A stretch of 64,000 bases of DNA, taken from assembly GCA_020351875.1 (NCBI GenBank), contig CP070671.1, positions 1,501,658 through 1,565,657 of the forward strand. The letters are read 5' to 3'. This DNA comes from Chromatiales bacterium. GTDB lineage: Bacteria; Pseudomonadota; Gammaproteobacteria; Steroidobacterales; GCA-2729495. Below are positions 1 to 64,000 of the stretch, in pieces. Position numbers and translations under genes: made by a program. The notes beneath the pieces are model-generated. The model did no database searches, was not told the origin of the DNA, and saw only the letters and a program-made list of their open reading frames with translations. The number at the start of each line of letters is the position of its first letter. The first letter of the stretch is position 1.

Positions 1-593
1 ATCGCGCTGCCGAGCATCTTGCTGTGGGCGGAATTCAGGGAATGCGACAGGCTGTTCAGCTGGGTCATCTGCTCAAACGGGCTCAGCAGGCTGAAGCCGA
101 CGATGTCGAACAATGCCACGGCCCGCCCGGCTGCGTAGCTGACACTGTAGCGGCGCACGAGCCGATCGATCAGGTCAGTTTCATTCGGTGAATCGAGCAG
201 GGGCTGGCGCAACGCGACGCGAACGGGCTCGCTCCCCAGCAGGCGCGCCGCATTGCTGATCTGCCGCTCGGAGAACCGGCGCGAGCCGGACAGCATCCGG
301 GTAATGAAGGTCTGTGTCTCGTCGTCCGGCAGCTCACTGCGCGTCGCAATCGCGTAGTCGGCGATCCGGTAGTGAGGCACGACCAGCAGCAGCACTTCCC
401 GGCCCTGCGGGCTCCATGCCAGCACGAAATTGCGTCCCAGTCCCCACTGGCCGTGGAGCTGCCGGTCGAGGTCGATCAGGCAGCCGCGCTGGCGCAGGTC
501 CAGCGTCGCATCCAGGCTCAGGAGCTGCGAGGCAGGTCCGGGATCGGAATGCCAGCTGCTGCCGGGCAGTTGCGGTTGAATGAATTCCTCCAT
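1..593 (-). CDS. Class III nucleotidyl cyclase-like protein, 5' part only
   Basis: This is an open leftward frame with no stop, running off the left edge; about 197 residues are visible. The N-terminal ~150 residues are unrecognised. Near residues 158-165 the motif ALFDIVGFS is followed by a helix reading EQMTQLNSLSHSLNSAHSKM, which resembles the start of adenylate/guanylate cyclase homology domains (F-D-I-x-G-F, where the Asp binds metal). The rest of the domain lies outside the window, so catalytic competence cannot be judged. The start at the ATG at 593 is uncertain because the GAGG upstream sits very close to it. It is divergent from the FAD oxidase gene. Confidence 0.6.
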   Translation of the reverse strand, partial: MEEFIQPQLPGSSWHSDPGPASQLLSLDATLDLRQRGCLIDLDRQLHGQWGLGRNFVLAWSPQGREVLLLVVPHYRIADYAIATRSELPDDETQTFITRMLSGSRRFSERQISNAARLLGSEPVRVALRQPLLDSPNETDLIDRLVRRYSVSYAAGRAVALFDIVGFSLLSPFEQMTQLNSLSHSLNSAHSKMLGSA

Positions 594-639
594 GGGCCTC
601 GCTGAGCGGTACTCGTATCCCTGTCCTGTCGGACATACC

Positions 640-2106
640 ATGGGCGAGATGGAGACGGTAAAGCAACGTGGCGCGCCGACGCAAGATGCCGGGGCCATCC
701 TGGACCGCCTCCGGAGCATTGTCGGCCCGCAGGCCGTGTTAACAGAGCCTGCCGAGCTCGAGCCGCATTTGACCGAATGGCGGGGCCTTTACCGCGGCGA
801 GGCGACGGCGCTGGTGCTCCCCGGGACCACGGCAGAGGCCGCTGACGTGGTGGCGGCCTGCGCGGCGGCGCGGGTGGCGATGGTGCCCCAGGGCGGCAAC
901 AGTGGCCTGGTGGGCGGCGCCATTGCCCATGCCGAACCGGGACGACCGGAAATCATTCTCGGCGCGGGGCGGCTGAACCGGATTCGCGAGCTCGATGCGG
1001 CGAATTACACGATCACGGTCGAGGCCGGTTGCGTGCTGGCCGATCTGCAGGCGGCCGCCGAGGCTGCCCACCGCTTGTTCCCGCTGAGCCTCGGTGCCGA
1101 GGGCACCTGCCAGATCGGCGGCAATATTTCGAGCAACGCCGGCGGCATCAACGTGCTGCGCTACGGGAATACGCGCGACCTGGTGCTCGGCCTGGAAGTC
1201 GTGCTACCTGACGGCCGCGTGTTCGACGGGCTGCGGGGTCTGCGCAAGGACAACACCGGCTATGACGTCAAGCAGCTGTTCATCGGCGCCGAAGGCACGC
1301 TCGGCTTCGTCACGGCCGCCACCTGCAAGCTCTACCCGCAGCCGGGCAGCGTCGCCACCGCGATGGTGGCAGTGCCCGACGTTGCCGCCGCGATCGGACT
1401 GCATGGCAGCGCCCGCGATCAACTCGGTGGCCAACTCAGCGCGTTCGAACTGATCGCGCGGTTGCCGTTGCAGCTCGTGCTGGACCGCATACCCGGCACG
1501 CGCGAGCCACTGGACCGCATCTACGACTGGTACGTGTTGCTGGAGCTGGCCCCGGCAGCCCGCGACGCGCAGGCGCAGCTGGAAGCCTTCCTGGCCGGGC
1601 GGCTGGAATCCGGCGCGATCATCGACGGCATGCTGGCCCAGAACGAGGCGCAGCGCGAGGCGTTGTGGCGCGTGCGCCATTCGATATCGGAGGCGGAGAA
1701 ACAGGCGGGTGCCGGCATCAAGCACGATGTGGCGGTGCCGGTATCGCGAGTGGCCGAGTTCATCGACAAAGCGGGCGCTGCCGCCGTTGCCCAGGTGCCT
1801 GGCGCCCACGTCGTCGTCTTCGGCCATCTCGGCGACGGCAACATTCACTTCAACCTGCAGCAGCCGCCGGGGATGGATCGACAGGCTTTCCTGGATCGCT
1901 GGGAAGCCGTGTCACGCGTCGTGCACACCGTCGCCCACGATTTCGGGGGCAGCTTCAGCGCCGAGCACGGTGTCGGGGCCATGAAGCGCGACGAGCTGGC
2001 CCGGTTGCGTGGGGGGGTGGAGTACGAGTTGATGCGCACGCTCAAACGGACGCTCGACCCCCACGGGCTGATGAACCCCGGCAAGCTGTTCCCGGCCGCC
2101 GACTGA
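640..2106 (+). CDS. FAD-binding D-2-hydroxyacid dehydrogenase (GlcD family)
   Basis: About 488 residues, the usual length for GlcD/D-lactate dehydrogenase-type flavoproteins that oxidise D-2-hydroxyacids (lactate, glycolate, 2-hydroxyglutarate). The PCMH-type FAD domain shows QGGNSGLVGG near residue 88, SSNAGGINVLRYGN near 165 and NTGYDVKQLFIGAEGTLG near 205. The C-terminal FAD-oxidase domain has GHLGDGNIHFN near 395 and FSAEHGVG near 438, with the family's metal or substrate-binding His residues. A start at 580 is open but would overlap the divergent gene's start; ATG 640 (or 649) fits better. The substrate cannot be told from sequence alone. Confidence 0.85.
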   Translation: MGEMETVKQRGAPTQDAGAILDRLRSIVGPQAVLTEPAELEPHLTEWRGLYRGEATALVLPGTTAEAADVVAACAAARVAMVPQGGNSGLVGGAIAHAEPGRPEIILGAGRLNRIRELDAANYTITVEAGCVLADLQAAAEAAHRLFPLSLGAEGTCQIGGNISSNAGGINVLRYGNTRDLVLGLEVVLPDGRVFDGLRGLRKDNTGYDVKQLFIGAEGTLGFVTAATCKLYPQPGSVATAMVAVPDVAAAIGLHGSARDQLGGQLSAFELIARLPLQLVLDRIPGTREPLDRIYDWYVLLELAPAARDAQAQLEAFLAGRLESGAIIDGMLAQNEAQREALWRVRHSISEAEKQAGAGIKHDVAVPVSRVAEFIDKAGAAAVAQVPGAHVVVFGHLGDGNIHFNLQQPPGMDRQAFLDRWEAVSRVVHTVAHDFGGSFSAEHGVGAMKRDELARLRGGVEYELMRTLKRTLDPHGLMNPGKLFPAAD

Positions 2107-2176
2107 CCCCAAAGGTCGGTTTTGCCGGCCCCCGCGTGTAAAATCCACGGCCCTTTGACCGGCAGAGGCCGTTTCG

Positions 2177-3886
2177 ATGAGTGACTCCGAGCGCGGGCAC
2201 GGCAGCCCCGAGGGCGACGGGGACGAGCGCCGCTATTCCAGCGTGGTCGTCGATGGTGTCGAGCAGGCACCCAGCCGCGCCATGCTGCGGGCCGTGGGCT
2301 TCAGCGACGAAGACTTTCACAAGAGCCAGATCGGCATCGCGTCGACCTGGAGCATGGTCACGCCCTGCAACATGCACATCGACGAGCTGGCGAAGGAAGC
2401 CGCAGCCGGGGCGGATGCTGCCGGCGGCAAGGCGGTGCTGTTCAACACCATCACCGTGTCGGACGGTATCTCCATGGGCACGCCCGGGATGCGCTATTCG
2501 CTGATTTCCCGGGAGGTGATCGCCGATTCCATCGAAACGGTGGTGGCGGGCGAGGGCTTCGACGGTTTTGTCGCCATCGGCGGTTGCGACAAGAACATGC
2601 CCGGCTGCGTGATGGCGATCGCGCGGCTGGACCGGCCGGCCGTGTTCGTTTACGGCGGCACGATCCAGCCCGGCGCGAAGCGGCGCGACATCGTGAGCGT
2701 ATTCGAAGCGGTGGGCGGTCATGCCAGCGGCAAGGTCTCAGACGCGGAGCTGCTGGAAGTCGAGCGCACGGCGATTCCGGGTCCGGGTTCGTGCGGTGGC
2801 ATGTACACCGCGAACACGATGGCCTCGGCAATCGAGGCCCTGGGCCTGAGCCTGCCGAACAGCTCGGCGCAGGATGCAATCTCTGCCCACAAGCGCGAAG
2901 ACAGCCGCAGCGCCGGTGCTGCCGTGGTGAACCTGCTGCATCGGGGGATCCGCCCGTCGCACATACTCACGCGTGAGGCCTTCGAGAATGCCATCACCGT
3001 GGTTATCGCGCTCGGGGGCAGCACGAACGCGGTACTGCACCTGCTGGCCATGGCTTACGAGGCGGGTGTCGAGCTGTCGCTGGACGACTTCACCCGCATT
3101 GGCGCCCGTGTGCCGGTACTGGCCGACGTGCGCCCGAGCGGCAAGTACGCGATGTCAGAGCTGATTAGCGTTGGTGGCATCCAGCCGCTGATGAAGATGC
3201 TGCTCGATGCGGGTCTGCTGCACGGCGACTGCCTGACGGTGACGGGCCATACCATGGCCGAGAACCTGGCCGACGTGGCGCCGTACCCGGCAGATCAGGA
3301 CATCGTCAGACCGCTTGATAATCCGATCAAGAAAGACAGTCACCTGGTCGTGTTGTACGGCAATCTTGCACCGGAAGGGGCGGTCGCGAAGATTACCGGG
3401 AAAGAGGGCATGGAGTTCACCGGCACGGCACGCGTGTTCGATTCCGAAGAGGAATCGCTGCAGGCCATCCTCGACGGCACGGTCGTGGCCGGCGACGTAC
3501 TCGTATTGCGCTACGAGGGCCCGAAGGGCGGGCCCGGCATGCGGGAGATGCTGAGTCCGACCAGCGCCATCATGGGCAAGGGCCTCGGTGACAAGGTGGC
3601 GCTGATAACCGATGGCCGCTTTTCCGGCGGCAGCCACGGTTTCGTCGTGGGCCACGTGACGCCCGAAGCGGCCACCGGCGGGCCGCTGGCCCTGGTGCAG
3701 GACGGCGACCGGATTCGGATCAACGCGGAAGCCAGAACGATCGATCTCAAGGTACCCGAGGATGAGCTCGAGCGCCGCCGCGCAGCCTGGACACCGCCGG
3801 CACCGCCGCCGGGACCCGGGTTGTTGCGAAAATATCGGCGGCTGGTGAGTTCTGCATCCCGGGGTGCGGTGACCACCGGCGACTGA
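2177..3886 (+). CDS. ilvD: Dihydroxy-acid dehydratase IlvD
   Basis: 569 residues. It catalyses dehydration of 2,3-dihydroxy-isovalerate and -methylvalerate, the third common step of valine/isoleucine synthesis, using an Fe-S cluster in the cytosol. Cluster-binding Cys motifs are visible: TPCNMH near residue 63, [10 protein letters not shown] near 135 and [16 protein letters not shown] near 202. The Mg-binding and C-terminal [15 protein letters not shown] segment (near 480) is intact. An AGAGG Shine-Dalgarno lies 8 nt before the ATG, and a TAAAAT -10-like hexamer lies at 2139-2144. The gene stands apart from the ilvC-leu operon and immediately precedes the lysine/aspartate fusion gene. Confidence 0.93.
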
Positions 3887-3913
3887 AGCCGGCCGGCGCG
3901 ACCGGTTCATAAC

Positions 3914-6511
3914 ATGAGTCAAACTGCATCTACAGGCGACCCGCGCTGGCTGGTCATGAAGTTCGGCGGCACGAGTGTGGCCACGGCCGACGGCTGGCGC
4001 ACGATTGTCGAACTGATTCGTGCCCGGCGCGAGGCCGGTCTGCGCCCGGTGGTCGTGCATTCCGCGCTGGCCGGCATTTCCAATCAGCTGGAGGATGCGC
4101 TGAAGCATGCGGCCGCCGGTGACGGCGTCGACGATGCACGGGCGATCGCGGACGCACACCACGTGCTGGCCGGAGACCTCGGCGTAGACGGGCCCGCCCT
4201 GGTCGCCACGGAAGTGGCGGAACTGGAGCAGCTGTTGTCCGGCATTCGCCTGGTGCGGGAAGTCAGCCCGCGCGTGCACGCGCGCGTGATGGCCCTGGGC
4301 GAGTTGATGGCGAGCCGCATAGGTGCCGCCTACCTGGCTGCCGAACAGGTACCGGTGGAACTGGTCGATGCCCGCGATGTGCTGGTGGCGGCGGACGACG
4401 GTCACGACAACGAGCGCGTGCGCTACTTGTCGGCGACCTGCGACTTCGAACCCGATCCCGCTTTGGCGGCACGGCTGGCCGACGTCGGCGACGTCATCCT
4501 GACGCAGGGTTTCATTGCCCGCACGGCCCAGGGCGAAGACGTATTACTCGGCCGGGGCGGTTCCGACACCACCGCGGCCTACCTCGCGGCAAAGCTCGGG
4601 GCGGACGGGCTGGAAATCTGGACCGACGTGCCGGGGCTGTTCAGCGCGGACCCGCGCGTCGTGCCGGGTGCCCGGCTTCTGAAGCAGCTCAGCTATGAAG
4701 AGGCCCAGGAAATTGCATCCACGGGCGGCAGCGTGCTGCATCCGCGCAGCATTCGCCCGGCGCGTCGCCACGGTGTGCCGCTGCGCGTGCTTTGCACTCA
4801 CAATCCCGAGCGCGAAGGTACGCTGATCAGCGCCGACCCGGTCAGCGACGCGCCACGTGTGACCGCCTTGTCCAGTCGCGGCGGGATCACGGTGGTTTCC
4901 ATGGAAACCGTGGGCATGTGGCACGAGGTCGGCTTCCTGACTGAAGCGTTTCGCTGCTTCAGTGATCTCGGGCTTTCCATCGACCTGATTTCAACGGCAG
5001 AAAGCAACGTGACGGTGACACTCGACACGGCCGCGCAGGCAGTGGACGCGGACGTGATGCCGCGGCTGCAGCGGCGACTGGAGCGCCTGTGTCGCGTCGA
5101 AATCATCACTGGCGCGGAAGTGGTGAGCCTGGTCGGCCGCAAGATTCGTGCGACGCTGCACGAGATCGGTCCGGCGCTGGAAGCCTTCGAAGAGCACCGC
5201 ATTCACCTGGTCAGCCAGGCCGCCAGTGACTTGAACCTGAGTTTTGTCGTCGAGGAAGGACAGGCACATCGCCTGCTGCAGGACCTGCACGCCACGCTGA
5301 TACGCCCGGGTTCCCGCGATCCCGTGTTCGGGCCCACGTGGGAAGAACTGCAGGCGGAAGCGGTGCCGGTGGCGCCGACGCCTCCGGCCTGGTGGCGGGC
5401 CCGCCAGGGTGAGCTGCTGGCCATCGCGGCCGAGTCACCGTCGGCCTATGTTTACGACCTGGCGTCGGTGCGCGCGGCCTGCGAGAGACTGACCGGGCTC
5501 GACAACGTCGAGCGGGTGTACTTTGCGATCAAGGCCAACAGCAACCCGGAAGTCTTGCGGACCGTGGGCGACGCCGGAGTGAACTTCGAGTGTGTGTCGC
5601 CTGGTGAGATTGGCCGCGTGCTCGACTTGTTTCCCGATATCGACCGGCAGCGAATCCTGTTCACGCCCAATTTTGCGCCGCGTGAAGAATACGAGTTCGC
5701 ACTGGGCGAGGGCGTGTTCGTCACGCTCGACAACCTGCACCCGTTGCGCCACTGGGGTGAGGCGTTTCGTGATCGGGATATCATTTTGCGGCTCGATACC
5801 GGCCAGGGTCGCGGCCACCACGAACACGTGCGCACGGCGGGCGCCCAGTCGAAGTTCGGCATCCCGCTGTTCGAGCTGGAAGAAGCCCGCGAGCTTGCGG
5901 CCACGGCCGGCGCGCGGGTCGTGGGGCTGCATGCGCATACGGGCAGCGGCATCCTGAAGGCCGACAACTGGGAAGACGTGGCCCGCACGCTGGCGGACAT
6001 TGCCGCGGAGTTCCCGGATGTGACATACCTGGATGTGGGCGGCGGCCTCGGTGTGCCGGAGAAGCCGGGCCAGCGGGCCCTGGATATGGCGAAGCTCGAT
6101 GCGAGCCTGGCCGCGATTCGTGCCGCCGCCCCAGATTACGAGCTGTGGCTGGAACCGGGCCGCTACATCGTGGCCGAGGCCGGGGTGTTGCTGGCCACGG
6201 TCACCCAGGTAAAGGGCAAGGGCGAAGTGCAATACGTGGGTGTGAGCACCGGCATGAACTCGCTGATCCGCCCGGCGCTTTACGGCGCTTACCACGAGAT
6301 CGTGAACCTGAGCCGCCTGGACGAAGCTGCGGAACAGATCGTGAACGTGGTCGGGCCCAATTGCGAAACCGGTGACCGCCTGGGCAACGATCGCCTGTTG
6401 CCGGCGTGTCGGGAGGGTGATGTGCTGCTGCTCGCCACGGCCGGCGCCTACGGCTACGTGATGAGTTCGCACTACAACCTGCGCGAGCCCGCCGCCGAGT
6501 TTGTGATTTGA
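3914..6511 (+). CDS. lysAC: Fused aspartate kinase / diaminopimelate decarboxylase
   Basis: 865 residues combining the first and last enzymes of lysine synthesis. Residues ~13-300 are the aspartokinase domain: KFGGTSV at 16-22, and the GRGGSDTTAAYLAAKLGA nucleotide region near 213. Residues ~310-470 look like tandem ACT regulatory domains. From ~490 a PLP fold-III decarboxylase follows, with FAIKANSNPEVL near 537 (PLP lysine), GLHAHTGSG near 673, YLDVGGGLGVP near 705 and GPNCETGD near 813. Such fusions are known in Xanthomonas relatives. The fusion could couple feedback control of aspartokinase to lysine production. No frameshift is seen between the halves, so the fusion looks real. Confidence 0.93.
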   Translation: MSQTASTGDPRWLVMKFGGTSVATADGWRTIVELIRARREAGLRPVVVHSALAGISNQLEDALKHAAAGDGVDDARAIADAHHVLAGDLGVDGPALVATEVAELEQLLSGIRLVREVSPRVHARVMALGELMASRIGAAYLAAEQVPVELVDARDVLVAADDGHDNERVRYLSATCDFEPDPALAARLADVGDVILTQGFIARTAQGEDVLLGRGGSDTTAAYLAAKLGADGLEIWTDVPGLFSADPRVVPGARLLKQLSYEEAQEIASTGGSVLHPRSIRPARRHGVPLRVLCTHNPEREGTLISADPVSDAPRVTALSSRGGITVVSMETVGMWHEVGFLTEAFRCFSDLGLSIDLISTAESNVTVTLDTAAQAVDADVMPRLQRRLERLCRVEIITGAEVVSLVGRKIRATLHEIGPALEAFEEHRIHLVSQAASDLNLSFVVEEGQAHRLLQDLHATLIRPGSRDPVFGPTWEELQAEAVPVAPTPPAWWRARQGELLAIAAESPSAYVYDLASVRAACERLTGLDNVERVYFAIKANSNPEVLRTVGDAGVNFECVSPGEIGRVLDLFPDIDRQRILFTPNFAPREEYEFALGEGVFVTLDNLHPLRHWGEAFRDRDIILRLDTGQGRGHHEHVRTAGAQSKFGIPLFELEEARELAATAGARVVGLHAHTGSGILKADNWEDVARTLADIAAEFPDVTYLDVGGGLGVPEKPGQRALDMAKLDASLAAIRAAAPDYELWLEPGRYIVAEAGVLLATVTQVKGKGEVQYVGVSTGMNSLIRPALYGAYHEIVNLSRLDEAAEQIVNVVGPNCETGDRLGNDRLLPACREGDVLLLATAGAYGYVMSSHYNLREPAAEFVI

Positions 6512-6523
6512 GGAACCGGTGCG

Positions 6524-6967
6524 TTGACGACCGACGGGCTTGACGCGGCGGTTCGCCGGGAAATCGAGGCGCTCCACGAGTTTTTCGTGGGCTGGTTTTC
6601 CGGTGCGCTGGCCGCCGCCGAGTTCGATGCGCAATTCACGAGCCGCTTCGACCCGGAGTTCGTGCTGATCCCGCCGTCCGGGGAACTGCTGACACTGGGT
6701 CAGTTATCCGGCGTGCTGAGGGTGGCCCACGGCAGCAACCCGGACTTCCGTATCGCGATACGCGACGTGCAGCTGCGACGAATCACCGCAACCCACGTGC
6801 TCGCGACTTATGAAGAATGGCAGCGCAACGCGCTGGCATCGACGCCGGCGGACAACGGCCGGCTCGCTACCGTGCTGTTTCAGCGCAACGAGAGCCTGCG
6901 TTGGCTGCACGTCCACGAGACCTGGTTGCCGGCCGCGACCATGGCCGCCGGCCCCTACGATTTCTAG
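6524..6967 (+). CDS. Small NTF2/SnoaL-like or DUF4440-type protein
   Basis: 147 residues with no signal peptide or membrane segment. The layout suits a single-domain NTF2-like alpha+beta cone fold: an N-terminal helix (REIEALHEFFVGWFSG), 'FDPEFVLIPPSGELLTLGQL', and closing strands with YEEWQ and 'LRWLHVHETW'. Family assignment is by resemblance only. The start is TTG 6524, with AGGA 9 nt upstream and 12 nt after the lysAC stop, so it is probably cotranscribed with lysAC. The function is unknown; relatives include small-molecule binders and isomerase-like enzymes. Confidence 0.6.
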   Translation: MTTDGLDAAVRREIEALHEFFVGWFSGALAAAEFDAQFTSRFDPEFVLIPPSGELLTLGQLSGVLRVAHGSNPDFRIAIRDVQLRRITATHVLATYEEWQRNALASTPADNGRLATVLFQRNESLRWLHVHETWLPAATMAAGPYDF

Positions 6968-7000
6968 CGGGCCGTATCACGTGGCAGCAGGCACCCGGGT

Positions 7001-7339
7001 ATGAAAGCAGAGGAACTGGCCGCCATCAGGGAGCAGCTGCTGCGCTTGCGGTCGGAACTCCAGGCGCTCGGCGATAGCCTGCAGCAGTCCGGCGAGACGG
7101 TTGAACTGGACCAGGCCCGCGTCGGCCGACTGTCCCGGATGGACGCAATGCAGGCCCAGCAGATGGCGCTGGAGGCCGCCCGGCGCCGCGAGGCGCAGCT
7201 GGTGGCCATCGACGGGGCCCTGCGGCGACTCGAAACCGGCGACTACGGCGACTGCTTCGTGTGCGGCGAGGCGATCGACATTCGCCGCCTGGCTGTCGAT
7301 CCGACGCTGACCCGTTGCATCCGGTGCCTGGACAAGTAG
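7001..7339 (+). CDS. TraR/DksA-type C4 zinc-finger protein
   Basis: 112 residues. An N-terminal helical, probably coiled-coil region (residues 1-75) is followed by DYGDCFVCGEAI and TRCIRCLDK, which give the Cys-X2-Cys ... Cys-X2-Cys zinc site typical of the DksA/TraR C-terminal domain. Members bind the RNA polymerase secondary channel and alter promoter open-complex stability, often with ppGpp. This one is shorter than DksA (about 150 residues) and resembles the YbiI/TraR-like small members. Its actual target is not evident. Confidence 0.82.
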   Translation: MKAEELAAIREQLLRLRSELQALGDSLQQSGETVELDQARVGRLSRMDAMQAQQMALEAARRREAQLVAIDGALRRLETGDYGDCFVCGEAIDIRRLAVDPTLTRCIRCLDK

Positions 7340-7377
7340 CCTGTGCCGACCGATCAAACGAACAGGGTGATAGCAAG

Positions 7378-8541
7378 ATGAATGAAACCGGAGTCGGCGG
7401 GTCTGCCGTGCCGGTGGCCCTCGTGGGAGCTGTCCTTGCAGTTCTTGCCGGTTGTGGGGAGCAGCCAGCCAGCAATGTGCCGCCTCCGGCAGCAACGAGC
7501 GACGCGCCTGCCGTGCCGGAGCTGGTGCGGGCCGACGGCAGCTACCCTGTCGTGCCACTGGAAAAAGACGTGGTCGTCGTGAAGGTCATCCAGAATGGCG
7601 TGACCAACCTGCAGGAAGCGGAGTCCATCGAGGCGGGGCTGGAAATCAACCTGAATACGATGGTGCGCCTGTCCGAACAGGCCTGCAGTGAGGGCAAGAA
7701 GCCCGATTTCCTGTTGTTCAACGAATTCCCGTTGACGGGTTACTCCACCGGCACGCGCGAGGAGAAATTGCAGTTCACCATCCAGATTCCCGGGCCGGAA
7801 ACGGCGCGGCTGGGTGAGGTAGCCCGCGAGTGCGACACGTACATCATCTTCGGCAGCTACGCCAGCGATGCAGAGTGGCCCGGCCATATTTTGAGCATCA
7901 ATACCGTGATGGGCCGCGACGGGAAAGTGAAAGAGACGTTCTGGAAGACCCGGAACATCAAGCGCCTGACGCCGGGAGCGGAGATCCCGACCACGACCAT
8001 AGAAAGCGTCCGGGCCCGTTACCGTGCACGCTACGGTATCGAAGCAGAATTTCCCGTGCTGCGCACCGAGTTCGGCAACATCGCGGTCAGCACCGTGCAG
8101 CTCGATCCCTTCGTGTTTGCGGCGTTTGCAATGCGCGGGACCGAGATCATGTTTCGCACGGCGACACTGTTTTCGACCGAAGATGTCCGTGCGACTGCGT
8201 TCTATCACAACTTTTACTCGGCGATGTCGAACATTACGTTTCCGCCGGACAGCGAGGCCGCACCTTTCGGCGGCCGGTCACTGATCGTCGACCCGCGCGG
8301 GCAGATCCTGGCCGAGGACCCGACCAACAACGAAGGCATCATCGAGGCGGAGATTCCCATTGGAGAGTTCCGGAAGAACCGGCGCATACCCCGCTATCCG
8401 GTAGAAGTCGTTGCACCGGTGTTCGAGCAGTACCAGCAGGAAGTGCCCCTGAACCACATGGACATGCCCCCCGCAGACATGCCGCAGACGCGTGAAGACA
8501 TGTCGGCGCTGCTGGACCGGGAGAGCCGCTGGCTGAACTGA
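7378..8541 (+). CDS. Nitrilase-superfamily lipoprotein, catalytic Cys apparently lost
   Basis: 387 residues starting at ATG 7378. The N-terminus has a hydrophobic segment ending in VLAGC (lipobox, Cys near 23), followed by a Pro/Ala-rich linker, so it is predicted to be a periplasmic lipoprotein. The core is carbon-nitrogen hydrolase-like: FNEFPLTGYS carries the Glu, FWKTRNIKR a plausible Lys, and GNIAVSTVQLDPF aligns with the segment that normally reads (V)xICxD, but no Cys is present there. RGTEIMFR and GGRSLIVDPRGQILAE match the downstream strands. It is likely catalytically altered or a binding protein. The upstream open frame from 7261 overlaps the zinc-finger gene and is not needed. Confidence 0.75.
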   Translation: MNETGVGGSAVPVALVGAVLAVLAGCGEQPASNVPPPAATSDAPAVPELVRADGSYPVVPLEKDVVVVKVIQNGVTNLQEAESIEAGLEINLNTMVRLSEQACSEGKKPDFLLFNEFPLTGYSTGTREEKLQFTIQIPGPETARLGEVARECDTYIIFGSYASDAEWPGHILSINTVMGRDGKVKETFWKTRNIKRLTPGAEIPTTTIESVRARYRARYGIEAEFPVLRTEFGNIAVSTVQLDPFVFAAFAMRGTEIMFRTATLFSTEDVRATAFYHNFYSAMSNITFPPDSEAAPFGGRSLIVDPRGQILAEDPTNNEGIIEAEIPIGEFRKNRRIPRYPVEVVAPVFEQYQQEVPLNHMDMPPADMPQTREDMSALLDRESRWLN

Positions 8542-8627
8542 GCGGCGATCGCGGGCTGCTCTGTCGAAGTCACTGTGACCGGTCTGGTATTCTTTTCAAC
8601 GTTGACCCGTTACTGCGGGGAGAGCGC

Positions 8628-9050
8628 ATGACCTTGCTGTCCGACGAAGTGAAAGCCCTGCTGGACCGTCCTAACTTTGCTCACCTGGCAACCCTGATGC
8701 CCGACGGTTCGCCGCACGTCGATCCGGTTTGGGTAGGCAGACAGGGAAACCGCATCCTGGTCGGGACCGGGGAGGGTACCCTGAAGGCCAGAAATTCGCG
8801 GCGGGACGAGCGCGTGGCGCTGTCCGTTGTGGATTTCGACAATCCCTATGAAGAAGCACAGATACGCGGCCGCGTGGTTGAGCACCGAGCCGACGGGGAC
8901 TTCACGGCAATGGATCCAATATCCGTGAAGTACATTGGGACGCAATTCCCCGTGCGAGATCCAGAGGGAAGAGTACTCCTGGTTATTGAAGCGGATAAGG
9001 TGAGGTACGTAAACTTGCCGTTTAAACACACGCCCGGCGCGAGGCCCTGA
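8628..9050 (+). CDS. PPOX-class flavin/F420-dependent oxidoreductase
   Basis: 140 residues with the split-barrel flavin-binding fold of the pyridoxamine-phosphate oxidase superfamily. Signature stretches are FAHLATLMPDGSPHVDPVWV near residues 17-36, 'GTLKARNSRRDERVALSVVD' near 49-68 and a late 'KYIGTQFPV'. The pattern is that of TIGR03618-like F420/FMN PPOX proteins; which cofactor it uses is not decidable here. A GGGGAGAG ribosome binding site precedes the ATG. It is probably a stand-alone gene. Confidence 0.8.
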   Translation: MTLLSDEVKALLDRPNFAHLATLMPDGSPHVDPVWVGRQGNRILVGTGEGTLKARNSRRDERVALSVVDFDNPYEEAQIRGRVVEHRADGDFTAMDPISVKYIGTQFPVRDPEGRVLLVIEADKVRYVNLPFKHTPGARP

Positions 9051-9103
9051 CAGGGTGCCATGCCGAACCGCAGAGCCTTCAGTGACAAAGACCCCATAAG
9101 CAA

Positions 9104-9478
9104 ATGGACTGGATTTACTGGCTGCAGCTGATTCATACGGCGGTGTTTTTCTTCGCGTCAGGCTGCGTACTGTATGTCGTTTACTGCGGCCTGGCAGGTC
9201 GCACGAACACCTTCCTGTGGACGTCCATGGCGGTGGCAAGCCTGGTCGGCGCCGCCAACTTTCTGAACGGCTTCGAGTGTCCGCTGACAACGCTGATTTA
9301 TCACCTGGCGGGTCGGCGGGACATCGCCGATATTTTCCTGCCGGACTGGTTTGCGCAGTTGATCATGCCGGTGTCCGCCGTGGTCTTCTCCTTCGGGGTC
9401 GTGCTGGTGGCTCGGAACCACTACCGTGCGCGAGCGATGGCTGACGCGCCCGAGTCCGAGCACCTGCCGAAGTCCTGA
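9104..9478 (+). CDS. Small integral membrane protein (DUF2784-like?)
   Basis: 124 residues with hydrophobic segments at about 6-28, 38-56 and 85-105, ending in a polar tail. The segment NGFECPLTTLIYHLAG around residues 55-70 resembles the conserved 'ECPLT' motif of DUF2784 membrane proteins, but the assignment is by eye. Its function is unknown. It sits between the PPOX gene and a DUF962 gene on the same strand, and no obvious partner is seen. Confidence 0.6.
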   Translation: MDWIYWLQLIHTAVFFFASGCVLYVVYCGLAGRTNTFLWTSMAVASLVGAANFLNGFECPLTTLIYHLAGRRDIADIFLPDWFAQLIMPVSAVVFSFGVVLVARNHYRARAMADAPESEHLPKS

Positions 9479-9561
9479 CCACCTGGTTGCGGCACGCGTG
9501 CCGATTGCTGGAAGATGGGGCATCCAGCGACTGATCTGGTCCTGACACGGGCCTGTGCGCA

Positions 9562-9894
9562 ATGTCTGAGCCACGAAGATACCAATCATTCCAGGAGTTC
9601 TGGCCCCATTACGTGCGTGAGCACGGGCTGCCCTTGACCCGCCGGCTGCATTTCATTGGCACGCTCGCTGCGCTGATCACGCTGCTGGCGTCGGTCACGG
9701 TCGACTGGCGACTCCTGGCGCTGGTGCCGGTGACCGGCTATGGGTTTGCGTGGTATGCGCACTTTTTCGTCGAGCGAAACCGGCCGGCGACCTTCACCTA
9801 TCCCGCCTGGTCCCTTGTCGGAGATTTCCGGATGTTCTGGCTGATGCTCGTCGGCCGGATGGACGGCGAGGTGGCGAAGCACGCGGGCCGTTGA
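9562..9894 (+). CDS. DUF962 / Mpo1-like membrane protein
   Basis: 110 residues. It shows the DUF962 hallmarks: FQEFWPHYVREHGLPLTRRLHFIGT at 10-34 and YAHFFVERNRPATFTYPAWSLVGDFRMFWLML at 65-96, with two or three hydrophobic helices. Yeast Mpo1, in the same family, is an Fe(II)-dependent dioxygenase acting on 2-hydroxy fatty acids; the His residues in LREH-, LH- and AH-type motifs that would bind metal are present here. Activity in this organism is inferred. Its stop codon overlaps the presumed TTG start of the sirtuin gene. Confidence 0.82.
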   Translation: MSEPRRYQSFQEFWPHYVREHGLPLTRRLHFIGTLAALITLLASVTVDWRLLALVPVTGYGFAWYAHFFVERNRPATFTYPAWSLVGDFRMFWLMLVGRMDGEVAKHAGR

Positions 9895-10667
9895 CTCGTT
9901 GCGATGACAGGCAGCTCGAGGCAGTAGCGGCCCGCATCGGGTCGCGGCTCGCCGGGTCCGGCCGACTGACCCTGCTGACCGGCGCCGGCATCTCGGCCGA
10001 AAGCGGTGTGCCCACGTTTCGCGACATGGGCGGGCTGTGGGAACGCTACCGGGTGGAGGAGGTGGCCAGTCCGCAGGCTTTCCGGCGTGATCCGCAGCTG
10101 GTCTACCGCTTCTACAACCTGCGCCGTGCAGCGCTCGCAGACATCGCGCCGAATGCCGGCCATCAGGCCATTGCCCATCTCGAGCAACTGCTGGGCGATC
10201 GCTTCACGCTCATCACGCAGAACGTCGACGATCTGCACGAACGGGCAGGTAGCGAGCGACTGCTGCACATGCACGGCGAGCTGCGGAAAGCGCGCTGTAC
10301 GAGCTGTGACGGTGTCGCGCCCTGGCTCGCAGACCTGGACGGCGACAGTGTGTGCCCGGCCTGCGGTAAGGCAACGCTGCGGCCACACATCGTGTGGTTC
10401 GGTGAAGTACCGCTGCACATGGCAGCAGAGATCCCGCGCAGCCTGGAAACCGACGTGTTTATCAGTGTCGGGACCAGTGGCCAGGTCTATCCCGCGGGCG
10501 GTTTTGTGGCCGAGGCGCAGGCCGCCGGCGCCCTGACCGTGGAAATCAACCTGGAACCCGGCGAGACGTCCTCGTTGTTCGACCTGAAGCTGCACGGGCC
10601 CGCCGGCGAGATTCTGCCGCCCCTGGCAGCAAGGCTCGCAGACAGCTCGGAGGACCCGACTGGCTAA
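9891..10667 (+). CDS. cobB: Sir2-family NAD-dependent protein deacylase
   Basis: 258 residues from TTG 9891, which overlaps the DUF962 stop (TTGA). The sirtuin core is complete: GAGISAESGVPTFRD near 30, TQNVDDLHERAG near 109, catalytic HMHGEL near 126, a four-Cys zinc site (CTSCDGV ... CPACGK) and SVGTSGQVYPAGGF near 190. FYNLRR near 66 supplies the Tyr-x-x-Arg pair of class III sirtuins that favours succinyl or malonyl lysines. It removes acyl groups from protein lysines and consumes NAD. The 3' end overlaps hisE by 4 nt in a convergent arrangement. Confidence 0.87.
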   Translation: MTRCDDRQLEAVAARIGSRLAGSGRLTLLTGAGISAESGVPTFRDMGGLWERYRVEEVASPQAFRRDPQLVYRFYNLRRAALADIAPNAGHQAIAHLEQLLGDRFTLITQNVDDLHERAGSERLLHMHGELRKARCTSCDGVAPWLADLDGDSVCPACGKATLRPHIVWFGEVPLHMAAEIPRSLETDVFISVGTSGQVYPAGGFVAEAQAAGALTVEINLEPGETSSLFDLKLHGPAGEILPPLAARLADSSEDPTG

Positions 10668-10957
10668 CGCCGGCGTTGTGCGAGTTCCTCCACGACTTCT
10701 TCCAGACTCAGGTCGTTGATCCGCAGCAGCACCAGCAGGTGGTAGATCAGGTCGGCGGCTTCCGCTTTCAGGCGCGGGCCGTCGGCCTGCACGGCGGCAA
10801 TTGCCACCTCCACGCCTTCTTCACCGACCTTCTGGGCAATACGCGATGGCCCGGCCGCGAACAGCTGGGCGGTATAGCTCTGCTCGGTGCTCGCATTGCG
10901 ACGGTTGTCGATGGTCTGTTGCAGTTCCAGCAGGTAATCGAGAACTGGGGCATTCAT
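10664..10957 (-). CDS. hisE: Phosphoribosyl-ATP pyrophosphatase HisE
   Basis: 97 residues, a stand-alone HisE rather than the HisIE fusion of enterics. It hydrolyses PR-ATP to PR-AMP, step 2 of histidine synthesis. The all-alpha MazG-like core is visible: [13 protein letters not shown] near 43-55 and [13 protein letters not shown] near 66-78, with the acidic metal-binding residues EExxE and ExxD. It is the last gene of the operon and its ATG overlaps the hisF stop. The cyclohydrolase hisI that should follow is not here. Confidence 0.92.
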
Positions 10958-11724
10958 TCACGTATCTCCACCTGCCGTGCGCGCAGGTACTGTTTCAGGT
11001 CCTGGATGTTGATAGCGGCCGTGTGAAACACGCTGGCGGCCAGCGCGCCGTCGACCCGCGCTTCGTGGAACACGTCGGCGAAGTGCTCCATGGCACCGGC
11101 GCCGCCCGACGCAATGAGCGGCACGCTGCAACCGGCGCGCACCCGCTGCAGTTGCGGGATGTCGTAGCCCTTGCGCACGCCGTCCTGGTTCATGCAGTTC
11201 AACACGATTTCGCCGGCGCCACGTTCCTGTACCTCGCTGACCCAGTCCACCGTGAGCCGGCCACTGTGCCTGGTCTTGTCCGGATCGCCCGTGTACTGGT
11301 ACACACGGTACTCGCCGTTGGCTTCTTCCCGGCTGTCGATGCCCACGACGACGCACTGCGAGCCGAAGCGGGTCGCGAGTTCACCGATCAGCTCCGGGCG
11401 CGCCAGCGCCGGGCTGTTCACGGAGATCTTGTCGGCACCATAGTTCAGCACTTCTTCCGCTTCGGCGACGCTGCGAATGCCGCCGGCGACGCAGAACGGG
11501 ATGTCCAGCACCTCGGCCACGCGGTTCACCCAGCTGCGGTCCACGCGGCGCCCGTCCGGGCTCGCGGTGATGTCGTAAAACACGAGCTCATCGGCACCTT
11601 CTTCGCGGTAGCGCGCGGCAAGCGCCATGATGTCGCCCATGACCACGTGATCGCGAAACTGCACGCCCTTCACGACTTGCCCGTCGCGCACGTCGAGGCA
11701 CGGAATTATGCGTCTTGCAAGAAT
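10954..11724 (-). CDS. hisF: Imidazole glycerol phosphate synthase cyclase subunit HisF, ATT start
   Basis: 256 residues if translation begins at ATT 11724. With that start the protein reads [12 protein letters not shown], placing catalytic Asp at 11, exactly the family position, with the second Asp in VVGIDSREE near 130. The TIM barrel is complete and ends in [13 protein letters not shown] lies at 11733-11737 with an 8-nt spacer to ATT. No ATG, GTG or TTG occurs in frame near the family start; upstream codons are translated hisA antiphase sequence. The gene overlaps hisA by 19 nt. It forms the ammonia-using synthase with HisH. Confidence 0.9.
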
Positions 11725-12443
11725 TGTCCAATCTCCTCGAGGGTCAGACGGCCGTCCAGCAGGGCCTTGCCCGAGACCACGCCGGCCGCACCGGCGGCGG
11801 CCAGGGCCGGCAGGTCCGCTGCGTTGCTGACGCCGCCGGACGCGATGAACCGCACGTCGGGATAACGCCGCGTGCACTCGGTGTAAAGCGCGACGTTCGG
11901 GCCTTCCAGCGTGCCGTCGCGGGCGATGTCCGTGCACAGCACATCGCGGGCACCGACTGCGAGGTAACGGTCCAGCAAGTCCCATAGCGTGACGTCACTA
12001 CCACGGGTCCAGCCGTGGGTCTGCGGTACCGGCGTGCCGTTGTCGATACGCACATCGAAGGCCAGCACCACATGCTGTGCACCCACCGCGCCAATCCAGT
12101 CGATCACTTCTGCCGGCGACTGCACGGCGACAGAACCGATCACCGCGCGCTCCGCACCGGCGGCGAGCAGCCGTTCCAGCCGTGCCGCGTCGCGGATGCC
12201 GCCACCGGCCTGCACGCGCAGGCCCGTTGCCGCAAACGCCTCGATCACCGGCAGGTTGACCGGATCGCCGGTCTTCGCGCCGTCGAGATCCACCGCGTGC
12301 AGGCGCGTGAGGCCCGCCGCCAGGTAGCGTTCGGCGAGCTCTATGGGGTCCTGCTGGTAGCGGGTGACCTGGTCGAAGTCACCCTTGTACAGGCGCACCA
12401 CGCCGCCGCTCAGCAGGTCGATGGCAGGAATCACTTCCATCAT
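11706..12443 (-). CDS. hisA: HisA, ProFAR isomerase
   Basis: 245 residues of TIM-barrel sequence. It isomerises ProFAR to PRFAR, step 4 of histidine synthesis. The N-terminus [21 protein letters not shown] carries the catalytic Asp and the first phosphate site; VQAGGGIRD near 77 and [12 protein letters not shown] near 202 form further parts of the barrel. The start ATGATG overlaps the hisH stop (ATGA). The 3' end contains the hisF ribosome binding site and start. Confidence 0.95.
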
Positions 12444-13057
12444 GCGGGCGACAGCTCCAGGAAGTTGGCCAGCACGCGCGCGCCGTGTCTGCCCGAGCGT
12501 TCCGGGTGAAACTGGGTGGCAACGAAATTCCCGCGCTCGACAACCGCCGAGAACTCCCGGCCGTATTCGCAGCGCCCGGTGGTGAAGTCGGTCACCGGCA
12601 CCGCGTAGCTGTGGACGAAGTAGAACTGCGCACCGTCCGGTATGCCGGCCAGCAGGCCAGAGCCCGGTGTCTGCCAGACACGATTCCAGCCCATGTGCGG
12701 TACCGTGTGGTCCGCATCGGCTTCGAACAGCCGGGCAGTGCCAGGCAGGATCCCGAGGCAGTCGGTGTCGGCTTCTTCGGAGCCGTCGAACAGCAGTTGC
12801 AGGCCCAGGCAGATGCCGAGCACCGGCTGAGTCAGGGCCGGTATCACTTGATCCAGCGCACTCTCACGCAGGCGCGTCATCGCGTCGCGCGCGGCGCCGA
12901 CACCAGGCAGGATCACGCGCGCCGCGTCGCGAATCCGGCCCGCGTCCGTCGTCAGCTCACCGGCGACACCGAGCCGGGCCAGCGCGAACTTGAGCGATGC
13001 GATATTCGCGCCACCGCCATCCACGATGGCGAGTGCGTTGCTCGCGGTGGCATTCAC
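12440..13057 (-). CDS. hisH: HisH, glutamine amidotransferase subunit of IGP synthase
   Basis: 205 residues from GTG 13057, which overlaps the hisB stop (GTGA). It is a class I glutaminase with GICLGLQLLF near 79 (nucleophile Cys) and FHPERSG near 185 (catalytic His and Glu). PHMGWNRV near 118 and FVHSYAV near 143 match the HisH interface region. It supplies ammonia to HisF. A longer in-frame start at 13102 would lie inside hisB and is not preferred. Confidence 0.94.
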   Translation of the reverse strand: MNATASNALAIVDGGGANIASLKFALARLGVAGELTTDAGRIRDAARVILPGVGAARDAMTRLRESALDQVIPALTQPVLGICLGLQLLFDGSEEADTDCLGILPGTARLFEADADHTVPHMGWNRVWQTPGSGLLAGIPDGAQFYFVHSYAVPVTDFTTGRCEYGREFSAVVERGNFVATQFHPERSGRHGARVLANFLELSPA

Positions 13058-14127
13058 AGCGTGCCCTTGGTGCTGGGTAATTCGCGGCCGTCGCGCCGAC
13101 AAGCGTCGCGCAGCGCGCGGCCGGTGGCCTTGAAGCAGGACTCCACCATGTGATGCGTATTCTCACCCTGCACCGTCAGGTGCAGCGATGCACCCAGGCT
13201 CTCGGCCAGGGACCGGAAAAAGTGCGGCACCATTTCCGTGGGCAGGCCGCCGACTTCCGCGCGCGGAAACTCGCCTTCGAACACGGAGTAGGGTCGGCCG
13301 GACAGGTCCAGCGCCACCTGCGCCCGGGACTCGTCCATGGGCAACAGGAACCCGAAGCGCCCGATGCCGCGCTTGTCACCCAGCGCGTCGCGCAGGGCCT
13401 GGCCCAGCGCCAAGGCCGTGTCTTCGATCGTGTGGTGCTCGTCGACGTGCAGGTCGCCCTCGCAGTTCAGTCGCAGCGCGAAGCCGCCGTGTTTCGCGAT
13501 CTGTTCGAGCATGTGATCGAAAAAGCCGATGCCCGTGCCGACCTCGATGGGCCCTTCGCGGTCCAGGTCCACGTCCACCCGGATCCTGGTTTCCCGCGTT
13601 TGGCGGTTCACCGTGGCGGTGCGCGGTTGCTCGACGAGGTCGCGCACGATCTTGCTCCAGGCCGACGGGCTCGCGGGGTCGATGCGCAAGGCGGGCACCC
13701 CGATGTTGGCCCCCAGTTCCAGGTCGGTCTTGCGGTCACCGATGACGACGCTCGCTGACCGATTGACTTCGACACGCTCGAAAAAGTCGCCGATGTGCCC
13801 CGGCCGGGGCTTGCGACACAGGCAGGCATCGTCAGGCGTGTGCGGGCACACGAAGACCTCGAGAAATTCGATGCCCTGCGACGCAAAGAGCGCGACCACG
13901 AAGTCCTGCACCTGGTGGAAGTCCGACTCGGGAAAGCTGTCTGTGCCCAGCCCGTCCTGGTTGGTGACCATTACGAACTCGTAGCCGGCATCCTGCAGTC
14001 GCAGCAGGGCCGGGACCACGCCGGGTACGAGCTCGACCTTGTCCAGCCGATCCACCTGCTCGTCGGCGGGTTCCACGATCAGCGTGCCGTCGCGGTCCAG
14101 GAAGACGATGCGTTTGCCCTTCGCCAT
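13054..14127 (-). CDS. hisB: Bifunctional HisB: histidinol-phosphatase / IGP dehydratase
   Basis: 357 residues, close to E. coli HisB (355). The N-terminal HAD phosphatase domain has FLDRDGTL near 9 and a zinc loop CPHTPDDACLCRKPRPG near 99. The C-terminal dehydratase starts near 170 with RETRIRV and carries FFDHMLEQIAKHGG, DEHHTIEDTALALG and ENTHHMVES, the His-rich Mn-binding motifs. It carries out steps 6 and 8 of the pathway. The bifunctional form is typical of gammaproteobacteria. It starts 5 nt after the hisC stop; an open extension to 14319 lies inside hisC. Confidence 0.95.
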   Translation of the reverse strand: MAKGKRIVFLDRDGTLIVEPADEQVDRLDKVELVPGVVPALLRLQDAGYEFVMVTNQDGLGTDSFPESDFHQVQDFVVALFASQGIEFLEVFVCPHTPDDACLCRKPRPGHIGDFFERVEVNRSASVVIGDRKTDLELGANIGVPALRIDPASPSAWSKIVRDLVEQPRTATVNRQTRETRIRVDVDLDREGPIEVGTGIGFFDHMLEQIAKHGGFALRLNCEGDLHVDEHHTIEDTALALGQALRDALGDKRGIGRFGFLLPMDESRAQVALDLSGRPYSVFEGEFPRAEVGGLPTEMVPHFFRSLAESLGASLHLTVQGENTHHMVESCFKATGRALRDACRRDGRELPSTKGTL

Positions 14128-14132
14128 GTCAG

Positions 14133-15185
14133 TCACGCCTCCAGCGCGGCGAGCAGCTGGTCGTTGTCCTGCGGGCGGCCGACCGTGATCCGAAGGCAGC
14201 CGGGCGTCCACGCACTGTCGCTGAAGTCGCGGATCAGCACGCCGCCGGCTTTGGCCGCCGCCGCCAGTGCCGCCGCGTCCCTTGCCTCGAGCAGGATGAA
14301 ATTCGCGTCGCTGGGCCACACCCGGCGAACCCCGGGGAGAGCGGCCAGCCGCGCCGACAGGCGTTCGCGCTCGTGCCGGATGCGGGCGAGCTGCGCCTGG
14401 GCGGCTGCACGCGCCGCCGGCTCCAGGGCGGCGAGCACCGCGGTTTCGCAGGGCACCGGGATGGCGTAGGGCGGCAGGATTCGGCCGGTCATGTCCACCA
14501 CGTCAGGCGAACTCAACAACGCGCCGCAGCGCACGCCGGCCAGGCCCAGGGCCTTGGACAAGGTGCGCAGCACGACCAGCTGCGGGTAGCGATCGAGCAG
14601 CGCCATCAGTGCATCGTTGTTGGGCGCGAATTCGGCGTAAGCCGCGTCCACCACCACCAGGCCCCGCGTGGCCACGGCGTCGCACAGGGCCGCGATATCG
14701 TCGACGGCCAGCACATTCCCGGTGGGATTGTTGGGCGAACAGAGAAACGCGAGCCGCGTGCGCTCGTTCCACGCATGCTGCACGCCGCTGACATCCAACG
14801 TATAGCCCGCGTCGGCGAGCAGCGGCACCTCGACGATGCCGGCGCCCTGCACCTGGGCGTAGTGGGCATACATGCCGAAGGTCGGCGGGCAGATCACGAT
14901 GTCGTCCTGGCCGGGCCGGCACACCGCGCGGACCAGGAGTTCGATGGCCTCCGAGGACCCCCGCGTCACGAGCACACGCTCCGGGCCAACGCCATAGTGG
15001 TCGGCCAGGCGTGCCGTCAGCGTATCGGGGCGCGCCGGCGGGTAGCGGTTCAGCCCCTCCGCCCCGGCACTGGCCCACGGCACCTCGTTCGCATTCAGGC
15101 GCAGCAGCCCGGACTCGTAAGTGGCTGCCCGATAGGCTTGCAGCGACCGGAGTTCCGGCCGGAATAACGCGGTCAGGCCGTTCAT
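14133..15185 (-). CDS. hisC: Histidinol-phosphate aminotransferase HisC
   Basis: 350 residues, a fold-type I PLP enzyme. It transaminates imidazole acetol phosphate with glutamate, step 7 of histidine synthesis. LNANEVPW near 30, FLCSPNNPTGNV near 150 and LRTLSKALGLAGVRCG near 210 (PLP lysine) are visible. A conserved Arg lies in the C-terminal LRITVG. ATGA overlap with the hisD stop indicates tight translational coupling. Confidence 0.94.
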   Translation of the reverse strand: MNGLTALFRPELRSLQAYRAATYESGLLRLNANEVPWASAGAEGLNRYPPARPDTLTARLADHYGVGPERVLVTRGSSEAIELLVRAVCRPGQDDIVICPPTFGMYAHYAQVQGAGIVEVPLLADAGYTLDVSGVQHAWNERTRLAFLCSPNNPTGNVLAVDDIAALCDAVATRGLVVVDAAYAEFAPNNDALMALLDRYPQLVVLRTLSKALGLAGVRCGALLSSPDVVDMTGRILPPYAIPVPCETAVLAALEPAARAAAQAQLARIRHERERLSARLAALPGVRRVWPSDANFILLEARDAAALAAAAKAGGVLIRDFSDSAWTPGCLRITVGRPQDNDQLLAALEA

Positions 15186-16507
15186 GCCGCGCCGCGCTTG
15201 GATTGCCGCCGCAGCCGCACCCGCACGGCCTCCGCATGGGCATCCAGCCCCTCGAGACCTGCCAGCGTTGTAACCGTGTCCCCGAGCCCAGCCAGGCCCT
15301 CGCGGCTCAGCTCCTGGAACGTCAGCTGTTTCTGGAAACTGCCGACGGACAGGCCACTGTAGCTGCGCGCATAGCCGTAGGTCGGCAGCACGTGGTTCGT
15401 GCCGCTGCAGTAGTCACCCACGGACTCCGGGGTCCAGGGACCGAGGAAGACCGAGCCTGCATTTTCTATGTAATCAATAAATTGTCGAGGATTATCAACC
15501 TGAATTATTAGGTGTTCCGGCGCATAGCGGTTCACGATGTCGAAGGCCTCGCCGAGATCGTCCGTCAGGATCACCGCCCCGTGCTGCAGCGACGCGCTGA
15601 TGATTTCGCGGCGCGGCAGGGCCGGCAGCGCCGCCGCGATGGCCCGCTGCGTGGCCTCGGCCAGGGCGGCGTCCGTGCAGACCAGGATGGCCTGCGAATC
15701 GGGACCGTGCTCGGCCTGCGACATCAGGTCCAGCGCGACGTACTCCGGGTCGGCACCGGCATCGGCCACCACCATGACTTCCGACGGCCCGGCGGGCATG
15801 TCCAGCGCTGCGCCCGCCGGGTCGGCCGCCACCTGGGTTTTCGCCGCCGTGACCCACGCATTGCCGGGCCCGAAAATCTTGTCCACCTTCGGCACGGTGG
15901 CCGTGCCATAGCCCATCGCGGCAACGGCCTGGGCGCCACCCACCTTGAAAATTTGCTCGACCCCGCAGGCCTGGGCCGCGACCAACACGGCCGGGTCGGC
16001 GCGGCCATCCGGCCGCGGCGGCGTGCAAATGATGCGTACCGGGCAGCCAGCGAGACGTGCCGGTACCGCCAGCATGATGGCGGTGGAGGGCAGGGGTGCA
16101 CTGCCGGCCGGCACGTACAGGCCCACGGCCGGGACCGGGCGGGACACGCGTTCGCAGATCACGCCCGGCGCGGTCTCGACCCGGATCGGCGGCGCCAGCT
16201 GCGCGGCGTGAAAGCGTTCGACATTGCCCACGGCGGTGTCGATGGCGGCGATCGCATCCGCGCCGAGTTCCGCCCGCGCCCCGGCCGCTTCTGCTGCACC
16301 CACCTGCAGGGAGTCCAGCGTTGCGCGGTCGAATTCACGCGCGAAACGCAGCAGCGCGGCGTCGCCGTCGCGCCGGACCGCCGCGATGATGTCAGCCGCC
16401 TGGGCGGCGATTTCCGGGTTCGCCTTCACGGCCGGGCGCGTGAGCGCGTCGGCGCGCGCCGCTTCGTCCAGTTCGCTCCAGCGAATCACGTTCATGCCGG
16501 TGGTCAT
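15182..16507 (-). CDS. hisD: Histidinol dehydrogenase HisD
   Basis: 441 residues. It performs the last two NAD-dependent oxidations from histidinol to histidine with a zinc ion. Typical stretches include YVPAGSAPLPSTAIM near 131, GGAQAVAAMGYGT near 190, GPGNAWVTAAK near 213, AGPSEVMVVAD near 239, QAEHGPDSQA near 263 and FLGPWTPESVGDYCSGTNHVLPT near 355. The start is ATG 16507 (ATGA overlap with hisG) or the Met four codons later. A short AT-rich stretch (15461-15513) is still in frame and encodes the conserved DNPRQFIDYIENAGS. Confidence 0.95.
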   Translation of the reverse strand: MTTGMNVIRWSELDEAARADALTRPAVKANPEIAAQAADIIAAVRRDGDAALLRFAREFDRATLDSLQVGAAEAAGARAELGADAIAAIDTAVGNVERFHAAQLAPPIRVETAPGVICERVSRPVPAVGLYVPAGSAPLPSTAIMLAVPARLAGCPVRIICTPPRPDGRADPAVLVAAQACGVEQIFKVGGAQAVAAMGYGTATVPKVDKIFGPGNAWVTAAKTQVAADPAGAALDMPAGPSEVMVVADAGADPEYVALDLMSQAEHGPDSQAILVCTDAALAEATQRAIAAALPALPRREIISASLQHGAVILTDDLGEAFDIVNRYAPEHLIIQVDNPRQFIDYIENAGSVFLGPWTPESVGDYCSGTNHVLPTYGYARSYSGLSVGSFQKQLTFQELSREGLAGLGDTVTTLAGLEGLDAHAEAVRVRLRRQSKRGAA

Positions 16508-17406
16508 GCGAGCATCTTCTCCACCGGGACCACGAGCACCGAGCTGGCACCGATGCTTTTCAGGTTTTCCAGGGTTTCCCAGAACACGGTTTCGCGGCAG
16601 ACCACGTGCACGGCCACCTTGTCGTCGCGGCCTTCCAGCGGCAGTACCGTGGGGGCCTCCGAGCCGGGCAGCAGTTCACTGATCTGGCCGAGCGCGCTTT
16701 TGGGCGCGTGCATCATGATGTATTTGCTTTCGCGCACCTGCATCACGCCCTCGATGCGTTGCAGGAGACGGTCGATCCACTCCTGCTTGGCCGGCGGAAT
16801 GTCCACCGGCGTGCGCAGAATGACCGCTTCGCTGTCGAGGATGGTTTCACCTTCGCGAAGCTTGTGGGCCTTCATCGTGGTTCCCGTGGACACCAGGTCA
16901 CAGATCGCATCTGCGCGGCCGAGGCTGGGCGCGATTTCCACGGCGCCGGAGAACTCGACCACGTCGGCGGCAATGCCTTCTCGCCGCAGGTAGTCCGCCA
17001 CCACGTTCGGATAGCTGGTGGCCACCCGCTGCCCGGCCAGCTCCGCAACTGTCTGCACCGGCCCGTCTTCCGGGTAGCCGAAACACAGTCGGCAGTGCCC
17101 GTAGTCCAGCCGCTGGAGGATGGAAAAGGGCTCGCCGGGGCCATTGTCCTGGAAGCCCAGCCGGGCCTCTTCCACGATGTTGAGCCCGACCACACCCAGG
17201 TCGCAGACGTCGTCGCGGACCAGGGCCGGGATGTCGTCGTCGCGCACCAGCAGGATGTCCAGCGGCATATTCTCGCCGAAGCAGATCAGCTGATCGCGGG
17301 CGCGCGTGTATTTCAGGCCGCAGCGCTGCAGCAGGTCCAGCGAGTGGTCGGTCAGGCGCCCGGACTTCTGGATTGCGATCTTGATACGTGTTTCTTTATC
17401 AATCAT
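16504..17406 (-). CDS. hisG: ATP phosphoribosyltransferase HisG, long form
   Basis: 300 residues, the long form with its own C-terminal regulatory ACT-like domain (from about 225), like the E. coli enzyme (299). It commits ATP and PRPP to histidine synthesis and is the usual feedback target of histidine. RIKIAIQKSGRL opens the protein. CDLVSTGTTMKAHKLREGE near 171 is the PRPP-binding loop. It starts 6 nt after the regulator gene stop; the C-terminal segment SSVLVVPVEKML is intact. Confidence 0.95.
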   Translation of the reverse strand: MIDKETRIKIAIQKSGRLTDHSLDLLQRCGLKYTRARDQLICFGENMPLDILLVRDDDIPALVRDDVCDLGVVGLNIVEEARLGFQDNGPGEPFSILQRLDYGHCRLCFGYPEDGPVQTVAELAGQRVATSYPNVVADYLRREGIAADVVEFSGAVEIAPSLGRADAICDLVSTGTTMKAHKLREGETILDSEAVILRTPVDIPPAKQEWIDRLLQRIEGVMQVRESKYIMMHAPKSALGQISELLPGSEAPTVLPLEGRDDKVAVHVVCRETVFWETLENLKSIGASSVLVVPVEKMLA

Positions 17407-17412
17407 TTACAA

Positions 17413-17718
17413 CTACTTCTTAAGGCGTTCCAGCGCCTTTTGATAGCCGCCGGCGCCACTGGTCAGGAAGCGCGCGACCCGGCTGATCGTGGTCAGGCTC
17501 ACGCCGGTGCGGTCGTGCACCTGGCGATAGCTCAGGCCTTCGGCCAGGCACTCGGCCACGGCCCAGCGGTCTTTCAGGGCCTGCAGTTCCGCCGGCGTGC
17601 AGAGGTCCTGTAAAAACGCCCGGCATTCGGCGAGGTCCTGCAGGCTCAGCAACGCGCGGAACAATTCGTCTTCGGCCGCGACTTCCTCGCGGGGACTCAG
17701 TACTCGGTGGTCCTTCAT
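17413..17718 (-). CDS. TrpR-superfamily YerC/HisR-type regulator
   Basis: 101 residues with the YerC/YecD layout: an N-terminal helical region, then AECLAEGLSYRQVHDRTGVSLTTISRVARFL near 57-87, a TrpR-like helix-turn-helix. Family members have been proposed as repressors of histidine synthesis in Firmicutes. Here the gene is the first of the his operon, 6 nt upstream of hisG. A TrpR-like palindromic operator overlaps its own promoter, so autoregulation together with hisGDCBHAFE is the straightforward reading. The corepressor (histidine?) is inferred. Confidence 0.85.
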   Translation of the reverse strand: MKDHRVLSPREEVAAEDELFRALLSLQDLAECRAFLQDLCTPAELQALKDRWAVAECLAEGLSYRQVHDRTGVSLTTISRVARFLTSGAGGYQKALERLKK

Positions 17719-17735
17719 GGCTCCCGGGTGTTCAA

Positions 17736-17757
17736 ATGTATTAACATGTTAGTACAT
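17736..17757. promoter_or_regulatory. TrpR-like operator for the his operon
   Basis: A 22-bp near-perfect palindrome (one mismatched pair) with half-sites TGTATTA and TAGTACA separated by 6 bp, centred between 17746 and 17747. The enteric trp operator has half-sites TGTACTA and TAGTACA with the same 6-bp gap, so geometry and sequence closely match. It overlaps the predicted -10 of the regulator-his promoter and lies 18 bp upstream of the regulator ATG. Confidence 0.75.
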
Positions 17758-17774
17758 TAAAACAGTCGCGGCAA
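17746..17774 (-). promoter_or_regulatory. Predicted sigma-70 promoter of the his operon
   Basis: On the minus strand TTGCCG (17774-17769) is followed by a 17-nt spacer and TAACAT (17751-17746). The -10 lies inside the palindromic operator, so a bound repressor would block polymerase. Predicted transcription starts near 17739, leaving a leader of about 20 nt. Confidence 0.55.
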
Positions 17775-17780
17775 GCCCGG

Positions 17781-17810
17781 TTGACCGGTTTTGTGACTGC
17801 CGCCTAAACT
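17781..17810 (+). promoter_or_regulatory. Predicted promoter of metB
   Basis: TTGACC (17781-17786), an 18-nt spacer and TAAACT (17805-17810) on the plus strand give a plausible sigma-70 promoter about 50 nt before the metB ATG. It does not overlap the palindromic operator 24 bp away, so metB may or may not be influenced by the same repressor. No MetJ-box-like repeat was recognised. Confidence 0.5.
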
Positions 17811-17860
17811 CCGCCGCCCGCGGCGCGGGTCTTGCCGCGCCCAGCAACCGGACAAAGCCT

Positions 17861-19018
17861 ATGAGCCAGGACAACACCAGACAGACCCGGGCGGTCCGGG
17901 CGGCCGTGCACAGCGACACCCAGCACGGGGCCGTGATGCCGCCGCTGTACCTGACGTCGAATTTCGCGTTCGAGGGCCTCGGCAAGGCGGGCGCCTACGA
18001 CTACACGCGCACCGCCAATCCCACGCGCGACGCGCTGGCCAATGCACTGACCGAGCTGGAGGGCGGTGCCGGCGCCACCGTCACCGCATCCGGTATGGCC
18101 GCCATCCACCTGGCCTGTCAGCTGCTGAACCCCGGCGACCTGGTGGTCGGGCCACGGGATTGCTATGGCGGCACGTTTCGGCTGCTGACCCAGTGCGCAC
18201 AGCGAGGACTGTTCCGGGTGGAGCTGATCGACCAGGCGGATGTGGCGGCGCTGGATGCAGTCATCGCCCAGGAGCCGCGGCTGCTGTGGGTAGAAAGCCC
18301 GACGAACCCGCTGATGCGCGTGATCGATCTGGCGGCGCTCAGCCAGCGGGCGAAGACTGCCGGTGCGCTGATGGCCGTGGACAACACCTTCCTGTCGCCA
18401 GCGCTGCAGCGCCCGCTGGCCCTCGGCGCCGACCTGGTGGTGCACTCCACGACCAAGTACCTGAATGGTCACAGCGACATGGTGGGCGGCGCGGTGATTG
18501 CCGGCACCCCGGAACTCGCCGAGCAGCTGGCCTACTGGGGCAACGCGGTCGGGCTGACCGGTTCGCCCTTCGATGCCTTCCTGACCCTGCGCGGTATCCG
18601 GACCCTGTACGCCAGGATGCGCCAGCACGAGGAGAACGCGCTGGCGCTTGCGGAGTTGCTGGCGGGACACCCGGCGGTGACCCGCGTGCATTACCCGGGC
18701 CTGCCTTCCCACCCGGACCATGCGCTGGCGAAACGCCAGCAATCCGGTTTCGGCGGCATGTTGAGTTTTGAACTGACCAGCGGTGAGGCCGGCGTGCGCG
18801 CGCTGCTGGAAGCGATCGAGCTCTACACGCTGGCGGAATCGCTGGGCGGGGTGGAGAGCCTGATTTGCCACCCGGCCAGCATGAGCCACGCGACCTTCGA
18901 CGCCGCAAGCCTCGCCGCCGCCGGGATCGGGGCGGGCCTGCTGCGGATTTCCGTGGGGATCGAGTCGACTGACGACCTGGTGCGGGATTTGGCGCGGGGC
19001 CTGGACGCCGCCGGTTAA
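17861..19018 (+). CDS. metB: Cystathionine gamma-synthase family PLP enzyme
   Basis: 385 residues, the same length as E. coli MetB (386). It joins an activated homoserine ester with cysteine (or sulfide) in methionine synthesis. [24 protein letters not shown] near 44, SGMAAIHLA near 75, [12 protein letters not shown] near 145 and [16 protein letters not shown] near 194 (PLP Lys near 198) are intact. Exact specificity (gamma-synthase, gamma-lyase or sulfhydrylase) cannot be fixed from the sequence. Its last codons and those of leuB on the other strand share one perfect palindrome. Confidence 0.87.
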
Positions 19019-19029
19019 CCGGCGGCGTC
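19004..19029. repeat. Perfect 26-bp palindrome at the metB/leuB convergent end
   Basis: Two 13-nt arms (19004-19016 and 19017-19029) are exact reverse complements with no loop, centred on TTAA. Both genes end in the same peptide, DAAG, followed by TAA, and their stop codons interlock. A GC-rich hairpin can form in either transcript, but no T-tract follows, so intrinsic termination is uncertain. Confidence 0.9.
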
Positions 19030-20076
19030 AAACGCCGCGAGGATCGCATCGCCCATGGCCTCGCTGCCCAGCGCGGCCCCGCCGGGCTCGGCGATGTCAC
19101 CGGTGCGGTGGCCGGCGGCGACCGCTGCGAACACCGCCGTTTCGACCCGGCTCGCCAGTTCCTCGAGGCCCAGCGAGTAGCGCAGCAGCATCGCCACGCT
19201 GAGGATCGTGCCGCACGGGTTCGCGATACCCTTGCCGGCAATATCCGGGGCCGAACCGTGGATCGGTTCAAACAGGCCGCGCCGGTCGGCATTCAGGGAC
19301 GCCGACGGCAGCATGCCCAGCGAGCCGGACAGCATAGACGCCTCGTCGGTGAGCAGGTCGCCGAACAGGTTTTCCGTCACGATCACGTCGAAGTCCGCCG
19401 GTCGTGACAGCAGGTGCATCATCGCCGCGTCCGCGAGTACGTGCTCCAGCTGCACGTCGCTGAAGTCTTTTGCGTAGACCTCGGTGGTGACGCTGCGCCA
19501 CAGGCGCGAGGTGTCCATCACGTTGGCCTTGTCCACGGAGGCCACCTGGGCGCGCCGGCCGCGCGCCAGCTCGCCCGCCATCCGCACCACGCGCTCTATC
19601 TCGTGCCGCGTGTAGGCGCACAGGTCGCGGGCCGAGTTCTCGTCGCGGGATTTTTCGCCGAAGTACACGCCACCGGTCAGCTCGCGGACCACGAGTATGT
19701 CGACACCCTCCAGCCGGTCGGGCTTCAGCGGTGACGCAGCGTACAGGGCCGGGTGGGTCTTCACCGGCCGCAGGTTCGCGTAAACCTGCATCGCTGCGCG
19801 CATGTCGAGCAGGCCCTGCTCGGGGCGTACTGTCGCGTTCGGATCGCTCCACCTGGGCCCGCCCACGGCGCCGAGCAGCACGGCGTCGGCTTCTTTACAC
19901 AGCGCGCGCGTGTCGATCGGGAAGGGTTCGCCGGTCGCGTCCATCGCCGCCCCGCCGATCAGCGCTTCGCGGATCTCGAACTTTTCTCCCGCGGCCTGGC
20001 CGGCCGCGGCGAGCACACGCACGGCCTGGGCGATGATCTCCGGCCCGATGCCGTCGCCGGGTAGGACAGCGATCAG
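19015..20076 (-). CDS. leuB: 3-isopropylmalate dehydrogenase LeuB, CTG start
   Basis: 353 residues if started at CTG 20076. The family N-terminus [13 protein letters not shown] begins directly after this codon, and no ATG, GTG or TTG lies in frame between it and the stop upstream; the first conventional start (GTG 20022) would remove the conserved nucleotide-binding strand. The CTG overlaps the leuD stop (CTGA). GAVGGPRW, the active-site Arg/Tyr region and [17 protein letters not shown] near 219 are present. It oxidatively decarboxylates 3-isopropylmalate in leucine synthesis. Last gene of the operon. Confidence 0.92.
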
Positions 20077-20657
20077 GGCTGCAACGGTCGATCCTGTTCG
20101 AACTCCGCGATCGCACCCGCCTGCGACAGCAGGTAGCCGAGCTGGTCGATGCCTTCCATCAGGCAGTGGCGGGAGAAGCCGTCCAGCGGAAACTCCACCC
20201 GGCTGCCGTCCGGCAGCGTCAGCGTCCGCGAATCAACGTCCACCGTCACTTCTGCACCCGGGTTAGCCAGCAGCGTCTCGTGCACGTCGGCGGACACGAT
20301 GACCGGCACCAGGCCGTTCTTCAGCGAGTTGTTACGGAAAATGTCCGCAATGCGCGTGCTGATGACGGCGCGAAAGCCGAAGTCCACCAGGCCCCAGGGC
20401 GCGTGCTCGCGCGACGAGCCGCAGCCGAAATTGTTCCCGGCCACCAGCACCTGGCAGGCCTGTGCGCCCGGGGCGTTCAGCGGGAAGTCGGCGATGGGTT
20501 GCCCCTGGTCGTCGTAGCGCCAGTCGGCAAAAGCGGCATCGCCCAGGCCTTCCTTGTTCGTGGTGGTGAGGTATCGCGCCGGCATGATCTGGTCGGTGTC
20601 GATGTCGCTCTGCGGCAGCACGATGGTGCGCGAGGTAATGCGGGTGATCTTTTCCAT
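20073..20657 (-). CDS. leuD: Isopropylmalate isomerase small subunit LeuD
   Basis: 194 residues from ATG 20657. It forms the swivelling domain that pairs with LeuC to isomerise 2- to 3-isopropylmalate. [13 protein letters not shown] near 19 and [16 protein letters not shown] near 73 are the hallmark motifs; [12 protein letters not shown] near 108 follows. An open extension to 20687 overlaps leuC and is not preferred. It starts 10 nt after the leuC stop. Confidence 0.94.
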
Positions 20658-20667
20658 ATCGGTGATC

Positions 20668-22077
20668 TCAGTGATTGAGCAACGCACGCGGATCGGCGAT
20701 CTCGCCGGCCACCGCGGCGGCCGCCGCCGTCTGCGGGCTGGCCAGCACGGTGCGGGCGCCGACGCCCTGCCGGCCCTCGAAATTGCGATTGCTGGTGCTC
20801 ACGCACAGCTTGCCCGGCGGCACCACGTCGCCGTTCATGCCCAGACACATCGAGCAGCCGGCTTCGCGCCATTCCGCCCCGGCGGCCTGGAAGACTTCGT
20901 GCAGCCCCTCGGCTTCGGCCTGCTGTTTCACTGCCTGTGAACCGGGCACCACCAGCATGCGCACGTTGTCGGCCACGCGCCGGCCCTGCAGTACGCTGGC
21001 CGTCTCGCGCAGATCCGACAGGCGGGAGTTCGTGCAGCTGCCGACGAAGACCACGTCCACCGGCGTGCCCAGCATCGGCTGCCCGGCGGCCAGGCCCATG
21101 TAGTCCAGCGCCTTGCGGAAGCTCAGGTCCCCGGTGTCGGCGGGTACCTGGCCGGTGACCGGCACCACCATGCCCGGGTTGGTCCCGAAAGTGACCTGGG
21201 GGTCCAGGTCGCTGACGTTCAGGTTCAACTCGAGATCGAAGACCGCGTCGTCATCCGACGGCAGCGCGAGCCACCGGGTCACCGCTGCATCCCAGTCAGC
21301 GCCCTGCGGGACCCGTGGCCGGCCGGCCAGGTATTCCACCGTGGTGTCATCCGGCGCGATCATGCCGGCGCGCGCACCACCCTCGATCGTCATGTTGCAG
21401 ACGGTCATGCGCTGTTCCATCGTCAGCCCGCGCACCGTGCTGCCACGGTACTCGAGCACGTGGCCGACGCCGCCGTCCACGCCGATGCGCCCGATCAGCG
21501 CCAGCACGATGTCTTTGGCGCCAACACCCGGCCTCAGCGTGCCTTCGATGTTCACCGCCATGGTCTTCGGCTGGCGCTGCAGCAGGGTCTGGGTTGCCAG
21601 CACGTGGCCCACCTCGGTGCTGCCGATGCCAAAGGCCAGCGCGCCGAAGGCGCCGTGCGTGCTCGAATGGCTGTCGCCGCACACGATGGTCTTGCCCGGC
21701 TGGGTGGCGCCGAGCTCCGGCCCGATCACGTGCACGATGCCGCGGTGCTCGCTGTCAAAGCCGAGCAGGTCGATACCGAACTCCTCACAGTTCACGATCA
21801 TCTGGCGAATCTGGCCGGCTGCGGCGGGTTCCGCGACCACGTCGAGCTCACCGAGGCTCGGCACCGGCACCGTCGGCGTCGAGTGATCCATGGTCGCCAG
21901 CGTGAGGTCCGGGCGGCGCACTGGCAGGCCGCGCTCGCGCAGCATGTCGAAGGCCTGCGGTGTGGTGACTTCGTGAATCAGGTGCAGGTCGATATAGAAC
22001 ACCGCCGGATTGTCCGGGGTTTCCGGCACGACCAGGTGGTCCTGCCAGACTTTCTCGAAAAGCGTTTGACCACTCAT
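20668..22077 (-). CDS. leuC: Isopropylmalate isomerase large subunit LeuC
   Basis: 469 residues from ATG 22077 ([11 protein letters not shown]), an aconitase-family subunit carrying a [4Fe-4S] cluster. Cluster Cys motifs [13 protein letters not shown] near 345 and [10 protein letters not shown] near 407 are present, as are [14 protein letters not shown] near 29, MDHSTPT near 62 and [33 protein letters not shown] near 128. It works with LeuD. An open extension to 22131 is spurious. Confidence 0.95.
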
Positions 22078-22137
22078 TCGGGTGTCGTCTCCGTATGTCT
22101 TGCCCGGGTCTTGCCGGTGGGTCGCCGGCACCCGGAT

Positions 22138-23100
22138 CTAGCGGGTTGCAGCGAGTTCGCCCGCGTTCTGCCCGCCGGGCAGCACGGGTTCGAGCCAGCC
22201 CCAGCGGTCTTCCGTGCGGCCGTCGAACAGCCCGAAAAAGCTGTCCTGCAGCTGCTGCGTCACCGGGCCGCGCCCGCCGTTGCCCACGGGCAACCGGTCC
22301 ACCGAGCGCACCGGTGTCACTTCTGCCGCCGTCCCGGTCAGGAACATTTCATCGGCGATGTAGAGCATCTCGCGCGGAATGCTCTGTTCGACGATTTCGA
22401 GGCCGAGGGCCCGGGCCAGCGTGATGACGGTGTCGCGGGTAATGCCGGTCAGGATCGATGCGCAGGCGGGCGGTGTGTAGAGCCTGCCGTCGCGCACGAG
22501 GAAAATATTCTCGCCCGCGCCTTCGCTGACCGTGCCATCGGTGGCCAGCGCGATGCCTTCCACGAAGCCGCGCTCCTTGGCCTCCAGGCTCACGAGCGTG
22601 CTGGCCAGGTAATTCCCGCCGGCTTTCGCCAGTGCCGGCAGCGTGTTCGGCGCCACGCGCTGCCACGATGACACGCAGACATCCACGCCTTTCTCGAGGC
22701 CCTCATCGCCGAGGTAGGCACCCCATTCCCAGGCCGCGACGGCCACGTCCACCGGGTGATCGGCGGGCGGGGCCAGGCCGATGTCGCCATAGCCCCGGAA
22801 GGCGATCGGGCGAATGTACGCGCCGTTGTTCAGCCCGTTGCGCACCACGACGTCGCGGCAGGCGGCGTTGATCTCGTCGGCGGAACAGGGAATGCGAATG
22901 CGGTGAATCTTGGCCGAGTCCAGCATCCGCTGGGTGTGGGCCTGCAGCCGGAACACCATGGAGCCGCCGGGCGTGGGATACACGCGAATGCCCTCGAACA
23001 CGGACGAGCCGTAGTGCAGGGCATGCGTCAGCACGTGCACGCGCGCCTCTTCCCAGGGCACCAGCTCCCCGTTGTGCCAGATCCACTCGCTCTTTTTCAT
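22138..23100 (-). CDS. ilvE: Branched-chain amino acid aminotransferase IlvE
   Basis: 320 residues from ATG 23100, a fold-type IV PLP enzyme that makes the final amino transfer to Leu, Ile and Val. WHNGELVPWEEARVHVLTHALHYGSSVFEGIRVY opens the protein. KAGGNYLASTLVSLEAKERGFVEGIAL near 160 includes the PLP lysine, and VSEGAGENIFLVRDG near 196 and FLTGTAAEVTPV near 263 are conserved. It is located between leuA and leuC, unusual relative to enteric leuABCD, which suggests coordinated branched-chain control. Confidence 0.93.
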   Translation of the reverse strand: MKKSEWIWHNGELVPWEEARVHVLTHALHYGSSVFEGIRVYPTPGGSMVFRLQAHTQRMLDSAKIHRIRIPCSADEINAACRDVVVRNGLNNGAYIRPIAFRGYGDIGLAPPADHPVDVAVAAWEWGAYLGDEGLEKGVDVCVSSWQRVAPNTLPALAKAGGNYLASTLVSLEAKERGFVEGIALATDGTVSEGAGENIFLVRDGRLYTPPACASILTGITRDTVITLARALGLEIVEQSIPREMLYIADEMFLTGTAAEVTPVRSVDRLPVGNGGRGPVTQQLQDSFFGLFDGRTEDRWGWLEPVLPGGQNAGELAATR

Positions 23101-23128
23101 TGGCTTTCGACTCCGGGCAGGGTCCGCG

Positions 23129-24706
23129 CTAGATCGTCGCCGCCTGCTTGGCGGCCACGCTGTCGGCTTCGGCGCTGTCGTGCCTGGTTCGCCGGGCCAC
23201 GCGGTTGATGACCTCCAGGTAGGCCCGGGCGGCGGCTTCGACGATGTCGGTGCTGACGCCGTTACCCCGGTAACTCTGGCCATTATATTCCACGGTCACG
23301 GTCACCTCACCCTGCGCGTCTTCGCCGATGGACACGCTGCGCACTTCGAAATTGCGCAGGTCCAGGTCGATGCCCGTGGCGCGTTCCAGGGCGGTGAACG
23401 CGGCCTCGACCGGGCCATCGCCCACCGCGGCTTCCTTGATGGTCCGCCCGTCAGCGTGGCTCAGTTGCACCGCGGCGGCGGCAATGGTCCCCGTGCCGGC
23501 GGAAATGTGCAGCTCATCGATAGTCCACGGGCCGGTGCTGCCGGTTTCCGCGTTCATGATGATGGCTTCCAGGTCGGAGTCGAACAGTTCCTTCTTGCGG
23601 TCTGCCAGTTGCTTGAACGCGTCGAAGGCCCGGTTCAGCTCCGCGTCTTCCAGGCTGAAGCCCAGCTGTTCCACCCGCTCACGGAACGCGTGGCGGCCGC
23701 TGTGCTTGCCCAGCACCAGGTTCGAGCGGCTCAGGCCCACGTCTTCCGGGCGCATGATTTCGTAGGTGGACGCGTGCTTCAGCATGCCGTGCTGGTGAAT
23801 GCCGGCCTCATGGGCAAAGGCGTTCTCGCCCACCACGGCCTTGTTGCGCGGGATGTGCATGCCGGTGATGCTCGCCACCAGCCGACTGGTCGGGTACAGC
23901 TTGGTGCTGTCGATCCCGGTCTCCAGGCCGAAGTGCTCGGCCCGCGTGCGCAGGGCCATTACCACCTCTTCCAGTGAACAGTTGCCGGCCCGCTCGCCGA
24001 TGCCGTTGATGGTGCACTCCACCTGTCGGGCCCCGGCGCCGACGGCCGCCAGGCTGTTGGCGACGGCCATCCCCAGGTCGTTGTGACAGTGCACGCTCAG
24101 GATTGCCTGGTCGATGTTCGGCACGTGCTCGCGCAGGTAGCGGAACAACTCGGCGAACTCCGTCGGCACGGTGTAGCCCACCGTGTCAGGAATATTCACC
24201 GTGCCGGCACCGGCCTCGATGACGGCCGCGACCACCTCGGCCAGGTAGGCCGGTTCCGTGCGGGACGCATCTTCCGGCGAGAATTCCACGTCGTCACAGG
24301 ACTCCCGGGCCAGGCGCACCGCGTCCACGGCCGAGCGGATGATTTCGTCCTTGGCCAGCTCCAGCTTGTACTTGCGGTGAATCTCACTGGTGGCCACGAA
24401 CACGTGGATGCGCCGGTTGGCCGCCGGTTCCAGCGCGCGCGCGGCGCGCTCGATGTCACCCGGGTGGCAGCGGGCCAGGCTGCAGATGCGCGGACCTTCC
24501 ACGCTCTCCGCGATGGCCTTGACCGATTCGAAGTCGCCGGGCGATGCGGCGGCGAAGCCGGCCTCGATGACGTCCACGCGCAGGTCGCGGAGCGCAGCGG
24601 CTACGCGCAGCTTTTCCCGGAGGGTCATGCTGCATCCAGGTGCCTGTTCGCCATCGCGCAAGGTCGTGTCGAATATGGTGACACGCTTGTTTGCCTGCTC
24701 GTTCAT
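23129..24706 (-). CDS. leuA: 2-isopropylmalate synthase LeuA
   Basis: 525 residues from ATG 24706. It condenses acetyl-CoA and 2-oxoisovalerate, the first leucine-specific step. FDTTLRDGEQAPG near 12-24 carries a metal-binding Asp, SVHCHNDLGMAVANSLAAV near 205 the HxH metal pair, and GERAGNCSLEEVVMAL near 238 the GxGERxG loop. A C-terminal leucine-binding regulatory domain (about 400-515) is present, so leucine feedback is expected. It starts 38 nt after the ilvC stop. Confidence 0.95.
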   Translation of the reverse strand: MNEQANKRVTIFDTTLRDGEQAPGCSMTLREKLRVAAALRDLRVDVIEAGFAAASPGDFESVKAIAESVEGPRICSLARCHPGDIERAARALEPAANRRIHVFVATSEIHRKYKLELAKDEIIRSAVDAVRLARESCDDVEFSPEDASRTEPAYLAEVVAAVIEAGAGTVNIPDTVGYTVPTEFAELFRYLREHVPNIDQAILSVHCHNDLGMAVANSLAAVGAGARQVECTINGIGERAGNCSLEEVVMALRTRAEHFGLETGIDSTKLYPTSRLVASITGMHIPRNKAVVGENAFAHEAGIHQHGMLKHASTYEIMRPEDVGLSRSNLVLGKHSGRHAFRERVEQLGFSLEDAELNRAFDAFKQLADRKKELFDSDLEAIIMNAETGSTGPWTIDELHISAGTGTIAAAAVQLSHADGRTIKEAAVGDGPVEAAFTALERATGIDLDLRNFEVRSVSIGEDAQGEVTVTVEYNGQSYRGNGVSTDIVEAAARAYLEVINRVARRTRHDSAEADSVAAKQAATI

Positions 24707-24744
24707 CGGTCGTCTCCGTTGCCTGCCCGGCACGTTGCCGGGCG

Positions 24745-25737
24745 TCAGTTCTCCTCGTTCAACCAGGGCATCCTGGCCCGCAGTTCTGCACCCACCGGCT
24801 CGATGGGGTGTTCGAGATCCACGCCGAGGAGCCGCTTGAATTCCGGCTGCCCGGCCTCGTTCTCTTCGATCCAGCGCCGCGAGAACACCCCGTCCTGGAT
24901 GTCCTTCAGCACCTCTTTCATGCGGTCACGCACGTGCTGGTCGATGACCCGCGGGCCGCTGATCAGGTCGCCCCACTGGGCGGTCTCGCTGATGAACTCG
25001 TGCATCTTCGCCAGCCCGCCTTCATGGAGCAGATCGACGATCAGCTTGAGTTCGTGCATGCACTCGAAATAGGCCACCTCCGGCTGGTAGCCGGCGTCCA
25101 CCAGGGTTTCGTAGCCGGCCAGCACCAGTTCCGTTGCGCCGCCACACAGCACCGCCTGCTCGCCGAACAGGTCCGTTTCGGTTTCCTCGGCGAAGGTGGT
25201 CTCCAGCACGCCGGCGCGTGCCCCGCCGATACCCTGGGCGTAGGCCAGCGCGGTGGCGAGCGCGTTGCCGCTCGCGTCCTGGGCCACGGCCACCAGGCAC
25301 GGCACGCCCTTGCCCTGTTCATACTGGCGCCGAACGAGGTCGCCCGGGCCCTTCGGTGCGATCAGGACCACGCCGAGGTCGCGGCGCGGTTCGATCTGGC
25401 CGAAGTGGATATTGAAGCCGTGGGCGAACAGCAGCGTGGCGCCGTCCGGAATCGAGTCTTCGATCTTGCCGTACAGCCGCGCCTGGGCCGTGTCCGGCAG
25501 CAGGAACGCGACCAGGTCGGCGTCCGCCACCGCTGCCGCCGGTTCCCGGACTTCCAGGCCGTCAGCTTCCGCTTTGGCCCACGTCTTGCCGCCAGGCCGC
25601 AGCCCGACGACGACAGTCAGGCCGCTGTCGCGCAGGTTCAGCGCGTGGGCACGCCCCTGGCTCCCGTAGCCGATCACGGCGATACGCTTGCCGGCCAGCC
25701 GGGTCGCATCCACGTCACTTTCTGCGTAAATCTTCAT
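24745..25737 (-). CDS. ilvC: Ketol-acid reductoisomerase IlvC (class I)
   Basis: 330 residues, the short class I form. It converts acetolactate and acetohydroxybutyrate to dihydroxy acids with NADPH and Mg. The Rossmann motif [18 protein letters not shown] near 21, [13 protein letters not shown] near 127 and [17 protein letters not shown] near 185 (Mg ligands) are intact. A strong AGGAG lies 8 nt before the ATG. It is the first structural gene of the ilvC-leu operon; ilvB/ilvN are not adjacent. Confidence 0.95.
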
Positions 25738-25793
25738 CTTGTATTTCTCCTGCGGAATCGTCCGCGATCATTCAACCTGGTCCAAAGGGGGCA

Positions 25794-25826
25794 CAAAAAA
25801 ACCCCGCTACCTGGGCCGGTGCGGGG
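25794..25826 (-). terminator. Intrinsic terminator (attenuator) upstream of ilvC
   Basis: On the minus strand CCCCGC (25826-25821) and GCGGGG (25807-25802) form a 6-bp GC stem with a 13-nt loop, followed directly by seven T residues (25801-25795). It lies 57 nt before the ilvC ATG, inside the leader. The upstream arm can also pair with GGTGCGGG further 5', which would abolish the terminator. Confidence 0.8.
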
Positions 25827-25870
25827 TCTTGAAATCTGTCGGCCCGATCAGGCGCCCAGAGGCCCGCACC
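25818..25870 (-). promoter_or_regulatory. Antiterminator pairing of the ilvC leader
   Basis: On the minus strand GGTGCGGG (25870-25863) is fully complementary to CCCGCACC (25825-25818), an 8-bp pairing that uses the terminator's 5' arm. The first segment sits at the end of the leader peptide reading frame (codons AGG TGC GGG), where ribosome position would decide the fold. This is a classical attenuation geometry. Confidence 0.7.
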
Positions 25871-25910
25871 TCCACTGCGCAAGCTCGAGGAGTCGCACGG
25901 ACGAAGCCAT
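25848..25910 (-). CDS. Leader peptide of the ilvC-leu operon
   Basis: A 20-residue frame starting at ATG 25910: MASSVRLLELAQWRCGPLGA, ending in TGA inside the attenuator leader. It contains a Val codon and three Leu codons, with CTC CTC adjacent, about 15 nt upstream of the antiterminator arm. An in-frame ATG at 25946 would give 32 residues. The ribosome binding site is weak for both. That it is translated is inferred from its position relative to the alternative stems. Confidence 0.55.
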   Translation of the reverse strand: MASSVRLLELAQWRCGPLGA

Positions 25911-25952
25911 CTCGTCTGCGGCGGGCGTGTTGACAAAATCAGCCATCGGAAA

Positions 25953-25981
25953 ATGTTCGGGTATGCTGCGAACCTTGTCAA
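25953..25981 (-). promoter_or_regulatory. Candidate promoter of the ilvC leader
   Basis: A perfect -35 consensus TTGACA (25981-25976) is followed at 17 nt by GAACAT (25958-25953), a poor -10. It would begin transcription near 25946, just upstream of the leader peptide. The weak -10 makes this tentative; another start site further upstream is possible. Confidence 0.4.
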
Positions 25982-26245
25982 CCTCGAGGGTCACGCAGGC
26001 TCTGTGTGATATGCTGGCACAAGTCCGGTGGGGATACATTCGGCACGAAAAACGGGTGCCGGATCCCGCGGACGAGGGGGCCGGCCGATCGTCTGCAGAT
26101 GGGTGGCCTCGGTGGTTGGAGTCATCGGTTTCGCCTGCAAAGCTAATGCGGGGCCGGGCTTACATGTAGTAACCTAGAAAATGCTTGAAGCCCGCGGTTG
26201 CGCGTGGGGAATAACAAGCGTGCTCGCTGGCGCGCAAAATTCGAT

Positions 26246-26269
26246 CAAATTGCTGTCCAAATTGCTGTC
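26246..26269 (+). repeat. Tandem 12-bp direct repeat before the DUF3450 gene
   Basis: CAAATTGCTGTC occurs twice head to tail (26246-26257 and 26258-26269) without any mismatch, ending 13 nt before the ATG at 26283 and abutting the AAGGGG ribosome binding sequence. It may be an operator, a translation control element or a slippage duplication. Confidence 0.85.
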
Positions 26270-26282
26270 AAGGGGATCCCTC

Positions 26283-27056
26283 ATGAGTCCAAGAAGCTGG
26301 ATGTCGTGGCTCGTGGCAGGCAGTGCCGTATTCGTACTGCTGCCGTCATTCGCCATGGCTCAGTCCCTCGAAAGAGTCCTGAATGCGCAGGAACGGCGCA
26401 CCCGCCTCGCGCAGGAATCTCAGGAACGCGTCGATGCCACGGTCAAACAGACGCGCAGCCTTGAAGATCAGTACAAGGCCGTGCTGAAGGAAATCGAAGG
26501 GCTCGAGGTCTACAACACCTTGCTTCAGCGGCAGGTCGACAACCAGGTCCTGCAGCTCACGGACCTGGAAGCGTCCCTGCAGCAAGTGGAGGTCATCAAC
26601 CGCCAGATCGTGCCGATCATGACGAAGATGATCGAGGGACTGGAGCAGTTCGTCGACCTGGACGTGCCTTTCCTGCTGGAAGAACGCACCGACCGCATCG
26701 CAAGTCTGTGGGAACTGATGGAGCGCCAGGATGTGACCGTGGCCGAGAAGTTCCGCAAGGTCACCGAGGCCTTCCAGATCGAGAATGACTACGGGCGCAC
26801 GATCGAGGCCTACAAGGGCACGCTGGAACTGGATGGCGCGACGCGCCAGGTGGATTTCCTGCGCATTGGTCGAATCGCCCTGGTCTACCAGACGGAAGAC
26901 GGCAAGATCTCCGGCGTCTGGGACCAGCAAGGCAACACCTGGCAGTCGCTGGGCAACGAGTACAAGAACCAGATCAAGTTCGGTCTGCAGATCGCCCGTA
27001 AACAAGTCGCACCGGACCTGGTGTTGATGCCTGTTGATGCCCCGGAGGCCGGCTGA
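26283..27056 (+). CDS. DUF3450 periplasmic protein of a TonB2-type system
   Basis: 257 residues from ATG 26283. A signal peptide (MSPRSWMSWLVAGSAVF...AMA, cut near 26) is followed by a long coiled coil (about 28-115) and a C-terminal globular part ending in KQVAPDLVLMP. DUF3450 genes occur next to ttpC-exbB-exbD-tonB in Vibrio- and Shewanella-like bacteria, where they assist the TonB2 energy-transduction complex. An open upstream extension (to 26181) lacks a signal-peptide start and runs through the 12-bp repeats. The next gene overlaps the stop (TGATG). Confidence 0.85.
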   Translation: MSPRSWMSWLVAGSAVFVLLPSFAMAQSLERVLNAQERRTRLAQESQERVDATVKQTRSLEDQYKAVLKEIEGLEVYNTLLQRQVDNQVLQLTDLEASLQQVEVINRQIVPIMTKMIEGLEQFVDLDVPFLLEERTDRIASLWELMERQDVTVAEKFRKVTEAFQIENDYGRTIEAYKGTLELDGATRQVDFLRIGRIALVYQTEDGKISGVWDQQGNTWQSLGNEYKNQIKFGLQIARKQVAPDLVLMPVDAPEAG

Positions 27057-28444
27057 TGAGCGCAAGAACAGCAATTATCTCGGCAACAGCCGCGGTCCTG
27101 CTTGCCGGCATCGCGCCGGTGAACGCGCAGGAAAACAAGGCCATGTCCATGGACGAACTGATTCGTCGCGTGGAACAGGGCCGGGTTTCTGACAACAAGG
27201 AAAACCAGCAGCGCGAGCAGCGCTTCAGGCAGGCTAGGACCGAGCAGCAGCGATTGCTGAACGAGTCGCAGGGCGTCAAGCGGCAGGCCGAAGCGCGCAG
27301 TGAGCAGCTGGAAGTCAACTACGACGCGAACGAGCAACTGATCGCCGAACAGACGCAGTTGCTGGACCAGCGCCTGGGGTCCCTGAAGGAATTGTTCGGT
27401 GTCATGCAGCAGGTCGCCGGCGATGCGCGGGCCCGCTTCGACACGTCCCTGACGAACGTGCAGTTCCCGGAACGCGGCGAGTTCCTGGAAGCGCTGGCGA
27501 AGAAAATCGGCGGTTCGTCCAAGCTGCCGTCCCTCGAAGAAATCGAGCTGCTGTGGTACGAACTGCAGCGCGAGATGACCGAGAGCGGCAAGGTCGTGAA
27601 GTTTACGACCAACGTGATCGACCAGAGCGGCACCGAAGCGCCGACGGACGTTGTGCGGGTCGGTCTGTTCAACATGGTCACGGATGGTCTGTACCTGAAG
27701 TACGAGAACGGCAAGGTGTCCGAGTTGCCGCGGCAGCCGGAGCAGGGCCGATTCACCGACAGCACCAGTGACCTGTTCAACGCCACGTCCGGCAAGGTTC
27801 GTCTGGGCATCGACCCGACGCTGGGCGGGGTGCTGAACTCGCTGGTCGCCCGCCCGAACCTGCAGGAACGCGTGCAGCAGGGCGGCCTGGTGGGCTACCT
27901 GATTATCGCGCTGGGCATCATCGGCGTGCTGATCGCGCTGGAGCGGATGGTGGCGCTGGGCATGGCGAGCCGCAAGGTGACCGTGCAGCTGGCCAACGAC
28001 ACGCCGACCAGCGACAACGCGCTGGGCCGGGTGCTGAGCGTTTACTCCGACAACCGCAATGTCGATACCGAGACGCTGGAGTTGAAGATGTCCGAAGCCA
28101 TCTTCAAGGAGACACCCGCGCTGAACCGTGGACTGCTGTTCATCAAGATCATCTCAGTGGTCGCACCGCTGATGGGCCTGCTCGGCACGGTGACGGGCAT
28201 GATCCAGACCTTCCAGGCCATTACGCTCTACGGCACCGGCGATCCGAAACTGATGGCCGGCGGTATTTCCCAGGCCCTCGTGACGACCGTGCTCGGGCTG
28301 ACCGTGGCGATTCCGACCGTGTTGCTGCACACGCTCGTGAGCGGCCGCAGCAAGCGCATCCTGCAGGTGCTGCAGGAGCAGAGCGCCGGCATCATCGCGA
28401 AGCACGCCGAATCGCACGGCGGGGTCACTGAAACCCGGGCCTGA
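27056..28444 (+). CDS. TtpC-like large ExbB (MotA/TolQ/ExbB channel with periplasmic coiled coil)
   Basis: 462 residues. A signal sequence (to about residue 24) leads into a coiled-coil/globular periplasmic domain (25-275), then LVGYLIIALGIIGVLIALERMVALG and two further membrane helices around 365-390 and 410-435. VAPLMGLLGTVTGMIQTFQAI and GGISQALVTTVLGLTVAIPTVLLH are the MotA/TolQ/ExbB signatures. In Vibrio the equivalent TtpC is essential for TonB2 function. It probably converts proton flow into force on TonB. Confidence 0.87.
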   Translation: MSARTAIISATAAVLLAGIAPVNAQENKAMSMDELIRRVEQGRVSDNKENQQREQRFRQARTEQQRLLNESQGVKRQAEARSEQLEVNYDANEQLIAEQTQLLDQRLGSLKELFGVMQQVAGDARARFDTSLTNVQFPERGEFLEALAKKIGGSSKLPSLEEIELLWYELQREMTESGKVVKFTTNVIDQSGTEAPTDVVRVGLFNMVTDGLYLKYENGKVSELPRQPEQGRFTDSTSDLFNATSGKVRLGIDPTLGGVLNSLVARPNLQERVQQGGLVGYLIIALGIIGVLIALERMVALGMASRKVTVQLANDTPTSDNALGRVLSVYSDNRNVDTETLELKMSEAIFKETPALNRGLLFIKIISVVAPLMGLLGTVTGMIQTFQAITLYGTGDPKLMAGGISQALVTTVLGLTVAIPTVLLHTLVSGRSKRILQVLQEQSAGIIAKHAESHGGVTETRA

Positions 28445-28468
28445 GCCGGTAGCCGGAGAGACACGCGG

Positions 28469-28996
28469 ATGCAGTGGTTGATCGACGCGTTCGAAGCCGT
28501 TCGGGATTTTCTCGAAATGGGTGGCCCGGTGCTGGCGCTCATCGGCTGGACGATCTTTGCGATGTGGATCCTGATCGTCGAACGCCTGATCTACTTTCAG
28601 ACCGGTTTGAAAGAGCTGGCGCGCGAGGTCTGCGCGAACTGGGAAGGCCGCGGCGAGAGAAAATCCTGGTACGCCCACCGCATTCGCGAGGGCATGATCT
28701 CGGAGTTCTCCATGTCCGCCAATGCCGCGATCCCGGTCGTGCAGACCCTGGTGGCCCTGTGCCCGTTGCTCGGTCTGATGGGCACGGTCACCGGCATGAT
28801 CGAGGTCTTCGACGTGATGGCGCTGACAGGCAGCGGCAACGCTCGGTCGATGGCGTCCGGAGTATCCCGGGCCACGATTCCCACGATGGCTGGCATGGTG
28901 GGCGCCCTGTCCGGCGTATTCCTGGTGACCCTGCTCACGCGGCGCGTCGAGCGCGAGGTGGAGAGCCTGGAGGATTCGCTCACGATGGACCACTGA
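28469..28996 (+). CDS. exbB: ExbB-type proton channel subunit
   Basis: 175 residues with three membrane helices (about 18-40, 92-112, 130-155). Conserved TolQ/ExbB features are WILIVERLIYF near 31, 'VVQTLVALCPLLGLMGTVTGMIEVF' near 90-114 and 'GVSRATIPTMAGMVGALSGVFLV' near 130. It lacks a periplasmic extension, matching the short ExbB2 partner of TtpC. It lies 24 nt after ttpC and 25 nt before exbD. Confidence 0.88.
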   Translation: MQWLIDAFEAVRDFLEMGGPVLALIGWTIFAMWILIVERLIYFQTGLKELAREVCANWEGRGERKSWYAHRIREGMISEFSMSANAAIPVVQTLVALCPLLGLMGTVTGMIEVFDVMALTGSGNARSMASGVSRATIPTMAGMVGALSGVFLVTLLTRRVEREVESLEDSLTMDH

Positions 28997-29021
28997 CAGG
29001 TCCTGGGAAGGTGCAAGCAAC

Positions 29022-29450
29022 ATGAGTACAAGACTCGACACACTGGGCCGCTCGCTCTCCGAAGGGGAGGAAGAGGCCGAGATCAACCTGACACCGATGC
29101 TCGACGTCGTGTTCATCATGCTGATCTTCTTCATCGTGACCGCATCTTTCGTGAAGGAAATCGGCGTCGAAGCACAGCGCCCGCCATCGGTTCAGCAAAA
29201 CCCGGAAAAGACCGACTCCATCACGATCAAGATCACGAGCACCAACAAGATCATGGTGGACGGGTTGAGCGTGGACCCCCGGGCGGTCAGCGCGCTGATT
29301 ACCCGCCGCAAGGCTGAAGATCCGGATGCACCGCTGGCCATCCTGGCCGGCAAGCGGGCGAAGACGGCCCTGGTGGTCGGGGTCATCGATGCGGCACGTG
29401 ATGCGGGTTTCCGGGGTGAAGCCATCCCGATCAGCCCGTTGCCAGAATAA
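29022..29450 (+). CDS. exbD: ExbD biopolymer transport protein (first copy)
   Basis: 142 residues. A short cytoplasmic N-terminus rich in Glu precedes EINLTPMLDVVFIMLIFFIVTASF (about 19-42); the Asp in TPMLDVVF is the proton-carrying residue of the family. A periplasmic domain follows. It shares a 44-nt identical DNA run with the second exbD (29097-29140 versus 29533-29576). Together with ExbB it powers TonB. Confidence 0.9.
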   Translation: MSTRLDTLGRSLSEGEEEAEINLTPMLDVVFIMLIFFIVTASFVKEIGVEAQRPPSVQQNPEKTDSITIKITSTNKIMVDGLSVDPRAVSALITRRKAEDPDAPLAILAGKRAKTALVVGVIDAARDAGFRGEAIPISPLPE

Positions 29451-29466
29451 AGAGAGGACGCGAAGC

Positions 29467-29880
29467 GTGAGTTTGCGACGCAACATTTCCCAGGCTAGCG
29501 AGGAAGACGAAGGCGAGATCAACTTGACGCCAATGCTCGACGTCGTGTTCATCATGCTGATCTTCTTCATCGTGACGGCAACCTTCATCAAGGAGGCTGG
29601 TATCGACATCAATCGACCGATCGCGAAGACAGCTGCAGAGCAGCGTGGGGCCAGCATCCTGATTGCGATCAGCCCGAACAACGACGTGTGGATTGACCGG
29701 CGCAAGGTCAAGCCCGAGGCCGTAAAACCGGCCGTGGAGCGGCTCCTGGCCGAGAACCCGGAGGGCGAGGTCGTGATCCAGGCAGATGCCGAGTCACAGG
29801 CGGAAGCGCTGCTGGAGGTGATGGCATCGGTCCGCGAGGCCGGGGCCGCTAATATCGCCCTCTCGGCGGAACAAGATTAG
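29467..29880 (+). CDS. exbD: ExbD biopolymer transport protein (second copy)
   Basis: 137 residues starting at GTG 29467 with GAGAGGACG upstream; an earlier in-frame start (29326) would overlap the first exbD. It repeats the core EINLTPMLDVVFIMLIFFIVTATF and its proton-path Asp, but the periplasmic domain differs clearly (ANIALSAEQD end). The two copies look like an old tandem duplication in which only the membrane segment stayed nearly identical, so the channel may use a mixed ExbD pair. Confidence 0.9.
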   Translation: MSLRRNISQASEEDEGEINLTPMLDVVFIMLIFFIVTATFIKEAGIDINRPIAKTAAEQRGASILIAISPNNDVWIDRRKVKPEAVKPAVERLLAENPEGEVVIQADAESQAEALLEVMASVREAGAANIALSAEQD

Positions 29881-29926
29881 GCTAGACTAGGTCTAAGCAC
29901 CTGGTAGCGAACGGAATCGAGTACTG

Positions 29927-30532
29927 ATGGTTGCAAGAATAGGCATTTCCCTGGCGGCAGGCGTGGTGGTCACCTTCGCGCTGCTGTGGATCATGCAGAT
30001 CCTGATTGCCACGGGCGAAAAAGCGCTGGTCGACGACAAGGACTACAAGTTCGTCGACTTCGTGCGCGTGAATCGTGACGAAAGCATCGAGCAGAAAAAG
30101 GTCAAACCGAAAAAACCGCCGGAGCCTGACCAGCCGCCGCCCGACCAGCCCCCACCGGACTTCGATAGTGCCGACCCGAGTGCCCAGGGCATCACGATCG
30201 GCAACGTGAGCGTGGACACGGGCATCAGCATCGGGGGGATTGGTGGTTTCGACAACGTGGACGGTGAGTACCTGCCGATCGTTAAAGTGGCGCCCATCTA
30301 TCCGCGGCGGGCGCAGTCGCGAGGTGTGGAGGGGTATTGCATCCTGAGTTTCACGGTGACTCGCCTCGGCACAGTTACGGACCCGGCCGTCATCGAGTGC
30401 AGCAGCTCCCTATTCGAGCGCGCGTCCACCAATGCGGTGGTCAAATTCAAGTACAAGCCACGGGTGGTCAATGGCGAACCCATCGACGTGCCCGGCGTGA
30501 AACACAAGATCACGTTCCAGCTCGAGGACTGA
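29927..30532 (+). CDS. tonB: TonB energy transducer
   Basis: 201 residues. One N-terminal membrane helix (about 5-28) is followed by a Lys/Pro-rich linker (KKVKPKKPPEPDQPPPDQPPP near 57-77) and a C-terminal TonB domain with 'LPIVKVAPIYPRRAQSRGVEGYCILSFTVTRLGTV' and 'FKYKPRVVNGEP'. It spans the periplasm to open outer-membrane TonB-dependent receptors. The linker is short, as in TonB2 proteins. No TonB-dependent receptor gene lies in the window. Confidence 0.9.
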   Translation: MVARIGISLAAGVVVTFALLWIMQILIATGEKALVDDKDYKFVDFVRVNRDESIEQKKVKPKKPPEPDQPPPDQPPPDFDSADPSAQGITIGNVSVDTGISIGGIGGFDNVDGEYLPIVKVAPIYPRRAQSRGVEGYCILSFTVTRLGTVTDPAVIECSSSLFERASTNAVVKFKYKPRVVNGEPIDVPGVKHKITFQLED

Positions 30533-30535
30533 CGA

Positions 30536-31885
30536 ATGCGGCAACCAGCCCCAGGACAACGCCATACAAAGCGAATTGCTCGCAGGAGTCCCTGGTTGCT
30601 GCTGGCAATGATCGTGGGGGGCTGGGGCATGGTGTTGCCCGCGAACGCGCAGGAGGGTGAAGGCCAGAAGCAGCAGCAGGAAACCAAGCGGACCGGGTCC
30701 ATGAGCGAGAAAACCTACAAGAAGCTCGCCGAGGCCCAGGAACTGGCAGATGCGGAAGACTATCGGGGGGCACGCCGCGTATTGGACGATCTCGCAGCGT
30801 CGCCGAAGCTGTCGCCTTACGAAATGGCGCAGCTCTATAACTTCTATGGCTTCATCTATTACGCGGAAGAAAACTACCAGCAGAGCATCAAGTCCTACGA
30901 GAAGGTGCTGGCGCAGCCGGAAATTCCACAGGGCCTGCATGACCAGACCCTCTATACCCTGGCGCAGTTGTATTTCACAACGGAAAACTGGCAGAAGGCC
31001 ATCGACCTCGTGAACCAGTGGCTGGCAAACGCCCAGAACCCCGGCCCGGAACCTTACATCCTGCTGGGCTCGGGGTACTACTCGCTGGAACGCTGGCAAG
31101 ACATGATCCAGCCGATCGAAACGGCGATGCGCATCGCGCGCGAACGCGACACCAAGGTCAAGGAACAGTGGTACCTGCTGCTGCGCGCGGCCTATTACGA
31201 GATGGAGAACTTCCAGAAGGTCAAGGACCTGCTGGAAATACTCGTGGTTAACTGGCCGAAGAAGGAATACTGGACCCAGCTTTCGGCGATGTACGGCGAG
31301 CTGAAATCCGAACGCAAGCAGCTGGCGGCTTACGAGTCCGCGTACGACCAGAATCTGCTGGTGCGCAGTTCGGAACTCGTGCAGCTCGCGCAGCTGTTTC
31401 TGCAGTCCCAGGTGCCCTACAAGGCCGCGCGAGTCCTCGAGAAAGGTTTTGAAGCCGGCACGATCGAGAAAACCGCCGACAACTACCGGCTGCTGGCCAA
31501 CTCGCTGCAACTCGCCGCCGAAGATCGCAAGGCCATTCCGGCCTTGAAGACCGCGGCGGGCATGGCCAAGGACGGACAGCTGTTCGTGCGCCTTGCCAAC
31601 AGCTACCTGAATATTTCCGATTACGATGCCTGCATCGAGTCGGCCCAAAAAGGCTTGGACAAAGGCGGCCTGCGGCGCCAGGACAATGCCTATATCGTGC
31701 TCGGGATGTGCCTGTACGAGAAAGACCGCTACGAGCAAGCCAAGAAGGCCTTCCGCTCGGCAGCCCGCGACAAGCGCAGCGCGAAGACCGCGAACCAGTG
31801 GATTCAGTTCATTGAACGCGAGCAGGAACGGGAGCGGCAGCTGGAACGTTCCCTGCAGCGCGTGCGCAGCGCCAGCACCAGCTAG
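30536..31885 (+). CDS. TPR-repeat periplasmic protein of the TonB cluster
   Basis: 449 residues with an N-terminal hydrophobic export segment (about 17-39, ending ANAQ). Then come repeated tetratricopeptide-like helices, for example NFYGFIYYAEENYQQSIKSYEKVL near 101, TLAQLYFTTENWQKAIDLVNQWL near 139 and YIVLGMCLYEKDRYEQAKKAFRSA near 385. TPR proteins close TonB2-type clusters in marine gammaproteobacteria and are thought to scaffold complex assembly. It starts 3 nt after the tonB stop, so it is clearly cotranscribed. Confidence 0.83.
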   Translation: MRQPAPGQRHTKRIARRSPWLLLAMIVGGWGMVLPANAQEGEGQKQQQETKRTGSMSEKTYKKLAEAQELADAEDYRGARRVLDDLAASPKLSPYEMAQLYNFYGFIYYAEENYQQSIKSYEKVLAQPEIPQGLHDQTLYTLAQLYFTTENWQKAIDLVNQWLANAQNPGPEPYILLGSGYYSLERWQDMIQPIETAMRIARERDTKVKEQWYLLLRAAYYEMENFQKVKDLLEILVVNWPKKEYWTQLSAMYGELKSERKQLAAYESAYDQNLLVRSSELVQLAQLFLQSQVPYKAARVLEKGFEAGTIEKTADNYRLLANSLQLAAEDRKAIPALKTAAGMAKDGQLFVRLANSYLNISDYDACIESAQKGLDKGGLRRQDNAYIVLGMCLYEKDRYEQAKKAFRSAARDKRSAKTANQWIQFIEREQERERQLERSLQRVRSASTS

Positions 31886-31916
31886 ATATCCGGCCTCTGT
31901 CACTGCTGTTCCGGCC

Positions 31917-32237
31917 GTGCCTCGGATTACCTACATCGACCAGGCGGGAGACCGCCACGAGCTGGATTTGGCCCTCGGCAGCACGGTCATGGAAGGTGCG
32001 ATCGACAACGACGTCCCGGGCATAGTGGCGGAATGCGGTGGGGCCTGCGCGTGCGCCACCTGCCACGTGTACGTGGACAATGCCTGGGCAGGCCGATTGA
32101 CACCCATTTCGGACATGGAAGACGCGATGCTCGATTCCGCATTGTCCCGCCAGCCAACCAGCAGACTCAGCTGTCAGATCGAAGTCGCCGACGAGCTTGA
32201 CGGCCTGGTCGTGCAAGTCGCGCCGAACGACGCGTAG
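31917..32237 (+). CDS. [2Fe-2S] ferredoxin, adrenodoxin type
   Basis: 106 residues from GTG 31917. AECGGACACATCHVYVD near 39-55 gives the CX5CX2C cluster motif, and LSCQIEV near 84 the fourth Cys. The length and the DMEDAMLD acidic interaction helix match adrenodoxin/FdxB-like ferredoxins that donate electrons to P450s or oxygenases; no such partner lies nearby. It follows the TPR gene by 31 nt and precedes a FAH-family gene by 9 nt. Confidence 0.87.
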   Translation: MPRITYIDQAGDRHELDLALGSTVMEGAIDNDVPGIVAECGGACACATCHVYVDNAWAGRLTPISDMEDAMLDSALSRQPTSRLSCQIEVADELDGLVVQVAPNDA

Positions 32238-32246
32238 GCCGCGGCC

Positions 32247-33134
32247 GTGCAGCTGGTCACGATCGAGTGCCGGGAAGTCGCAGGCCGGCCAGGCGTGATC
32301 ACGGCCGGCGGCGAAATCCTCGATCTCGCTGCTGCGCCCACCACCCTGGACCAGGCGCAGTGGATTCCCCCGTCAGTCGTCAGCATTCTCGCGGCGGGCG
32401 AAGAAGGCCGGGAACGCGTACAACGGCTGTTGGACAGTGCGGCCGAGGCAGACCCGCAGCAGCTTCGCGAAGCCGGTGTGCTGCTGCCAACGGACCAGAC
32501 ACGTTTGATGGCGCCGGTGCGGCGGCCGGGCCTGGTACTGATTCTCGAGTCCGATCGCGCCGCCCTGGGCGAGCCGGATCCCGTGGCTTACATCAAGAGT
32601 CCCAATACCGTGGTCGGACCGGCAACCATGGTGACGGTGCCGTGGCGCGCGGCGCAGGGCCTGAGTGCGCGGCCGTTGCTGGGCGCGGTGCTGGGGCGCC
32701 CGTTGCACCTCGCCGGGACGGAAGACGCGGCCGCCGCCATCGCAGCCTATACATTGCTGCTGGACTTGTCGCGTCCCCATCCGGAGGGCGCGGTGGATGC
32801 GGCCGGGTGGCGAGCCTACCAGGACAGCAAGCAGTTTCCCGGCGCGTGCCCGATCGGCCCGGCCCTGGTGACCGCTGACGAGCTGGCCGGCGAGTCCGGG
32901 CTGACCATCGTGCTGGCGGTCAATGGCGTTGAGGGTACCCGGATCGACCACGATCTCCTCGACGTGCCGGCCACCCTGGCGGGACTGTCCCAGCGCTTTG
33001 GATTCCGTCCCGGTGACGTGATTGGCTTCGATCTACCGCTGGGTGCTGAAGATCAGCGCGAGTACCGGGATGGTGATACGGTGGCTGTCGAATTCGAGGG
33101 CTGCATGCGGCTGGAGACGCGACTGCGGTTCTGA
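32247..33134 (+). CDS. Fumarylacetoacetate hydrolase-family protein, degenerate metal site
   Basis: 295 residues from GTG 32247. The FAH fold is recognisable from 'VAYIKSPNTVVGPATMVTVPW' near 114, 'AAIAAYTLLLDLSRP' near 160, 'DSKQFPGACPIGPALVTADEL' near 193 and a C-terminal 'GDVIGFDLPLG...YRDGDTVAVEFEG'. The usual ExExAxxIG metal-binding segment reads SARPLLGAVLG, so the Glu ligands seem to be replaced. Family members cleave C-C bonds or isomerise aromatic-catabolism intermediates; this one may be inactive or use another mechanism. Confidence 0.75.
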   Translation: MQLVTIECREVAGRPGVITAGGEILDLAAAPTTLDQAQWIPPSVVSILAAGEEGRERVQRLLDSAAEADPQQLREAGVLLPTDQTRLMAPVRRPGLVLILESDRAALGEPDPVAYIKSPNTVVGPATMVTVPWRAAQGLSARPLLGAVLGRPLHLAGTEDAAAAIAAYTLLLDLSRPHPEGAVDAAGWRAYQDSKQFPGACPIGPALVTADELAGESGLTIVLAVNGVEGTRIDHDLLDVPATLAGLSQRFGFRPGDVIGFDLPLGAEDQREYRDGDTVAVEFEGCMRLETRLRF

Positions 33135-33184
33135 CACCGTCGGTTGAGAAACGCCGCACCGGCGGTTACAGAACACGACACACG

Positions 33185-33850
33185 ATGTCCCGATTCACCC
33201 TCGACACCGACGACGAGCTGCTCGCCTATATGCGCTCGGTGTCGCTGCGCGAACCCGACGTGCTGGCCAGGCTGCGCGAAGAGACGGCCGCACTGCCGAT
33301 GGCGCGCATGCAGATTTCCCCGGAGCAGGGCCAGCTCATGGCGCTGCTGGTGCGGCTGATTGCTGCGCGGCGTTGCATCGAGGTGGGGACCTTCACCGGT
33401 TACAGCACGCTGGCCGTGGCGCTGGCCATGCCGGAGGGTGGTCGGCTGCTCACGTGCGATCGCAGCGAGGAGTGGACCACCATCGCGCGGCGCTACTGGC
33501 GCGATGCGGGGGTTGCCGAGCGTATCGAGCTGCGCCTCGGTCCCGCGGTGGCATCTCTCGAAGCAGTGCTCGCCGATGGTGCGGCCGGGCAATTCGACTT
33601 CGCCTTCATCGACGCCGACAAGACCAACTACCGCCGCTATTGCGAACTAATGCTGGAATTGCTGCGCCCGGGTGGACTGCTGCTGGTAGACAACGTGTTA
33701 TGGGGCGGCAGCGTGATCAATCCCGACAAGCAGGATGCAGACACACAGGCAATCAGGGCGCTGAACCGGTGGCTGCATTCGGAACCCCGGGTCGACCTGT
33801 CGATGATCCCGATCGGTGACGGGCTGACCATCGCGCGCAAGCGGGAGTGA
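33185..33850 (+). CDS. Class I SAM-dependent O-methyltransferase
   Basis: 221 residues, the size of caffeoyl-CoA/catechol-type O-methyltransferases. CIEVGTFTGYSTLAVALAMP near 64 is the SAM-binding loop. FDFAFIDADKTNYRRYCELMLELLRPGGLLLVDNVLWGG near 137-175 supplies the metal-binding Asp and Asn residues. It probably methylates a catechol-like hydroxyl with Mg. It converges with a VOC gene 7 bp away. The substrate is unknown. Confidence 0.87.
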   Translation: MSRFTLDTDDELLAYMRSVSLREPDVLARLREETAALPMARMQISPEQGQLMALLVRLIAARRCIEVGTFTGYSTLAVALAMPEGGRLLTCDRSEEWTTIARRYWRDAGVAERIELRLGPAVASLEAVLADGAAGQFDFAFIDADKTNYRRYCELMLELLRPGGLLLVDNVLWGGSVINPDKQDADTQAIRALNRWLHSEPRVDLSMIPIGDGLTIARKRE

Positions 33851-33856
33851 AGTGGG

Positions 33857-34687
33857 TTAACGCGCCTCGACCAGCTCGAGAATCTCACCGGCCGGGCCCC
33901 GCAGGCACCGTGTCTCGGCCGCGGCAAAACTCACGATCGATATGCCCGGCGGCAATTCGCCGTCGCGTGCCGCCCGCGGCTTTGCGGCCGCCGGCATCTC
34001 GTCGAGCTCGATCAGGCTTTGGCCGGCCACTGGCAGCGCGGCGATGGGATGGCGGTGTTCCGGGGGCAGACCAAAGGCTGCCGACAGCCCCTTCACGCGG
34101 GATTCCACGACCGGTGCTCGCGGCAGCGCGAAGCGGTCGGCATAAAAGGCCTGCAGTGCGTCCATCGACGGACCGCCGAGTATCACGATAAAGGTCCGGT
34201 CGACATCACAACGGGGGGCAGGCACATCCAGACCGGGCACCGGCTTCTTGAACTGGGTCAGGTACAGCAGCTCACTGCCCGGACCCAGGATCTGCATGGC
34301 GCGGATGTCTGCACTGAACGACAGGTCCTGGGGCTCACCGATGATGTCAAAGGGGGAATCCGCCAGTCGTTCCGCCAGCGCGTCGACGTCCCGCACGATG
34401 AGTTCGGCCGCGTTCCAGCCGTGGGTGGCGAAGGGCACATAGTGTTCGGCGCTGGCCTGGACGACCCGGAAGCGGAAATCCTCCGCCGCCGCCGGCGCCA
34501 GTTCCAGCATGGGTCGCCCCGCCACCGCGGCGGCGTCCCACGCCCGGGCCTGCGTCTCTGAAACCTCGGTGCGCGTCACGACCCGGTAACCCAGGTAGGT
34601 CTCGTAGAGTTCGCTGACCGCCGCGAGATCCGGGGCCGTGAAAGTCACAGTGGTGATGGGCCCCAGCGGGGCCGGCGTAACGCTCAT
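33857..34687 (-). CDS. VOC-superfamily protein (paralogue A)
   Basis: 276 residues with two vicinal-oxygen-chelate modules: 'ITTVTFTAPDLAAVSELYETYLGYRVV' opens the first, 'DVDRTFIVILGGPSMDALQAFYADRF' the second. Between them are THGWNAAELIV and 'ALAERLADSPFDIIGEPQDL'. The same architecture and phrases occur in the gene at 60224-61108. VOC proteins include dioxygenases, glyoxalases and isomerases; metal ligands are not obvious here. It lies 10 bp downstream of the CoA-transferase gene and is probably cotranscribed with it. Confidence 0.78.
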   Translation of the reverse strand: MSVTPAPLGPITTVTFTAPDLAAVSELYETYLGYRVVTRTEVSETQARAWDAAAVAGRPMLELAPAAAEDFRFRVVQASAEHYVPFATHGWNAAELIVRDVDALAERLADSPFDIIGEPQDLSFSADIRAMQILGPGSELLYLTQFKKPVPGLDVPAPRCDVDRTFIVILGGPSMDALQAFYADRFALPRAPVVESRVKGLSAAFGLPPEHRHPIAALPVAGQSLIELDEMPAAAKPRAARDGELPPGISIVSFAAAETRCLRGPAGEILELVEAR

Positions 34688-34697
34688 CCAGGGTGCC

Positions 34698-35912
34698 TCA
34701 AATGATGCCGCGGTCGCGAAGCTCTGTCATGTGCCCGGTGCTCATGCCGAGAATCTCGCCGTAGATTTCTTCATTGTGCTGGCCCAGTTCCGGGCCGGTC
34801 ATGCGGACCGCGCCTGGTGTTGCGGAGAGTTTCGGTGCGACATTTTGCATGCGTATCTCGCCGAAGACCGGGTGCAGCGTTTTCACGATGGCCTCGCGGG
34901 CCCGGAAGTGTTCGTCTTCCAGCATTTCCTGCGCCCGGTAGATCTTGCCCGACGGAATGCCGCTGTCGGCCATCAGCTGCTCCAGCTCCTCTCCGCTCAG
35001 GGTGCGGGTCCAGGCGGCGATGAGTTCATCGAGTTCGGCCTGGTGGGCGCCCCGGGCCGAGTGCGTGGCGTAGCGCTCGTCTTCGGCGAGTTCCGGCCGG
35101 CCCATGGCCACGGCCAGGCGGCCGAAGACGGTGTCCTGGTTCGCGGCAATCAGGATCATGCCGCCGTCCCGCGTGGGATAGATGTTGGACGGCGCGACGT
35201 TCGGCAGAATCGAGCCCTGCCGCTCGCGGACGTAGCCTGCCAGGTCATATTCAGTGACCAGGGATTCCATCATGTTCAGCACGGCTTCGTAGATGGCCGA
35301 GTCCACCACCTGCCCCTGGCCGGTACGCTCGCGGTGGTGCAGGGCCATCATGCCGCCGAGGCAGGCGAAGGTTGCTGCCAGGGAGTCGCCGATGCTGATG
35401 CCCATGCGGCTGGGCGGGGTCGCCGGATCGCCACACACGTAGCGCAAACCACCCATGGCTTCGCCGACAGCGCCGAAGCCCGCCCGCTTCGAATAGGGGC
35501 CGGTCTGGCCGAAGCCGGACACCCGGATCATGATCAAACCCTCGTTCCTGTCGCGCAGCCGCTCGTAGTCCAGGTTCCAGCGTTCCAAGGTGCCGGGCCG
35601 GAAGTTCTCCAGCAGGAAATCCGCCTTTGCGACCAGGTCGCGGGCGATGGCCTGACCCTCGGCCTCGCGCAGGTTCAGCGTGATGGATTTCTTGTTGCGC
35701 GCCACCACCGGCCACCACAGGGACATGCCGTGGGCTTTTTCCTGGCCCCAGTCCCGCATCGGATCCCCCTGGTTCGGCGGCTCGACCTTGATCACTTCCG
35801 CGCCGAAATCGCCCATCAACTGGCCGCAAAAGGGCCCGGCGAGGAGCGTGCCCATTTCGACGAGGCGAAGATCGGACAGGGGGCCGTTGTTAGCGCTTGT
35901 TGTTGTGGGCAT
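34698..35912 (-). CDS. CaiB/BaiF family III CoA-transferase
   Basis: 404 residues. LRLVEMGTLLAGPFCGQLMGDFGAEVIKVEPP near 15-46 is the nucleotide/CoA-binding start of family III enzymes, and GISIGDSLAATFACLGGMMALHHRERTGQGQ near 170 contains the catalytic Asp. They move CoA between carboxylic acids via aspartyl-CoA anhydride. Substrate is unknown. It is divergent from the HMG-CoA lyase gene (69-bp gap), suggesting a shared CoA-ester degradation pathway. Confidence 0.88.
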   Translation of the reverse strand: MPTTTSANNGPLSDLRLVEMGTLLAGPFCGQLMGDFGAEVIKVEPPNQGDPMRDWGQEKAHGMSLWWPVVARNKKSITLNLREAEGQAIARDLVAKADFLLENFRPGTLERWNLDYERLRDRNEGLIMIRVSGFGQTGPYSKRAGFGAVGEAMGGLRYVCGDPATPPSRMGISIGDSLAATFACLGGMMALHHRERTGQGQVVDSAIYEAVLNMMESLVTEYDLAGYVRERQGSILPNVAPSNIYPTRDGGMILIAANQDTVFGRLAVAMGRPELAEDERYATHSARGAHQAELDELIAAWTRTLSGEELEQLMADSGIPSGKIYRAQEMLEDEHFRAREAIVKTLHPVFGEIRMQNVAPKLSATPGAVRMTGPELGQHNEEIYGEILGMSTGHMTELRDRGII

Positions 35913-35981
35913 GTCGGGCAGATTCCTGCTATCGGGTCAGGTGCTGTAAACTACCGGATTTTACCCCGCAACAAGCTTCCC

Positions 35982-36914
35982 ATGGCCAGCAACACGCGCC
36001 GCGTTTCCATCATCGAAGTCGGCCCGCGAGACGGGCTGCAGAGCGAGCCGGAAATCCTCTCCACCGAGGTCAAGCTCGAGTACATCCGCAGAGCAATCGA
36101 TGCCGGAATCCGTCGGCTGGAAGTGACCAGCTTCGTGCACCCGAAACGCGTGCCGCAAATGGCGGATGCGGAAGCGGTAATCGCCGGGTTGCCGAAGCGC
36201 GACGACGTGACGTACATCGGCCTGGTCCTGAACCGCAAGGGCTTCGAGCGGGCGCGCGACGCCGGGATCGATGAAATCGGGATGGCAGTTGTTGCCAGCG
36301 ATACCTACAACCAGCGCAACCAGGGTGCGACCACCGCCGAGTCAATTGCGGTCTGGCTGGATATTTCCCGCGATGCAAGAGCCGCCGGCATACGCGCCAA
36401 CGTGATGGTGTCGTCAGCCTTCGGTTGTCCTTTTGAAGGCGAGGTGCCGTTGGCCCGCGTGCTGGAGATCGTCGACCAGGTGATGGAGGGCCAGCCGGTG
36501 GAGCTGGGGCTGGCGGACAGCATTGGCGTGGGCGTGCCGGACGAAGTGGAAGCCATGCTGCACGCGGTTCGTGAGCGCATCGGTGACACGCCCGTGCGCT
36601 GTCATTTTCACAACACCCGCAATACCGGGCTGGCCAACGCCAGGGCGGCGGTCACTGCGGGCGTGACGTCGCTGGACGCGAGTATCGGCGGCATTGGTGG
36701 TTGCCCGTTTGCGCCTGCCGCCACGGGGAACATACCCACCGACGACCTGGTTTACATGTTACAGAGAGCTGGCATAGAGACCGGCGTGGAACTCGAAAAA
36801 ATTATTGAAACAAGTAACTGGCTACAAGAGCAGCTCGGTCGCGATGTGCCGGCGATGCTGCCCAAGGCCGGGATCTTTCCGCAAGTCGCCGAACGCAATC
36901 GCGCGGCGCTGTAA
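35982..36914 (+). CDS. Hydroxymethylglutaryl-CoA lyase family
   Basis: 310 residues from ATG 35982. EVGPRDGLQSEP near 13 carries the metal-binding Asp. SFVHPKRVPQMADAE near 46, VRCHFHNTRNTGLANARAAV near 207 (HxH) and IGGIGGCPFAPAATGNIPTDDLVYML near 236 (catalytic Cys) match HMG-CoA lyase. It cleaves HMG-CoA or a related 3-hydroxy-3-methylacyl-CoA to acetyl-CoA plus an oxo acid. Leucine catabolism is the usual role, but the neighbouring CoA-transferase could direct it elsewhere. A much longer upstream open frame is antisense to the two genes at 33857-35912. Confidence 0.88.
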   Translation: MASNTRRVSIIEVGPRDGLQSEPEILSTEVKLEYIRRAIDAGIRRLEVTSFVHPKRVPQMADAEAVIAGLPKRDDVTYIGLVLNRKGFERARDAGIDEIGMAVVASDTYNQRNQGATTAESIAVWLDISRDARAAGIRANVMVSSAFGCPFEGEVPLARVLEIVDQVMEGQPVELGLADSIGVGVPDEVEAMLHAVRERIGDTPVRCHFHNTRNTGLANARAAVTAGVTSLDASIGGIGGCPFAPAATGNIPTDDLVYMLQRAGIETGVELEKIIETSNWLQEQLGRDVPAMLPKAGIFPQVAERNRAAL

Positions 36915-37002
36915 GCGGTTACAACGGACCGTTCGTCCACCGGCTTTAGGCCCGGTGTGGCGTGTACGTGAATACAGAACTTAAGGAGCCCGAGGGGACA
37001 GT

Positions 37003-39054
37003 ATGAGCTACCGATTAGGTGTTGACGTAGGGGGAACGTTTACCGACCTCCTGCTCGTAGATGAGAAGTCCGGCAACATCCACACGGCGAAGGTGCCGAG
37101 TACTCCGCATGATTCTTCCATCGGCGTACTGAACGGCATCGAGCGGGTCTGCAAGAGTGCCAAGATCAACCCGAAAGTCATTACCCACGTGATGCACGGC
37201 ACGACCGTGGCCACGAACACCATCCTGGAGATGTCCGGGGCGAAGGTGGGCCTGGTAACGACGAAAGGCTACCGGCACGTGCTGCAGATCGCGCGCTCCT
37301 TCGTGCCCGGGGGTCTGGGTGGCTGGGTGATCTACAACAAGTCGCTGCCGCTGGCGCCGCTGGCGCTGACCGTGGAAGCCGACGAGCGCGTTGGTGCCGA
37401 CGGCCAAATGGTGGGCAAGCTCAAGGTCAGTTCCCTGGAGCGGGAACTGCGCCGGCTGAAAAAGAAGGGCATCGAGGCGCTGACCATTTCACTGATCAAT
37501 TCCTTCGCGAATCCCAAGAACGAGAAAGAAGTGGCGCGCGTGGCGAAGAAAGTCTTTGGGCGCATGCCCGTTTCCCTGTCTTCGGAGGTCGTGCCGGAGA
37601 TGCAGGAGTACGAGCGCACCATCACAACGGTGGCTAACTCGTACGTGCGGCCCAAAGTAGAAAAATACGTGCGCAACCTGACGCGGGAACTGGGTAAAAA
37701 GATGGGGGACGTCAAGCTGCACGTGCTGCGATCCGACGGCGGTCTTGCGTCCGCGAAAGCGGCTGCGTCCCATCCAGTCAATCTTCTCATGAGCGGCCCG
37801 GCAGGCGGCGTATCCGGTGCCATCTGGGTGGCTACGCAGGCCGGTTTTCCCAATATCCTGACCTTCGACATGGGGGGCACGTCCACGGACGTCGCCCTCG
37901 TGGAAGACGGCAAAGCCCAGTTGCGGCGTGAAACGACTGTCGGTGACGTGGTCGTGCGTGCGTCTTCTGTAGATGTCCGCACGGTCGGCGCCGGAGGCGG
38001 TTCCATCGCCCACGTGCCGGAACTGACCGGCGCACTCCGTGTTGGTCCCCAGAGTGCCGGTGCCGCACCCGGGCCTGCGGCCTACGACAAGGGCGGCGAC
38101 CTGCCCACGGTGACGGATGCAAATGTCGTGCTGGGTTACCTGCCGACGGCCGTACGTCTCGGGGGCGACATGGAAATTCGCAAGGACCTAGCGGTGAAGG
38201 CCGTGAAGAAGGTGGCTGATCCCTTGGGTCTTTCCGTCAAGGAAGCGGCGGCCGGCATTATCGATATCGTCAACGAGAACATGTATGGCGCGATGCGCCT
38301 CGTGTCCGTTGAAAAGGGTTACGACCCGCGTGATTTTGCACTCATGGGCTTCGGCGGTGCGGGACCGCTGCACGCCAATGCCCTCGGTAAGCTCACCAAT
38401 GCCTGGCCGGTCATTATTCCGCCGGGACCGGGTGTGCTGTGTGCCTACGGTGACGCCACCACCCGTGTTCGCGACGAGGCTTCCCGGACCCTGATCCAAA
38501 AGTTCCACCATACATCGCCTAAGGAACTTGCCGGCGTGTGCAAGAAACTGGCGGCTCAGGCCAGTAAGACGTTGGATGCGGAAGGTGTTCCAAAGAAGGA
38601 ACGCTCAACGAGTTTCGAAGCCGACATTCGGTATCACGGGCAAGGCCTTTCGCTAACGGTGACCTTTGACGTAGCGGATCTCGAGAAAAAGGGTCTGGAC
38701 TTGATTGGTGACCAGTTCGACGAAATGCACAAGCAGCTGTTTACCTTCGCACTGCCAGAGGATAAAGAAGTCGTGAATGTCCGAGCGGTTGCGCAAGGGG
38801 AGGCCACGCACGTCAGCGCCCAGAGTGTGGGCAGGGGCAGCAAGAGCCCGGCTGCTGCTAAGATCGCAGACATCAAGGTCTTTATCAAAGGCAAGGATCG
38901 CAAGGCCGTTCTCTATAACCGCGCCAAACTGAAATCGGGCAATGTTATCGAAGGACCCGCTATCGTCCAGGAGATGGACTCCACGACGCTGATCCTGCCG
39001 GATCACGCCGGGACGATAGACGACTACGGCAACATCCTGATTAACCCGCTCTGA
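37003..39054 (+). CDS. hyuA: Hydantoinase/oxoprolinase subunit A family
   Basis: 683 residues. It has the actin-like ATPase fold of the family: RLGVDVGGTFTDLLLVD at 4-20, HGTTVATNTILE near 66 and ILTFDMGGTSTDVALVEDG near 286. Family members couple ATP hydrolysis to opening of cyclic amides (5-oxoproline, N-methylhydantoin) or to carboxylation of acetone/acetophenone. It pairs with the B subunit 18 nt downstream. A clear ribosome binding site AAGGAG precedes it. Substrate is open. Confidence 0.87.
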   Translation: MSYRLGVDVGGTFTDLLLVDEKSGNIHTAKVPSTPHDSSIGVLNGIERVCKSAKINPKVITHVMHGTTVATNTILEMSGAKVGLVTTKGYRHVLQIARSFVPGGLGGWVIYNKSLPLAPLALTVEADERVGADGQMVGKLKVSSLERELRRLKKKGIEALTISLINSFANPKNEKEVARVAKKVFGRMPVSLSSEVVPEMQEYERTITTVANSYVRPKVEKYVRNLTRELGKKMGDVKLHVLRSDGGLASAKAAASHPVNLLMSGPAGGVSGAIWVATQAGFPNILTFDMGGTSTDVALVEDGKAQLRRETTVGDVVVRASSVDVRTVGAGGGSIAHVPELTGALRVGPQSAGAAPGPAAYDKGGDLPTVTDANVVLGYLPTAVRLGGDMEIRKDLAVKAVKKVADPLGLSVKEAAAGIIDIVNENMYGAMRLVSVEKGYDPRDFALMGFGGAGPLHANALGKLTNAWPVIIPPGPGVLCAYGDATTRVRDEASRTLIQKFHHTSPKELAGVCKKLAAQASKTLDAEGVPKKERSTSFEADIRYHGQGLSLTVTFDVADLEKKGLDLIGDQFDEMHKQLFTFALPEDKEVVNVRAVAQGEATHVSAQSVGRGSKSPAAAKIADIKVFIKGKDRKAVLYNRAKLKSGNVIEGPAIVQEMDSTTLILPDHAGTIDDYGNILINPL

Positions 39055-39072
39055 TTCAAGGGAGCCGAAGAC

Positions 39073-41082
39073 ATGCCTGCAAAAATTGTTGAAACCCGGC
39101 CCAAGCCCTTCAATCGGGTCAAGATCGATCCCATTACGCTCGACATTATCGAGAATGCGATGCTGAACGCGCGCTGGGAAATGGACGCGGTACTGTTTCG
39201 CACCGCGATGTCACCCGGGATCCGCGAACAGGGTGACGCATTTCCGATGATCGCGAACCTGGACGGCAAGATGGTCGTCGGCCAGTTCGGCAGCTTTATC
39301 TACGGCTTCAAGGAAGCCTATGACGGGACCATTGAAGAAGGCGACATCTTCTTCATGAACGATCCCTATACCTGTAACGGCGCAGTGAGTCATGCGAACG
39401 ACTGGCTGCTGTTGCGGCCGATCTTCAAGGACGGGCGGCTGGTGTCCTATGCGGCGCATTTCGGGCACATGACCGATATCGGCGGCAAGGTACCGGGCAG
39501 CCTGCCGACGGATGCGCGGCAGATTTTCGAAGAAGGCATCCGCGTGCCGCCGACGAAGATCTTCAAGAACGACGAACTCCAGGAAGACCTGTTCGAAGTC
39601 ATCCTGCACAACTGCCGCATGCCGCAGTGGAACCGCAGCGACTTCAACGCCATCATCGCCTCCCTGCGCACCGCGGAAAAACGCGTGCTGGAGATGTGCG
39701 AGCGCTTCGGCGACGACGTCTACTACTCGGGCCTGGAAGAGCTCCTCGACCGCAACAAGCGGGCCATGCAGAAGCTGATCAAGGACACGATCCCCACGAC
39801 CAAGCAGTCTTTCGAGGATTACATCTGCGACGACGGCATGGGTATGGGCCCATACAAGATCAAGTGCTCACTGTGGCGGGAGGGCAATAAGGCGGTCTTC
39901 GATTTCACGGGCACGGACCCGCAGTCCATCGCTTCGGTGAACTTCCTGCTGAACGAAGAGATGTTCAAGATGTTCTGCGGCGTGTACATGATCATGGTCT
40001 TCGACCCGCAGATCATGTTCAACGACGGGTTCTACGACCTGATCGACGTGCACATCCCGGAAGGCACGCTGCTGAAACCGAATTTCCCGGCCGCGCTGTC
40101 GTGCCGTACGCACGCGCTGGGGCGGATTTTCGACGTGCTCGGTGCGTTACTCGGCCAGGGTAACCCGGACTTCCTGAACGCGGCGGGCTTCTCGGACAGC
40201 CCGCACCTGATGTATTCCGGCCACGACAAGAAGGGCGAGTGGTACCAGTTGTTCCAGATTGGCTTTGGCGGCATCCCGGGGCGGCCCTTCGGCGACGGCC
40301 CGGACGGGCACTCGCTGTGGCCGAACTTCACGAATGTGCCGAACGAGTTCCTGGAGGCTTACTTCCCGCTGCGCATCGAGGCCTACGAGACTATCCCGGA
40401 CTCGGGTGGCGCCGGGCACCATCGCGGCGGTAACGCGATTCACATGTCGTATCGCTTCCTGGAAGACGGTGAGATCTCGATTCACGATGACCGCTGGCTC
40501 ACCAAGCCGTGGGGCGTGAATGGCGGGACGCCGGGCATGCGCTCGACCAAGCTGCTGGAACGGGCCGACGGCACCAAGGAATTATTGCCGTCGAAGTGCG
40601 ACAACATCGTGGTGAAAGAAGGCGATCTGCTGCATTTCAACACCTGGGGCGGCGGCGGCTGGGGTGACCCGCTGACGCGCGACCCGGAGAAGGTGTTGTT
40701 CGATGTCGAAGCCGGTCTGGTGAGCCATGATGGTGCGAAGCGTTACGGCGTGGCGCTGAAGCGTGACGGCTCCGTCGACGAGAAGAAGACCGCTTCGCTG
40801 CGGGCGCGCATGGCCAAGAAGCGCGGCAAGACGCAGGTCTTCGATTTCGGCGGCACGATTCCGGAGCTGAAGAAACGCTGCAAGCGCGAAACCGGTCTTG
40901 AGGCGCCGGCGACACCGGTGTTCCAGAGCTGGAACCGCGGTGACGAAGCGGCCAAGCCGAAGCGCAAGGCTGCGGCACGCAAGAAACCGGCAGCGGCGAA
41001 GAAACCGGCAGCGGTGAAGAAACCCGCGAAGGCGAAGAAGAAGGCGACGCGAAGCGGCGTGAAGCGGCGTAAAGCCGCCTGA
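39073..41082 (+). CDS. hyuB: Hydantoinase B/oxoprolinase subunit with H1-like tail
   Basis: 669 residues. Core family motifs include DPITLDIIENAMLNARWEMDAVLFRTAMSPGIREQGDAF near 19-57, 'GDIFFMNDPYTCNGAVSHANDWLLLRPIF' near 93, 'DSGGAGHHRGGNAI' near 440 and 'LLHFNTWGGGGWGDPLTRDPEKV' near 515. After about residue 620 the protein changes to a Lys/Ala/Pro-rich tail (KPKRKAAARKKPAAAKKPAAVKK and onward), very basic and low-complexity, unlike normal HyuB. It works with HyuA. A strong terminator follows at 41108-41143. Confidence 0.87.
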   Translation: MPAKIVETRPKPFNRVKIDPITLDIIENAMLNARWEMDAVLFRTAMSPGIREQGDAFPMIANLDGKMVVGQFGSFIYGFKEAYDGTIEEGDIFFMNDPYTCNGAVSHANDWLLLRPIFKDGRLVSYAAHFGHMTDIGGKVPGSLPTDARQIFEEGIRVPPTKIFKNDELQEDLFEVILHNCRMPQWNRSDFNAIIASLRTAEKRVLEMCERFGDDVYYSGLEELLDRNKRAMQKLIKDTIPTTKQSFEDYICDDGMGMGPYKIKCSLWREGNKAVFDFTGTDPQSIASVNFLLNEEMFKMFCGVYMIMVFDPQIMFNDGFYDLIDVHIPEGTLLKPNFPAALSCRTHALGRIFDVLGALLGQGNPDFLNAAGFSDSPHLMYSGHDKKGEWYQLFQIGFGGIPGRPFGDGPDGHSLWPNFTNVPNEFLEAYFPLRIEAYETIPDSGGAGHHRGGNAIHMSYRFLEDGEISIHDDRWLTKPWGVNGGTPGMRSTKLLERADGTKELLPSKCDNIVVKEGDLLHFNTWGGGGWGDPLTRDPEKVLFDVEAGLVSHDGAKRYGVALKRDGSVDEKKTASLRARMAKKRGKTQVFDFGGTIPELKKRCKRETGLEAPATPVFQSWNRGDEAAKPKRKAAARKKPAAAKKPAAVKKPAKAKKKATRSGVKRRKAA

Positions 41083-41107
41083 GCCGGCGTCAGTCTTAAG
41101 CCCACGG

Positions 41108-41143
41108 GCCCTGGCCCCGCACAGGCGGGGCCAGGGCTTTTTT
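41108..41143 (+). terminator. Strong intrinsic terminator after hyuB
   Basis: A perfect 13-bp stem (41108-41120 with 41125-41137) closed by an ACAG loop is followed by six T residues on the plus strand. It lies 26 nt after the hyuB stop and 35 nt before the end of the leftward IclR gene. The leftward direction lacks an equivalent T-tract, so it is predicted to stop the hyu transcript only. Confidence 0.92.
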
Positions 41144-41178
41144 CTGGCGGCCAGGGACCTGGCGAACCGGTAGACGTG

Positions 41179-42003
41179 TCAGGCGGTGCCGGGCGCCGGG
41201 CCGGTGGGGATGGACACCAGCACGTCGCGTTGTTCCTGGCTGGAAAAGTCGCGGCTGATCTTCTGAGAAGTGGCCAGCAGCTTGGGCAGGAAGCGCGTTT
41301 CGGCATCTGCCAGTTCCACCGCGGTGCTCGCGAAGCGAATCGCAATGGTAGCCAACAGCCGTTCGTCCACCACGATGGGGACTGACAGGCTCAGCTCGTC
41401 GGACACGCGCCGCTTGCGCCGGTACACCGCGTAACCCTTCTGGCGGGTTTCGACCAGGGTCTCGTAAATCTTGGTGCGGTTGCGCGCCGGGCGGTCTTCC
41501 TCGCGCTTGGACTGCGCCAGCATGTCCAGCAGTGTGTCGCGCTGCTCCTTCGGACAGAAAGCCAGGTAGGCGATACCACTCGCCGAGCCGAGCAACGACA
41601 CGCGGAAGCCGGGCCCGCGCTTTTCCACGGCCAGCGGGCTCTCGTGATCGGTCGTCTGGCGAATCAGCATGGTGGCGCCTGACAGGGTCGCAATGGCCAC
41701 CGGCCAGACCAGGTCACGGCACAATTCGTACATGTAGGGGCGGGCAATCTGGGTCACCCAGGCTTCGTCATCGAAACCATCGCTTAGGCCGCGCACCATG
41801 ATGGTGAGGCGGTAGCGTTCGTCACTCTTCGCGCGATAGGCGTAACCCGCGACACACAGCGTCTCGAGGATGCGATAGGTGGTCGTGCGCGGCAGGTCGA
41901 TCGCGGCGGCCACTTCCGACACCGTCGCGCCATTGTTTTGATTCAGTACGTGCAGCACTTCCAGCCCACGTAACAGGGCCCGGATCGGGCGTGTCGAGCT
42001 CAT
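41179..42003 (-). CDS. IclR-family transcriptional regulator
   Basis: 274 residues from ATG 42003. An N-terminal winged helix reads 'IRALLRGLEVLHVLNQNNGATVSEVAAAIDLPRTTTYRILETLCVAGYAYR'. The effector domain contains LLGSASGIAYLAFCPKEQRDTLLDML and ends with 'LSLSVPIVVDERLLATIAIRFA'. IclR proteins respond to aromatic or small-acid metabolites. Its position suggests control of hyuAB or the upstream CoA genes, but no operator was identified. An open extension to 42189 overlaps the divergent cytochrome gene's start and is rejected. Confidence 0.88.
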   Translation of the reverse strand: MSSTRPIRALLRGLEVLHVLNQNNGATVSEVAAAIDLPRTTTYRILETLCVAGYAYRAKSDERYRLTIMVRGLSDGFDDEAWVTQIARPYMYELCRDLVWPVAIATLSGATMLIRQTTDHESPLAVEKRGPGFRVSLLGSASGIAYLAFCPKEQRDTLLDMLAQSKREEDRPARNRTKIYETLVETRQKGYAVYRRKRRVSDELSLSVPIVVDERLLATIAIRFASTAVELADAETRFLPKLLATSQKISRDFSSQEQRDVLVSIPTGPAPGTA

Positions 42004-42176
42004 CCTTGATCGGCTCCTAGCGTGACCAACAAGCGGACAATGGTAGTCAGGCCAGCCCGCAAAGCCAAGTGTCACTTGAGAATTTTGCGTTGCAGGATGC
42101 CGGGGGCGGAGGGTGCATTTTGGTCCCGTGCTGGCTACCATGGCGGCCGTTTTGCCCACGCGCGGGGGTACGCCGG

Positions 42177-42719
42177 ATGCCAGAGTCAACCACGCCGGGA
42201 CGCCAGGATCGGACGGCCACGGTGCTTGGCTGGCTGCTGTTCGTGAGCTTCCTGGCCCTGTTCGTCAACATCGTGACTCTGCCGCGCACGCCGCTGGACC
42301 AGCGGGCGCCCCTGCAGATGCTCCACGACAGCATTGGCTTCATCGTGTTCGTGCTGGTGATCGCGCGACTGGTCTGGTGGTTTCGCGGCTCGGCACCCAA
42401 CCCGCCGGCCGGGTTGCCCGCAGCTTCGTTCAATTTCAATCGTGCCGTCCTGCTGGCGTTGTTACTGACCTTCGCGGCCGAGGCCACGATCGGGCCGTTT
42501 TATGCCTGGGCCGAGGGGCGAAACGTCGGCTTCTTCGGTACCTATTTGCCGGTGCTGATGCAGCCGAGCGAGAGCGTGCGCATTCCCACCGGCTATCTGC
42601 ACAGCGCGCTGGGTTTCTACTACATGATGCTGGTGACCATCTGGCTCGCCTTTGGTGCCTACCAGCATTTTCGTTATCGCGTGGGACTTCGACGCCTGTG
42701 GCCCGGCGCCGCTGTCTGA
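42177..42719 (+). CDS. Cytochrome b561-type membrane protein
   Basis: 180 residues with four hydrophobic helices (about 14-34, 49-67, 86-106, 141-165). His residues occur in LHDSIGF near 48, GYLHSALGF near 141 and AYQHFRYR near 162, positions consistent with heme b ligation. The first helix lacks the His often seen in b561 proteins, so possibly only one heme binds. Such proteins pass electrons between quinol and periplasmic acceptors. A cytochrome c gene follows 40 nt downstream, suggesting a functional pair. Confidence 0.75.
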   Translation: MPESTTPGRQDRTATVLGWLLFVSFLALFVNIVTLPRTPLDQRAPLQMLHDSIGFIVFVLVIARLVWWFRGSAPNPPAGLPAASFNFNRAVLLALLLTFAAEATIGPFYAWAEGRNVGFFGTYLPVLMQPSESVRIPTGYLHSALGFYYMMLVTIWLAFGAYQHFRYRVGLRRLWPGAAV

Positions 42720-42759
42720 GTCCTCGTCTGCAAGACTTGCCGACCCGGGAGCCGCAATT

Positions 42760-43293
42760 TTGAGTGCGTCAGTGACTACCCGCCTGTTTCATGCTGTCGT
42801 GCTGGCGGCATTTCTCGGGCTCGCTTTGTATTTCCCCTATTGGTGGTTCGGTGTCGTGCCCTTTGCGAGCGACAATGAAGTGAGCCAGGTTGAGATCGAC
42901 CGGCTGCTGGCGGGCAAGAACCTGCCGGACTTCTACGCGGAGGAATTGCCCCCGCTTGCCGAGGCGGAGCTGGCGGCGCAAAAAGAAGCCTTCACCTGGT
43001 GCCGGTTCTGCCACACGCTGGAAGCGGGCGGCGAGAACCGCGTGGGCCCGAACCTGCATCGTATCTTCGGCCAGCCGGCCGGGGTCGTCGACAACTTTGC
43101 GTACTCAGATGAATTCCTGGAAGCGCGGGCAAACGGCCTCGTCTGGACGCCGGAGACCATGGCGGCCTTTATCGCCGATCCGGCTGCCGTCGTGCCCGGC
43201 AACCGAATGCGCTACCCACCGATGGTAGGCTACGAGACCAACCTGGAACGCGAGCGTCGGATGCTGGAGTACCTGCTGCGCATGACTCGCTGA
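42760..43293 (+). CDS. Membrane-anchored class I cytochrome c
   Basis: 177 residues from TTG 42760; GGGAG lies 8 nt upstream. An N-terminal hydrophobic anchor (about 8-33) precedes WCRFCHTLEAGGENRVGPNLHRIFGQPAG near 85-113, with the CxxCH heme site and the class I 'GPNLHRIFG' motif. 'VVPGNRMRYPPM' near 146 supplies the probable axial Met. It would sit on the periplasmic face. With the preceding b561-like gene it could form a small quinol-to-cytochrome c route. Confidence 0.85.
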   Translation: MSASVTTRLFHAVVLAAFLGLALYFPYWWFGVVPFASDNEVSQVEIDRLLAGKNLPDFYAEELPPLAEAELAAQKEAFTWCRFCHTLEAGGENRVGPNLHRIFGQPAGVVDNFAYSDEFLEARANGLVWTPETMAAFIADPAAVVPGNRMRYPPMVGYETNLERERRMLEYLLRMTR

Positions 43294-43312
43294 CCGGTGC
43301 CCAGCCGGCCGG

Positions 43313-44137
43313 CTAAGCGCTGGCGCTTCCATGCTGGTACACGTGCACGTCGCGTTGCGGGTACGGGATCGCGATGCCTTCCTGGTCGAAGCGCTTCTTG
43401 ATCTGCTCTGTCAGATCGAAGTACACGCCCCAGTAGTCCGCCGCATTGACCCACGGCCGCACGACGAAGTTCACGCTGCTGTCGGCCAGCTCCGACACCG
43501 CGATGGTCGGCGCCGGGTCCTGCAGCACCCGCTCGTCACCGGTCACCATCTCCTTCAGTACCCGGTGCACTTTGTCGAGGTCATCGTCGTAGCCGCAGCC
43601 GGCCACCAGGTCAACGCGTCGAGTGTCCTTTGCCGAGTAGTTGACGATCTCCGCAGCCATGATCTGGCTGTTCGGTACGATGATCTTCTTGTTGTCCGGA
43701 GATTTGAGCACCGTGGTGAAGATCTGCACTTCCTCCACAGTGCCGGACACACCGCCAGCCTCGATGTAGTCACCGACCTTGTAGGGTCGGAAGGCAACGA
43801 TCAGCACGCCAGCGGCAAAATTCGACAAAGAGCCCTGCAGGGCCAGGCCGACGGCCAGGCCGGCGGCACCGAGCACGGCCAGCAGCGACGTGGTCTGGAT
43901 GCCCAGTTGGTTGATCGTGGCAATCACGACCACGACCATCAGCACCGCGTAAAGCAGGTTGCACAGGAAGCGCTCCAGCGTGTCCTCCATGTCCGTGCGG
44001 GCCATGATCTTGCGGACCGCGTTCGTGACCAGCTTCGCGGCCAGGCGGCCGAAAAAGAAAATCAGCAGAGCCAGGACAACATTGATCCCGAACTGCTCCA
44101 GCAGCTCGAAACTGATGCCGGATAGATCGATAGGCAT
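43313..44137 (-). CDS. mscS: MscS-type mechanosensitive channel
   Basis: 274 residues from ATG 44137, close to E. coli MscS (286). Three membrane helices occupy about 15-35, 60-80 and 85-110; the pore helix 'LLAVLGAAGLAVGLALQGSLSNFAAGVLIV' is strongly conserved. The cytoplasmic vestibule begins with FRPYKVGDYIEAGGVSGTVEEV and ends in 'GIAIPYPQRDVHVYQ'. It opens under hypo-osmotic tension. An extension to 44269 is open but reaches the divergent aldo-keto reductase start. Confidence 0.93.
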   Translation of the reverse strand: MPIDLSGISFELLEQFGINVVLALLIFFFGRLAAKLVTNAVRKIMARTDMEDTLERFLCNLLYAVLMVVVVIATINQLGIQTTSLLAVLGAAGLAVGLALQGSLSNFAAGVLIVAFRPYKVGDYIEAGGVSGTVEEVQIFTTVLKSPDNKKIIVPNSQIMAAEIVNYSAKDTRRVDLVAGCGYDDDLDKVHRVLKEMVTGDERVLQDPAPTIAVSELADSSVNFVVRPWVNAADYWGVYFDLTEQIKKRFDQEGIAIPYPQRDVHVYQHGSASA

Positions 44138-44249
44138 GGTTAGACCCCTTGGTATCGCCTTGTTATTCTGCTTCTCCCCTGGAAGCGTGGGCAGATTCTG
44201 CTGCAGCCGCAACGGGGACGCAATAACAGCAATAAACACCGGGCCCATG

Positions 44250-44267
44250 GCCTGGTGGAGGCCAGGC
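44250..44267 (+). promoter_or_regulatory. Ribosome binding site in the loop of a small hairpin
   Basis: GCCTGG (44250-44255) and CCAGGC (44262-44267) are exact complements with the loop TGGAGG, which is the Shine-Dalgarno of the gene starting at 44269. The stem ends one base before the ATG, so folding would modulate initiation. Confidence 0.6.
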
Positions 44268-44268
44268 A

Positions 44269-45318
44269 ATGCGATATCTGCAACTTGGACACAGCGGTCT
44301 CAAAGTGGCCGAACTCTGTCTCGGGACCATGACCTTCGGCGAGGAACTCGGGATTGGTGCCGACGAGGGGGAGTGCAGAAAAGTCTTCGATGCCTACGTG
44401 GAGGCCGGCGGGAACTGCTTCGATACCGCCAACATCTACAACCGGGGTACCAGCGAGCGGATGCTTGGCAAGTTCGTTGGCGAGGACCGTGATCGTTACG
44501 TCGTTGCCACCAAGTACACGCTCAGCACCCGCCCCGATGATCCTAATGCGGGTGGCAGTCATCGCAAGAACCTGGTCTGTTCCCTGGAAGACAGTTTGCG
44601 GCGACTGGATACCGACTACGTGGACCTGTACTGGATCCATGGCTGGGATCGCCGGACACCGGTCGGGGAGGTGATGCGCGCGCTGGACGACCAGGTTCGC
44701 CTGGGCAAAGTGCTGCATATTGGCGTCAGTAATGCGCCGGCCTGGTGGGTAGCGACTGCGAACACGCTGGCTGCGGAACGCGGCCTGACCACGTTCACGG
44801 CCTTGCAACTGCACTACAACCTGCTGGAGCGATCGATCGAGGCCGATTTCCCGGCGCTCGCTGCCAGTCAACACATGGCCATCACCTCGTGGAGCCCGCT
44901 GGCAGGCGGGCTGCTGACCGGCAAATTCGACCCGGGTAGTGACCCGACGGGGCGCGCAGGCGCACGGCTGGCCGAAAGCCCGATGCGCGCGCGCACGATG
45001 ACCGACGTGAACCAGGAGGCAGCGGCGGGGCTCAGTGAAATTGCGGGTGGACTCGGCTACAGCCCGGCCCAGGTTGCCCTGGCCTGGCAGTTGCGGCACA
45101 GGGAGGCACCAGTGATCCCGATTATCGGTGCACGGAAACTGGCGCAGCTCGAGGAGAATCTGGGCGCCACGGCACTGACCCTGGAGTCTGACACCGTCGA
45201 GCGCCTGAACGCGTTGAAGCCGCCGCCTCCGACCTACCCAAAGAGCCTGCTCGACGGCGAGTTCTTCCGGGTCATGATGTGGGGTCAGCACGAGGCTGAC
45301 CTGGCGGGCACGGGTTGA
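44269..45318 (+). CDS. Aldo/keto reductase (YajO/Gfo-like AKR)
   Basis: 349 residues forming an NADPH-dependent TIM barrel. The catalytic tetrad is visible in NCFDTANIYNRGTSE near 48-62 (Asp, Tyr), VVATKYTLS near 78 (Lys) and LYWIHGWD near 119 (His). The C-terminal part has VIPIIGARKLAQLEENLGA, the cofactor-phosphate segment. It reduces aldehydes or ketones of unknown identity. The SDR gene downstream overlaps its stop (TGATG), so they share a transcript. Confidence 0.9.
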   Translation: MRYLQLGHSGLKVAELCLGTMTFGEELGIGADEGECRKVFDAYVEAGGNCFDTANIYNRGTSERMLGKFVGEDRDRYVVATKYTLSTRPDDPNAGGSHRKNLVCSLEDSLRRLDTDYVDLYWIHGWDRRTPVGEVMRALDDQVRLGKVLHIGVSNAPAWWVATANTLAAERGLTTFTALQLHYNLLERSIEADFPALAASQHMAITSWSPLAGGLLTGKFDPGSDPTGRAGARLAESPMRARTMTDVNQEAAAGLSEIAGGLGYSPAQVALAWQLRHREAPVIPIIGARKLAQLEENLGATALTLESDTVERLNALKPPPPTYPKSLLDGEFFRVMMWGQHEADLAGTG

Positions 45319-46040
45319 TGCGGTCGCACGTGCCCACCGTACTGATTACCGGCGCGAACCGCGGTATCGGCCTTGAGCATGCCCGGGCATATGCCGCGCA
45401 GGGCTGGCGCGTGCTCGCCTGTGCCCGCGACCCGGCGCGGTCCCAGGCCCTCGTTGAACTCCAGCGGTCTTATCCGGAACAAATCGAGCCAATGGCGCTG
45501 GATGTCACGGATCATGCGGCAGTCGACGCACTCGCATCTGAACTCAACGACGAGACCATCGACGTACTGCTGAACAATGCCGGGACCTTCGGTCCCCAGG
45601 GCTTTCCTGACGGTATGGCCTACCAGGGTCTCGAACAAATGGACTACGAAATCTGGCGGCAGATTCTCGAAGTCAATTTGCTGTCGCCGTTCAAGGTGGC
45701 GGTGGCCTTCCACGACCATCTGGCCCGTGCAGAACGTCCGCTGCTGGTGATGATGACCAGTGACCTGGGATCTATCGCGCAAAACACGCAGGGCAAGTCC
45801 TATGCCTACCGCACCAGCAAAGCGGGGCTAAACATGGTCACGCGCGGCATTGCCCAGGAATGGCCGGACATTATCGTGATTGCGATGGCGCCCGGCTGGT
45901 GCAAGACCGACCTCGGTGGCGACATTGCGCACATCGAGACCAAAGACAGCGTGCGCGAACAACAGCGGACATTCGCACGCGTGACGCTGGAGGAGTCGGG
46001 TCGGGTACTCGACCGCTTTGGTGCCGTCGTAGCCTGGTAA
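45318..46040 (+). CDS. Short-chain dehydrogenase/reductase
   Basis: 240 residues from ATG 45318. TVLITGANRGIGLEHARAYA near 7-26 is the cofactor-binding TGxxxGIG, LLNNAGTFG near 88 the NNAG motif, and YAYRTSKAGLNM near 162 the catalytic YxxxK. The preceding MTSDLGSIAQ supplies the Ser. It is a classical SDR acting on an alcohol or ketone; the pairing with the aldo-keto reductase suggests two reduction steps in one pathway. TTG 45315 is an alternative start three bases upstream. Confidence 0.88.
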   Translation: MRSHVPTVLITGANRGIGLEHARAYAAQGWRVLACARDPARSQALVELQRSYPEQIEPMALDVTDHAAVDALASELNDETIDVLLNNAGTFGPQGFPDGMAYQGLEQMDYEIWRQILEVNLLSPFKVAVAFHDHLARAERPLLVMMTSDLGSIAQNTQGKSYAYRTSKAGLNMVTRGIAQEWPDIIVIAMAPGWCKTDLGGDIAHIETKDSVREQQRTFARVTLEESGRVLDRFGAVVAW

Positions 46041-46200
46041 ACACTATGGCTTGACGGGAGTCAGTCGCATAGCAGGATAATGGCCTTACCTGATACCGCC
46101 TGACTGGCCGCTTCCGACCCAAAGGGGACCCTTGCGACGCAGCGGACAGGAGTTGAAACCTGACAGCTTGGATGCTAAGTGGCTGCCTGATTGGTGGGCA

Positions 46201-46620
46201 CTATCCGAAGGCGGCGTCGGTCAGGATGTCTCGCACGATGAGGGTTCCCAGTTCTACCAGCAGAACCTTACCCGCCACGACAACTCGGTCGTAGCCTGTC
46301 GGTGGTTCGGGCAGCTTCCGTTGCAAGTCATAGGGTAGCGTCCGCTTCGCGATTCCAGGGGGAAGGGGTTTGCCCCGCTTCAGGTTCTTGGCAATACCCG
46401 GTGGGAGTCCCTTGTGTTTACCGTTCTTAGTACCGCTATATCCATTAGCCTCGTAGTATGCGCGGATGATCTTTATCTCATTTTCCGTGAAGACTACTTC
46501 CACGCCAACGGTACCTGCCACGGGTGTTGGCTCCCGAGGCGGATAGTTACCGTTAGATGCTGAATCGATGCTGCTGCAGCCCCACAGCAGGGAGATTAAC
46601 GACAGTAAGAAGACACGCAT
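46201..46620 (-). CDS. CigR/RcnB-like lipoprotein
   Basis: 139 residues from ATG 46620. The signal peptide MRVFLLSLISLLWGC ends at a lipobox Cys, followed by a Pro-rich linker. The C-terminal part has two GxPPGIAKxLxRGKPLPPGIAK-type repeats and 'YDRVVVAGKVLLVELGTLIVRDILTD', as in CigR/RcnB-type periplasmic proteins (CigR is an anti-virulence inner-membrane protein of Salmonella). The local GC content is clearly lower (about 50-55%) than in the surroundings. The function here is unknown. Confidence 0.72.
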   Translation of the reverse strand: MRVFLLSLISLLWGCSSIDSASNGNYPPREPTPVAGTVGVEVVFTENEIKIIRAYYEANGYSGTKNGKHKGLPPGIAKNLKRGKPLPPGIAKRTLPYDLQRKLPEPPTGYDRVVVAGKVLLVELGTLIVRDILTDAAFG

Positions 46621-46731
46621 GGTTGGCCCAAATTTGCGACAGCACCAGCACTGTAAATCCCACCGCCGGTTAGCGAACGAGATATTGGTCACATTTCAGC
46701 GTGAGGCCGTGATGTCCGCTCGTACCTCCAA

Positions 46732-47679
46732 GTGGACGTCCAGCGCCTATCCGGGCTTAATCCCCGCTTGGATCCCAGCTATCGAACCGGAACCCCTTTG
46801 GTAATTGTGTACCGATGCTTGCGCAGCCAAGACTGCATGGAACGGGCGCTGGTTCTCGCCGCCATGGGTATCGATTACTTCGTGCAGCGCACTTGGTGGG
46901 GCTGGTGCCTGCTGGTTGAGGAGGGCGCTGAGAACGAGGCTCGTTTGCAGCTTGCGCTCTATGAGCAAGAGCAGCACGCGCCGCCCAGCTTGCCTGATAC
47001 GGCAACAACACGGGGCGGTATCGAGCTGGGCGTCTTCGCTTATTTCACTGTCCTAATGTCCATGTTCTACCTACAGGGCAATTATGGTTTCGGCATCGAC
47101 TGGACTTCCGCAGGCCGTGTGCATGTTGCTGCGATTCAAGATGGCGAATACTGGCGCACAATAACGGCGCTGACACTGCACCGAAACTTTTGGCATCTAT
47201 TAGGCAATCTGGCATTTGGCGCCATATTCGGCGTCATGCTCTCGCGCCAGCTAGGCCCAGGGTTGGCATGGCTCGCAATCCTCGTGGCGGGCGCTTGTGG
47301 TAACGGGATTAACGTCCTGATACAGCGCCCTGAACATATGTCCATTGGTACCTCGACCGCGGTATTCGCTGCGCTGGGTTTGTTGGCGGCGTGTTCATTC
47401 ATTTTCGGCCGCATTTACCGGGACACCTGGGCGCGCCGCTGGGCACCCATCGTTGGTGGTCTCTGGGTGCTCGCCTGGCTTGGGACCGGCGATGCGCAGA
47501 CGGATGTCGTTGCCCATCTTACTGGCTTTATCGCCGGCCTAATTCTGGGAACTTTGCTGGGCTGGGCCTCGAGACTGCGGAGAGGCGGCCCTGTTATGCA
47601 ATGGGCTGCTGGTTTGATCGTTTTCCTCGGCGTTGCTGGTTGTTGGGGCTGGGCGATATTAAACCGCACGCCGATCTAA
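46732..47679 (+). CDS. Rhomboid-family intramembrane serine protease
   Basis: 315 residues from GTG 46732; the exact start is uncertain. A cytoplasmic N-terminal region of about 90 residues (with CMERALVLAAMGIDYFVQR) precedes a six- to seven-helix rhomboid core: LHRNFWHLLGNLAFGAIFGVML near 148-169, the nucleophile in MSIGTSTAVFAALGLLA near 203 and catalytic His in DVVAHLTGFIAGLILGT near 250. It cleaves transmembrane segments of membrane proteins. It is divergent from the CigR-like gene in the same low-GC stretch. Confidence 0.85.
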   Translation: MDVQRLSGLNPRLDPSYRTGTPLVIVYRCLRSQDCMERALVLAAMGIDYFVQRTWWGWCLLVEEGAENEARLQLALYEQEQHAPPSLPDTATTRGGIELGVFAYFTVLMSMFYLQGNYGFGIDWTSAGRVHVAAIQDGEYWRTITALTLHRNFWHLLGNLAFGAIFGVMLSRQLGPGLAWLAILVAGACGNGINVLIQRPEHMSIGTSTAVFAALGLLAACSFIFGRIYRDTWARRWAPIVGGLWVLAWLGTGDAQTDVVAHLTGFIAGLILGTLLGWASRLRRGGPVMQWAAGLIVFLGVAGCWGWAILNRTPI

Positions 47680-47786
47680 CGTTTGCTTTTGGCCGCAAGC
47701 GTACATTCAGAGACTTCGCAAATGGGTTCAGGCATCCCAGGCGGGAGCGAACGCTGTGATCAGGCACTTTGCCTGCGGATCGGCTT

Positions 47787-48179
47787 CTAGCTCGAACTGA
47801 ACGCTGCCCATATCGCCCCGCCAAGCCCGCCGAGCAACATGATCGTGGTGGGTAATACGGTGAGCCCGAAGCCGGGGCCGCGCTTCGCGGGATCTGCGAT
47901 GTAGGCACGAAAGTAGACAACGCGGCCAACGATGAACACGAGCCCGAGTACCGCGGCTGTCGGTGCGTTTACGTAGTACGCGAAGAGCAATATGGCGGGA
48001 ATGAATTGCACCAGCTGCTCCATCGTGTTGTAGTGCACCCGGTAGTAGCGCTCGAAGATCTCGTGTCCGGTGATGGCTGGCGCGGGGATCTCGTACTGAA
48101 TCCGCGCGCGACCAACCAGGATCCCGTAGACCATGAACTGGATGAGCGCGAGCGCAATGACTGCGTGAACGAATGCCAT
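47787..48179 (-). CDS. MAPEG-family membrane protein
   Basis: 130 residues with four hydrophobic helices (about 4-22, 55-75, 76-95, 105-128). The MAPEG pattern 'ERYYRVHYNTMEQLVQFIPAIL' near 43 (R-x3-N-x2-E) is conserved and would contribute to glutathione binding. Family members conjugate or reduce lipophilic compounds with glutathione. It follows the aldehyde dehydrogenase on the opposite side of a 69-bp gap, on the same strand, and may be cotranscribed. Confidence 0.82.
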   Translation of the reverse strand: MAFVHAVIALALIQFMVYGILVGRARIQYEIPAPAITGHEIFERYYRVHYNTMEQLVQFIPAILLFAYYVNAPTAAVLGLVFIVGRVVYFRAYIADPAKRGPGFGLTVLPTTIMLLGGLGGAIWAAFSSS

Positions 48180-48248
48180 TAATTGTCTCCGTGGATGCGG
48201 GTTGCCATGACGGCGGATCCCGGGGCCGGCCGGGGGTGCCCGCAGCTG

Positions 48249-49760
48249 TCAGAACAATACCGTGGTCGCCTTGGTCTTCAGATAGGGCTCGAGGCCTTCC
48301 ATGCCGAATTCCCGGCCCCAGCCAGACTGCTTGTTGCCACCGAAGGGTATCGCCGGATCTACCGCTGCGTGGCAGTTGATGCTGACCTGGCCCGAGTCGA
48401 TCAGGGCCGCCATCTTGTGCGCGACGGAAATATCCCTGGTCCACACGCTACCGGACAGGCCGTAATCGGTGTCGTTGGCTTCTGCCGCAATGTCTTCGAG
48501 GCTGTCGGAGTCGCTGAAGGCCTGCACACACAGCACCGGGCCGAAGATTTCCTCGCGGGCGATCTTCATGTCCATCTTGGTGCGCGCGAACACCGTGGGC
48601 TGCAGGAAGAAACCCTTGCCGGGCAGCGCTTCACCGCCGCACCGCAGTTCCGCGTCCGTTTGCTTGCCGGCCTCGATATAACTCAGGACCCGCTCGCGTT
48701 GCTGGCCGGAGATCAGTGGCCCGAGCATCGACGCCGGGTCCAGGCCTGGCCCGGGCTGCATCGCGCCCGCCATCTGGCAGATGCCGTCTACGATCGGTTC
48801 GAACACGTCTTCGTGCACGAACAGGCGCGTGCTCGCCATGCAGTTCTGGCCCTGCAGGAAGAACGCGCCCCGCACGGCGCCGGGTATCACGCTTTCCAGG
48901 TTGGCATCGGGGAACACAACGAACGGTGACTTGCCACCCAGCTCCAGCGTGACTTTCTTCAGGTTGCCGGCGGATGCACGAATAATCTCCTTGCCAACGG
49001 CAGTGGAACCCGTGAAGGAAATCTTGTTGACGCCGGGGTGTTCGGCCAGCGCAGCGCCGGCAGTCTGCCCATAACCCGGCACGACGTTGACCACGCCGGC
49101 CGGGATGCCGGCCTTTTCGGCCAGTTCGCCAAGGAGCAGTGCCGTGAGCGGTGTCAGCTCTGCGGGTTTCAGGACGATCGTGCAGCCCGTTGCCAGGGCC
49201 GGCGCGAGCTTCAGGATTGCCATCGCGAGCGGTGCGTTCCAGGGAATGATTGCGCCGACCACGCCCACCGGCTCGCGCTTCGTATACGTCAGTGTTTCCC
49301 CGTTACGCGCGTCCATCGGCGACACCGGGATGGTCATGCCGTGAATCTTCGTGACCCAGCCGGCGTAGTAGCGCAGGAACTCGGCGCCAAACTTCATAAT
49401 TGTGTATTCGGAGATCATCCGGGGCATGCCGTTTTCCAGCACCTCGACCTCGGCGATCAGCGGCAGGTTGCGCTCGATTTCATCCGCGTAGTTCAACATC
49501 AGCCTGGCGCGTTCGTAGGCTGTCATCGTGGACCAGTCACCCTTGAAGGCGGCCCGTGCAGCTGCTACGGCGCGATCGATGTCTTCGGGGCCGGCCCCGG
49601 CCACGGTGGCAATCTGCGCTTCCGTGGCGGGATCGTAGACCGCGATACTCTCGCCAGAGCTGGCCGGGACCCGCTCGCCGCCGATCAGCAGGTCATGCTG
49701 ACGCGCGAGGTAGGCCTGCGTATCGGGGGACGGGCTGAAACTCTCGGGGGCCGCGCTCAT
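48249..49760 (-). CDS. Aldehyde dehydrogenase (NAD(P)-dependent)
   Basis: 503 residues, full-length ALDH. 'PVGVVGAIIPWNAPLAMAILKLAPALATGCTIVLKPAE' near 160-197 is the cofactor region, 'FTGSTAVGKEI' near 248, VTLELGGKSPFVVFPDANLE near 270 the catalytic Glu, and FLQGQNCMASTRLFV near 304 the nucleophile Cys. C-terminal 'EEIFGPVLCVQAF' is conserved. It oxidises an aldehyde of unknown identity to the acid. It is divergent from the AhpD-like gene with an 8-bp inverted repeat between them. Confidence 0.92.
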   Translation of the reverse strand: MSAAPESFSPSPDTQAYLARQHDLLIGGERVPASSGESIAVYDPATEAQIATVAGAGPEDIDRAVAAARAAFKGDWSTMTAYERARLMLNYADEIERNLPLIAEVEVLENGMPRMISEYTIMKFGAEFLRYYAGWVTKIHGMTIPVSPMDARNGETLTYTKREPVGVVGAIIPWNAPLAMAILKLAPALATGCTIVLKPAELTPLTALLLGELAEKAGIPAGVVNVVPGYGQTAGAALAEHPGVNKISFTGSTAVGKEIIRASAGNLKKVTLELGGKSPFVVFPDANLESVIPGAVRGAFFLQGQNCMASTRLFVHEDVFEPIVDGICQMAGAMQPGPGLDPASMLGPLISGQQRERVLSYIEAGKQTDAELRCGGEALPGKGFFLQPTVFARTKMDMKIAREEIFGPVLCVQAFSDSDSLEDIAAEANDTDYGLSGSVWTRDISVAHKMAALIDSGQVSINCHAAVDPAIPFGGNKQSGWGREFGMEGLEPYLKTKATTVLF

Positions 49761-49791
49761 GTTGGTTCCTCGCGCTCAAAAGGGTCAGAAT

Positions 49792-49813
49792 ATCGCCCCG
49801 TCAGAGGGGCGAT
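49792..49813. repeat. Inverted repeat in the ALDH/AhpD-like divergent region
   Basis: ATCGCCCC (49792-49799) and GGGGCGAT (49806-49813) are exact reverse complements separated by 6 nt, 32 bp upstream of the aldehyde dehydrogenase ATG. Symmetry and position suit a dimeric repressor site; no T-tract follows, so a terminator is unlikely. Confidence 0.65.
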
Positions 49814-49918
49814 CAAGGCGGGAGCGCCTGCAGGCCACGTGTAGGTGGCAGGTAATCCCATGCCAGCTGGCCGGACTCGTCCCGGGCCCCGATAACCGTC
49901 TTGACCGAGGACTCACCG

Positions 49919-50527
49919 ATGACCCGGATTGCGCCGTTGCCCCCCGACCAGGTCCCGACGGAAGTCCGCCCAGTGCTCGAATTTGCCGAGCAGACCATGG
50001 GCTTCACGCCGAATGACGTGCTGACGATGGCCCACTGGCCGGAACTGCTGCAGGCCATGCTGCCGATGGTGGGGGTGATATTTTCGCCCGGCGCCGCGAC
50101 GATGGAGCTGAAACGCTTGGTGGCGACCATTGCGAGTGCCGCGGCCGGTTGCCAGTATTGCGTGGCGCACAACGCGCTCGGTCTGCAACAGGAAGGTGTC
50201 GCGGCCGACAAGCAGGCAGCGATCTGGCAATTCGATACGCATGCAGCGTTCTCGGAGGCCGAGCGTGCCGCCCTGAATTACGCGCGCGGTGCCGCGCAAA
50301 CGCCGTCCGCGGTCACGGACGTCGACTTCGACCGATTGAAGGCGCACTTCAACGATCAGCAAATTCTCGAACTGACCGCGGTGATCGCATTATTCGGTTT
50401 CCTGAACCGCTGGAATGCGAGCCTCGGCACGACGCTGGAAACGCTGCCCCTGGAATTTGCTGAAGACCGGCTCAGTGGAACGGGCTGGTCACCGGGCGTT
50501 CACCGCCCCGGCGCCGGCGAGCCCTGA
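49919..50527 (+). CDS. Carboxymuconolactone decarboxylase/AhpD-like protein
   Basis: 202 residues from ATG 49919. The motif AAGCQYCVAHNALGLQQEG near 83 gives the CxxCxxxH site of AhpD-type peroxidase-related proteins, surrounded by an all-helical fold ('LVATIASAAAGCQYC'). It may use the Cys pair in peroxide or thiol chemistry. GAGG lies about 9 nt before this ATG; a TTG at 49901 is an alternative. The MFS gene downstream may share its transcript. Confidence 0.8.
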   Translation: MTRIAPLPPDQVPTEVRPVLEFAEQTMGFTPNDVLTMAHWPELLQAMLPMVGVIFSPGAATMELKRLVATIASAAAGCQYCVAHNALGLQQEGVAADKQAAIWQFDTHAAFSEAERAALNYARGAAQTPSAVTDVDFDRLKAHFNDQQILELTAVIALFGFLNRWNASLGTTLETLPLEFAEDRLSGTGWSPGVHRPGAGEP

Positions 50528-50600
50528 AGTCCGGTATGGCGTTAAGCGACAACGGTGCGCAGTCCGGCGCCTGGCCCAACGCGCCGGAGTGCCTGGCGTG

Positions 50601-51857
50601 ATGCTGGGTGTGCGCTGGCAAATCGCGATCCTGCTGTGCCTGATCACCACGGTGAACTACGTCGACCGCCAGGCCTTCGCGGTCGCGGCGCCGGTGATCA
50701 CCGCCGAGTTCGCCATCGACAACACGCAGTTCGGCCTGATCGTGTCCGGCTTCCTGTTCGCGTATGCACTGGGGCACCTGTTCGCCGGCCCGGTGATCGA
50801 CCGCCTGGGGACGAAGCGTGCCTTCAGCATCGCGGTGGTCGCGTGGAGCCTGGCCGGCATGCTGTGCGCCGCGGGCCGCGGCTTCTGGAGTTTCTTTGGT
50901 CTGCGTGCCTTGCTGGGCGTGGCCGAGGCGGCGAATTTTCCGGCTGCCCTGAAGTCCGTGGCCGAATGGTTCCCGGCCCGGGAACGCAGTTTCGCGACCG
51001 GCATCGTCGCACTGGGGCCGGGGCTGGGCGCGCTGATTTCGCCACCGTTGCTGGGTTACCTGATCATCACTTTCGGCTGGCAGTGGGCGTTCATCGTGCC
51101 CGGTGCCGCCGGCTTCCTGTGGTTGTGGATCTGGCAGCGTTTCTACCACCGCCCGGAAAATCACCCGCGCCTGGGCGACGACGAGCGGGCCCTGATCCGC
51201 GCCGGCCAGGACCCGGTGCAGCCCGGCGACGGTGGCCCGCGGCGCACCATCCTGGAACTGCTGCAGCGGCGGGCAATGTGGGGCCTGATGCTGAGCCGTT
51301 TCGTGAACGACGGCGGCTTCTATTTCTATATCTCGTGGTTGCCGCTGTACCTGGCGCAGGCCCGCGGTTTCGACCTGAAGCAGATCGCGATCTTTGCCTG
51401 GATCCCGTTCCTGGCTGCTGACCTCGGCAGCCTGGCGGGCGGGTGGCTCGGCACGCGCCTGATCAACGGGGGCATGAGCCTGGACCGGTCGCGCAAGTTC
51501 ATGATCTGGGGCGGTGCGCTGCTGGTGCTGATGACCTTGCCGGCGGTAGGCGTCGACTCGCCCTACCTGGCGCTCGCGCTGATAGCACTGGCGATGTTCG
51601 CCATCCAGGCCAAGGCCGCCAACCTGTTCGCGCTGCCCGCCGACCTGTTTCCGGCGCGGGAAGTCGGCACCACCTGGGGCCTGTTCGGCGCGGTGGGGGC
51701 TTTCGGCGGCATGGCCTTCAATGCGGCGGCGGGCTGGGTGACGGACGTGGCGGGCTTTGCCCCGGTGTTCGTCGCCGTTGGGGCCACGCAGCTCCTGTCT
51801 GCGGTGTTCGTGAGCGTGTTGATACCGCGCGTCGAGATGCAGAAAAATAGTTTTTAG
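50601..51857 (+). CDS. MFS transporter (ACS-like)
   Basis: 418 residues from ATG 50601. Twelve membrane helices are expected. NYVDRQAFAVAAPVITAEF near 18-36 and 'GPVIDRLGTKRAFSIAVVAWSLAG' near 63 match the anion:cation symporter subgroup, whose members import sugar acids, glucarate or similar anions. 'GVAEAANFPAALKSVAEWFPARERSFATGI' near 105 is characteristic. Substrate unknown. An open frame from 50415 runs into the preceding gene and is not used. Confidence 0.88.
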   Translation: MLGVRWQIAILLCLITTVNYVDRQAFAVAAPVITAEFAIDNTQFGLIVSGFLFAYALGHLFAGPVIDRLGTKRAFSIAVVAWSLAGMLCAAGRGFWSFFGLRALLGVAEAANFPAALKSVAEWFPARERSFATGIVALGPGLGALISPPLLGYLIITFGWQWAFIVPGAAGFLWLWIWQRFYHRPENHPRLGDDERALIRAGQDPVQPGDGGPRRTILELLQRRAMWGLMLSRFVNDGGFYFYISWLPLYLAQARGFDLKQIAIFAWIPFLAADLGSLAGGWLGTRLINGGMSLDRSRKFMIWGGALLVLMTLPAVGVDSPYLALALIALAMFAIQAKAANLFALPADLFPAREVGTTWGLFGAVGAFGGMAFNAAAGWVTDVAGFAPVFVAVGATQLLSAVFVSVLIPRVEMQKNSF

Positions 51858-51892
51858 AGACATGATGTTAGGAACGTTTTCTAAACTCGTTT

Positions 51893-52432
51893 ATGACTGA
51901 CGAAGCGGACCTTGCCGGGCCCGGCTGGGCGCGGCGCTGGCTACAGACCTGCGGCCGGGTGGAGCGCGCGGTGACCTTCAGCGCATTCCTGCTGATGGTT
52001 GCCGTGGTCTTTGCCGACGTGGCTGCGCGGGAGCTCAGCGGCACCGGGCTGCACTGGGCGCGCCAGGTTGGGGTGTACGCGAACCTGGTCGTCGTGATGT
52101 TTGGCATCGGGCTGGCATCGGCTGACGGCGCCCACCTGCGCCCGCGTTTTGCCGACGGCTGGCTCCCGGCAGCATGGGAGCCGTGGTTGACTCGCGTCAG
52201 CGAATGGCTGATGGCGCTGTTCTGCGTTGGGTTCGCCATCGTCGCCGGCGGCGTGGTGGCCGACAGCTACGCGATGGGTGAGCGCTCGGCGGTGCTGCGC
52301 GTCGTTGTGTGGCCCATGCAGGCCGTGATCCCGGTCGCCTTCAGTCTGGCAGCGGCACGGCACGCGCTGTTCGGCTTTTTTCCGGCCTTGCGCCCGGCGG
52401 ACGACAAGTCGACAGCGGAGCGGGGCGCCTGA
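51893..52432 (+). CDS. TRAP transporter small permease (DctQ-like)
   Basis: 179 residues with four hydrophobic helices (about 28-46, 60-80, 104-125, 144-160). The pattern 'FSAFLLMVAVVFADVAARELSGTGLHWARQVGVYANLVVVMFGIGLA' is typical of DctQ. It forms the inner-membrane complex with the DctM gene that starts 2 nt after its stop. No periplasmic DctP binding protein gene is adjacent. Confidence 0.85.
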   Translation: MTDEADLAGPGWARRWLQTCGRVERAVTFSAFLLMVAVVFADVAARELSGTGLHWARQVGVYANLVVVMFGIGLASADGAHLRPRFADGWLPAAWEPWLTRVSEWLMALFCVGFAIVAGGVVADSYAMGERSAVLRVVVWPMQAVIPVAFSLAAARHALFGFFPALRPADDKSTAERGA

Positions 52433-52434
52433 AC

Positions 52435-53697
52435 ATGCTGGCCACCCTGGGCCTGGTCGCCACGGTGCTCGTGCTGCTGGCGCTGCGCCAGAACCTGCTC
52501 GTGATCCTGGGCGTCGTGACCGCCTACGCCTACGTCGTTTTCGGCGACGGGATGCTCGGCAACATCGTGGTCGATGCGTGGGATGCGGCTAACCGGGAAG
52601 TGCTGCTGTCGATCCCGCTGTACATCCTGGCAGGCAACATCATGTCGCGCGGGGCCATGGCACCGCGGCTGATTCGCCTGATGCGCGCGGTCAGCGCACC
52701 GGTGCCGGGTGGGCTGGCCATCGCCACGGTGCTGTCGTGCGCGATCTTTGCGGCTGTGTCGGGCTCCGGCACCGTGACCCTGCTCGCGGTCGGCAGCGTG
52801 ATGTACCCGGCGCTGCTGGAGGCCGGGTACAGCCGGAGTTTCTCACTCGGCGCGCTGTGCGCAGCCGGGACACTCGGCATTATCGTGCCGCCCAGCATCC
52901 CGCTGATTCTCTATGGCGTGATGACCCAGACCTCCGTCGCAGACCTGTTCCTGGCTGGCGTCGGGCCCGCACTGCTGCTCACCGCGCTGATGATTACCTA
53001 TGCCATCGTCGCGAACCGCCGGTTCCGCGCCGGAGCCTTCAATGGCGCGGAGGTCTGGCGGGCCTTCCGCCAGGGCGTCTGGGCCCTGTTCATGCCGCTG
53101 CTGATTCTCGGCGGCATCTACAGCGGTTACTTCACCGCCACCGAGTCGGCGGCGGTGGCCGTGGTCTACGCGTTGTTTGTCGAAACCGTGATCTACCGGG
53201 AGATGGGTCTGCGCGAACTGTACGACGTGGTGGGCCAGACGACGAAGCTGCTCGGTTCCCTGTTTCCGGTGTTGATGATTGCGCTGAGCCTGAACGTGTT
53301 CCTGACCTACCAGCAGGTGCCGGAAATGCTGGTGGCCGCCATGAGCGGACGCATGGACAGCCCGGTGGCCTTCCTGCTGGGCATCAACCTGTTCCTGCTG
53401 GTGCTCGGCTGCGTGATGGACATCGGCTCGGCAATCCTGATCCTGGCGCCGATCCTGCAGCCGCTCGCGGCAGCCCAGGGCATCGACCCGGTGCACTTCG
53501 GCATCATCATGGTCGTGAACCTGGAGATCGGCTACCTGACGCCACCACTGGGCCTGAACCTGATCGTCGCGATGACCGCCTTTCGCGAGAGTTTCTGGAC
53601 CATCTGCCGCGCGGTCGTGCCGTTCCTGTGCCTGATGCTGGCAGGCCTCGTGACCGTGAGCCTGTGGCCCGGGCTGTCGCTGGCGCTGCTCCGCTGA
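52435..53697 (+). CDS. TRAP transporter large permease (DctM-like)
   Basis: 420 residues from ATG 52435, with about twelve hydrophobic segments. SIPLYILAGNIMSRGAMAPRLIRL near 54, 'AIFAAVSGSGTVTLLAVGSVMYPALLEAGYS' near 102, 'LGIIVPPSIPLILYGVMTQTSVADLFLAGV' near 145 and 'MVVNLEIGYLTPPLGLNLIVAM' near 358 are DctM hallmarks. It imports small carboxylates or similar compounds with sodium. The cognate binding protein must be elsewhere. Confidence 0.92.
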   Translation: MLATLGLVATVLVLLALRQNLLVILGVVTAYAYVVFGDGMLGNIVVDAWDAANREVLLSIPLYILAGNIMSRGAMAPRLIRLMRAVSAPVPGGLAIATVLSCAIFAAVSGSGTVTLLAVGSVMYPALLEAGYSRSFSLGALCAAGTLGIIVPPSIPLILYGVMTQTSVADLFLAGVGPALLLTALMITYAIVANRRFRAGAFNGAEVWRAFRQGVWALFMPLLILGGIYSGYFTATESAAVAVVYALFVETVIYREMGLRELYDVVGQTTKLLGSLFPVLMIALSLNVFLTYQQVPEMLVAAMSGRMDSPVAFLLGINLFLLVLGCVMDIGSAILILAPILQPLAAAQGIDPVHFGIIMVVNLEIGYLTPPLGLNLIVAMTAFRESFWTICRAVVPFLCLMLAGLVTVSLWPGLSLALLR

Positions 53698-53710
53698 GCC
53701 ACGCACCATG

Positions 53711-53716
53711 TACAAT
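53711..53716 (+). promoter_or_regulatory. Candidate -10 of the peroxiredoxin gene
   Basis: TACAAT (53711-53716) is a good -10 hexamer just after the DctM stop; no good -35 stands at 16-18 nt, so an activator or readthrough may be needed. Transcription would start at about 53723, immediately before the hairpin at 53724-53745. Confidence 0.4.
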
Positions 53717-53723
53717 ACCGCGC

Positions 53724-53745
53724 GGTTCGGCGTTCCCGCCGAACC
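53724..53745 (+). repeat. Hairpin in the peroxiredoxin 5' leader
   Basis: GGTTCGGCG (53724-53732) and CGCCGAACC (53737-53745) form a perfect 9-bp stem with a TTCC tetraloop. It could terminate or stabilise the DctM message, or protect the 5' end of the peroxiredoxin mRNA. No T-tract follows. Confidence 0.7.
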
Positions 53746-53777
53746 CCGCGGTGAAAACGAAAACGAAGGAGATCGCA

Positions 53778-54260
53778 ATGACTATTCAGGCCGGAGACCG
53801 CATGCCCGAGGGCAGTTTTGCCACGATGACCGCCGATGGGCCGGGCAGCATTTCGACGGAGGAACTCTTCGGCGGCAACAAGGTCGTGCTGTTTTCGGTC
53901 CCCGGTGCCTTCACGCCGACCTGTTCGAAGAGCCACCTGCCGGGCTTTGTCCAGCAAGCTGCCGCGCTGAAGGAAAAGGGCGTGGACACCATCGCGTGCA
54001 TGAGCGTGAACGACGTCTTCGTGATGGATGCGTGGGGCCGCGACCAGGGCGTTGGGGGCGATGTGCTGATGCTCGCGGACGGTAACGGCACTTACGCCGA
54101 GGCGCTGGGCCTGACCCTGGACGCCAGTGGTTTCGGTATGGGCACACGCGGCCAGCGGTTTGCAATCATCGTCGAAGACGGCGTGGCGAGCCAGGTCCAC
54201 GTGGAAGGTCCGGGAGAATTCAAGGTCAGTTCCGCAGAAGCGGTGCTCGCTGCCCTGTAA
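53778..54260 (+). CDS. Peroxiredoxin (Prx5-type)
   Basis: 160 residues from ATG 53778 with AAGGAG 7 nt upstream. VPGAFTPTCSKSHLPGFV near 42-59 carries the peroxidatic Cys in the PxxxTxxC arrangement, and 'FAIIVEDGVASQVHVEGPGEF' closes the thioredoxin fold. It reduces hydrogen peroxide or organic peroxides, probably via glutathione or thioredoxin. A longer open frame from 52737 is a shadow of the DctM gene. Confidence 0.9.
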   Translation: MTIQAGDRMPEGSFATMTADGPGSISTEELFGGNKVVLFSVPGAFTPTCSKSHLPGFVQQAAALKEKGVDTIACMSVNDVFVMDAWGRDQGVGGDVLMLADGNGTYAEALGLTLDASGFGMGTRGQRFAIIVEDGVASQVHVEGPGEFKVSSAEAVLAAL

Positions 54261-54305
54261 CCGGCGGCGCCTGCCAAACAACGACAACAATCATCGGAGG
54301 GGCCC

Positions 54306-55037
54306 ATGTCCCTGTATGACTGGCTGATCATCTTTCACCTGTTGCTGTTCGTGTACTGGCTGGGCGGGGACATGGGGGTGTTCTACTCCAGCGGCATGGT
54401 CATCGACCCGAAGCTGTCGAACTCGGCGCGGGTGACGGCCGCGAAGATCATGATCGATCTCGACTTCGTACCGCGCATCTGCATGACACTGATGCTGACG
54501 GTCGGGGGACTGTTGAGTTCCTACAACGGAATCGAGCATCCGCAGTGGCAGACCATCGGCTTCATCCTGCTCGGCCCCGGCTGGTTATCCATGGTGCTCT
54601 ACCTGCATTTCGCACACGGGACGCCGCTGTCACAAATCGTCACGAAGGTCGACTTCTGGTTCCGCTGGTTCATCGTGGGATACCTGTTGTGGTCGGTGGG
54701 TTACTCCTTCGCGTTCACCGACAAGCTTGCGAATGCGCCGTGGGTCGGCACGAAGTTGCTGGTATTCGCCGCCATGGTGTTTTGTGGCTTGATGATTCGC
54801 GTCTACATCCCCGGATATATCCAGGGGATCATGGCGCTGCGCAAGGACATCGATCAGCCACGGCTGAGCGACGAGATGAATGCGACCATGGCGAAAAGTC
54901 TCGGCCAATGCCGCCCGTTCGTGCTGGCCATCTGGGCGGGCCTGTTCCTGGAGTGCTGGCTCGGGGTCGCGAAACCGGGCAACAAGGTACCGGTCAGCGA
55001 AGTGCTGGGTGCGGCGTCACCCTTCGCCGGCTTCTGA
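54306..55037 (+). CDS. Multi-pass membrane protein of unknown function
   Basis: 243 residues with hydrophobic segments near 4-28, 58-72, 82-100, 117-134, 147-166 and 199-217, so about six membrane helices. Conserved-looking polar residues include HLLLFVYWLGGDMGVFY at 11-27 and H102 in LYLHFAHGT. It resembles CopD/DUF2269-like heme or copper-linked membrane proteins only in general layout; no family is assigned. Its 3' end overlaps the convergent MFS gene by 21 nt. Confidence 0.7.
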   Translation: MSLYDWLIIFHLLLFVYWLGGDMGVFYSSGMVIDPKLSNSARVTAAKIMIDLDFVPRICMTLMLTVGGLLSSYNGIEHPQWQTIGFILLGPGWLSMVLYLHFAHGTPLSQIVTKVDFWFRWFIVGYLLWSVGYSFAFTDKLANAPWVGTKLLVFAAMVFCGLMIRVYIPGYIQGIMALRKDIDQPRLSDEMNATMAKSLGQCRPFVLAIWAGLFLECWLGVAKPGNKVPVSEVLGAASPFAGF

Positions 55038-56228
55038 AGCCGCGGCACCCCGGACCATCCAGCCACTGATGGCCGTCAGCGTGGCGCCCGCGGCCATCAA
55101 CAGCGCAATGGGTGTGAAATTGCCGGTGTAGATCACGCCGGACAGGATCGCAAACGCACCGCTCAGCACCAGGCCCAGCGCGCTCGACAGGCCGGAACTC
55201 GTGCCGGCAATCTCCGGCCGGAAACTCACCGCGCCGGCCATGGAACCGGGGATCACCAGGCCACTGGCGGCGGTCAATAAGGCCAGCAGGCTCGCCAGAG
55301 GCACCAGGCTGATGCCCACCGTCAACGCCAGGGCCAGGAGTCCCCAGCCCGCGACGCACGTGAAAAACATGCCCACGTAAATCGTGCGGTTCATGCCCAT
55401 CTGGCGCGTCAGCCGGCCGGCCGCGCTGGCGCCCAGGATGTAAGCGAAGGCCATGCCGCCCCAGACCAGGCCAAAGGTCTGCTGGCCGAGACCCAGATCG
55501 CGTTCGAATACCGTGGCGCCCACCGCGAGAAACGTGAAAAAGCCACCCTGCACGAAGCCGAACATCAGCGTGTAGCCCATGAAGACCCGCGAGCCCAGCA
55601 AGTGCCGGTAGTCGCGCAGCGTACTTTGCAGGTTGACTGCCGGTGTTTGCCCGGCACGCCGGGTTTCGGGCAGGCGCCACCACACCGCCAGCAGCACGAC
55701 GACGCCGAGCAAGGCACTGGCAACGAACACGGATTGTGGTCCGGCAGTGCCGCCGAGAACGCCACCGACCACCGGTGCAATGACGGGTGCAATACCCATC
55801 GCGGCCGCAATGATCGCCAGAGCCGCCGCAGTACCTTCTTCGTCATGGGTGTCGCGAACGACTGCGCGGCTGGCAACCGTGCCGACGCTGACCCCGACGG
55901 CCTGCAGGAAACGCAGTGCGATCAGCCAGTCGATGTCGCGGATGGCCGCGCAGCCGAGACTCGCGGCCACGAACAGCAGGAAGCCGCCCAGTAGCACGGG
56001 ACGGCGCCCGAGCCGGTCGCACAGCAGCCCGCTGAACGGCTGGGCGGCGCCCAGGCCGAACAGGTAGGCGGAAATCAGGAACTGGGTTTCGGCCGAACCG
56101 ATGCCGTAGCGCCGGCCAACTTCGCTCAGCGTCGGCACGACCACTACCATACCGAAAGGTGACAGGGCGCTGGCCAGGCTCAGCAACGGGATCAGCGCGC
56201 GGGGCGCGGTCGCGGCCTTGAACTGCAT
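55017..56228 (-). CDS. Bcr/CflA-type MFS drug efflux transporter
   Basis: 403 residues from ATG 56228 with twelve expected helices. 'ETQFLISAYLFGLGAAQPFSGLLCDRLGRRPVLLGG' near 46 and 'FLQAVGVSVGTVASRAVVRDTHDEEGTAAALAIIAAAMGIAPVIAPVVGG' near 105 are characteristic of the DHA1 Bcr/CflA subgroup. It expels hydrophobic compounds with protons. It follows etfA by 23 nt downstream on the same strand. Confidence 0.87.
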   Translation of the reverse strand: MQFKAATAPRALIPLLSLASALSPFGMVVVVPTLSEVGRRYGIGSAETQFLISAYLFGLGAAQPFSGLLCDRLGRRPVLLGGFLLFVAASLGCAAIRDIDWLIALRFLQAVGVSVGTVASRAVVRDTHDEEGTAAALAIIAAAMGIAPVIAPVVGGVLGGTAGPQSVFVASALLGVVVLLAVWWRLPETRRAGQTPAVNLQSTLRDYRHLLGSRVFMGYTLMFGFVQGGFFTFLAVGATVFERDLGLGQQTFGLVWGGMAFAYILGASAAGRLTRQMGMNRTIYVGMFFTCVAGWGLLALALTVGISLVPLASLLALLTAASGLVIPGSMAGAVSFRPEIAGTSSGLSSALGLVLSGAFAILSGVIYTGNFTPIALLMAAGATLTAISGWMVRGAAASEAGEG

Positions 56229-56250
56229 CGTCAGGGCCGTGCGGGGGTTG

Positions 56251-57198
56251 TCAGTCGCCCAGCGCGCGCTCGAGTGCGGGGATGATCTCGAACAGGTCGC
56301 CCACCAGGCCGATGTCGGCCACCTCGAAAATGGGCGCGTCGGCATCCTTGTTCACCGCGACGATGGTGCCCGCGTCCTTGATGCCGGTCAGGTGCTGAAT
56401 GGCACCGGAAATGCCAAAGGCCATGTAGAGATCCGGCGCAATGATCTTGCCCGTCTGGCCCACCTGCATGTCGTTCGGCACGTAACCGGCATCGACGGCG
56501 GCGCGCGATGCACCGACGCCGGCGCCAAGCCGATCGGCGAGATTGAAGATCACCTTGAAGTTATCTTCACTGCCAACGCCCCGGCCGCCGGACACCACGC
56601 GGCGTGCGGTCTGCAGGTCGGGACGATCGCCGCTGCCGGACTGCAGTTCCACGTAGCGAGTGTGCGTGGGTAATTCGGCATCCACGCTGGCGCTTTCAAT
56701 CGGCGCCGCGCTGCCGGATTCGCCGGCCGCCCGGTAGGAGGCCACGCGCACCGTGGCAAAAATCTTCGCGTTATCCGGCGCAGTGACCGTAATGATCGCG
56801 TTACCGGCATAGATGGGTCGCTGGAAGCGCTGCGGGTTTTCCACTGCCATGATGTCGCTGATCTGTCCGACACCCGCCAGCGCTGCAGCACGGGGCAGCA
56901 CATCTTTGCCAAAGGTGGTCGACGGGCCCAGCACGTAGTCGTAGTCGGCGCCGAGGGTTGCCAGTTGCGGGGCGATGATCGCTGCCAGCGGGCTTGAGTT
57001 CTCCGCGCGCTCCACGGTAATGACGCGGCTCACATGTTCCAGGCCGGCCGCGGCACCCGCGGCGCCGGACGCATCGGCCGCGAACACGACGACGTCAATC
57101 GCGTCGGCGCCCAGCTCGGCGGCACAGCTCACGCACTTTGCCGTGCTGGGGTTCAGGCCGGCCTGATCATGCTCGGCAAGAATCAGTACTTTGCTCAT
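56251..57198 (-). CDS. etfA: Electron transfer flavoprotein alpha subunit
   Basis: 315 residues. The C-terminal FAD domain shows [14 protein letters not shown] near 208, '[64 protein letters not shown]' near 250-312. It passes electrons from acyl-CoA dehydrogenases to the quinone pool through ETF-QO, which is not in the window. It lies 30 nt downstream of etfB. Confidence 0.95.
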
Positions 57199-57228
57199 TC
57201 GTTGTCTTCCTGTGTCCCGGTTGCCCGC

Positions 57229-57978
57229 TCAGCCGAGCAGGCCCTTGTCGCGCATCGCGCTCACGAGCGCCTCGACGCTGTCAACCATGATGCCCTTCGC
57301 ACGGGTCGGCGGGGGTTCATAGGTCTCGACCTGCACACCCGGCGTGACGTCGACCTGGAGGTCCGCAATGGCCAGCGTTTCGAGGGGTTTTTTCTTGGCC
57401 TTCATGATGTCGGGCAGTTTGACGTAGCGGGGTTCGTTCAGGCGCAGATCCGTGGTGATCACGGCCGGGAGTTCCACGTCGATAACTTCCAGGCCCGCGT
57501 CGACCTCGCGGGTGACCGTGGCGCGACCATCGGCCAGCTCCAGCTTCGACGCGAACGTCGCCTGCGGCCGGTTCCAGAGCGCGGCCAGCATCTGGCCGGT
57601 CTGGTTGCAGTCGTCGTCAATGGCCTGCTTGCCGAGAATCACCAGGTCGGTACCCTCGCGCTCGATGAGCTTCAGCATGACCCGCGCGGCGGCGAGGGGC
57701 TCGACCGCGGCTTCGGCCGTCACCAGGATCGCCCGGTCGGCCCCCATCGCGAGGCCGGTGCGGAGCTGTTGCTGGCAGTCCTCCGGTCCGATGGACAGCG
57801 CGATGACTTCTTCCGCGTCGCCGCGCTCGCGAATACGCAACGCTTCTTCCAGCGCAATCTCGTCGAAGGGATTGATGCTCATCTTTACGCCGTCAGTGAC
57901 GACACCGGAGCCGTCGGGTTTCACGCGGATGCGAACGTTGTAGTCCACCACGCGCTTCAGGCACACGAGTATCTTCAT
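57229..57978 (-). CDS. etfB: Electron transfer flavoprotein beta subunit
   Basis: 249 residues from ATG 57978 (MKILVCLKRVVDYNVRIRVK), the family's normal size. 'SINPFDEIALEEALRIRE' near 38, 'LVILGKQAIDDDCNQTGQMLAALW' near 117 and 'EPRYVKLPDIMKAKKKPLETL' near 195 are typical; the AMP-binding pocket is intact. It forms the heterodimer with EtfA. An open extension to 58209 overlaps the divergent sulfurtransferase gene. Confidence 0.95.
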   Translation of the reverse strand: MKILVCLKRVVDYNVRIRVKPDGSGVVTDGVKMSINPFDEIALEEALRIRERGDAEEVIALSIGPEDCQQQLRTGLAMGADRAILVTAEAAVEPLAAARVMLKLIEREGTDLVILGKQAIDDDCNQTGQMLAALWNRPQATFASKLELADGRATVTREVDAGLEVIDVELPAVITTDLRLNEPRYVKLPDIMKAKKKPLETLAIADLQVDVTPGVQVETYEPPPTRAKGIMVDSVEALVSAMRDKGLLG

Positions 57979-58078
57979 CTGGGACTCCGGAAGGGGGGGC
58001 GTATCCAAAACGTGATATTGTCGGTCAAGCCCGGAGTCGCTGACAAGTTGACTCCCTTGTTGCTGAATAACGCGTGAC

Positions 58079-58924
58079 ATGGCGATGACGCTGATCAGCC
58101 CCCAGGCGCTTCTCCCCCGGATTGACGATGACGATTGCGTGGTCGTTGATTGCCGTTTCGACCTGGCGGATCCGGATGCGGGCCGCGCGGCTTGGTTGGC
58201 GGGCCACATACCCGGGGCACATTGCGCTCACCTGGACGATGACCTGGCCGGGCCCGTGGGTGACAGCGGCGGCCGCCACCCGTTGCCGGACCTGGCAGCA
58301 TTCGAGCAGCGCTTGGCGGACTGGGGTATCCGCGAGGACAGCCTGGTGGTGGCCTACGATGACGCCGGCGGCGCGATCGCCGGCAGACTCTGGTGGCTGT
58401 TGCGGGACTGCGGTCACGAGCGCGTGGCGCTGCTCGACGGCGGGTTTCGTGCCTGGCAGGCAGCCGGGTTGCCGGTCGAGACGCACACCCCCGAGACCGG
58501 TGCCGCCCCGGTCAGGCAACTGGTCACGGGGCAAATGCCGACACTGGACGCTGCGGCGGTTGCCCGCGTTTTGCGCGACGGCGCCATGGTGCTCATCGAC
58601 GTGCGGGCACCCGCGCGTTTTGCCGGCGCCGAAGAACCGCTGGACAAGCAGGCGGGTCACGTGCCCGGGGCTTTGAACCTGCCGCTGACGGGCAACGTCG
58701 ATGCCGACGGCCGCTTCCTGAGCCGGGCAGCACTCGGCCAACGCTTTCGCGAGCTGCTCGGCGGGCGCGCACCGGCAGACGCGGTGATCATGTGCGGGTC
58801 CGGCGTGTCGGCCTGCCAGACCCTGCTGGCCATGGAGCATGCCGGTTTGCCCGGCGCATCGCTCTACACGGGTTCATGGTCCGACTGGATCAGCGATCCG
58901 GCGCGTCCGATCGCCAGGCTCTGA
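58079..58924 (+). CDS. sseA: 3-mercaptopyruvate sulfurtransferase-like rhodanese
   Basis: 281 residues with two rhodanese domains: an inactive N-terminal one (CVVVDCRFDLADP near 20) and an active C-terminal one (VLIDVRAPARFAG near 171). The active-site loop MCGSGVSAC near 239 resembles the CGSGVT of mercaptopyruvate sulfurtransferase rather than the CRxGx(R/T) of thiosulfate sulfurtransferase. It transfers sulfane sulfur to cyanide or thiols. Confidence 0.88.
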   Translation: MAMTLISPQALLPRIDDDDCVVVDCRFDLADPDAGRAAWLAGHIPGAHCAHLDDDLAGPVGDSGGRHPLPDLAAFEQRLADWGIREDSLVVAYDDAGGAIAGRLWWLLRDCGHERVALLDGGFRAWQAAGLPVETHTPETGAAPVRQLVTGQMPTLDAAAVARVLRDGAMVLIDVRAPARFAGAEEPLDKQAGHVPGALNLPLTGNVDADGRFLSRAALGQRFRELLGGRAPADAVIMCGSGVSACQTLLAMEHAGLPGASLYTGSWSDWISDPARPIARL

Positions 58925-58927
58925 CGC

Positions 58928-59419
58928 ATGGTTGCGTGCCGCAAGGCCCGCATCGCAGGCCTGTTGCTGACCGGCATGTTGTGCGCATGCGCCGGGCAGG
59001 ATGACCGCGACAGCCAGCCACGCGCCACGCCGGAACTGTCCGGGCAACAGGCCTGTTTCTATCGCCGGCAGGCGCAGGATTTCCAGGTACTGGACCGGAC
59101 GTCACTGGTGGTCTTTGCGCCGAACCGACGCAACGCGTACCTGGTGCAGGTGAGCCCGCCGTCCAACGACCTGCGCTTCGTCGATGCGCTGGCCTTCGAG
59201 TCGCGATCCAACCAGGTCTGCGGGCGGGCCGGAGACGCCTTGCTGCTGGGTGCCGGCACGCTGCGGCGGCTCAGCGTGGTGGATGTCCGGCGCCTGGAAC
59301 CGGGGCAACTGGACACGGTGCTGGCCAGCTACGGCAAGGGCGACGAGCCAACCCCGATGGAACCGGAAACGGATACCGCGGCCGAGATCGAGCCTGTAGA
59401 AAGCGCCGCGGATGAGTAG
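58928..59419 (+). CDS. DUF6491-like lipoprotein
   Basis: 163 residues from ATG 58928. The N-terminal signal ends at a lipobox (MLCAC, Cys near 21). A compact domain with ACFYRRQAQDFQVLDRTSLVVFAP near 43 and FESRSNQVCGRAGDALLLGA near 91 resembles DUF6491 proteins, with two Cys. It then has an acidic tail. Function unknown. The gene starts 3 nt after the sulfurtransferase stop. Confidence 0.68.
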   Translation: MVACRKARIAGLLLTGMLCACAGQDDRDSQPRATPELSGQQACFYRRQAQDFQVLDRTSLVVFAPNRRNAYLVQVSPPSNDLRFVDALAFESRSNQVCGRAGDALLLGAGTLRRLSVVDVRRLEPGQLDTVLASYGKGDEPTPMEPETDTAAEIEPVESAADE

Positions 59420-59450
59420 AATCCCGGTTCCCGAGCCCAGGAACCCGGAC

Positions 59451-60203
59451 ATGAACGACATTCTGCAGCGTGACCATCGATCGATTCGCGGCAAGATCCT
59501 CTACACCAGCAAGAAGCCCGAGCGCCTGGACCAGGAACGGGGTCGCGAGTACTTCATCATCAATGTGCACGGCGACGGCAAGCGGTCGTGCTACGCGCAT
59601 TGCGAAATCGACGACCGTCCCAGTGTGATGCGCGACATCCACTACAGCCTGAATGAAGACTGGGACCCGATGGATTGTTTCGTGCGCCTGGCCGTGAACG
59701 ACCGGTTCATGGGCACCGGCTGGTTCCGGTTCGGTGCAGACTTTGCGGAGTGTGAGACCTACACCGCGCTGGAAGGTCGTGTGACGCAGCGCATGGAGAC
59801 GCGCGGGCGCCTGCGCAGCTTTCAGAACCACGCGATCCTGTGCGATGCGTGGCACATGCAGCTATTCAAGCGCGATGCCAGCCTCGGCGTGCAGACTCTC
59901 GACCAGATGCTGCTGTCGTCACCCGATCACCGCGGTGCCACCGGGCCGATGTTGTTCAGCATCAGCATGCACTGCCAGTTTATCGGCGAGGAAACCATCG
60001 AAATCCCGGCCGGCAGCTTCGATGCATGGCATTTCCAGATGGTATCCGCGCCCGGGCTGCCCGAAGCACACCCGCCTTACGACATCTGGTGCACCGCGGA
60101 CGACGATTACATTTTCCTGCGCGGCACGGTCGGCGGTTACATGCAGACCTGTTACGAACTCGTGGAACTGGTCCACGACGACCATCCGGGCACACCGGAC
60201 TAG
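59451..60203 (+). CDS. Conserved-looking protein of unknown function
   Basis: 250 residues from ATG 59451, with AGGA 8 nt upstream; an alternative ATG at 59412 overlaps the preceding gene. No signal peptide or membrane helix is visible. The sequence is rich in aromatic residues and predicted beta strands: GREYFIINVHGDGKRSCYAHCEIDD near 31, 'FRFGADFAECETYTALEGR' near 91 and 'GTVGGYMQTCYELVEL' near 224. It resembles no family I can name with confidence; a lipocalin-like or DUF3108-like beta barrel is conceivable. Confidence 0.65.
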   Translation: MNDILQRDHRSIRGKILYTSKKPERLDQERGREYFIINVHGDGKRSCYAHCEIDDRPSVMRDIHYSLNEDWDPMDCFVRLAVNDRFMGTGWFRFGADFAECETYTALEGRVTQRMETRGRLRSFQNHAILCDAWHMQLFKRDASLGVQTLDQMLLSSPDHRGATGPMLFSISMHCQFIGEETIEIPAGSFDAWHFQMVSAPGLPEAHPPYDIWCTADDDYIFLRGTVGGYMQTCYELVELVHDDHPGTPD

Positions 60204-60223
60204 ATATTGCTCGCTAGGCGGCT

Positions 60224-61108
60224 TTACTCAGCGGCGGGGGCTTCGATGAACTCGAGCCATTCCCCGGCCGGCCCGACGGCCACTGCCACCGTCGCGCCGA
60301 GGTAGGGCACCTCGGGCAGCGCCGCCGGCGCGGCCCGCCAGTCGAGGCCCAGCGCATCGATGCTGGCCACGGCAAAACCCACCATGGCCACCCCGGGCGG
60401 CAACATGCCGTCCTGGCGAGGTCGTGGCGTGGTGGCACCGTCGGGGTATTCGTCCAGTTCGATCAGGAATTCCTTCGAGATTGTCGCAATGGCCAGCGGG
60501 AAGGTCGTGGTGTCCGCGGGCAGGCCCAGCGCATTCGACAGCACGCCGATCTTGAAAGCCTGGGCTTCGCTGACCGCCAGGCCCAAACGGTCGCCGTAGA
60601 AATCGTTGAACGCGGCCATCGACGGACCCCCCAGCACCATGATGAAGACGCGGTCGACAGCAGAGTTGGTCTCGAACTGTGCATTCCGGGTCAGGTACAA
60701 CAATTCATTACCCGGACCGATGGCCTGCATCGCGCGGGGTGCGTTCGGCGCCTGCCACAGGTCGGCCGGCGGGCCAACGATTTCGAAAGGCGAGTCTGCC
60801 AGCCGCTCGGCAACCGCGTCCGGGTCCTTGACCAGCAGTTCCGTCGCATTCCAGCCGTGGGTCAGCATCGGCGCGTAGCCGTCGACCGGTTCTGCTTCGA
60901 CAAAGCGCAGCAGCGCAGGATGGCCGCTCTCCGCACGCATCAGCAGGTACGGCTGGCCGGCGGCCGCCGGTGCCCCCCAGACCGTCGCGGTGGCTTCGCT
61001 GACGATGCCACCGCCAACATTCACGTAGTCCAGGTAACGCTCGTAGGCATCTTCCACGGGACCGAGCTGTGCGACGGCGATCGTAACGACGACTATGGAT
61101 TTGAGCAT
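60224..61108 (-). CDS. VOC-superfamily protein (paralogue B)
   Basis: 294 residues, clearly paralogous to the protein encoded at 33857-34687: THGWNATELLVKDPDAVAERLADSPFEIVG near 84, GPGNELLYLTRNA near 129, 'DRVFIMVLGGPSMAAFNDFYGDRLGL' near 150 and 'MLPPGVAMVGFAVASIDALGLDWRA' near 233. Two VOC modules are present. The hydrophobic N-terminus (MLKSIVVVTIAVAQLG) aligns with the first VOC strand and is probably not a signal peptide. Function unknown. It is divergent from an MFS carrier gene. Confidence 0.75.
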   Translation of the reverse strand: MLKSIVVVTIAVAQLGPVEDAYERYLDYVNVGGGIVSEATATVWGAPAAAGQPYLLMRAESGHPALLRFVEAEPVDGYAPMLTHGWNATELLVKDPDAVAERLADSPFEIVGPPADLWQAPNAPRAMQAIGPGNELLYLTRNAQFETNSAVDRVFIMVLGGPSMAAFNDFYGDRLGLAVSEAQAFKIGVLSNALGLPADTTTFPLAIATISKEFLIELDEYPDGATTPRPRQDGMLPPGVAMVGFAVASIDALGLDWRAAPAALPEVPYLGATVAVAVGPAGEWLEFIEAPAAE

Positions 61109-61238
61109 GAGCGGGCTCCGCTGAAGGCTAACGGTAGTCGATTGTAGCGGGGCCTCTTCCGCAGCCGCAAAGCGCTTGGGTCACCCCGGGCTTTCCGGTA
61201 TCGTGACGCGCCCAGCAGCGGGGTGCCGGAGAAGGCCG

Positions 61239-62474
61239 TTGAACGAGCCTAAGCGCTTTTATTACGGGTGGATCATTGCGATCTGCTCCCTGGTGATCAT
61301 GTGGATCACGAACGGCATCACGCTGGCCGGGCTGACCGTTTTCGACGAAGAGCTGCTCAACTTCCTCGGTGGTGAAGACGGCCCGGACGGTTTGCGCGGC
61401 GCACTGAAGTTCAGGGACACCATCACGTTGCTCGGCAGCGGGCTCCTCGCACCGCTGGCGGGGGCCCTCGCAGACCGCATCGGGGTGCGCCCGCTGATGG
61501 TCGTCGGCCTGATCCTGTTGTCTGTGGCGAACTTCCTGTACTCGCGCATCACATCGATGGGCGACATCTACGGCATCCACACGATCATCGCGATGTCCCT
61601 GGCCGGCGCCGGGCTGGTCGTGAACGTGATGATCGTGTCGAAGTGGTTCGTGAAGAACCGCGGCCTCGCGGTGGGCCTGACGGTGGCCGGGACCAGCCTG
61701 GGCAATGCGGCCCTGCCACAGTTGAACGCCTGGCTGATCGGTGAGTTCGGCTGGCGCATGGCGTTTGTCTACACGGCAGGAATTCCGCTGTTGCTGATCC
61801 CGATCGTGCTGTTCGTCATGCGCGAGAAACCCGAAGACATGGGTCTCGTTGCGCCGGGCAGCGAATCTCTGGGCGGCGGGGTATCCCACACGCAATTGGG
61901 GATGAGCTACAGGGAGGCCTTGCGAACGTCGAACTTCTGGTTGCTCGCGTCCATTGCGATGCTGACCTTCTATTCCATTCTCGCGTTGCTGACCAACCTG
62001 TTCCTGCACATGCGGGAACAGGGATTCGAACCGCAGGTCGCCGCGAGCGGGCTGACCGTGCTGTTCCTGCTCGGGCTGGTCGGCAAGCTGACGAGCGGCG
62101 TGCTGGCGGACCTGTACGGTCGTAAACGCGTCTTCGTCGGCACGCTGGCCATCATGTGTGTCGGGGCGTGGCTGCTGATCAGCACGAGTGACGCGACCTT
62201 CTGGCCGGCCATCGTGCTGTTGGGCGGCGGCTGGGGTGGTCTGTACACGCTGCTGCAACTGCTCGCCGCGGAAACTTTCGGGGTGCGCGACCTCGGCAAG
62301 ATTCTCGGTACGATCACCGTGCTCGATACCTTCGGCGGGGGCCTGGGCCCGGTGCTGACCGGGCTGATGTACGACCGCTTCGGCTCGTACACCATTCCGT
62401 TTACGATCATCGCCGTGCTCGTGACCGTGGCACTGGTGCTCGCCACGCGATTCCGGGTAACGTCGCAAGGCTGA
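61239..62474 (+). CDS. MFS transporter
   Basis: 411 residues from TTG 61239; GGAGAAGG lies 3 nt before it, and an upstream open frame exists without a suitable start. Twelve helices are expected. 'RFYYGWIIAICSLVIMWITNGITLAGLTVFDEELL' opens the carrier in the style of oxalate/formate-antiporter-like and monocarboxylate MFS members; 'LVVNVMIVSKWFVKNRGLAVGLTVAGTSLGNAALPQLNAWLI' near 125 is typical. The substrate is open; the divergent VOC gene might be functionally linked. Confidence 0.85.
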   Translation: MNEPKRFYYGWIIAICSLVIMWITNGITLAGLTVFDEELLNFLGGEDGPDGLRGALKFRDTITLLGSGLLAPLAGALADRIGVRPLMVVGLILLSVANFLYSRITSMGDIYGIHTIIAMSLAGAGLVVNVMIVSKWFVKNRGLAVGLTVAGTSLGNAALPQLNAWLIGEFGWRMAFVYTAGIPLLLIPIVLFVMREKPEDMGLVAPGSESLGGGVSHTQLGMSYREALRTSNFWLLASIAMLTFYSILALLTNLFLHMREQGFEPQVAASGLTVLFLLGLVGKLTSGVLADLYGRKRVFVGTLAIMCVGAWLLISTSDATFWPAIVLLGGGWGGLYTLLQLLAAETFGVRDLGKILGTITVLDTFGGGLGPVLTGLMYDRFGSYTIPFTIIAVLVTVALVLATRFRVTSQG

Positions 62475-62511
62475 CGCCCCGACGCCCGCCAGACCCGAGA
62501 GGACCACCGGC

Positions 62512-63735
62512 GTGACCGACGCTTTCAAACCGAGCCAGGCCCTGCGTGAAGTGCGCTACGAGATTCGTGGTCGCCTGGCCGCGCGCGCCCAGGAGCTGGA
62601 GCGGCGCGGCTACGAGATCGTGCAGCTGAACATCGGCAATCCCGGGCCATTTGGTTTTCGCACCCCCGAAACCATGCGGCTGGCAATGATCGAGAACCTG
62701 TCGAGCGCCGAGGGCTATTGCCACCAGAAAGGGATTTTTCCGGCCCGGGAAGCGGTCGTGATGCAGCAACAGGACCGCGGCATTACCCATGTCAGCGCCG
62801 AGCACGTGTTCATCGGCAACGGGGTCAGCGAACTGATCGACCTGACCCTGCGCGCGCTGCTCGACCCCGGCGACGAGGTGCTCATCCCGAGTCCCGATTA
62901 CCCGTTGTGGACCGCGGCCGTGACCCTGAACGAAGGTCGGGCCGTCCACTACAACTGCCGACCGGCAAACGGCTTTCAGCCCGACCTGGCAGAAATCGAA
63001 GGCCTGATTACCGAGCGCACGCGCGGCATCGTGGTCATCAACCCGAACAATCCCACCGGTGCGGTGTACAGCCGCGAGCTGCTGGAAGGCATCGCCCGGC
63101 TGGCCGAACAGCACAAACTGGTGGTGTTCAGTGACGAGATTTACGACCAGATGGTCTACGAAGACGCGGAATTCATACCCATGGCCACGCTGGTGGCAGA
63201 CAGCCTGTGCGCGAGTTTCAGCGGGCTGTCGAAGGTGTACCGCGCGTGCGGCTATCGGGTGGGCTGGGTCGTGTTCAGCGGCGAGCTCGCCCACGCCCAG
63301 CCTTACCTGGATGCGATGGACCTGCTGGCATCGCTGCGCCTGTGCAGCAACGTGCCGGGCCAGTGGGCGGTGCAGACTGCCCTGGGCGGATTCCAGAGCA
63401 TTCGGGAACTGGTGCGACCCGGCGGCCGGCTGTACGAAGCCCGCCAAACCGTGCTCGACGGTGTGGCTGCGAGCCAGTACCTCACCGTCGTGCCGCCCGC
63501 GGGGTCGATGTACGCCTTCATCGGCGTCGATCAGCAACGGCTGCCTGACTTCGACGACAATCGCTTCGCGATGGACCTGCTGGAAACGCACCACGTGCTC
63601 GTGGCGCCGGGCACCAGCTTCAACACGGACTACAACAACTACTTCCGGATCACGACCCTGCCTGACCCCGCGGTACTGGCGGACGTGTTCGGCCGAATCG
63701 AAGCATTGCTTGGCGAGTACGCGGCCGATCAATAA
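62512..63735 (+). CDS. alaA: AlaA-like glutamate-pyruvate aminotransferase
   Basis: 407 residues from GTG 62512, close to E. coli AlaA (405). 'IVQLNIGNPGPFGFRTPE' near 36, 'VVINPNNPTGAVYSRELLEGI' near 171, 'VVFSDEIYDQMVYEDAEF' near 204 and FSGLSKVYRACGYRVGW near 235 (PLP Lys) are present. 'NYFRITTLPDPAVL' near 376 holds the substrate-binding Arg. It makes alanine from pyruvate and glutamate. It starts 37 nt after the MFS gene. Confidence 0.9.
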   Translation: MTDAFKPSQALREVRYEIRGRLAARAQELERRGYEIVQLNIGNPGPFGFRTPETMRLAMIENLSSAEGYCHQKGIFPAREAVVMQQQDRGITHVSAEHVFIGNGVSELIDLTLRALLDPGDEVLIPSPDYPLWTAAVTLNEGRAVHYNCRPANGFQPDLAEIEGLITERTRGIVVINPNNPTGAVYSRELLEGIARLAEQHKLVVFSDEIYDQMVYEDAEFIPMATLVADSLCASFSGLSKVYRACGYRVGWVVFSGELAHAQPYLDAMDLLASLRLCSNVPGQWAVQTALGGFQSIRELVRPGGRLYEARQTVLDGVAASQYLTVVPPAGSMYAFIGVDQQRLPDFDDNRFAMDLLETHHVLVAPGTSFNTDYNNYFRITTLPDPAVLADVFGRIEALLGEYAADQ

Positions 63736-63738
63736 TAG

Positions 63739-63785
63739 ACTTTAACTATATCCATTAAACAATTGTTTTAATGGAAACTTTAACT
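63739..63785. repeat. AT-rich palindrome and direct repeats over the start of the last gene
   Basis: TCCATTAAA (63751-63759) and TTTAATGGA (63767-63775) are exact complements around a 7-nt centre that includes the palindrome CAATTG. ACTTTAACT occurs as a direct repeat at 63739-63747 and 63777-63785. The right arm contains the ATG at 63771-63773. The region is strikingly AT-rich for this chromosome and holds no visible Shine-Dalgarno. Confidence 0.8.
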
Positions 63786-64000
63786 TCCTACCTCTCGTCC
63801 GGCGCCGTCGTCGTGACGGCCACCCGCCAGCAGGCCGCGCACTGGCGCTGGCGATACGCCCAGCGGCAGGTTGACGGTGGACTCAGTGCCTGGCGCAGCC
63901 CGGAGGTGCACCTGCTGTCGGGCTGGCTCGAGCAGGCCTGGGAACACTCGCTGCTGGCGGGCGGGATCGGCGCCCGCCACCGCTTGTTGAATCGCACCCA
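63771..64000 (+). CDS. Probable PD-(D/E)XK DNA-repair nuclease, 5' part only
   Basis: 76 residues are visible before the window ends: METLTSYLSSGAVVVTATRQ, then 'AAHWRWRYAQRQVDGGLSAWRSPEVHLLSGWLEQAWEHSLLAGG'. This opening (a strand with VVTA-R, then a helix and a Trp-rich 'AW-sP-v--lsgWLeqaW' stretch) matches the start of TIGR03623-type probable DNA repair proteins related to AddB/RecB nucleases. The catalytic domain lies outside. The start is marked by an AT-rich palindrome without a ribosome binding site. Confidence 0.55.
   Translation, partial: METLTSYLSSGAVVVTATRQQAAHWRWRYAQRQVDGGLSAWRSPEVHLLSGWLEQAWEHSLLAGGIGARHRLLNRT

Follow-up and report, generated by a model that had tools for sequence, protein, structure and literature searches.

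A near-copy of the trp operator at the head of a histidine operon raises the question of which protein reads the site, how far the site extends and which genes it controls. The window, the whole 64,000-nucleotide stretch of DNA that was analysed, carries a tightly packed minus-strand run of genes in the order hisR-hisG-D-C-B-H-A-F-E. Its first gene, hisR (17413–17718), encodes a putative YerC-type repressor of the TrpR family, 101 amino acids long, that matches PF01371 with 88.9 bits. The run continues with a long form of hisG that includes a HisG_C domain (16504–17406, from the family-model test), hisD (15182–16507; TIGR00069, 526 bits), hisC (14133–15185, assigned from translation and position), a hisB that fuses a HAD phosphatase to a dehydratase (13054–14127, assigned from its translation, start codon inferred) and the overlapping or abutting genes hisH-hisA-hisF-hisE (10664–13057, assigned from their translations). 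A separate hisE (10664–10957), also recognized by PF01503 (77 bits, at G000:C1:1512330), closes the operon. hisI stands alone at a distance of 1.8 Mb (G000:C1:3326063–3326290) and has no HisR-like site. Family models, gene order and translations confirm the his operon with a YerC/HisR-type first gene that an earlier sequence-only reading had described.

A HisR site at this position is not a new claim. Ashniev et al. (2022, PMC9413887) described HisR for 51 members of the Gammaproteobacteria and 11 of the Alphaproteobacteria. In most of them its gene opens the his operon, and directly in front lies a 20-bp site with a motif ‘quite similar’ to that of TrpR. The same layout is found here: hisR stands first in the his unit, and a 20-bp palindrome of the TGTAnTA type lies directly upstream of it.

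This predicted core operator, parsed as TGTATTA-ACATGT-TAGTACA (TGTATTAACATGTTAGTACA; 17737–17756, not assigned to a strand), sits between hisR and a divergent metB-like gene (17861–19018, plus strand), 19–38 bp upstream of hisR. Nine of its ten base pairs are symmetric. The near-perfect palindrome noticed earlier is real, its start having been placed one base too early. Symmetry alone was dropped as evidence, since nine sites in the window reach at least 9/10 symmetric pairs and a bare palindrome is not rare. More specific is the TrpR/HisR-type motif, which occurs in the window once with no mismatch, next to three other matches with three mismatches each (1.27 expected by chance). In the 3.49-Mb genome, TGTANTA-N6-TANTACA has a single perfect match, at this site, which supports the TrpR-like operator proposed before. 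The twelve genomic sites with two mismatches are close to background, with 13 sites in all against 10 per strand for the reversed pattern that served as the control. A wider HisR regulon was considered and rejected, as the genome holds no second exact site and the stand-alone hisI carries none.

Searching related genomes revealed that 37 of 40 members of the same family have a YerC gene. The upstream region was read in 34 of these 37, and in all 34 loci the operator precedes a hisR-hisG-hisD unit, scoring 12–14 of the 14 specified positions; the scan of relatives that the sequence-only reading had called for came out in favour of the motif. The exact motif was found in 17 of the 40 family genomes, at one site each, and upstream of hisR in 16 of the 17. 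The operator also stands at 49 more HisR loci of Proteobacteria, drawn from further gammaproteobacterial families and orders and from a few Alphaproteobacteria; a minimum score of 11 out of the 14 operator positions had been required for their selection, so they gauge the architecture of the flanks, not the frequency of the site. HisR control in Proteobacteria, as predicted in 2022, is borne out by the family-wide sample.

Alignment of the loci on the core demonstrated that conservation spans 36 bp, extending 8 bp to either side of the core before it drops to background. The core noted previously stands, and the conserved feature (17729–17764) is larger than had been recognized. In the window it forms an 18-nt inverted repeat with arms at 17729–17746 and 17747–17764, and an additional half-site lies 8 bp outside the core on each side: TGTTCAA (17729–17735, plus strand; 4/6 match to TGTANTA) and TGTTTTA (17758–17764, minus strand; 5/6 match). 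Among all offsets tested, from 7 to 30, outer half-sites were enriched exclusively at 8. The 7-mers at this offset match TGTANTA at a mean of 4.25 of 6 positions in the family (0.9–2.2 at other offsets) and at a mean of 3.87 of 6 for the 49 loci outside it (1.0–2.0 at other offsets). At least one outer half-site scoring at least 4/6 is present in 100% of the family operators and 86% of the other 49, compared with 9% and 11% for shuffled flanks, in counts that include related loci, whose flanks are non-independent samples. The most plausible reading is that four half-sites, repeated with an 8-bp period, make up a 36-bp operator array, TGTnTTAa/TGTAnTAr/cgtgyTAn/TACAtTAnnaCA in the hisR sense. 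Neighbouring TrpR dimers on DNA are shifted by 8 bp, and the half-site spacing is that expected if TrpR-type dimers bind side by side. The repetition of half-sites at 8 bp beyond the core is that of a TrpR-like multi-dimer operator and suggests occupancy by more than one dimer.

A simpler explanation is that a single HisR dimer occupies the 20-bp core, the outer half-sites being remnants or part of an A+T-rich promoter feature. It agrees with the 20-bp site of Ashniev et al., with the 30-bp probe flanked by poly-G that sufficed for Ruminococcus gnavus HisR (PMC9413887), and with the mere 4/6 match of the left outer half-site in the window. We nevertheless consider it unlikely, as both sets of loci show half-sites enriched on either side at exactly 8 bp and at no other offset, and as column conservation runs over the full 36 bp and then ends. 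The outer half-sites could also serve RNA polymerase instead of HisR, a role disfavoured by the way they mirror each other across the core at exactly 8 bp. In an attempt to look for 8-bp flanks at Firmicutes-type motifs we fetched 23 loci, just one of which adjoins a hisR. An operator of 36 bp with four regularly spaced half-sites would extend the published 20 bp and is worth testing; we found no description of a 36-bp, 8-bp-period architecture for HisR in the open-access literature searched, the supplementary files of PMC9413887 lying outside that search.

The promoter of the hisR-his operon probably runs through the array. The best minus-strand pair combines a probable −35 element, TTGCCG (17774–17769), with a probable −10 element, TAACAT (17751–17746), 17 nt apart, the latter inside the core operator. 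The placement of the −10 within the palindrome agrees with the sequence-only reading; the pair is a weak one, an 8/12 match to the consensus read by eye that falls below the threshold of the promoter scanner. In support of the −35, relatives keep a CTTG element at discrete distances from the operator; relative to the core, its TTG is mainly found at −27/−26 (18 family loci) or at −18 (5 family loci). The two distances are about one 8-bp unit apart, which is suggestive only. We propose that the promoter can slide by one unit, since each unit would offer a half-site as well as a usable −10.

On the other side of the array lies the promoter of the divergent metB, TTGACC-18-TAAACT (17781–17810, plus strand), which was found by promoter scan and aligned with most of 12 relatives. 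Its TTGACC...CTACACT sequence is kept in relatives, and a 12-nt inverted repeat with 11 of 12 positions paired (CGCGGCAAGCCC at 17767–17778 and GGTCTTGCCGCG at 17828–17839) surrounds the metB promoter and leader. Many relatives (L012–L041) have metB, for cystathionine gamma-synthase, and leuB in the region upstream of hisR (17861–22131 in the window). Since roughly half of the family loci have a divergent metB beside hisR, the operator might also regulate metB and link methionine to histidine synthesis. This is improbable, and we rejected co-regulation: the metB promoter adjoins the 36-bp operator without overlapping it, lies 17 bp away from the array and shows conservation of its own, and the operator is unchanged where leuB or other genes replace metB.

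The regulator itself belongs with YerC and not with TrpR. It passes the YerC model TIGR02531 (77.8 bits, cut-off 42.2), fails the TrpR model TIGR01321 (22 bits, cut-off 67.25) and is the only PF01371 protein encoded in the genome. Where TrpR has Gly85 in its tryptophan pocket, this protein carries a valine in place of a glycine or other small residue. Valine occupies this position in 128 of 128 HisR proteins, including that of the window, and glycine (18) or cysteine (3) in 21 of 21 TrpR proteins, a split that is partly by construction as the labels were set from residues around the pocket position that follow the pocket arginine. The HisR/TrpR division is supported independently, because the phylogenetic tree and the linkage to hisG-hisD agree with it. 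The recognition pair (TrpR positions 79–80) is Ile-Ala in most TrpR proteins, Val/Leu-Thr in most proteobacterial HisR proteins and Thr-Ala in Firmicutes HisR. The TrpR-like half-site TGTA-(T/C)-TA is common to proteobacterial HisR and hence non-diagnostic.

That the YerC-type protein senses tryptophan, alone or together with histidine, and so couples expression of the his genes to tryptophan by way of a TrpR-like site would fit the likeness to the trp operator and a genome that encodes no other PF01371 protein. We regard this as very improbable given the failed TrpR model, the valine at the Gly85 position in every HisR, the response of the Firmicutes orthologue to histidine and the his operon as the sole exact target. 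Three Gammaproteobacteria, G332, G227 and G088 (L071–L073), hold both a HisR and a TrpR; their TrpR-type proteins have cysteine for glycine at the tryptophan-pocket position, and their HisR sites are TGTACTA or close variants while the TrpR sites differ (e.g. TGTAATG). Another genome, G360, encodes a second, very divergent HisR-like protein (L074; recognition helix STTTITRVNR) beside its his-linked HisR (L060). Control of the operon by an RNA leader (attenuator or T-box) instead of a repressor, the mode of E. coli and partly of Firmicutes (PMC9413887), is scarcely credible and was rejected, as only about 20 nt separate the putative transcription start from hisR, too few for an attenuator, and no Rfam RNA element was matched in positions 12000–30000 of the window.

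The sequence-only reading had further suggested a change of target, to the his genes, by a regulator that retained the DNA code of TrpR. In our tree, TrpR and HisR form two cleanly separated groups (support 100/99) joined by long branches and unrooted; Firmicutes HisR proteins form one group (99/98), and a single clade of proteobacterial HisR gave a p-AU of 0.57 (98 columns, no outgroup). The shared code holds; the direction from TrpR to HisR is not supported, because the root of the tree is not inferable and this path is indistinguishable from one leading from HisR to TrpR. HisR is more widespread across phyla than TrpR, both in our survey and in PMC9413887. A more cautious formulation gives proteobacterial HisR and TrpR a TGTA-type half-site in common and Firmicutes HisR a different one, cacTTTA (PMC9413887).

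Taken as a whole, the locus is, with high confidence, a proteobacterial HisR regulatory unit, an autoregulated his operon with a 36-bp operator of four half-sites, and HisR very probably docks there and switches the operon off. We infer the repression, the number of bound dimers and the exact promoter from the arrangement of these elements. By analogy with R. gnavus HisR, the one case in which histidine-dependent DNA binding was shown (PMC9413887), the co-repressor here would be histidine. Histidine would bind HisR, one dimer would settle at the centre, over the core palindrome, and as many as two others could bind beside it, each displaced by 8 bp, neighbours sharing half-sites as TrpR dimers do at their multi-dimer operators. 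The bound HisR would cover the −10 element and the spacer of the operon promoter, and hisR and hisG-D-C-B-H-A-F-E would be shut off together in an autoregulatory negative-feedback loop. The full proposal, that proteobacterial HisR represses the his operon through up to three side-by-side dimers on a 36-bp, 8-bp-period operator and that the promoter slides by one 8-bp unit between species, stands in our judgement at even odds of being correct. The length of the operator matters for site models and for binding tests, as a core-only probe would miss any cooperative binding. Matched sets of recognition helices and half-sites from TrpR, proteobacterial HisR and Firmicutes HisR offer a test of how a small repressor family switches its ligand and DNA code.

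Compared with the HisR sites published for Gamma- and Alphaproteobacteria (PMC9413887), which are 20 bp long, the operators of the window family and of other families span 36 bp with an 8-bp period. Firmicutes HisR/YerC proteins (B. subtilis yerC, R. gnavus HisR) belong to TIGR02531, as does the window protein, and the solved relatives 3g1c, 3kor and 3frw are 41–44% identical to it. They differ in the recognition helix, STATISR in Firmicutes HisR versus S[VL]TTI[GS]R, in the half-site cacTTTA and in regulons that include transporters. The published motifs are TGTAcT... for TrpR, TGTAnTA... for proteobacterial HisR and cacTTTA... for Firmicutes HisR (PMC9413887). TrpR resembles HisR in protein superfamily, in the TGTA-CTA half-site and in the 20-bp core; it differs in forming a separate group in the tree, in the Gly/Cys at the pocket position, in a mostly Ile-Ala recognition pair and in its trp regulon. 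TrpR binds as tandem pairs of dimers with cooperativity (PMC8745587), and the title of Kumamoto (1987), as cited in PMC7518442, has it bound at more than one site in both operators, trp and aroH.
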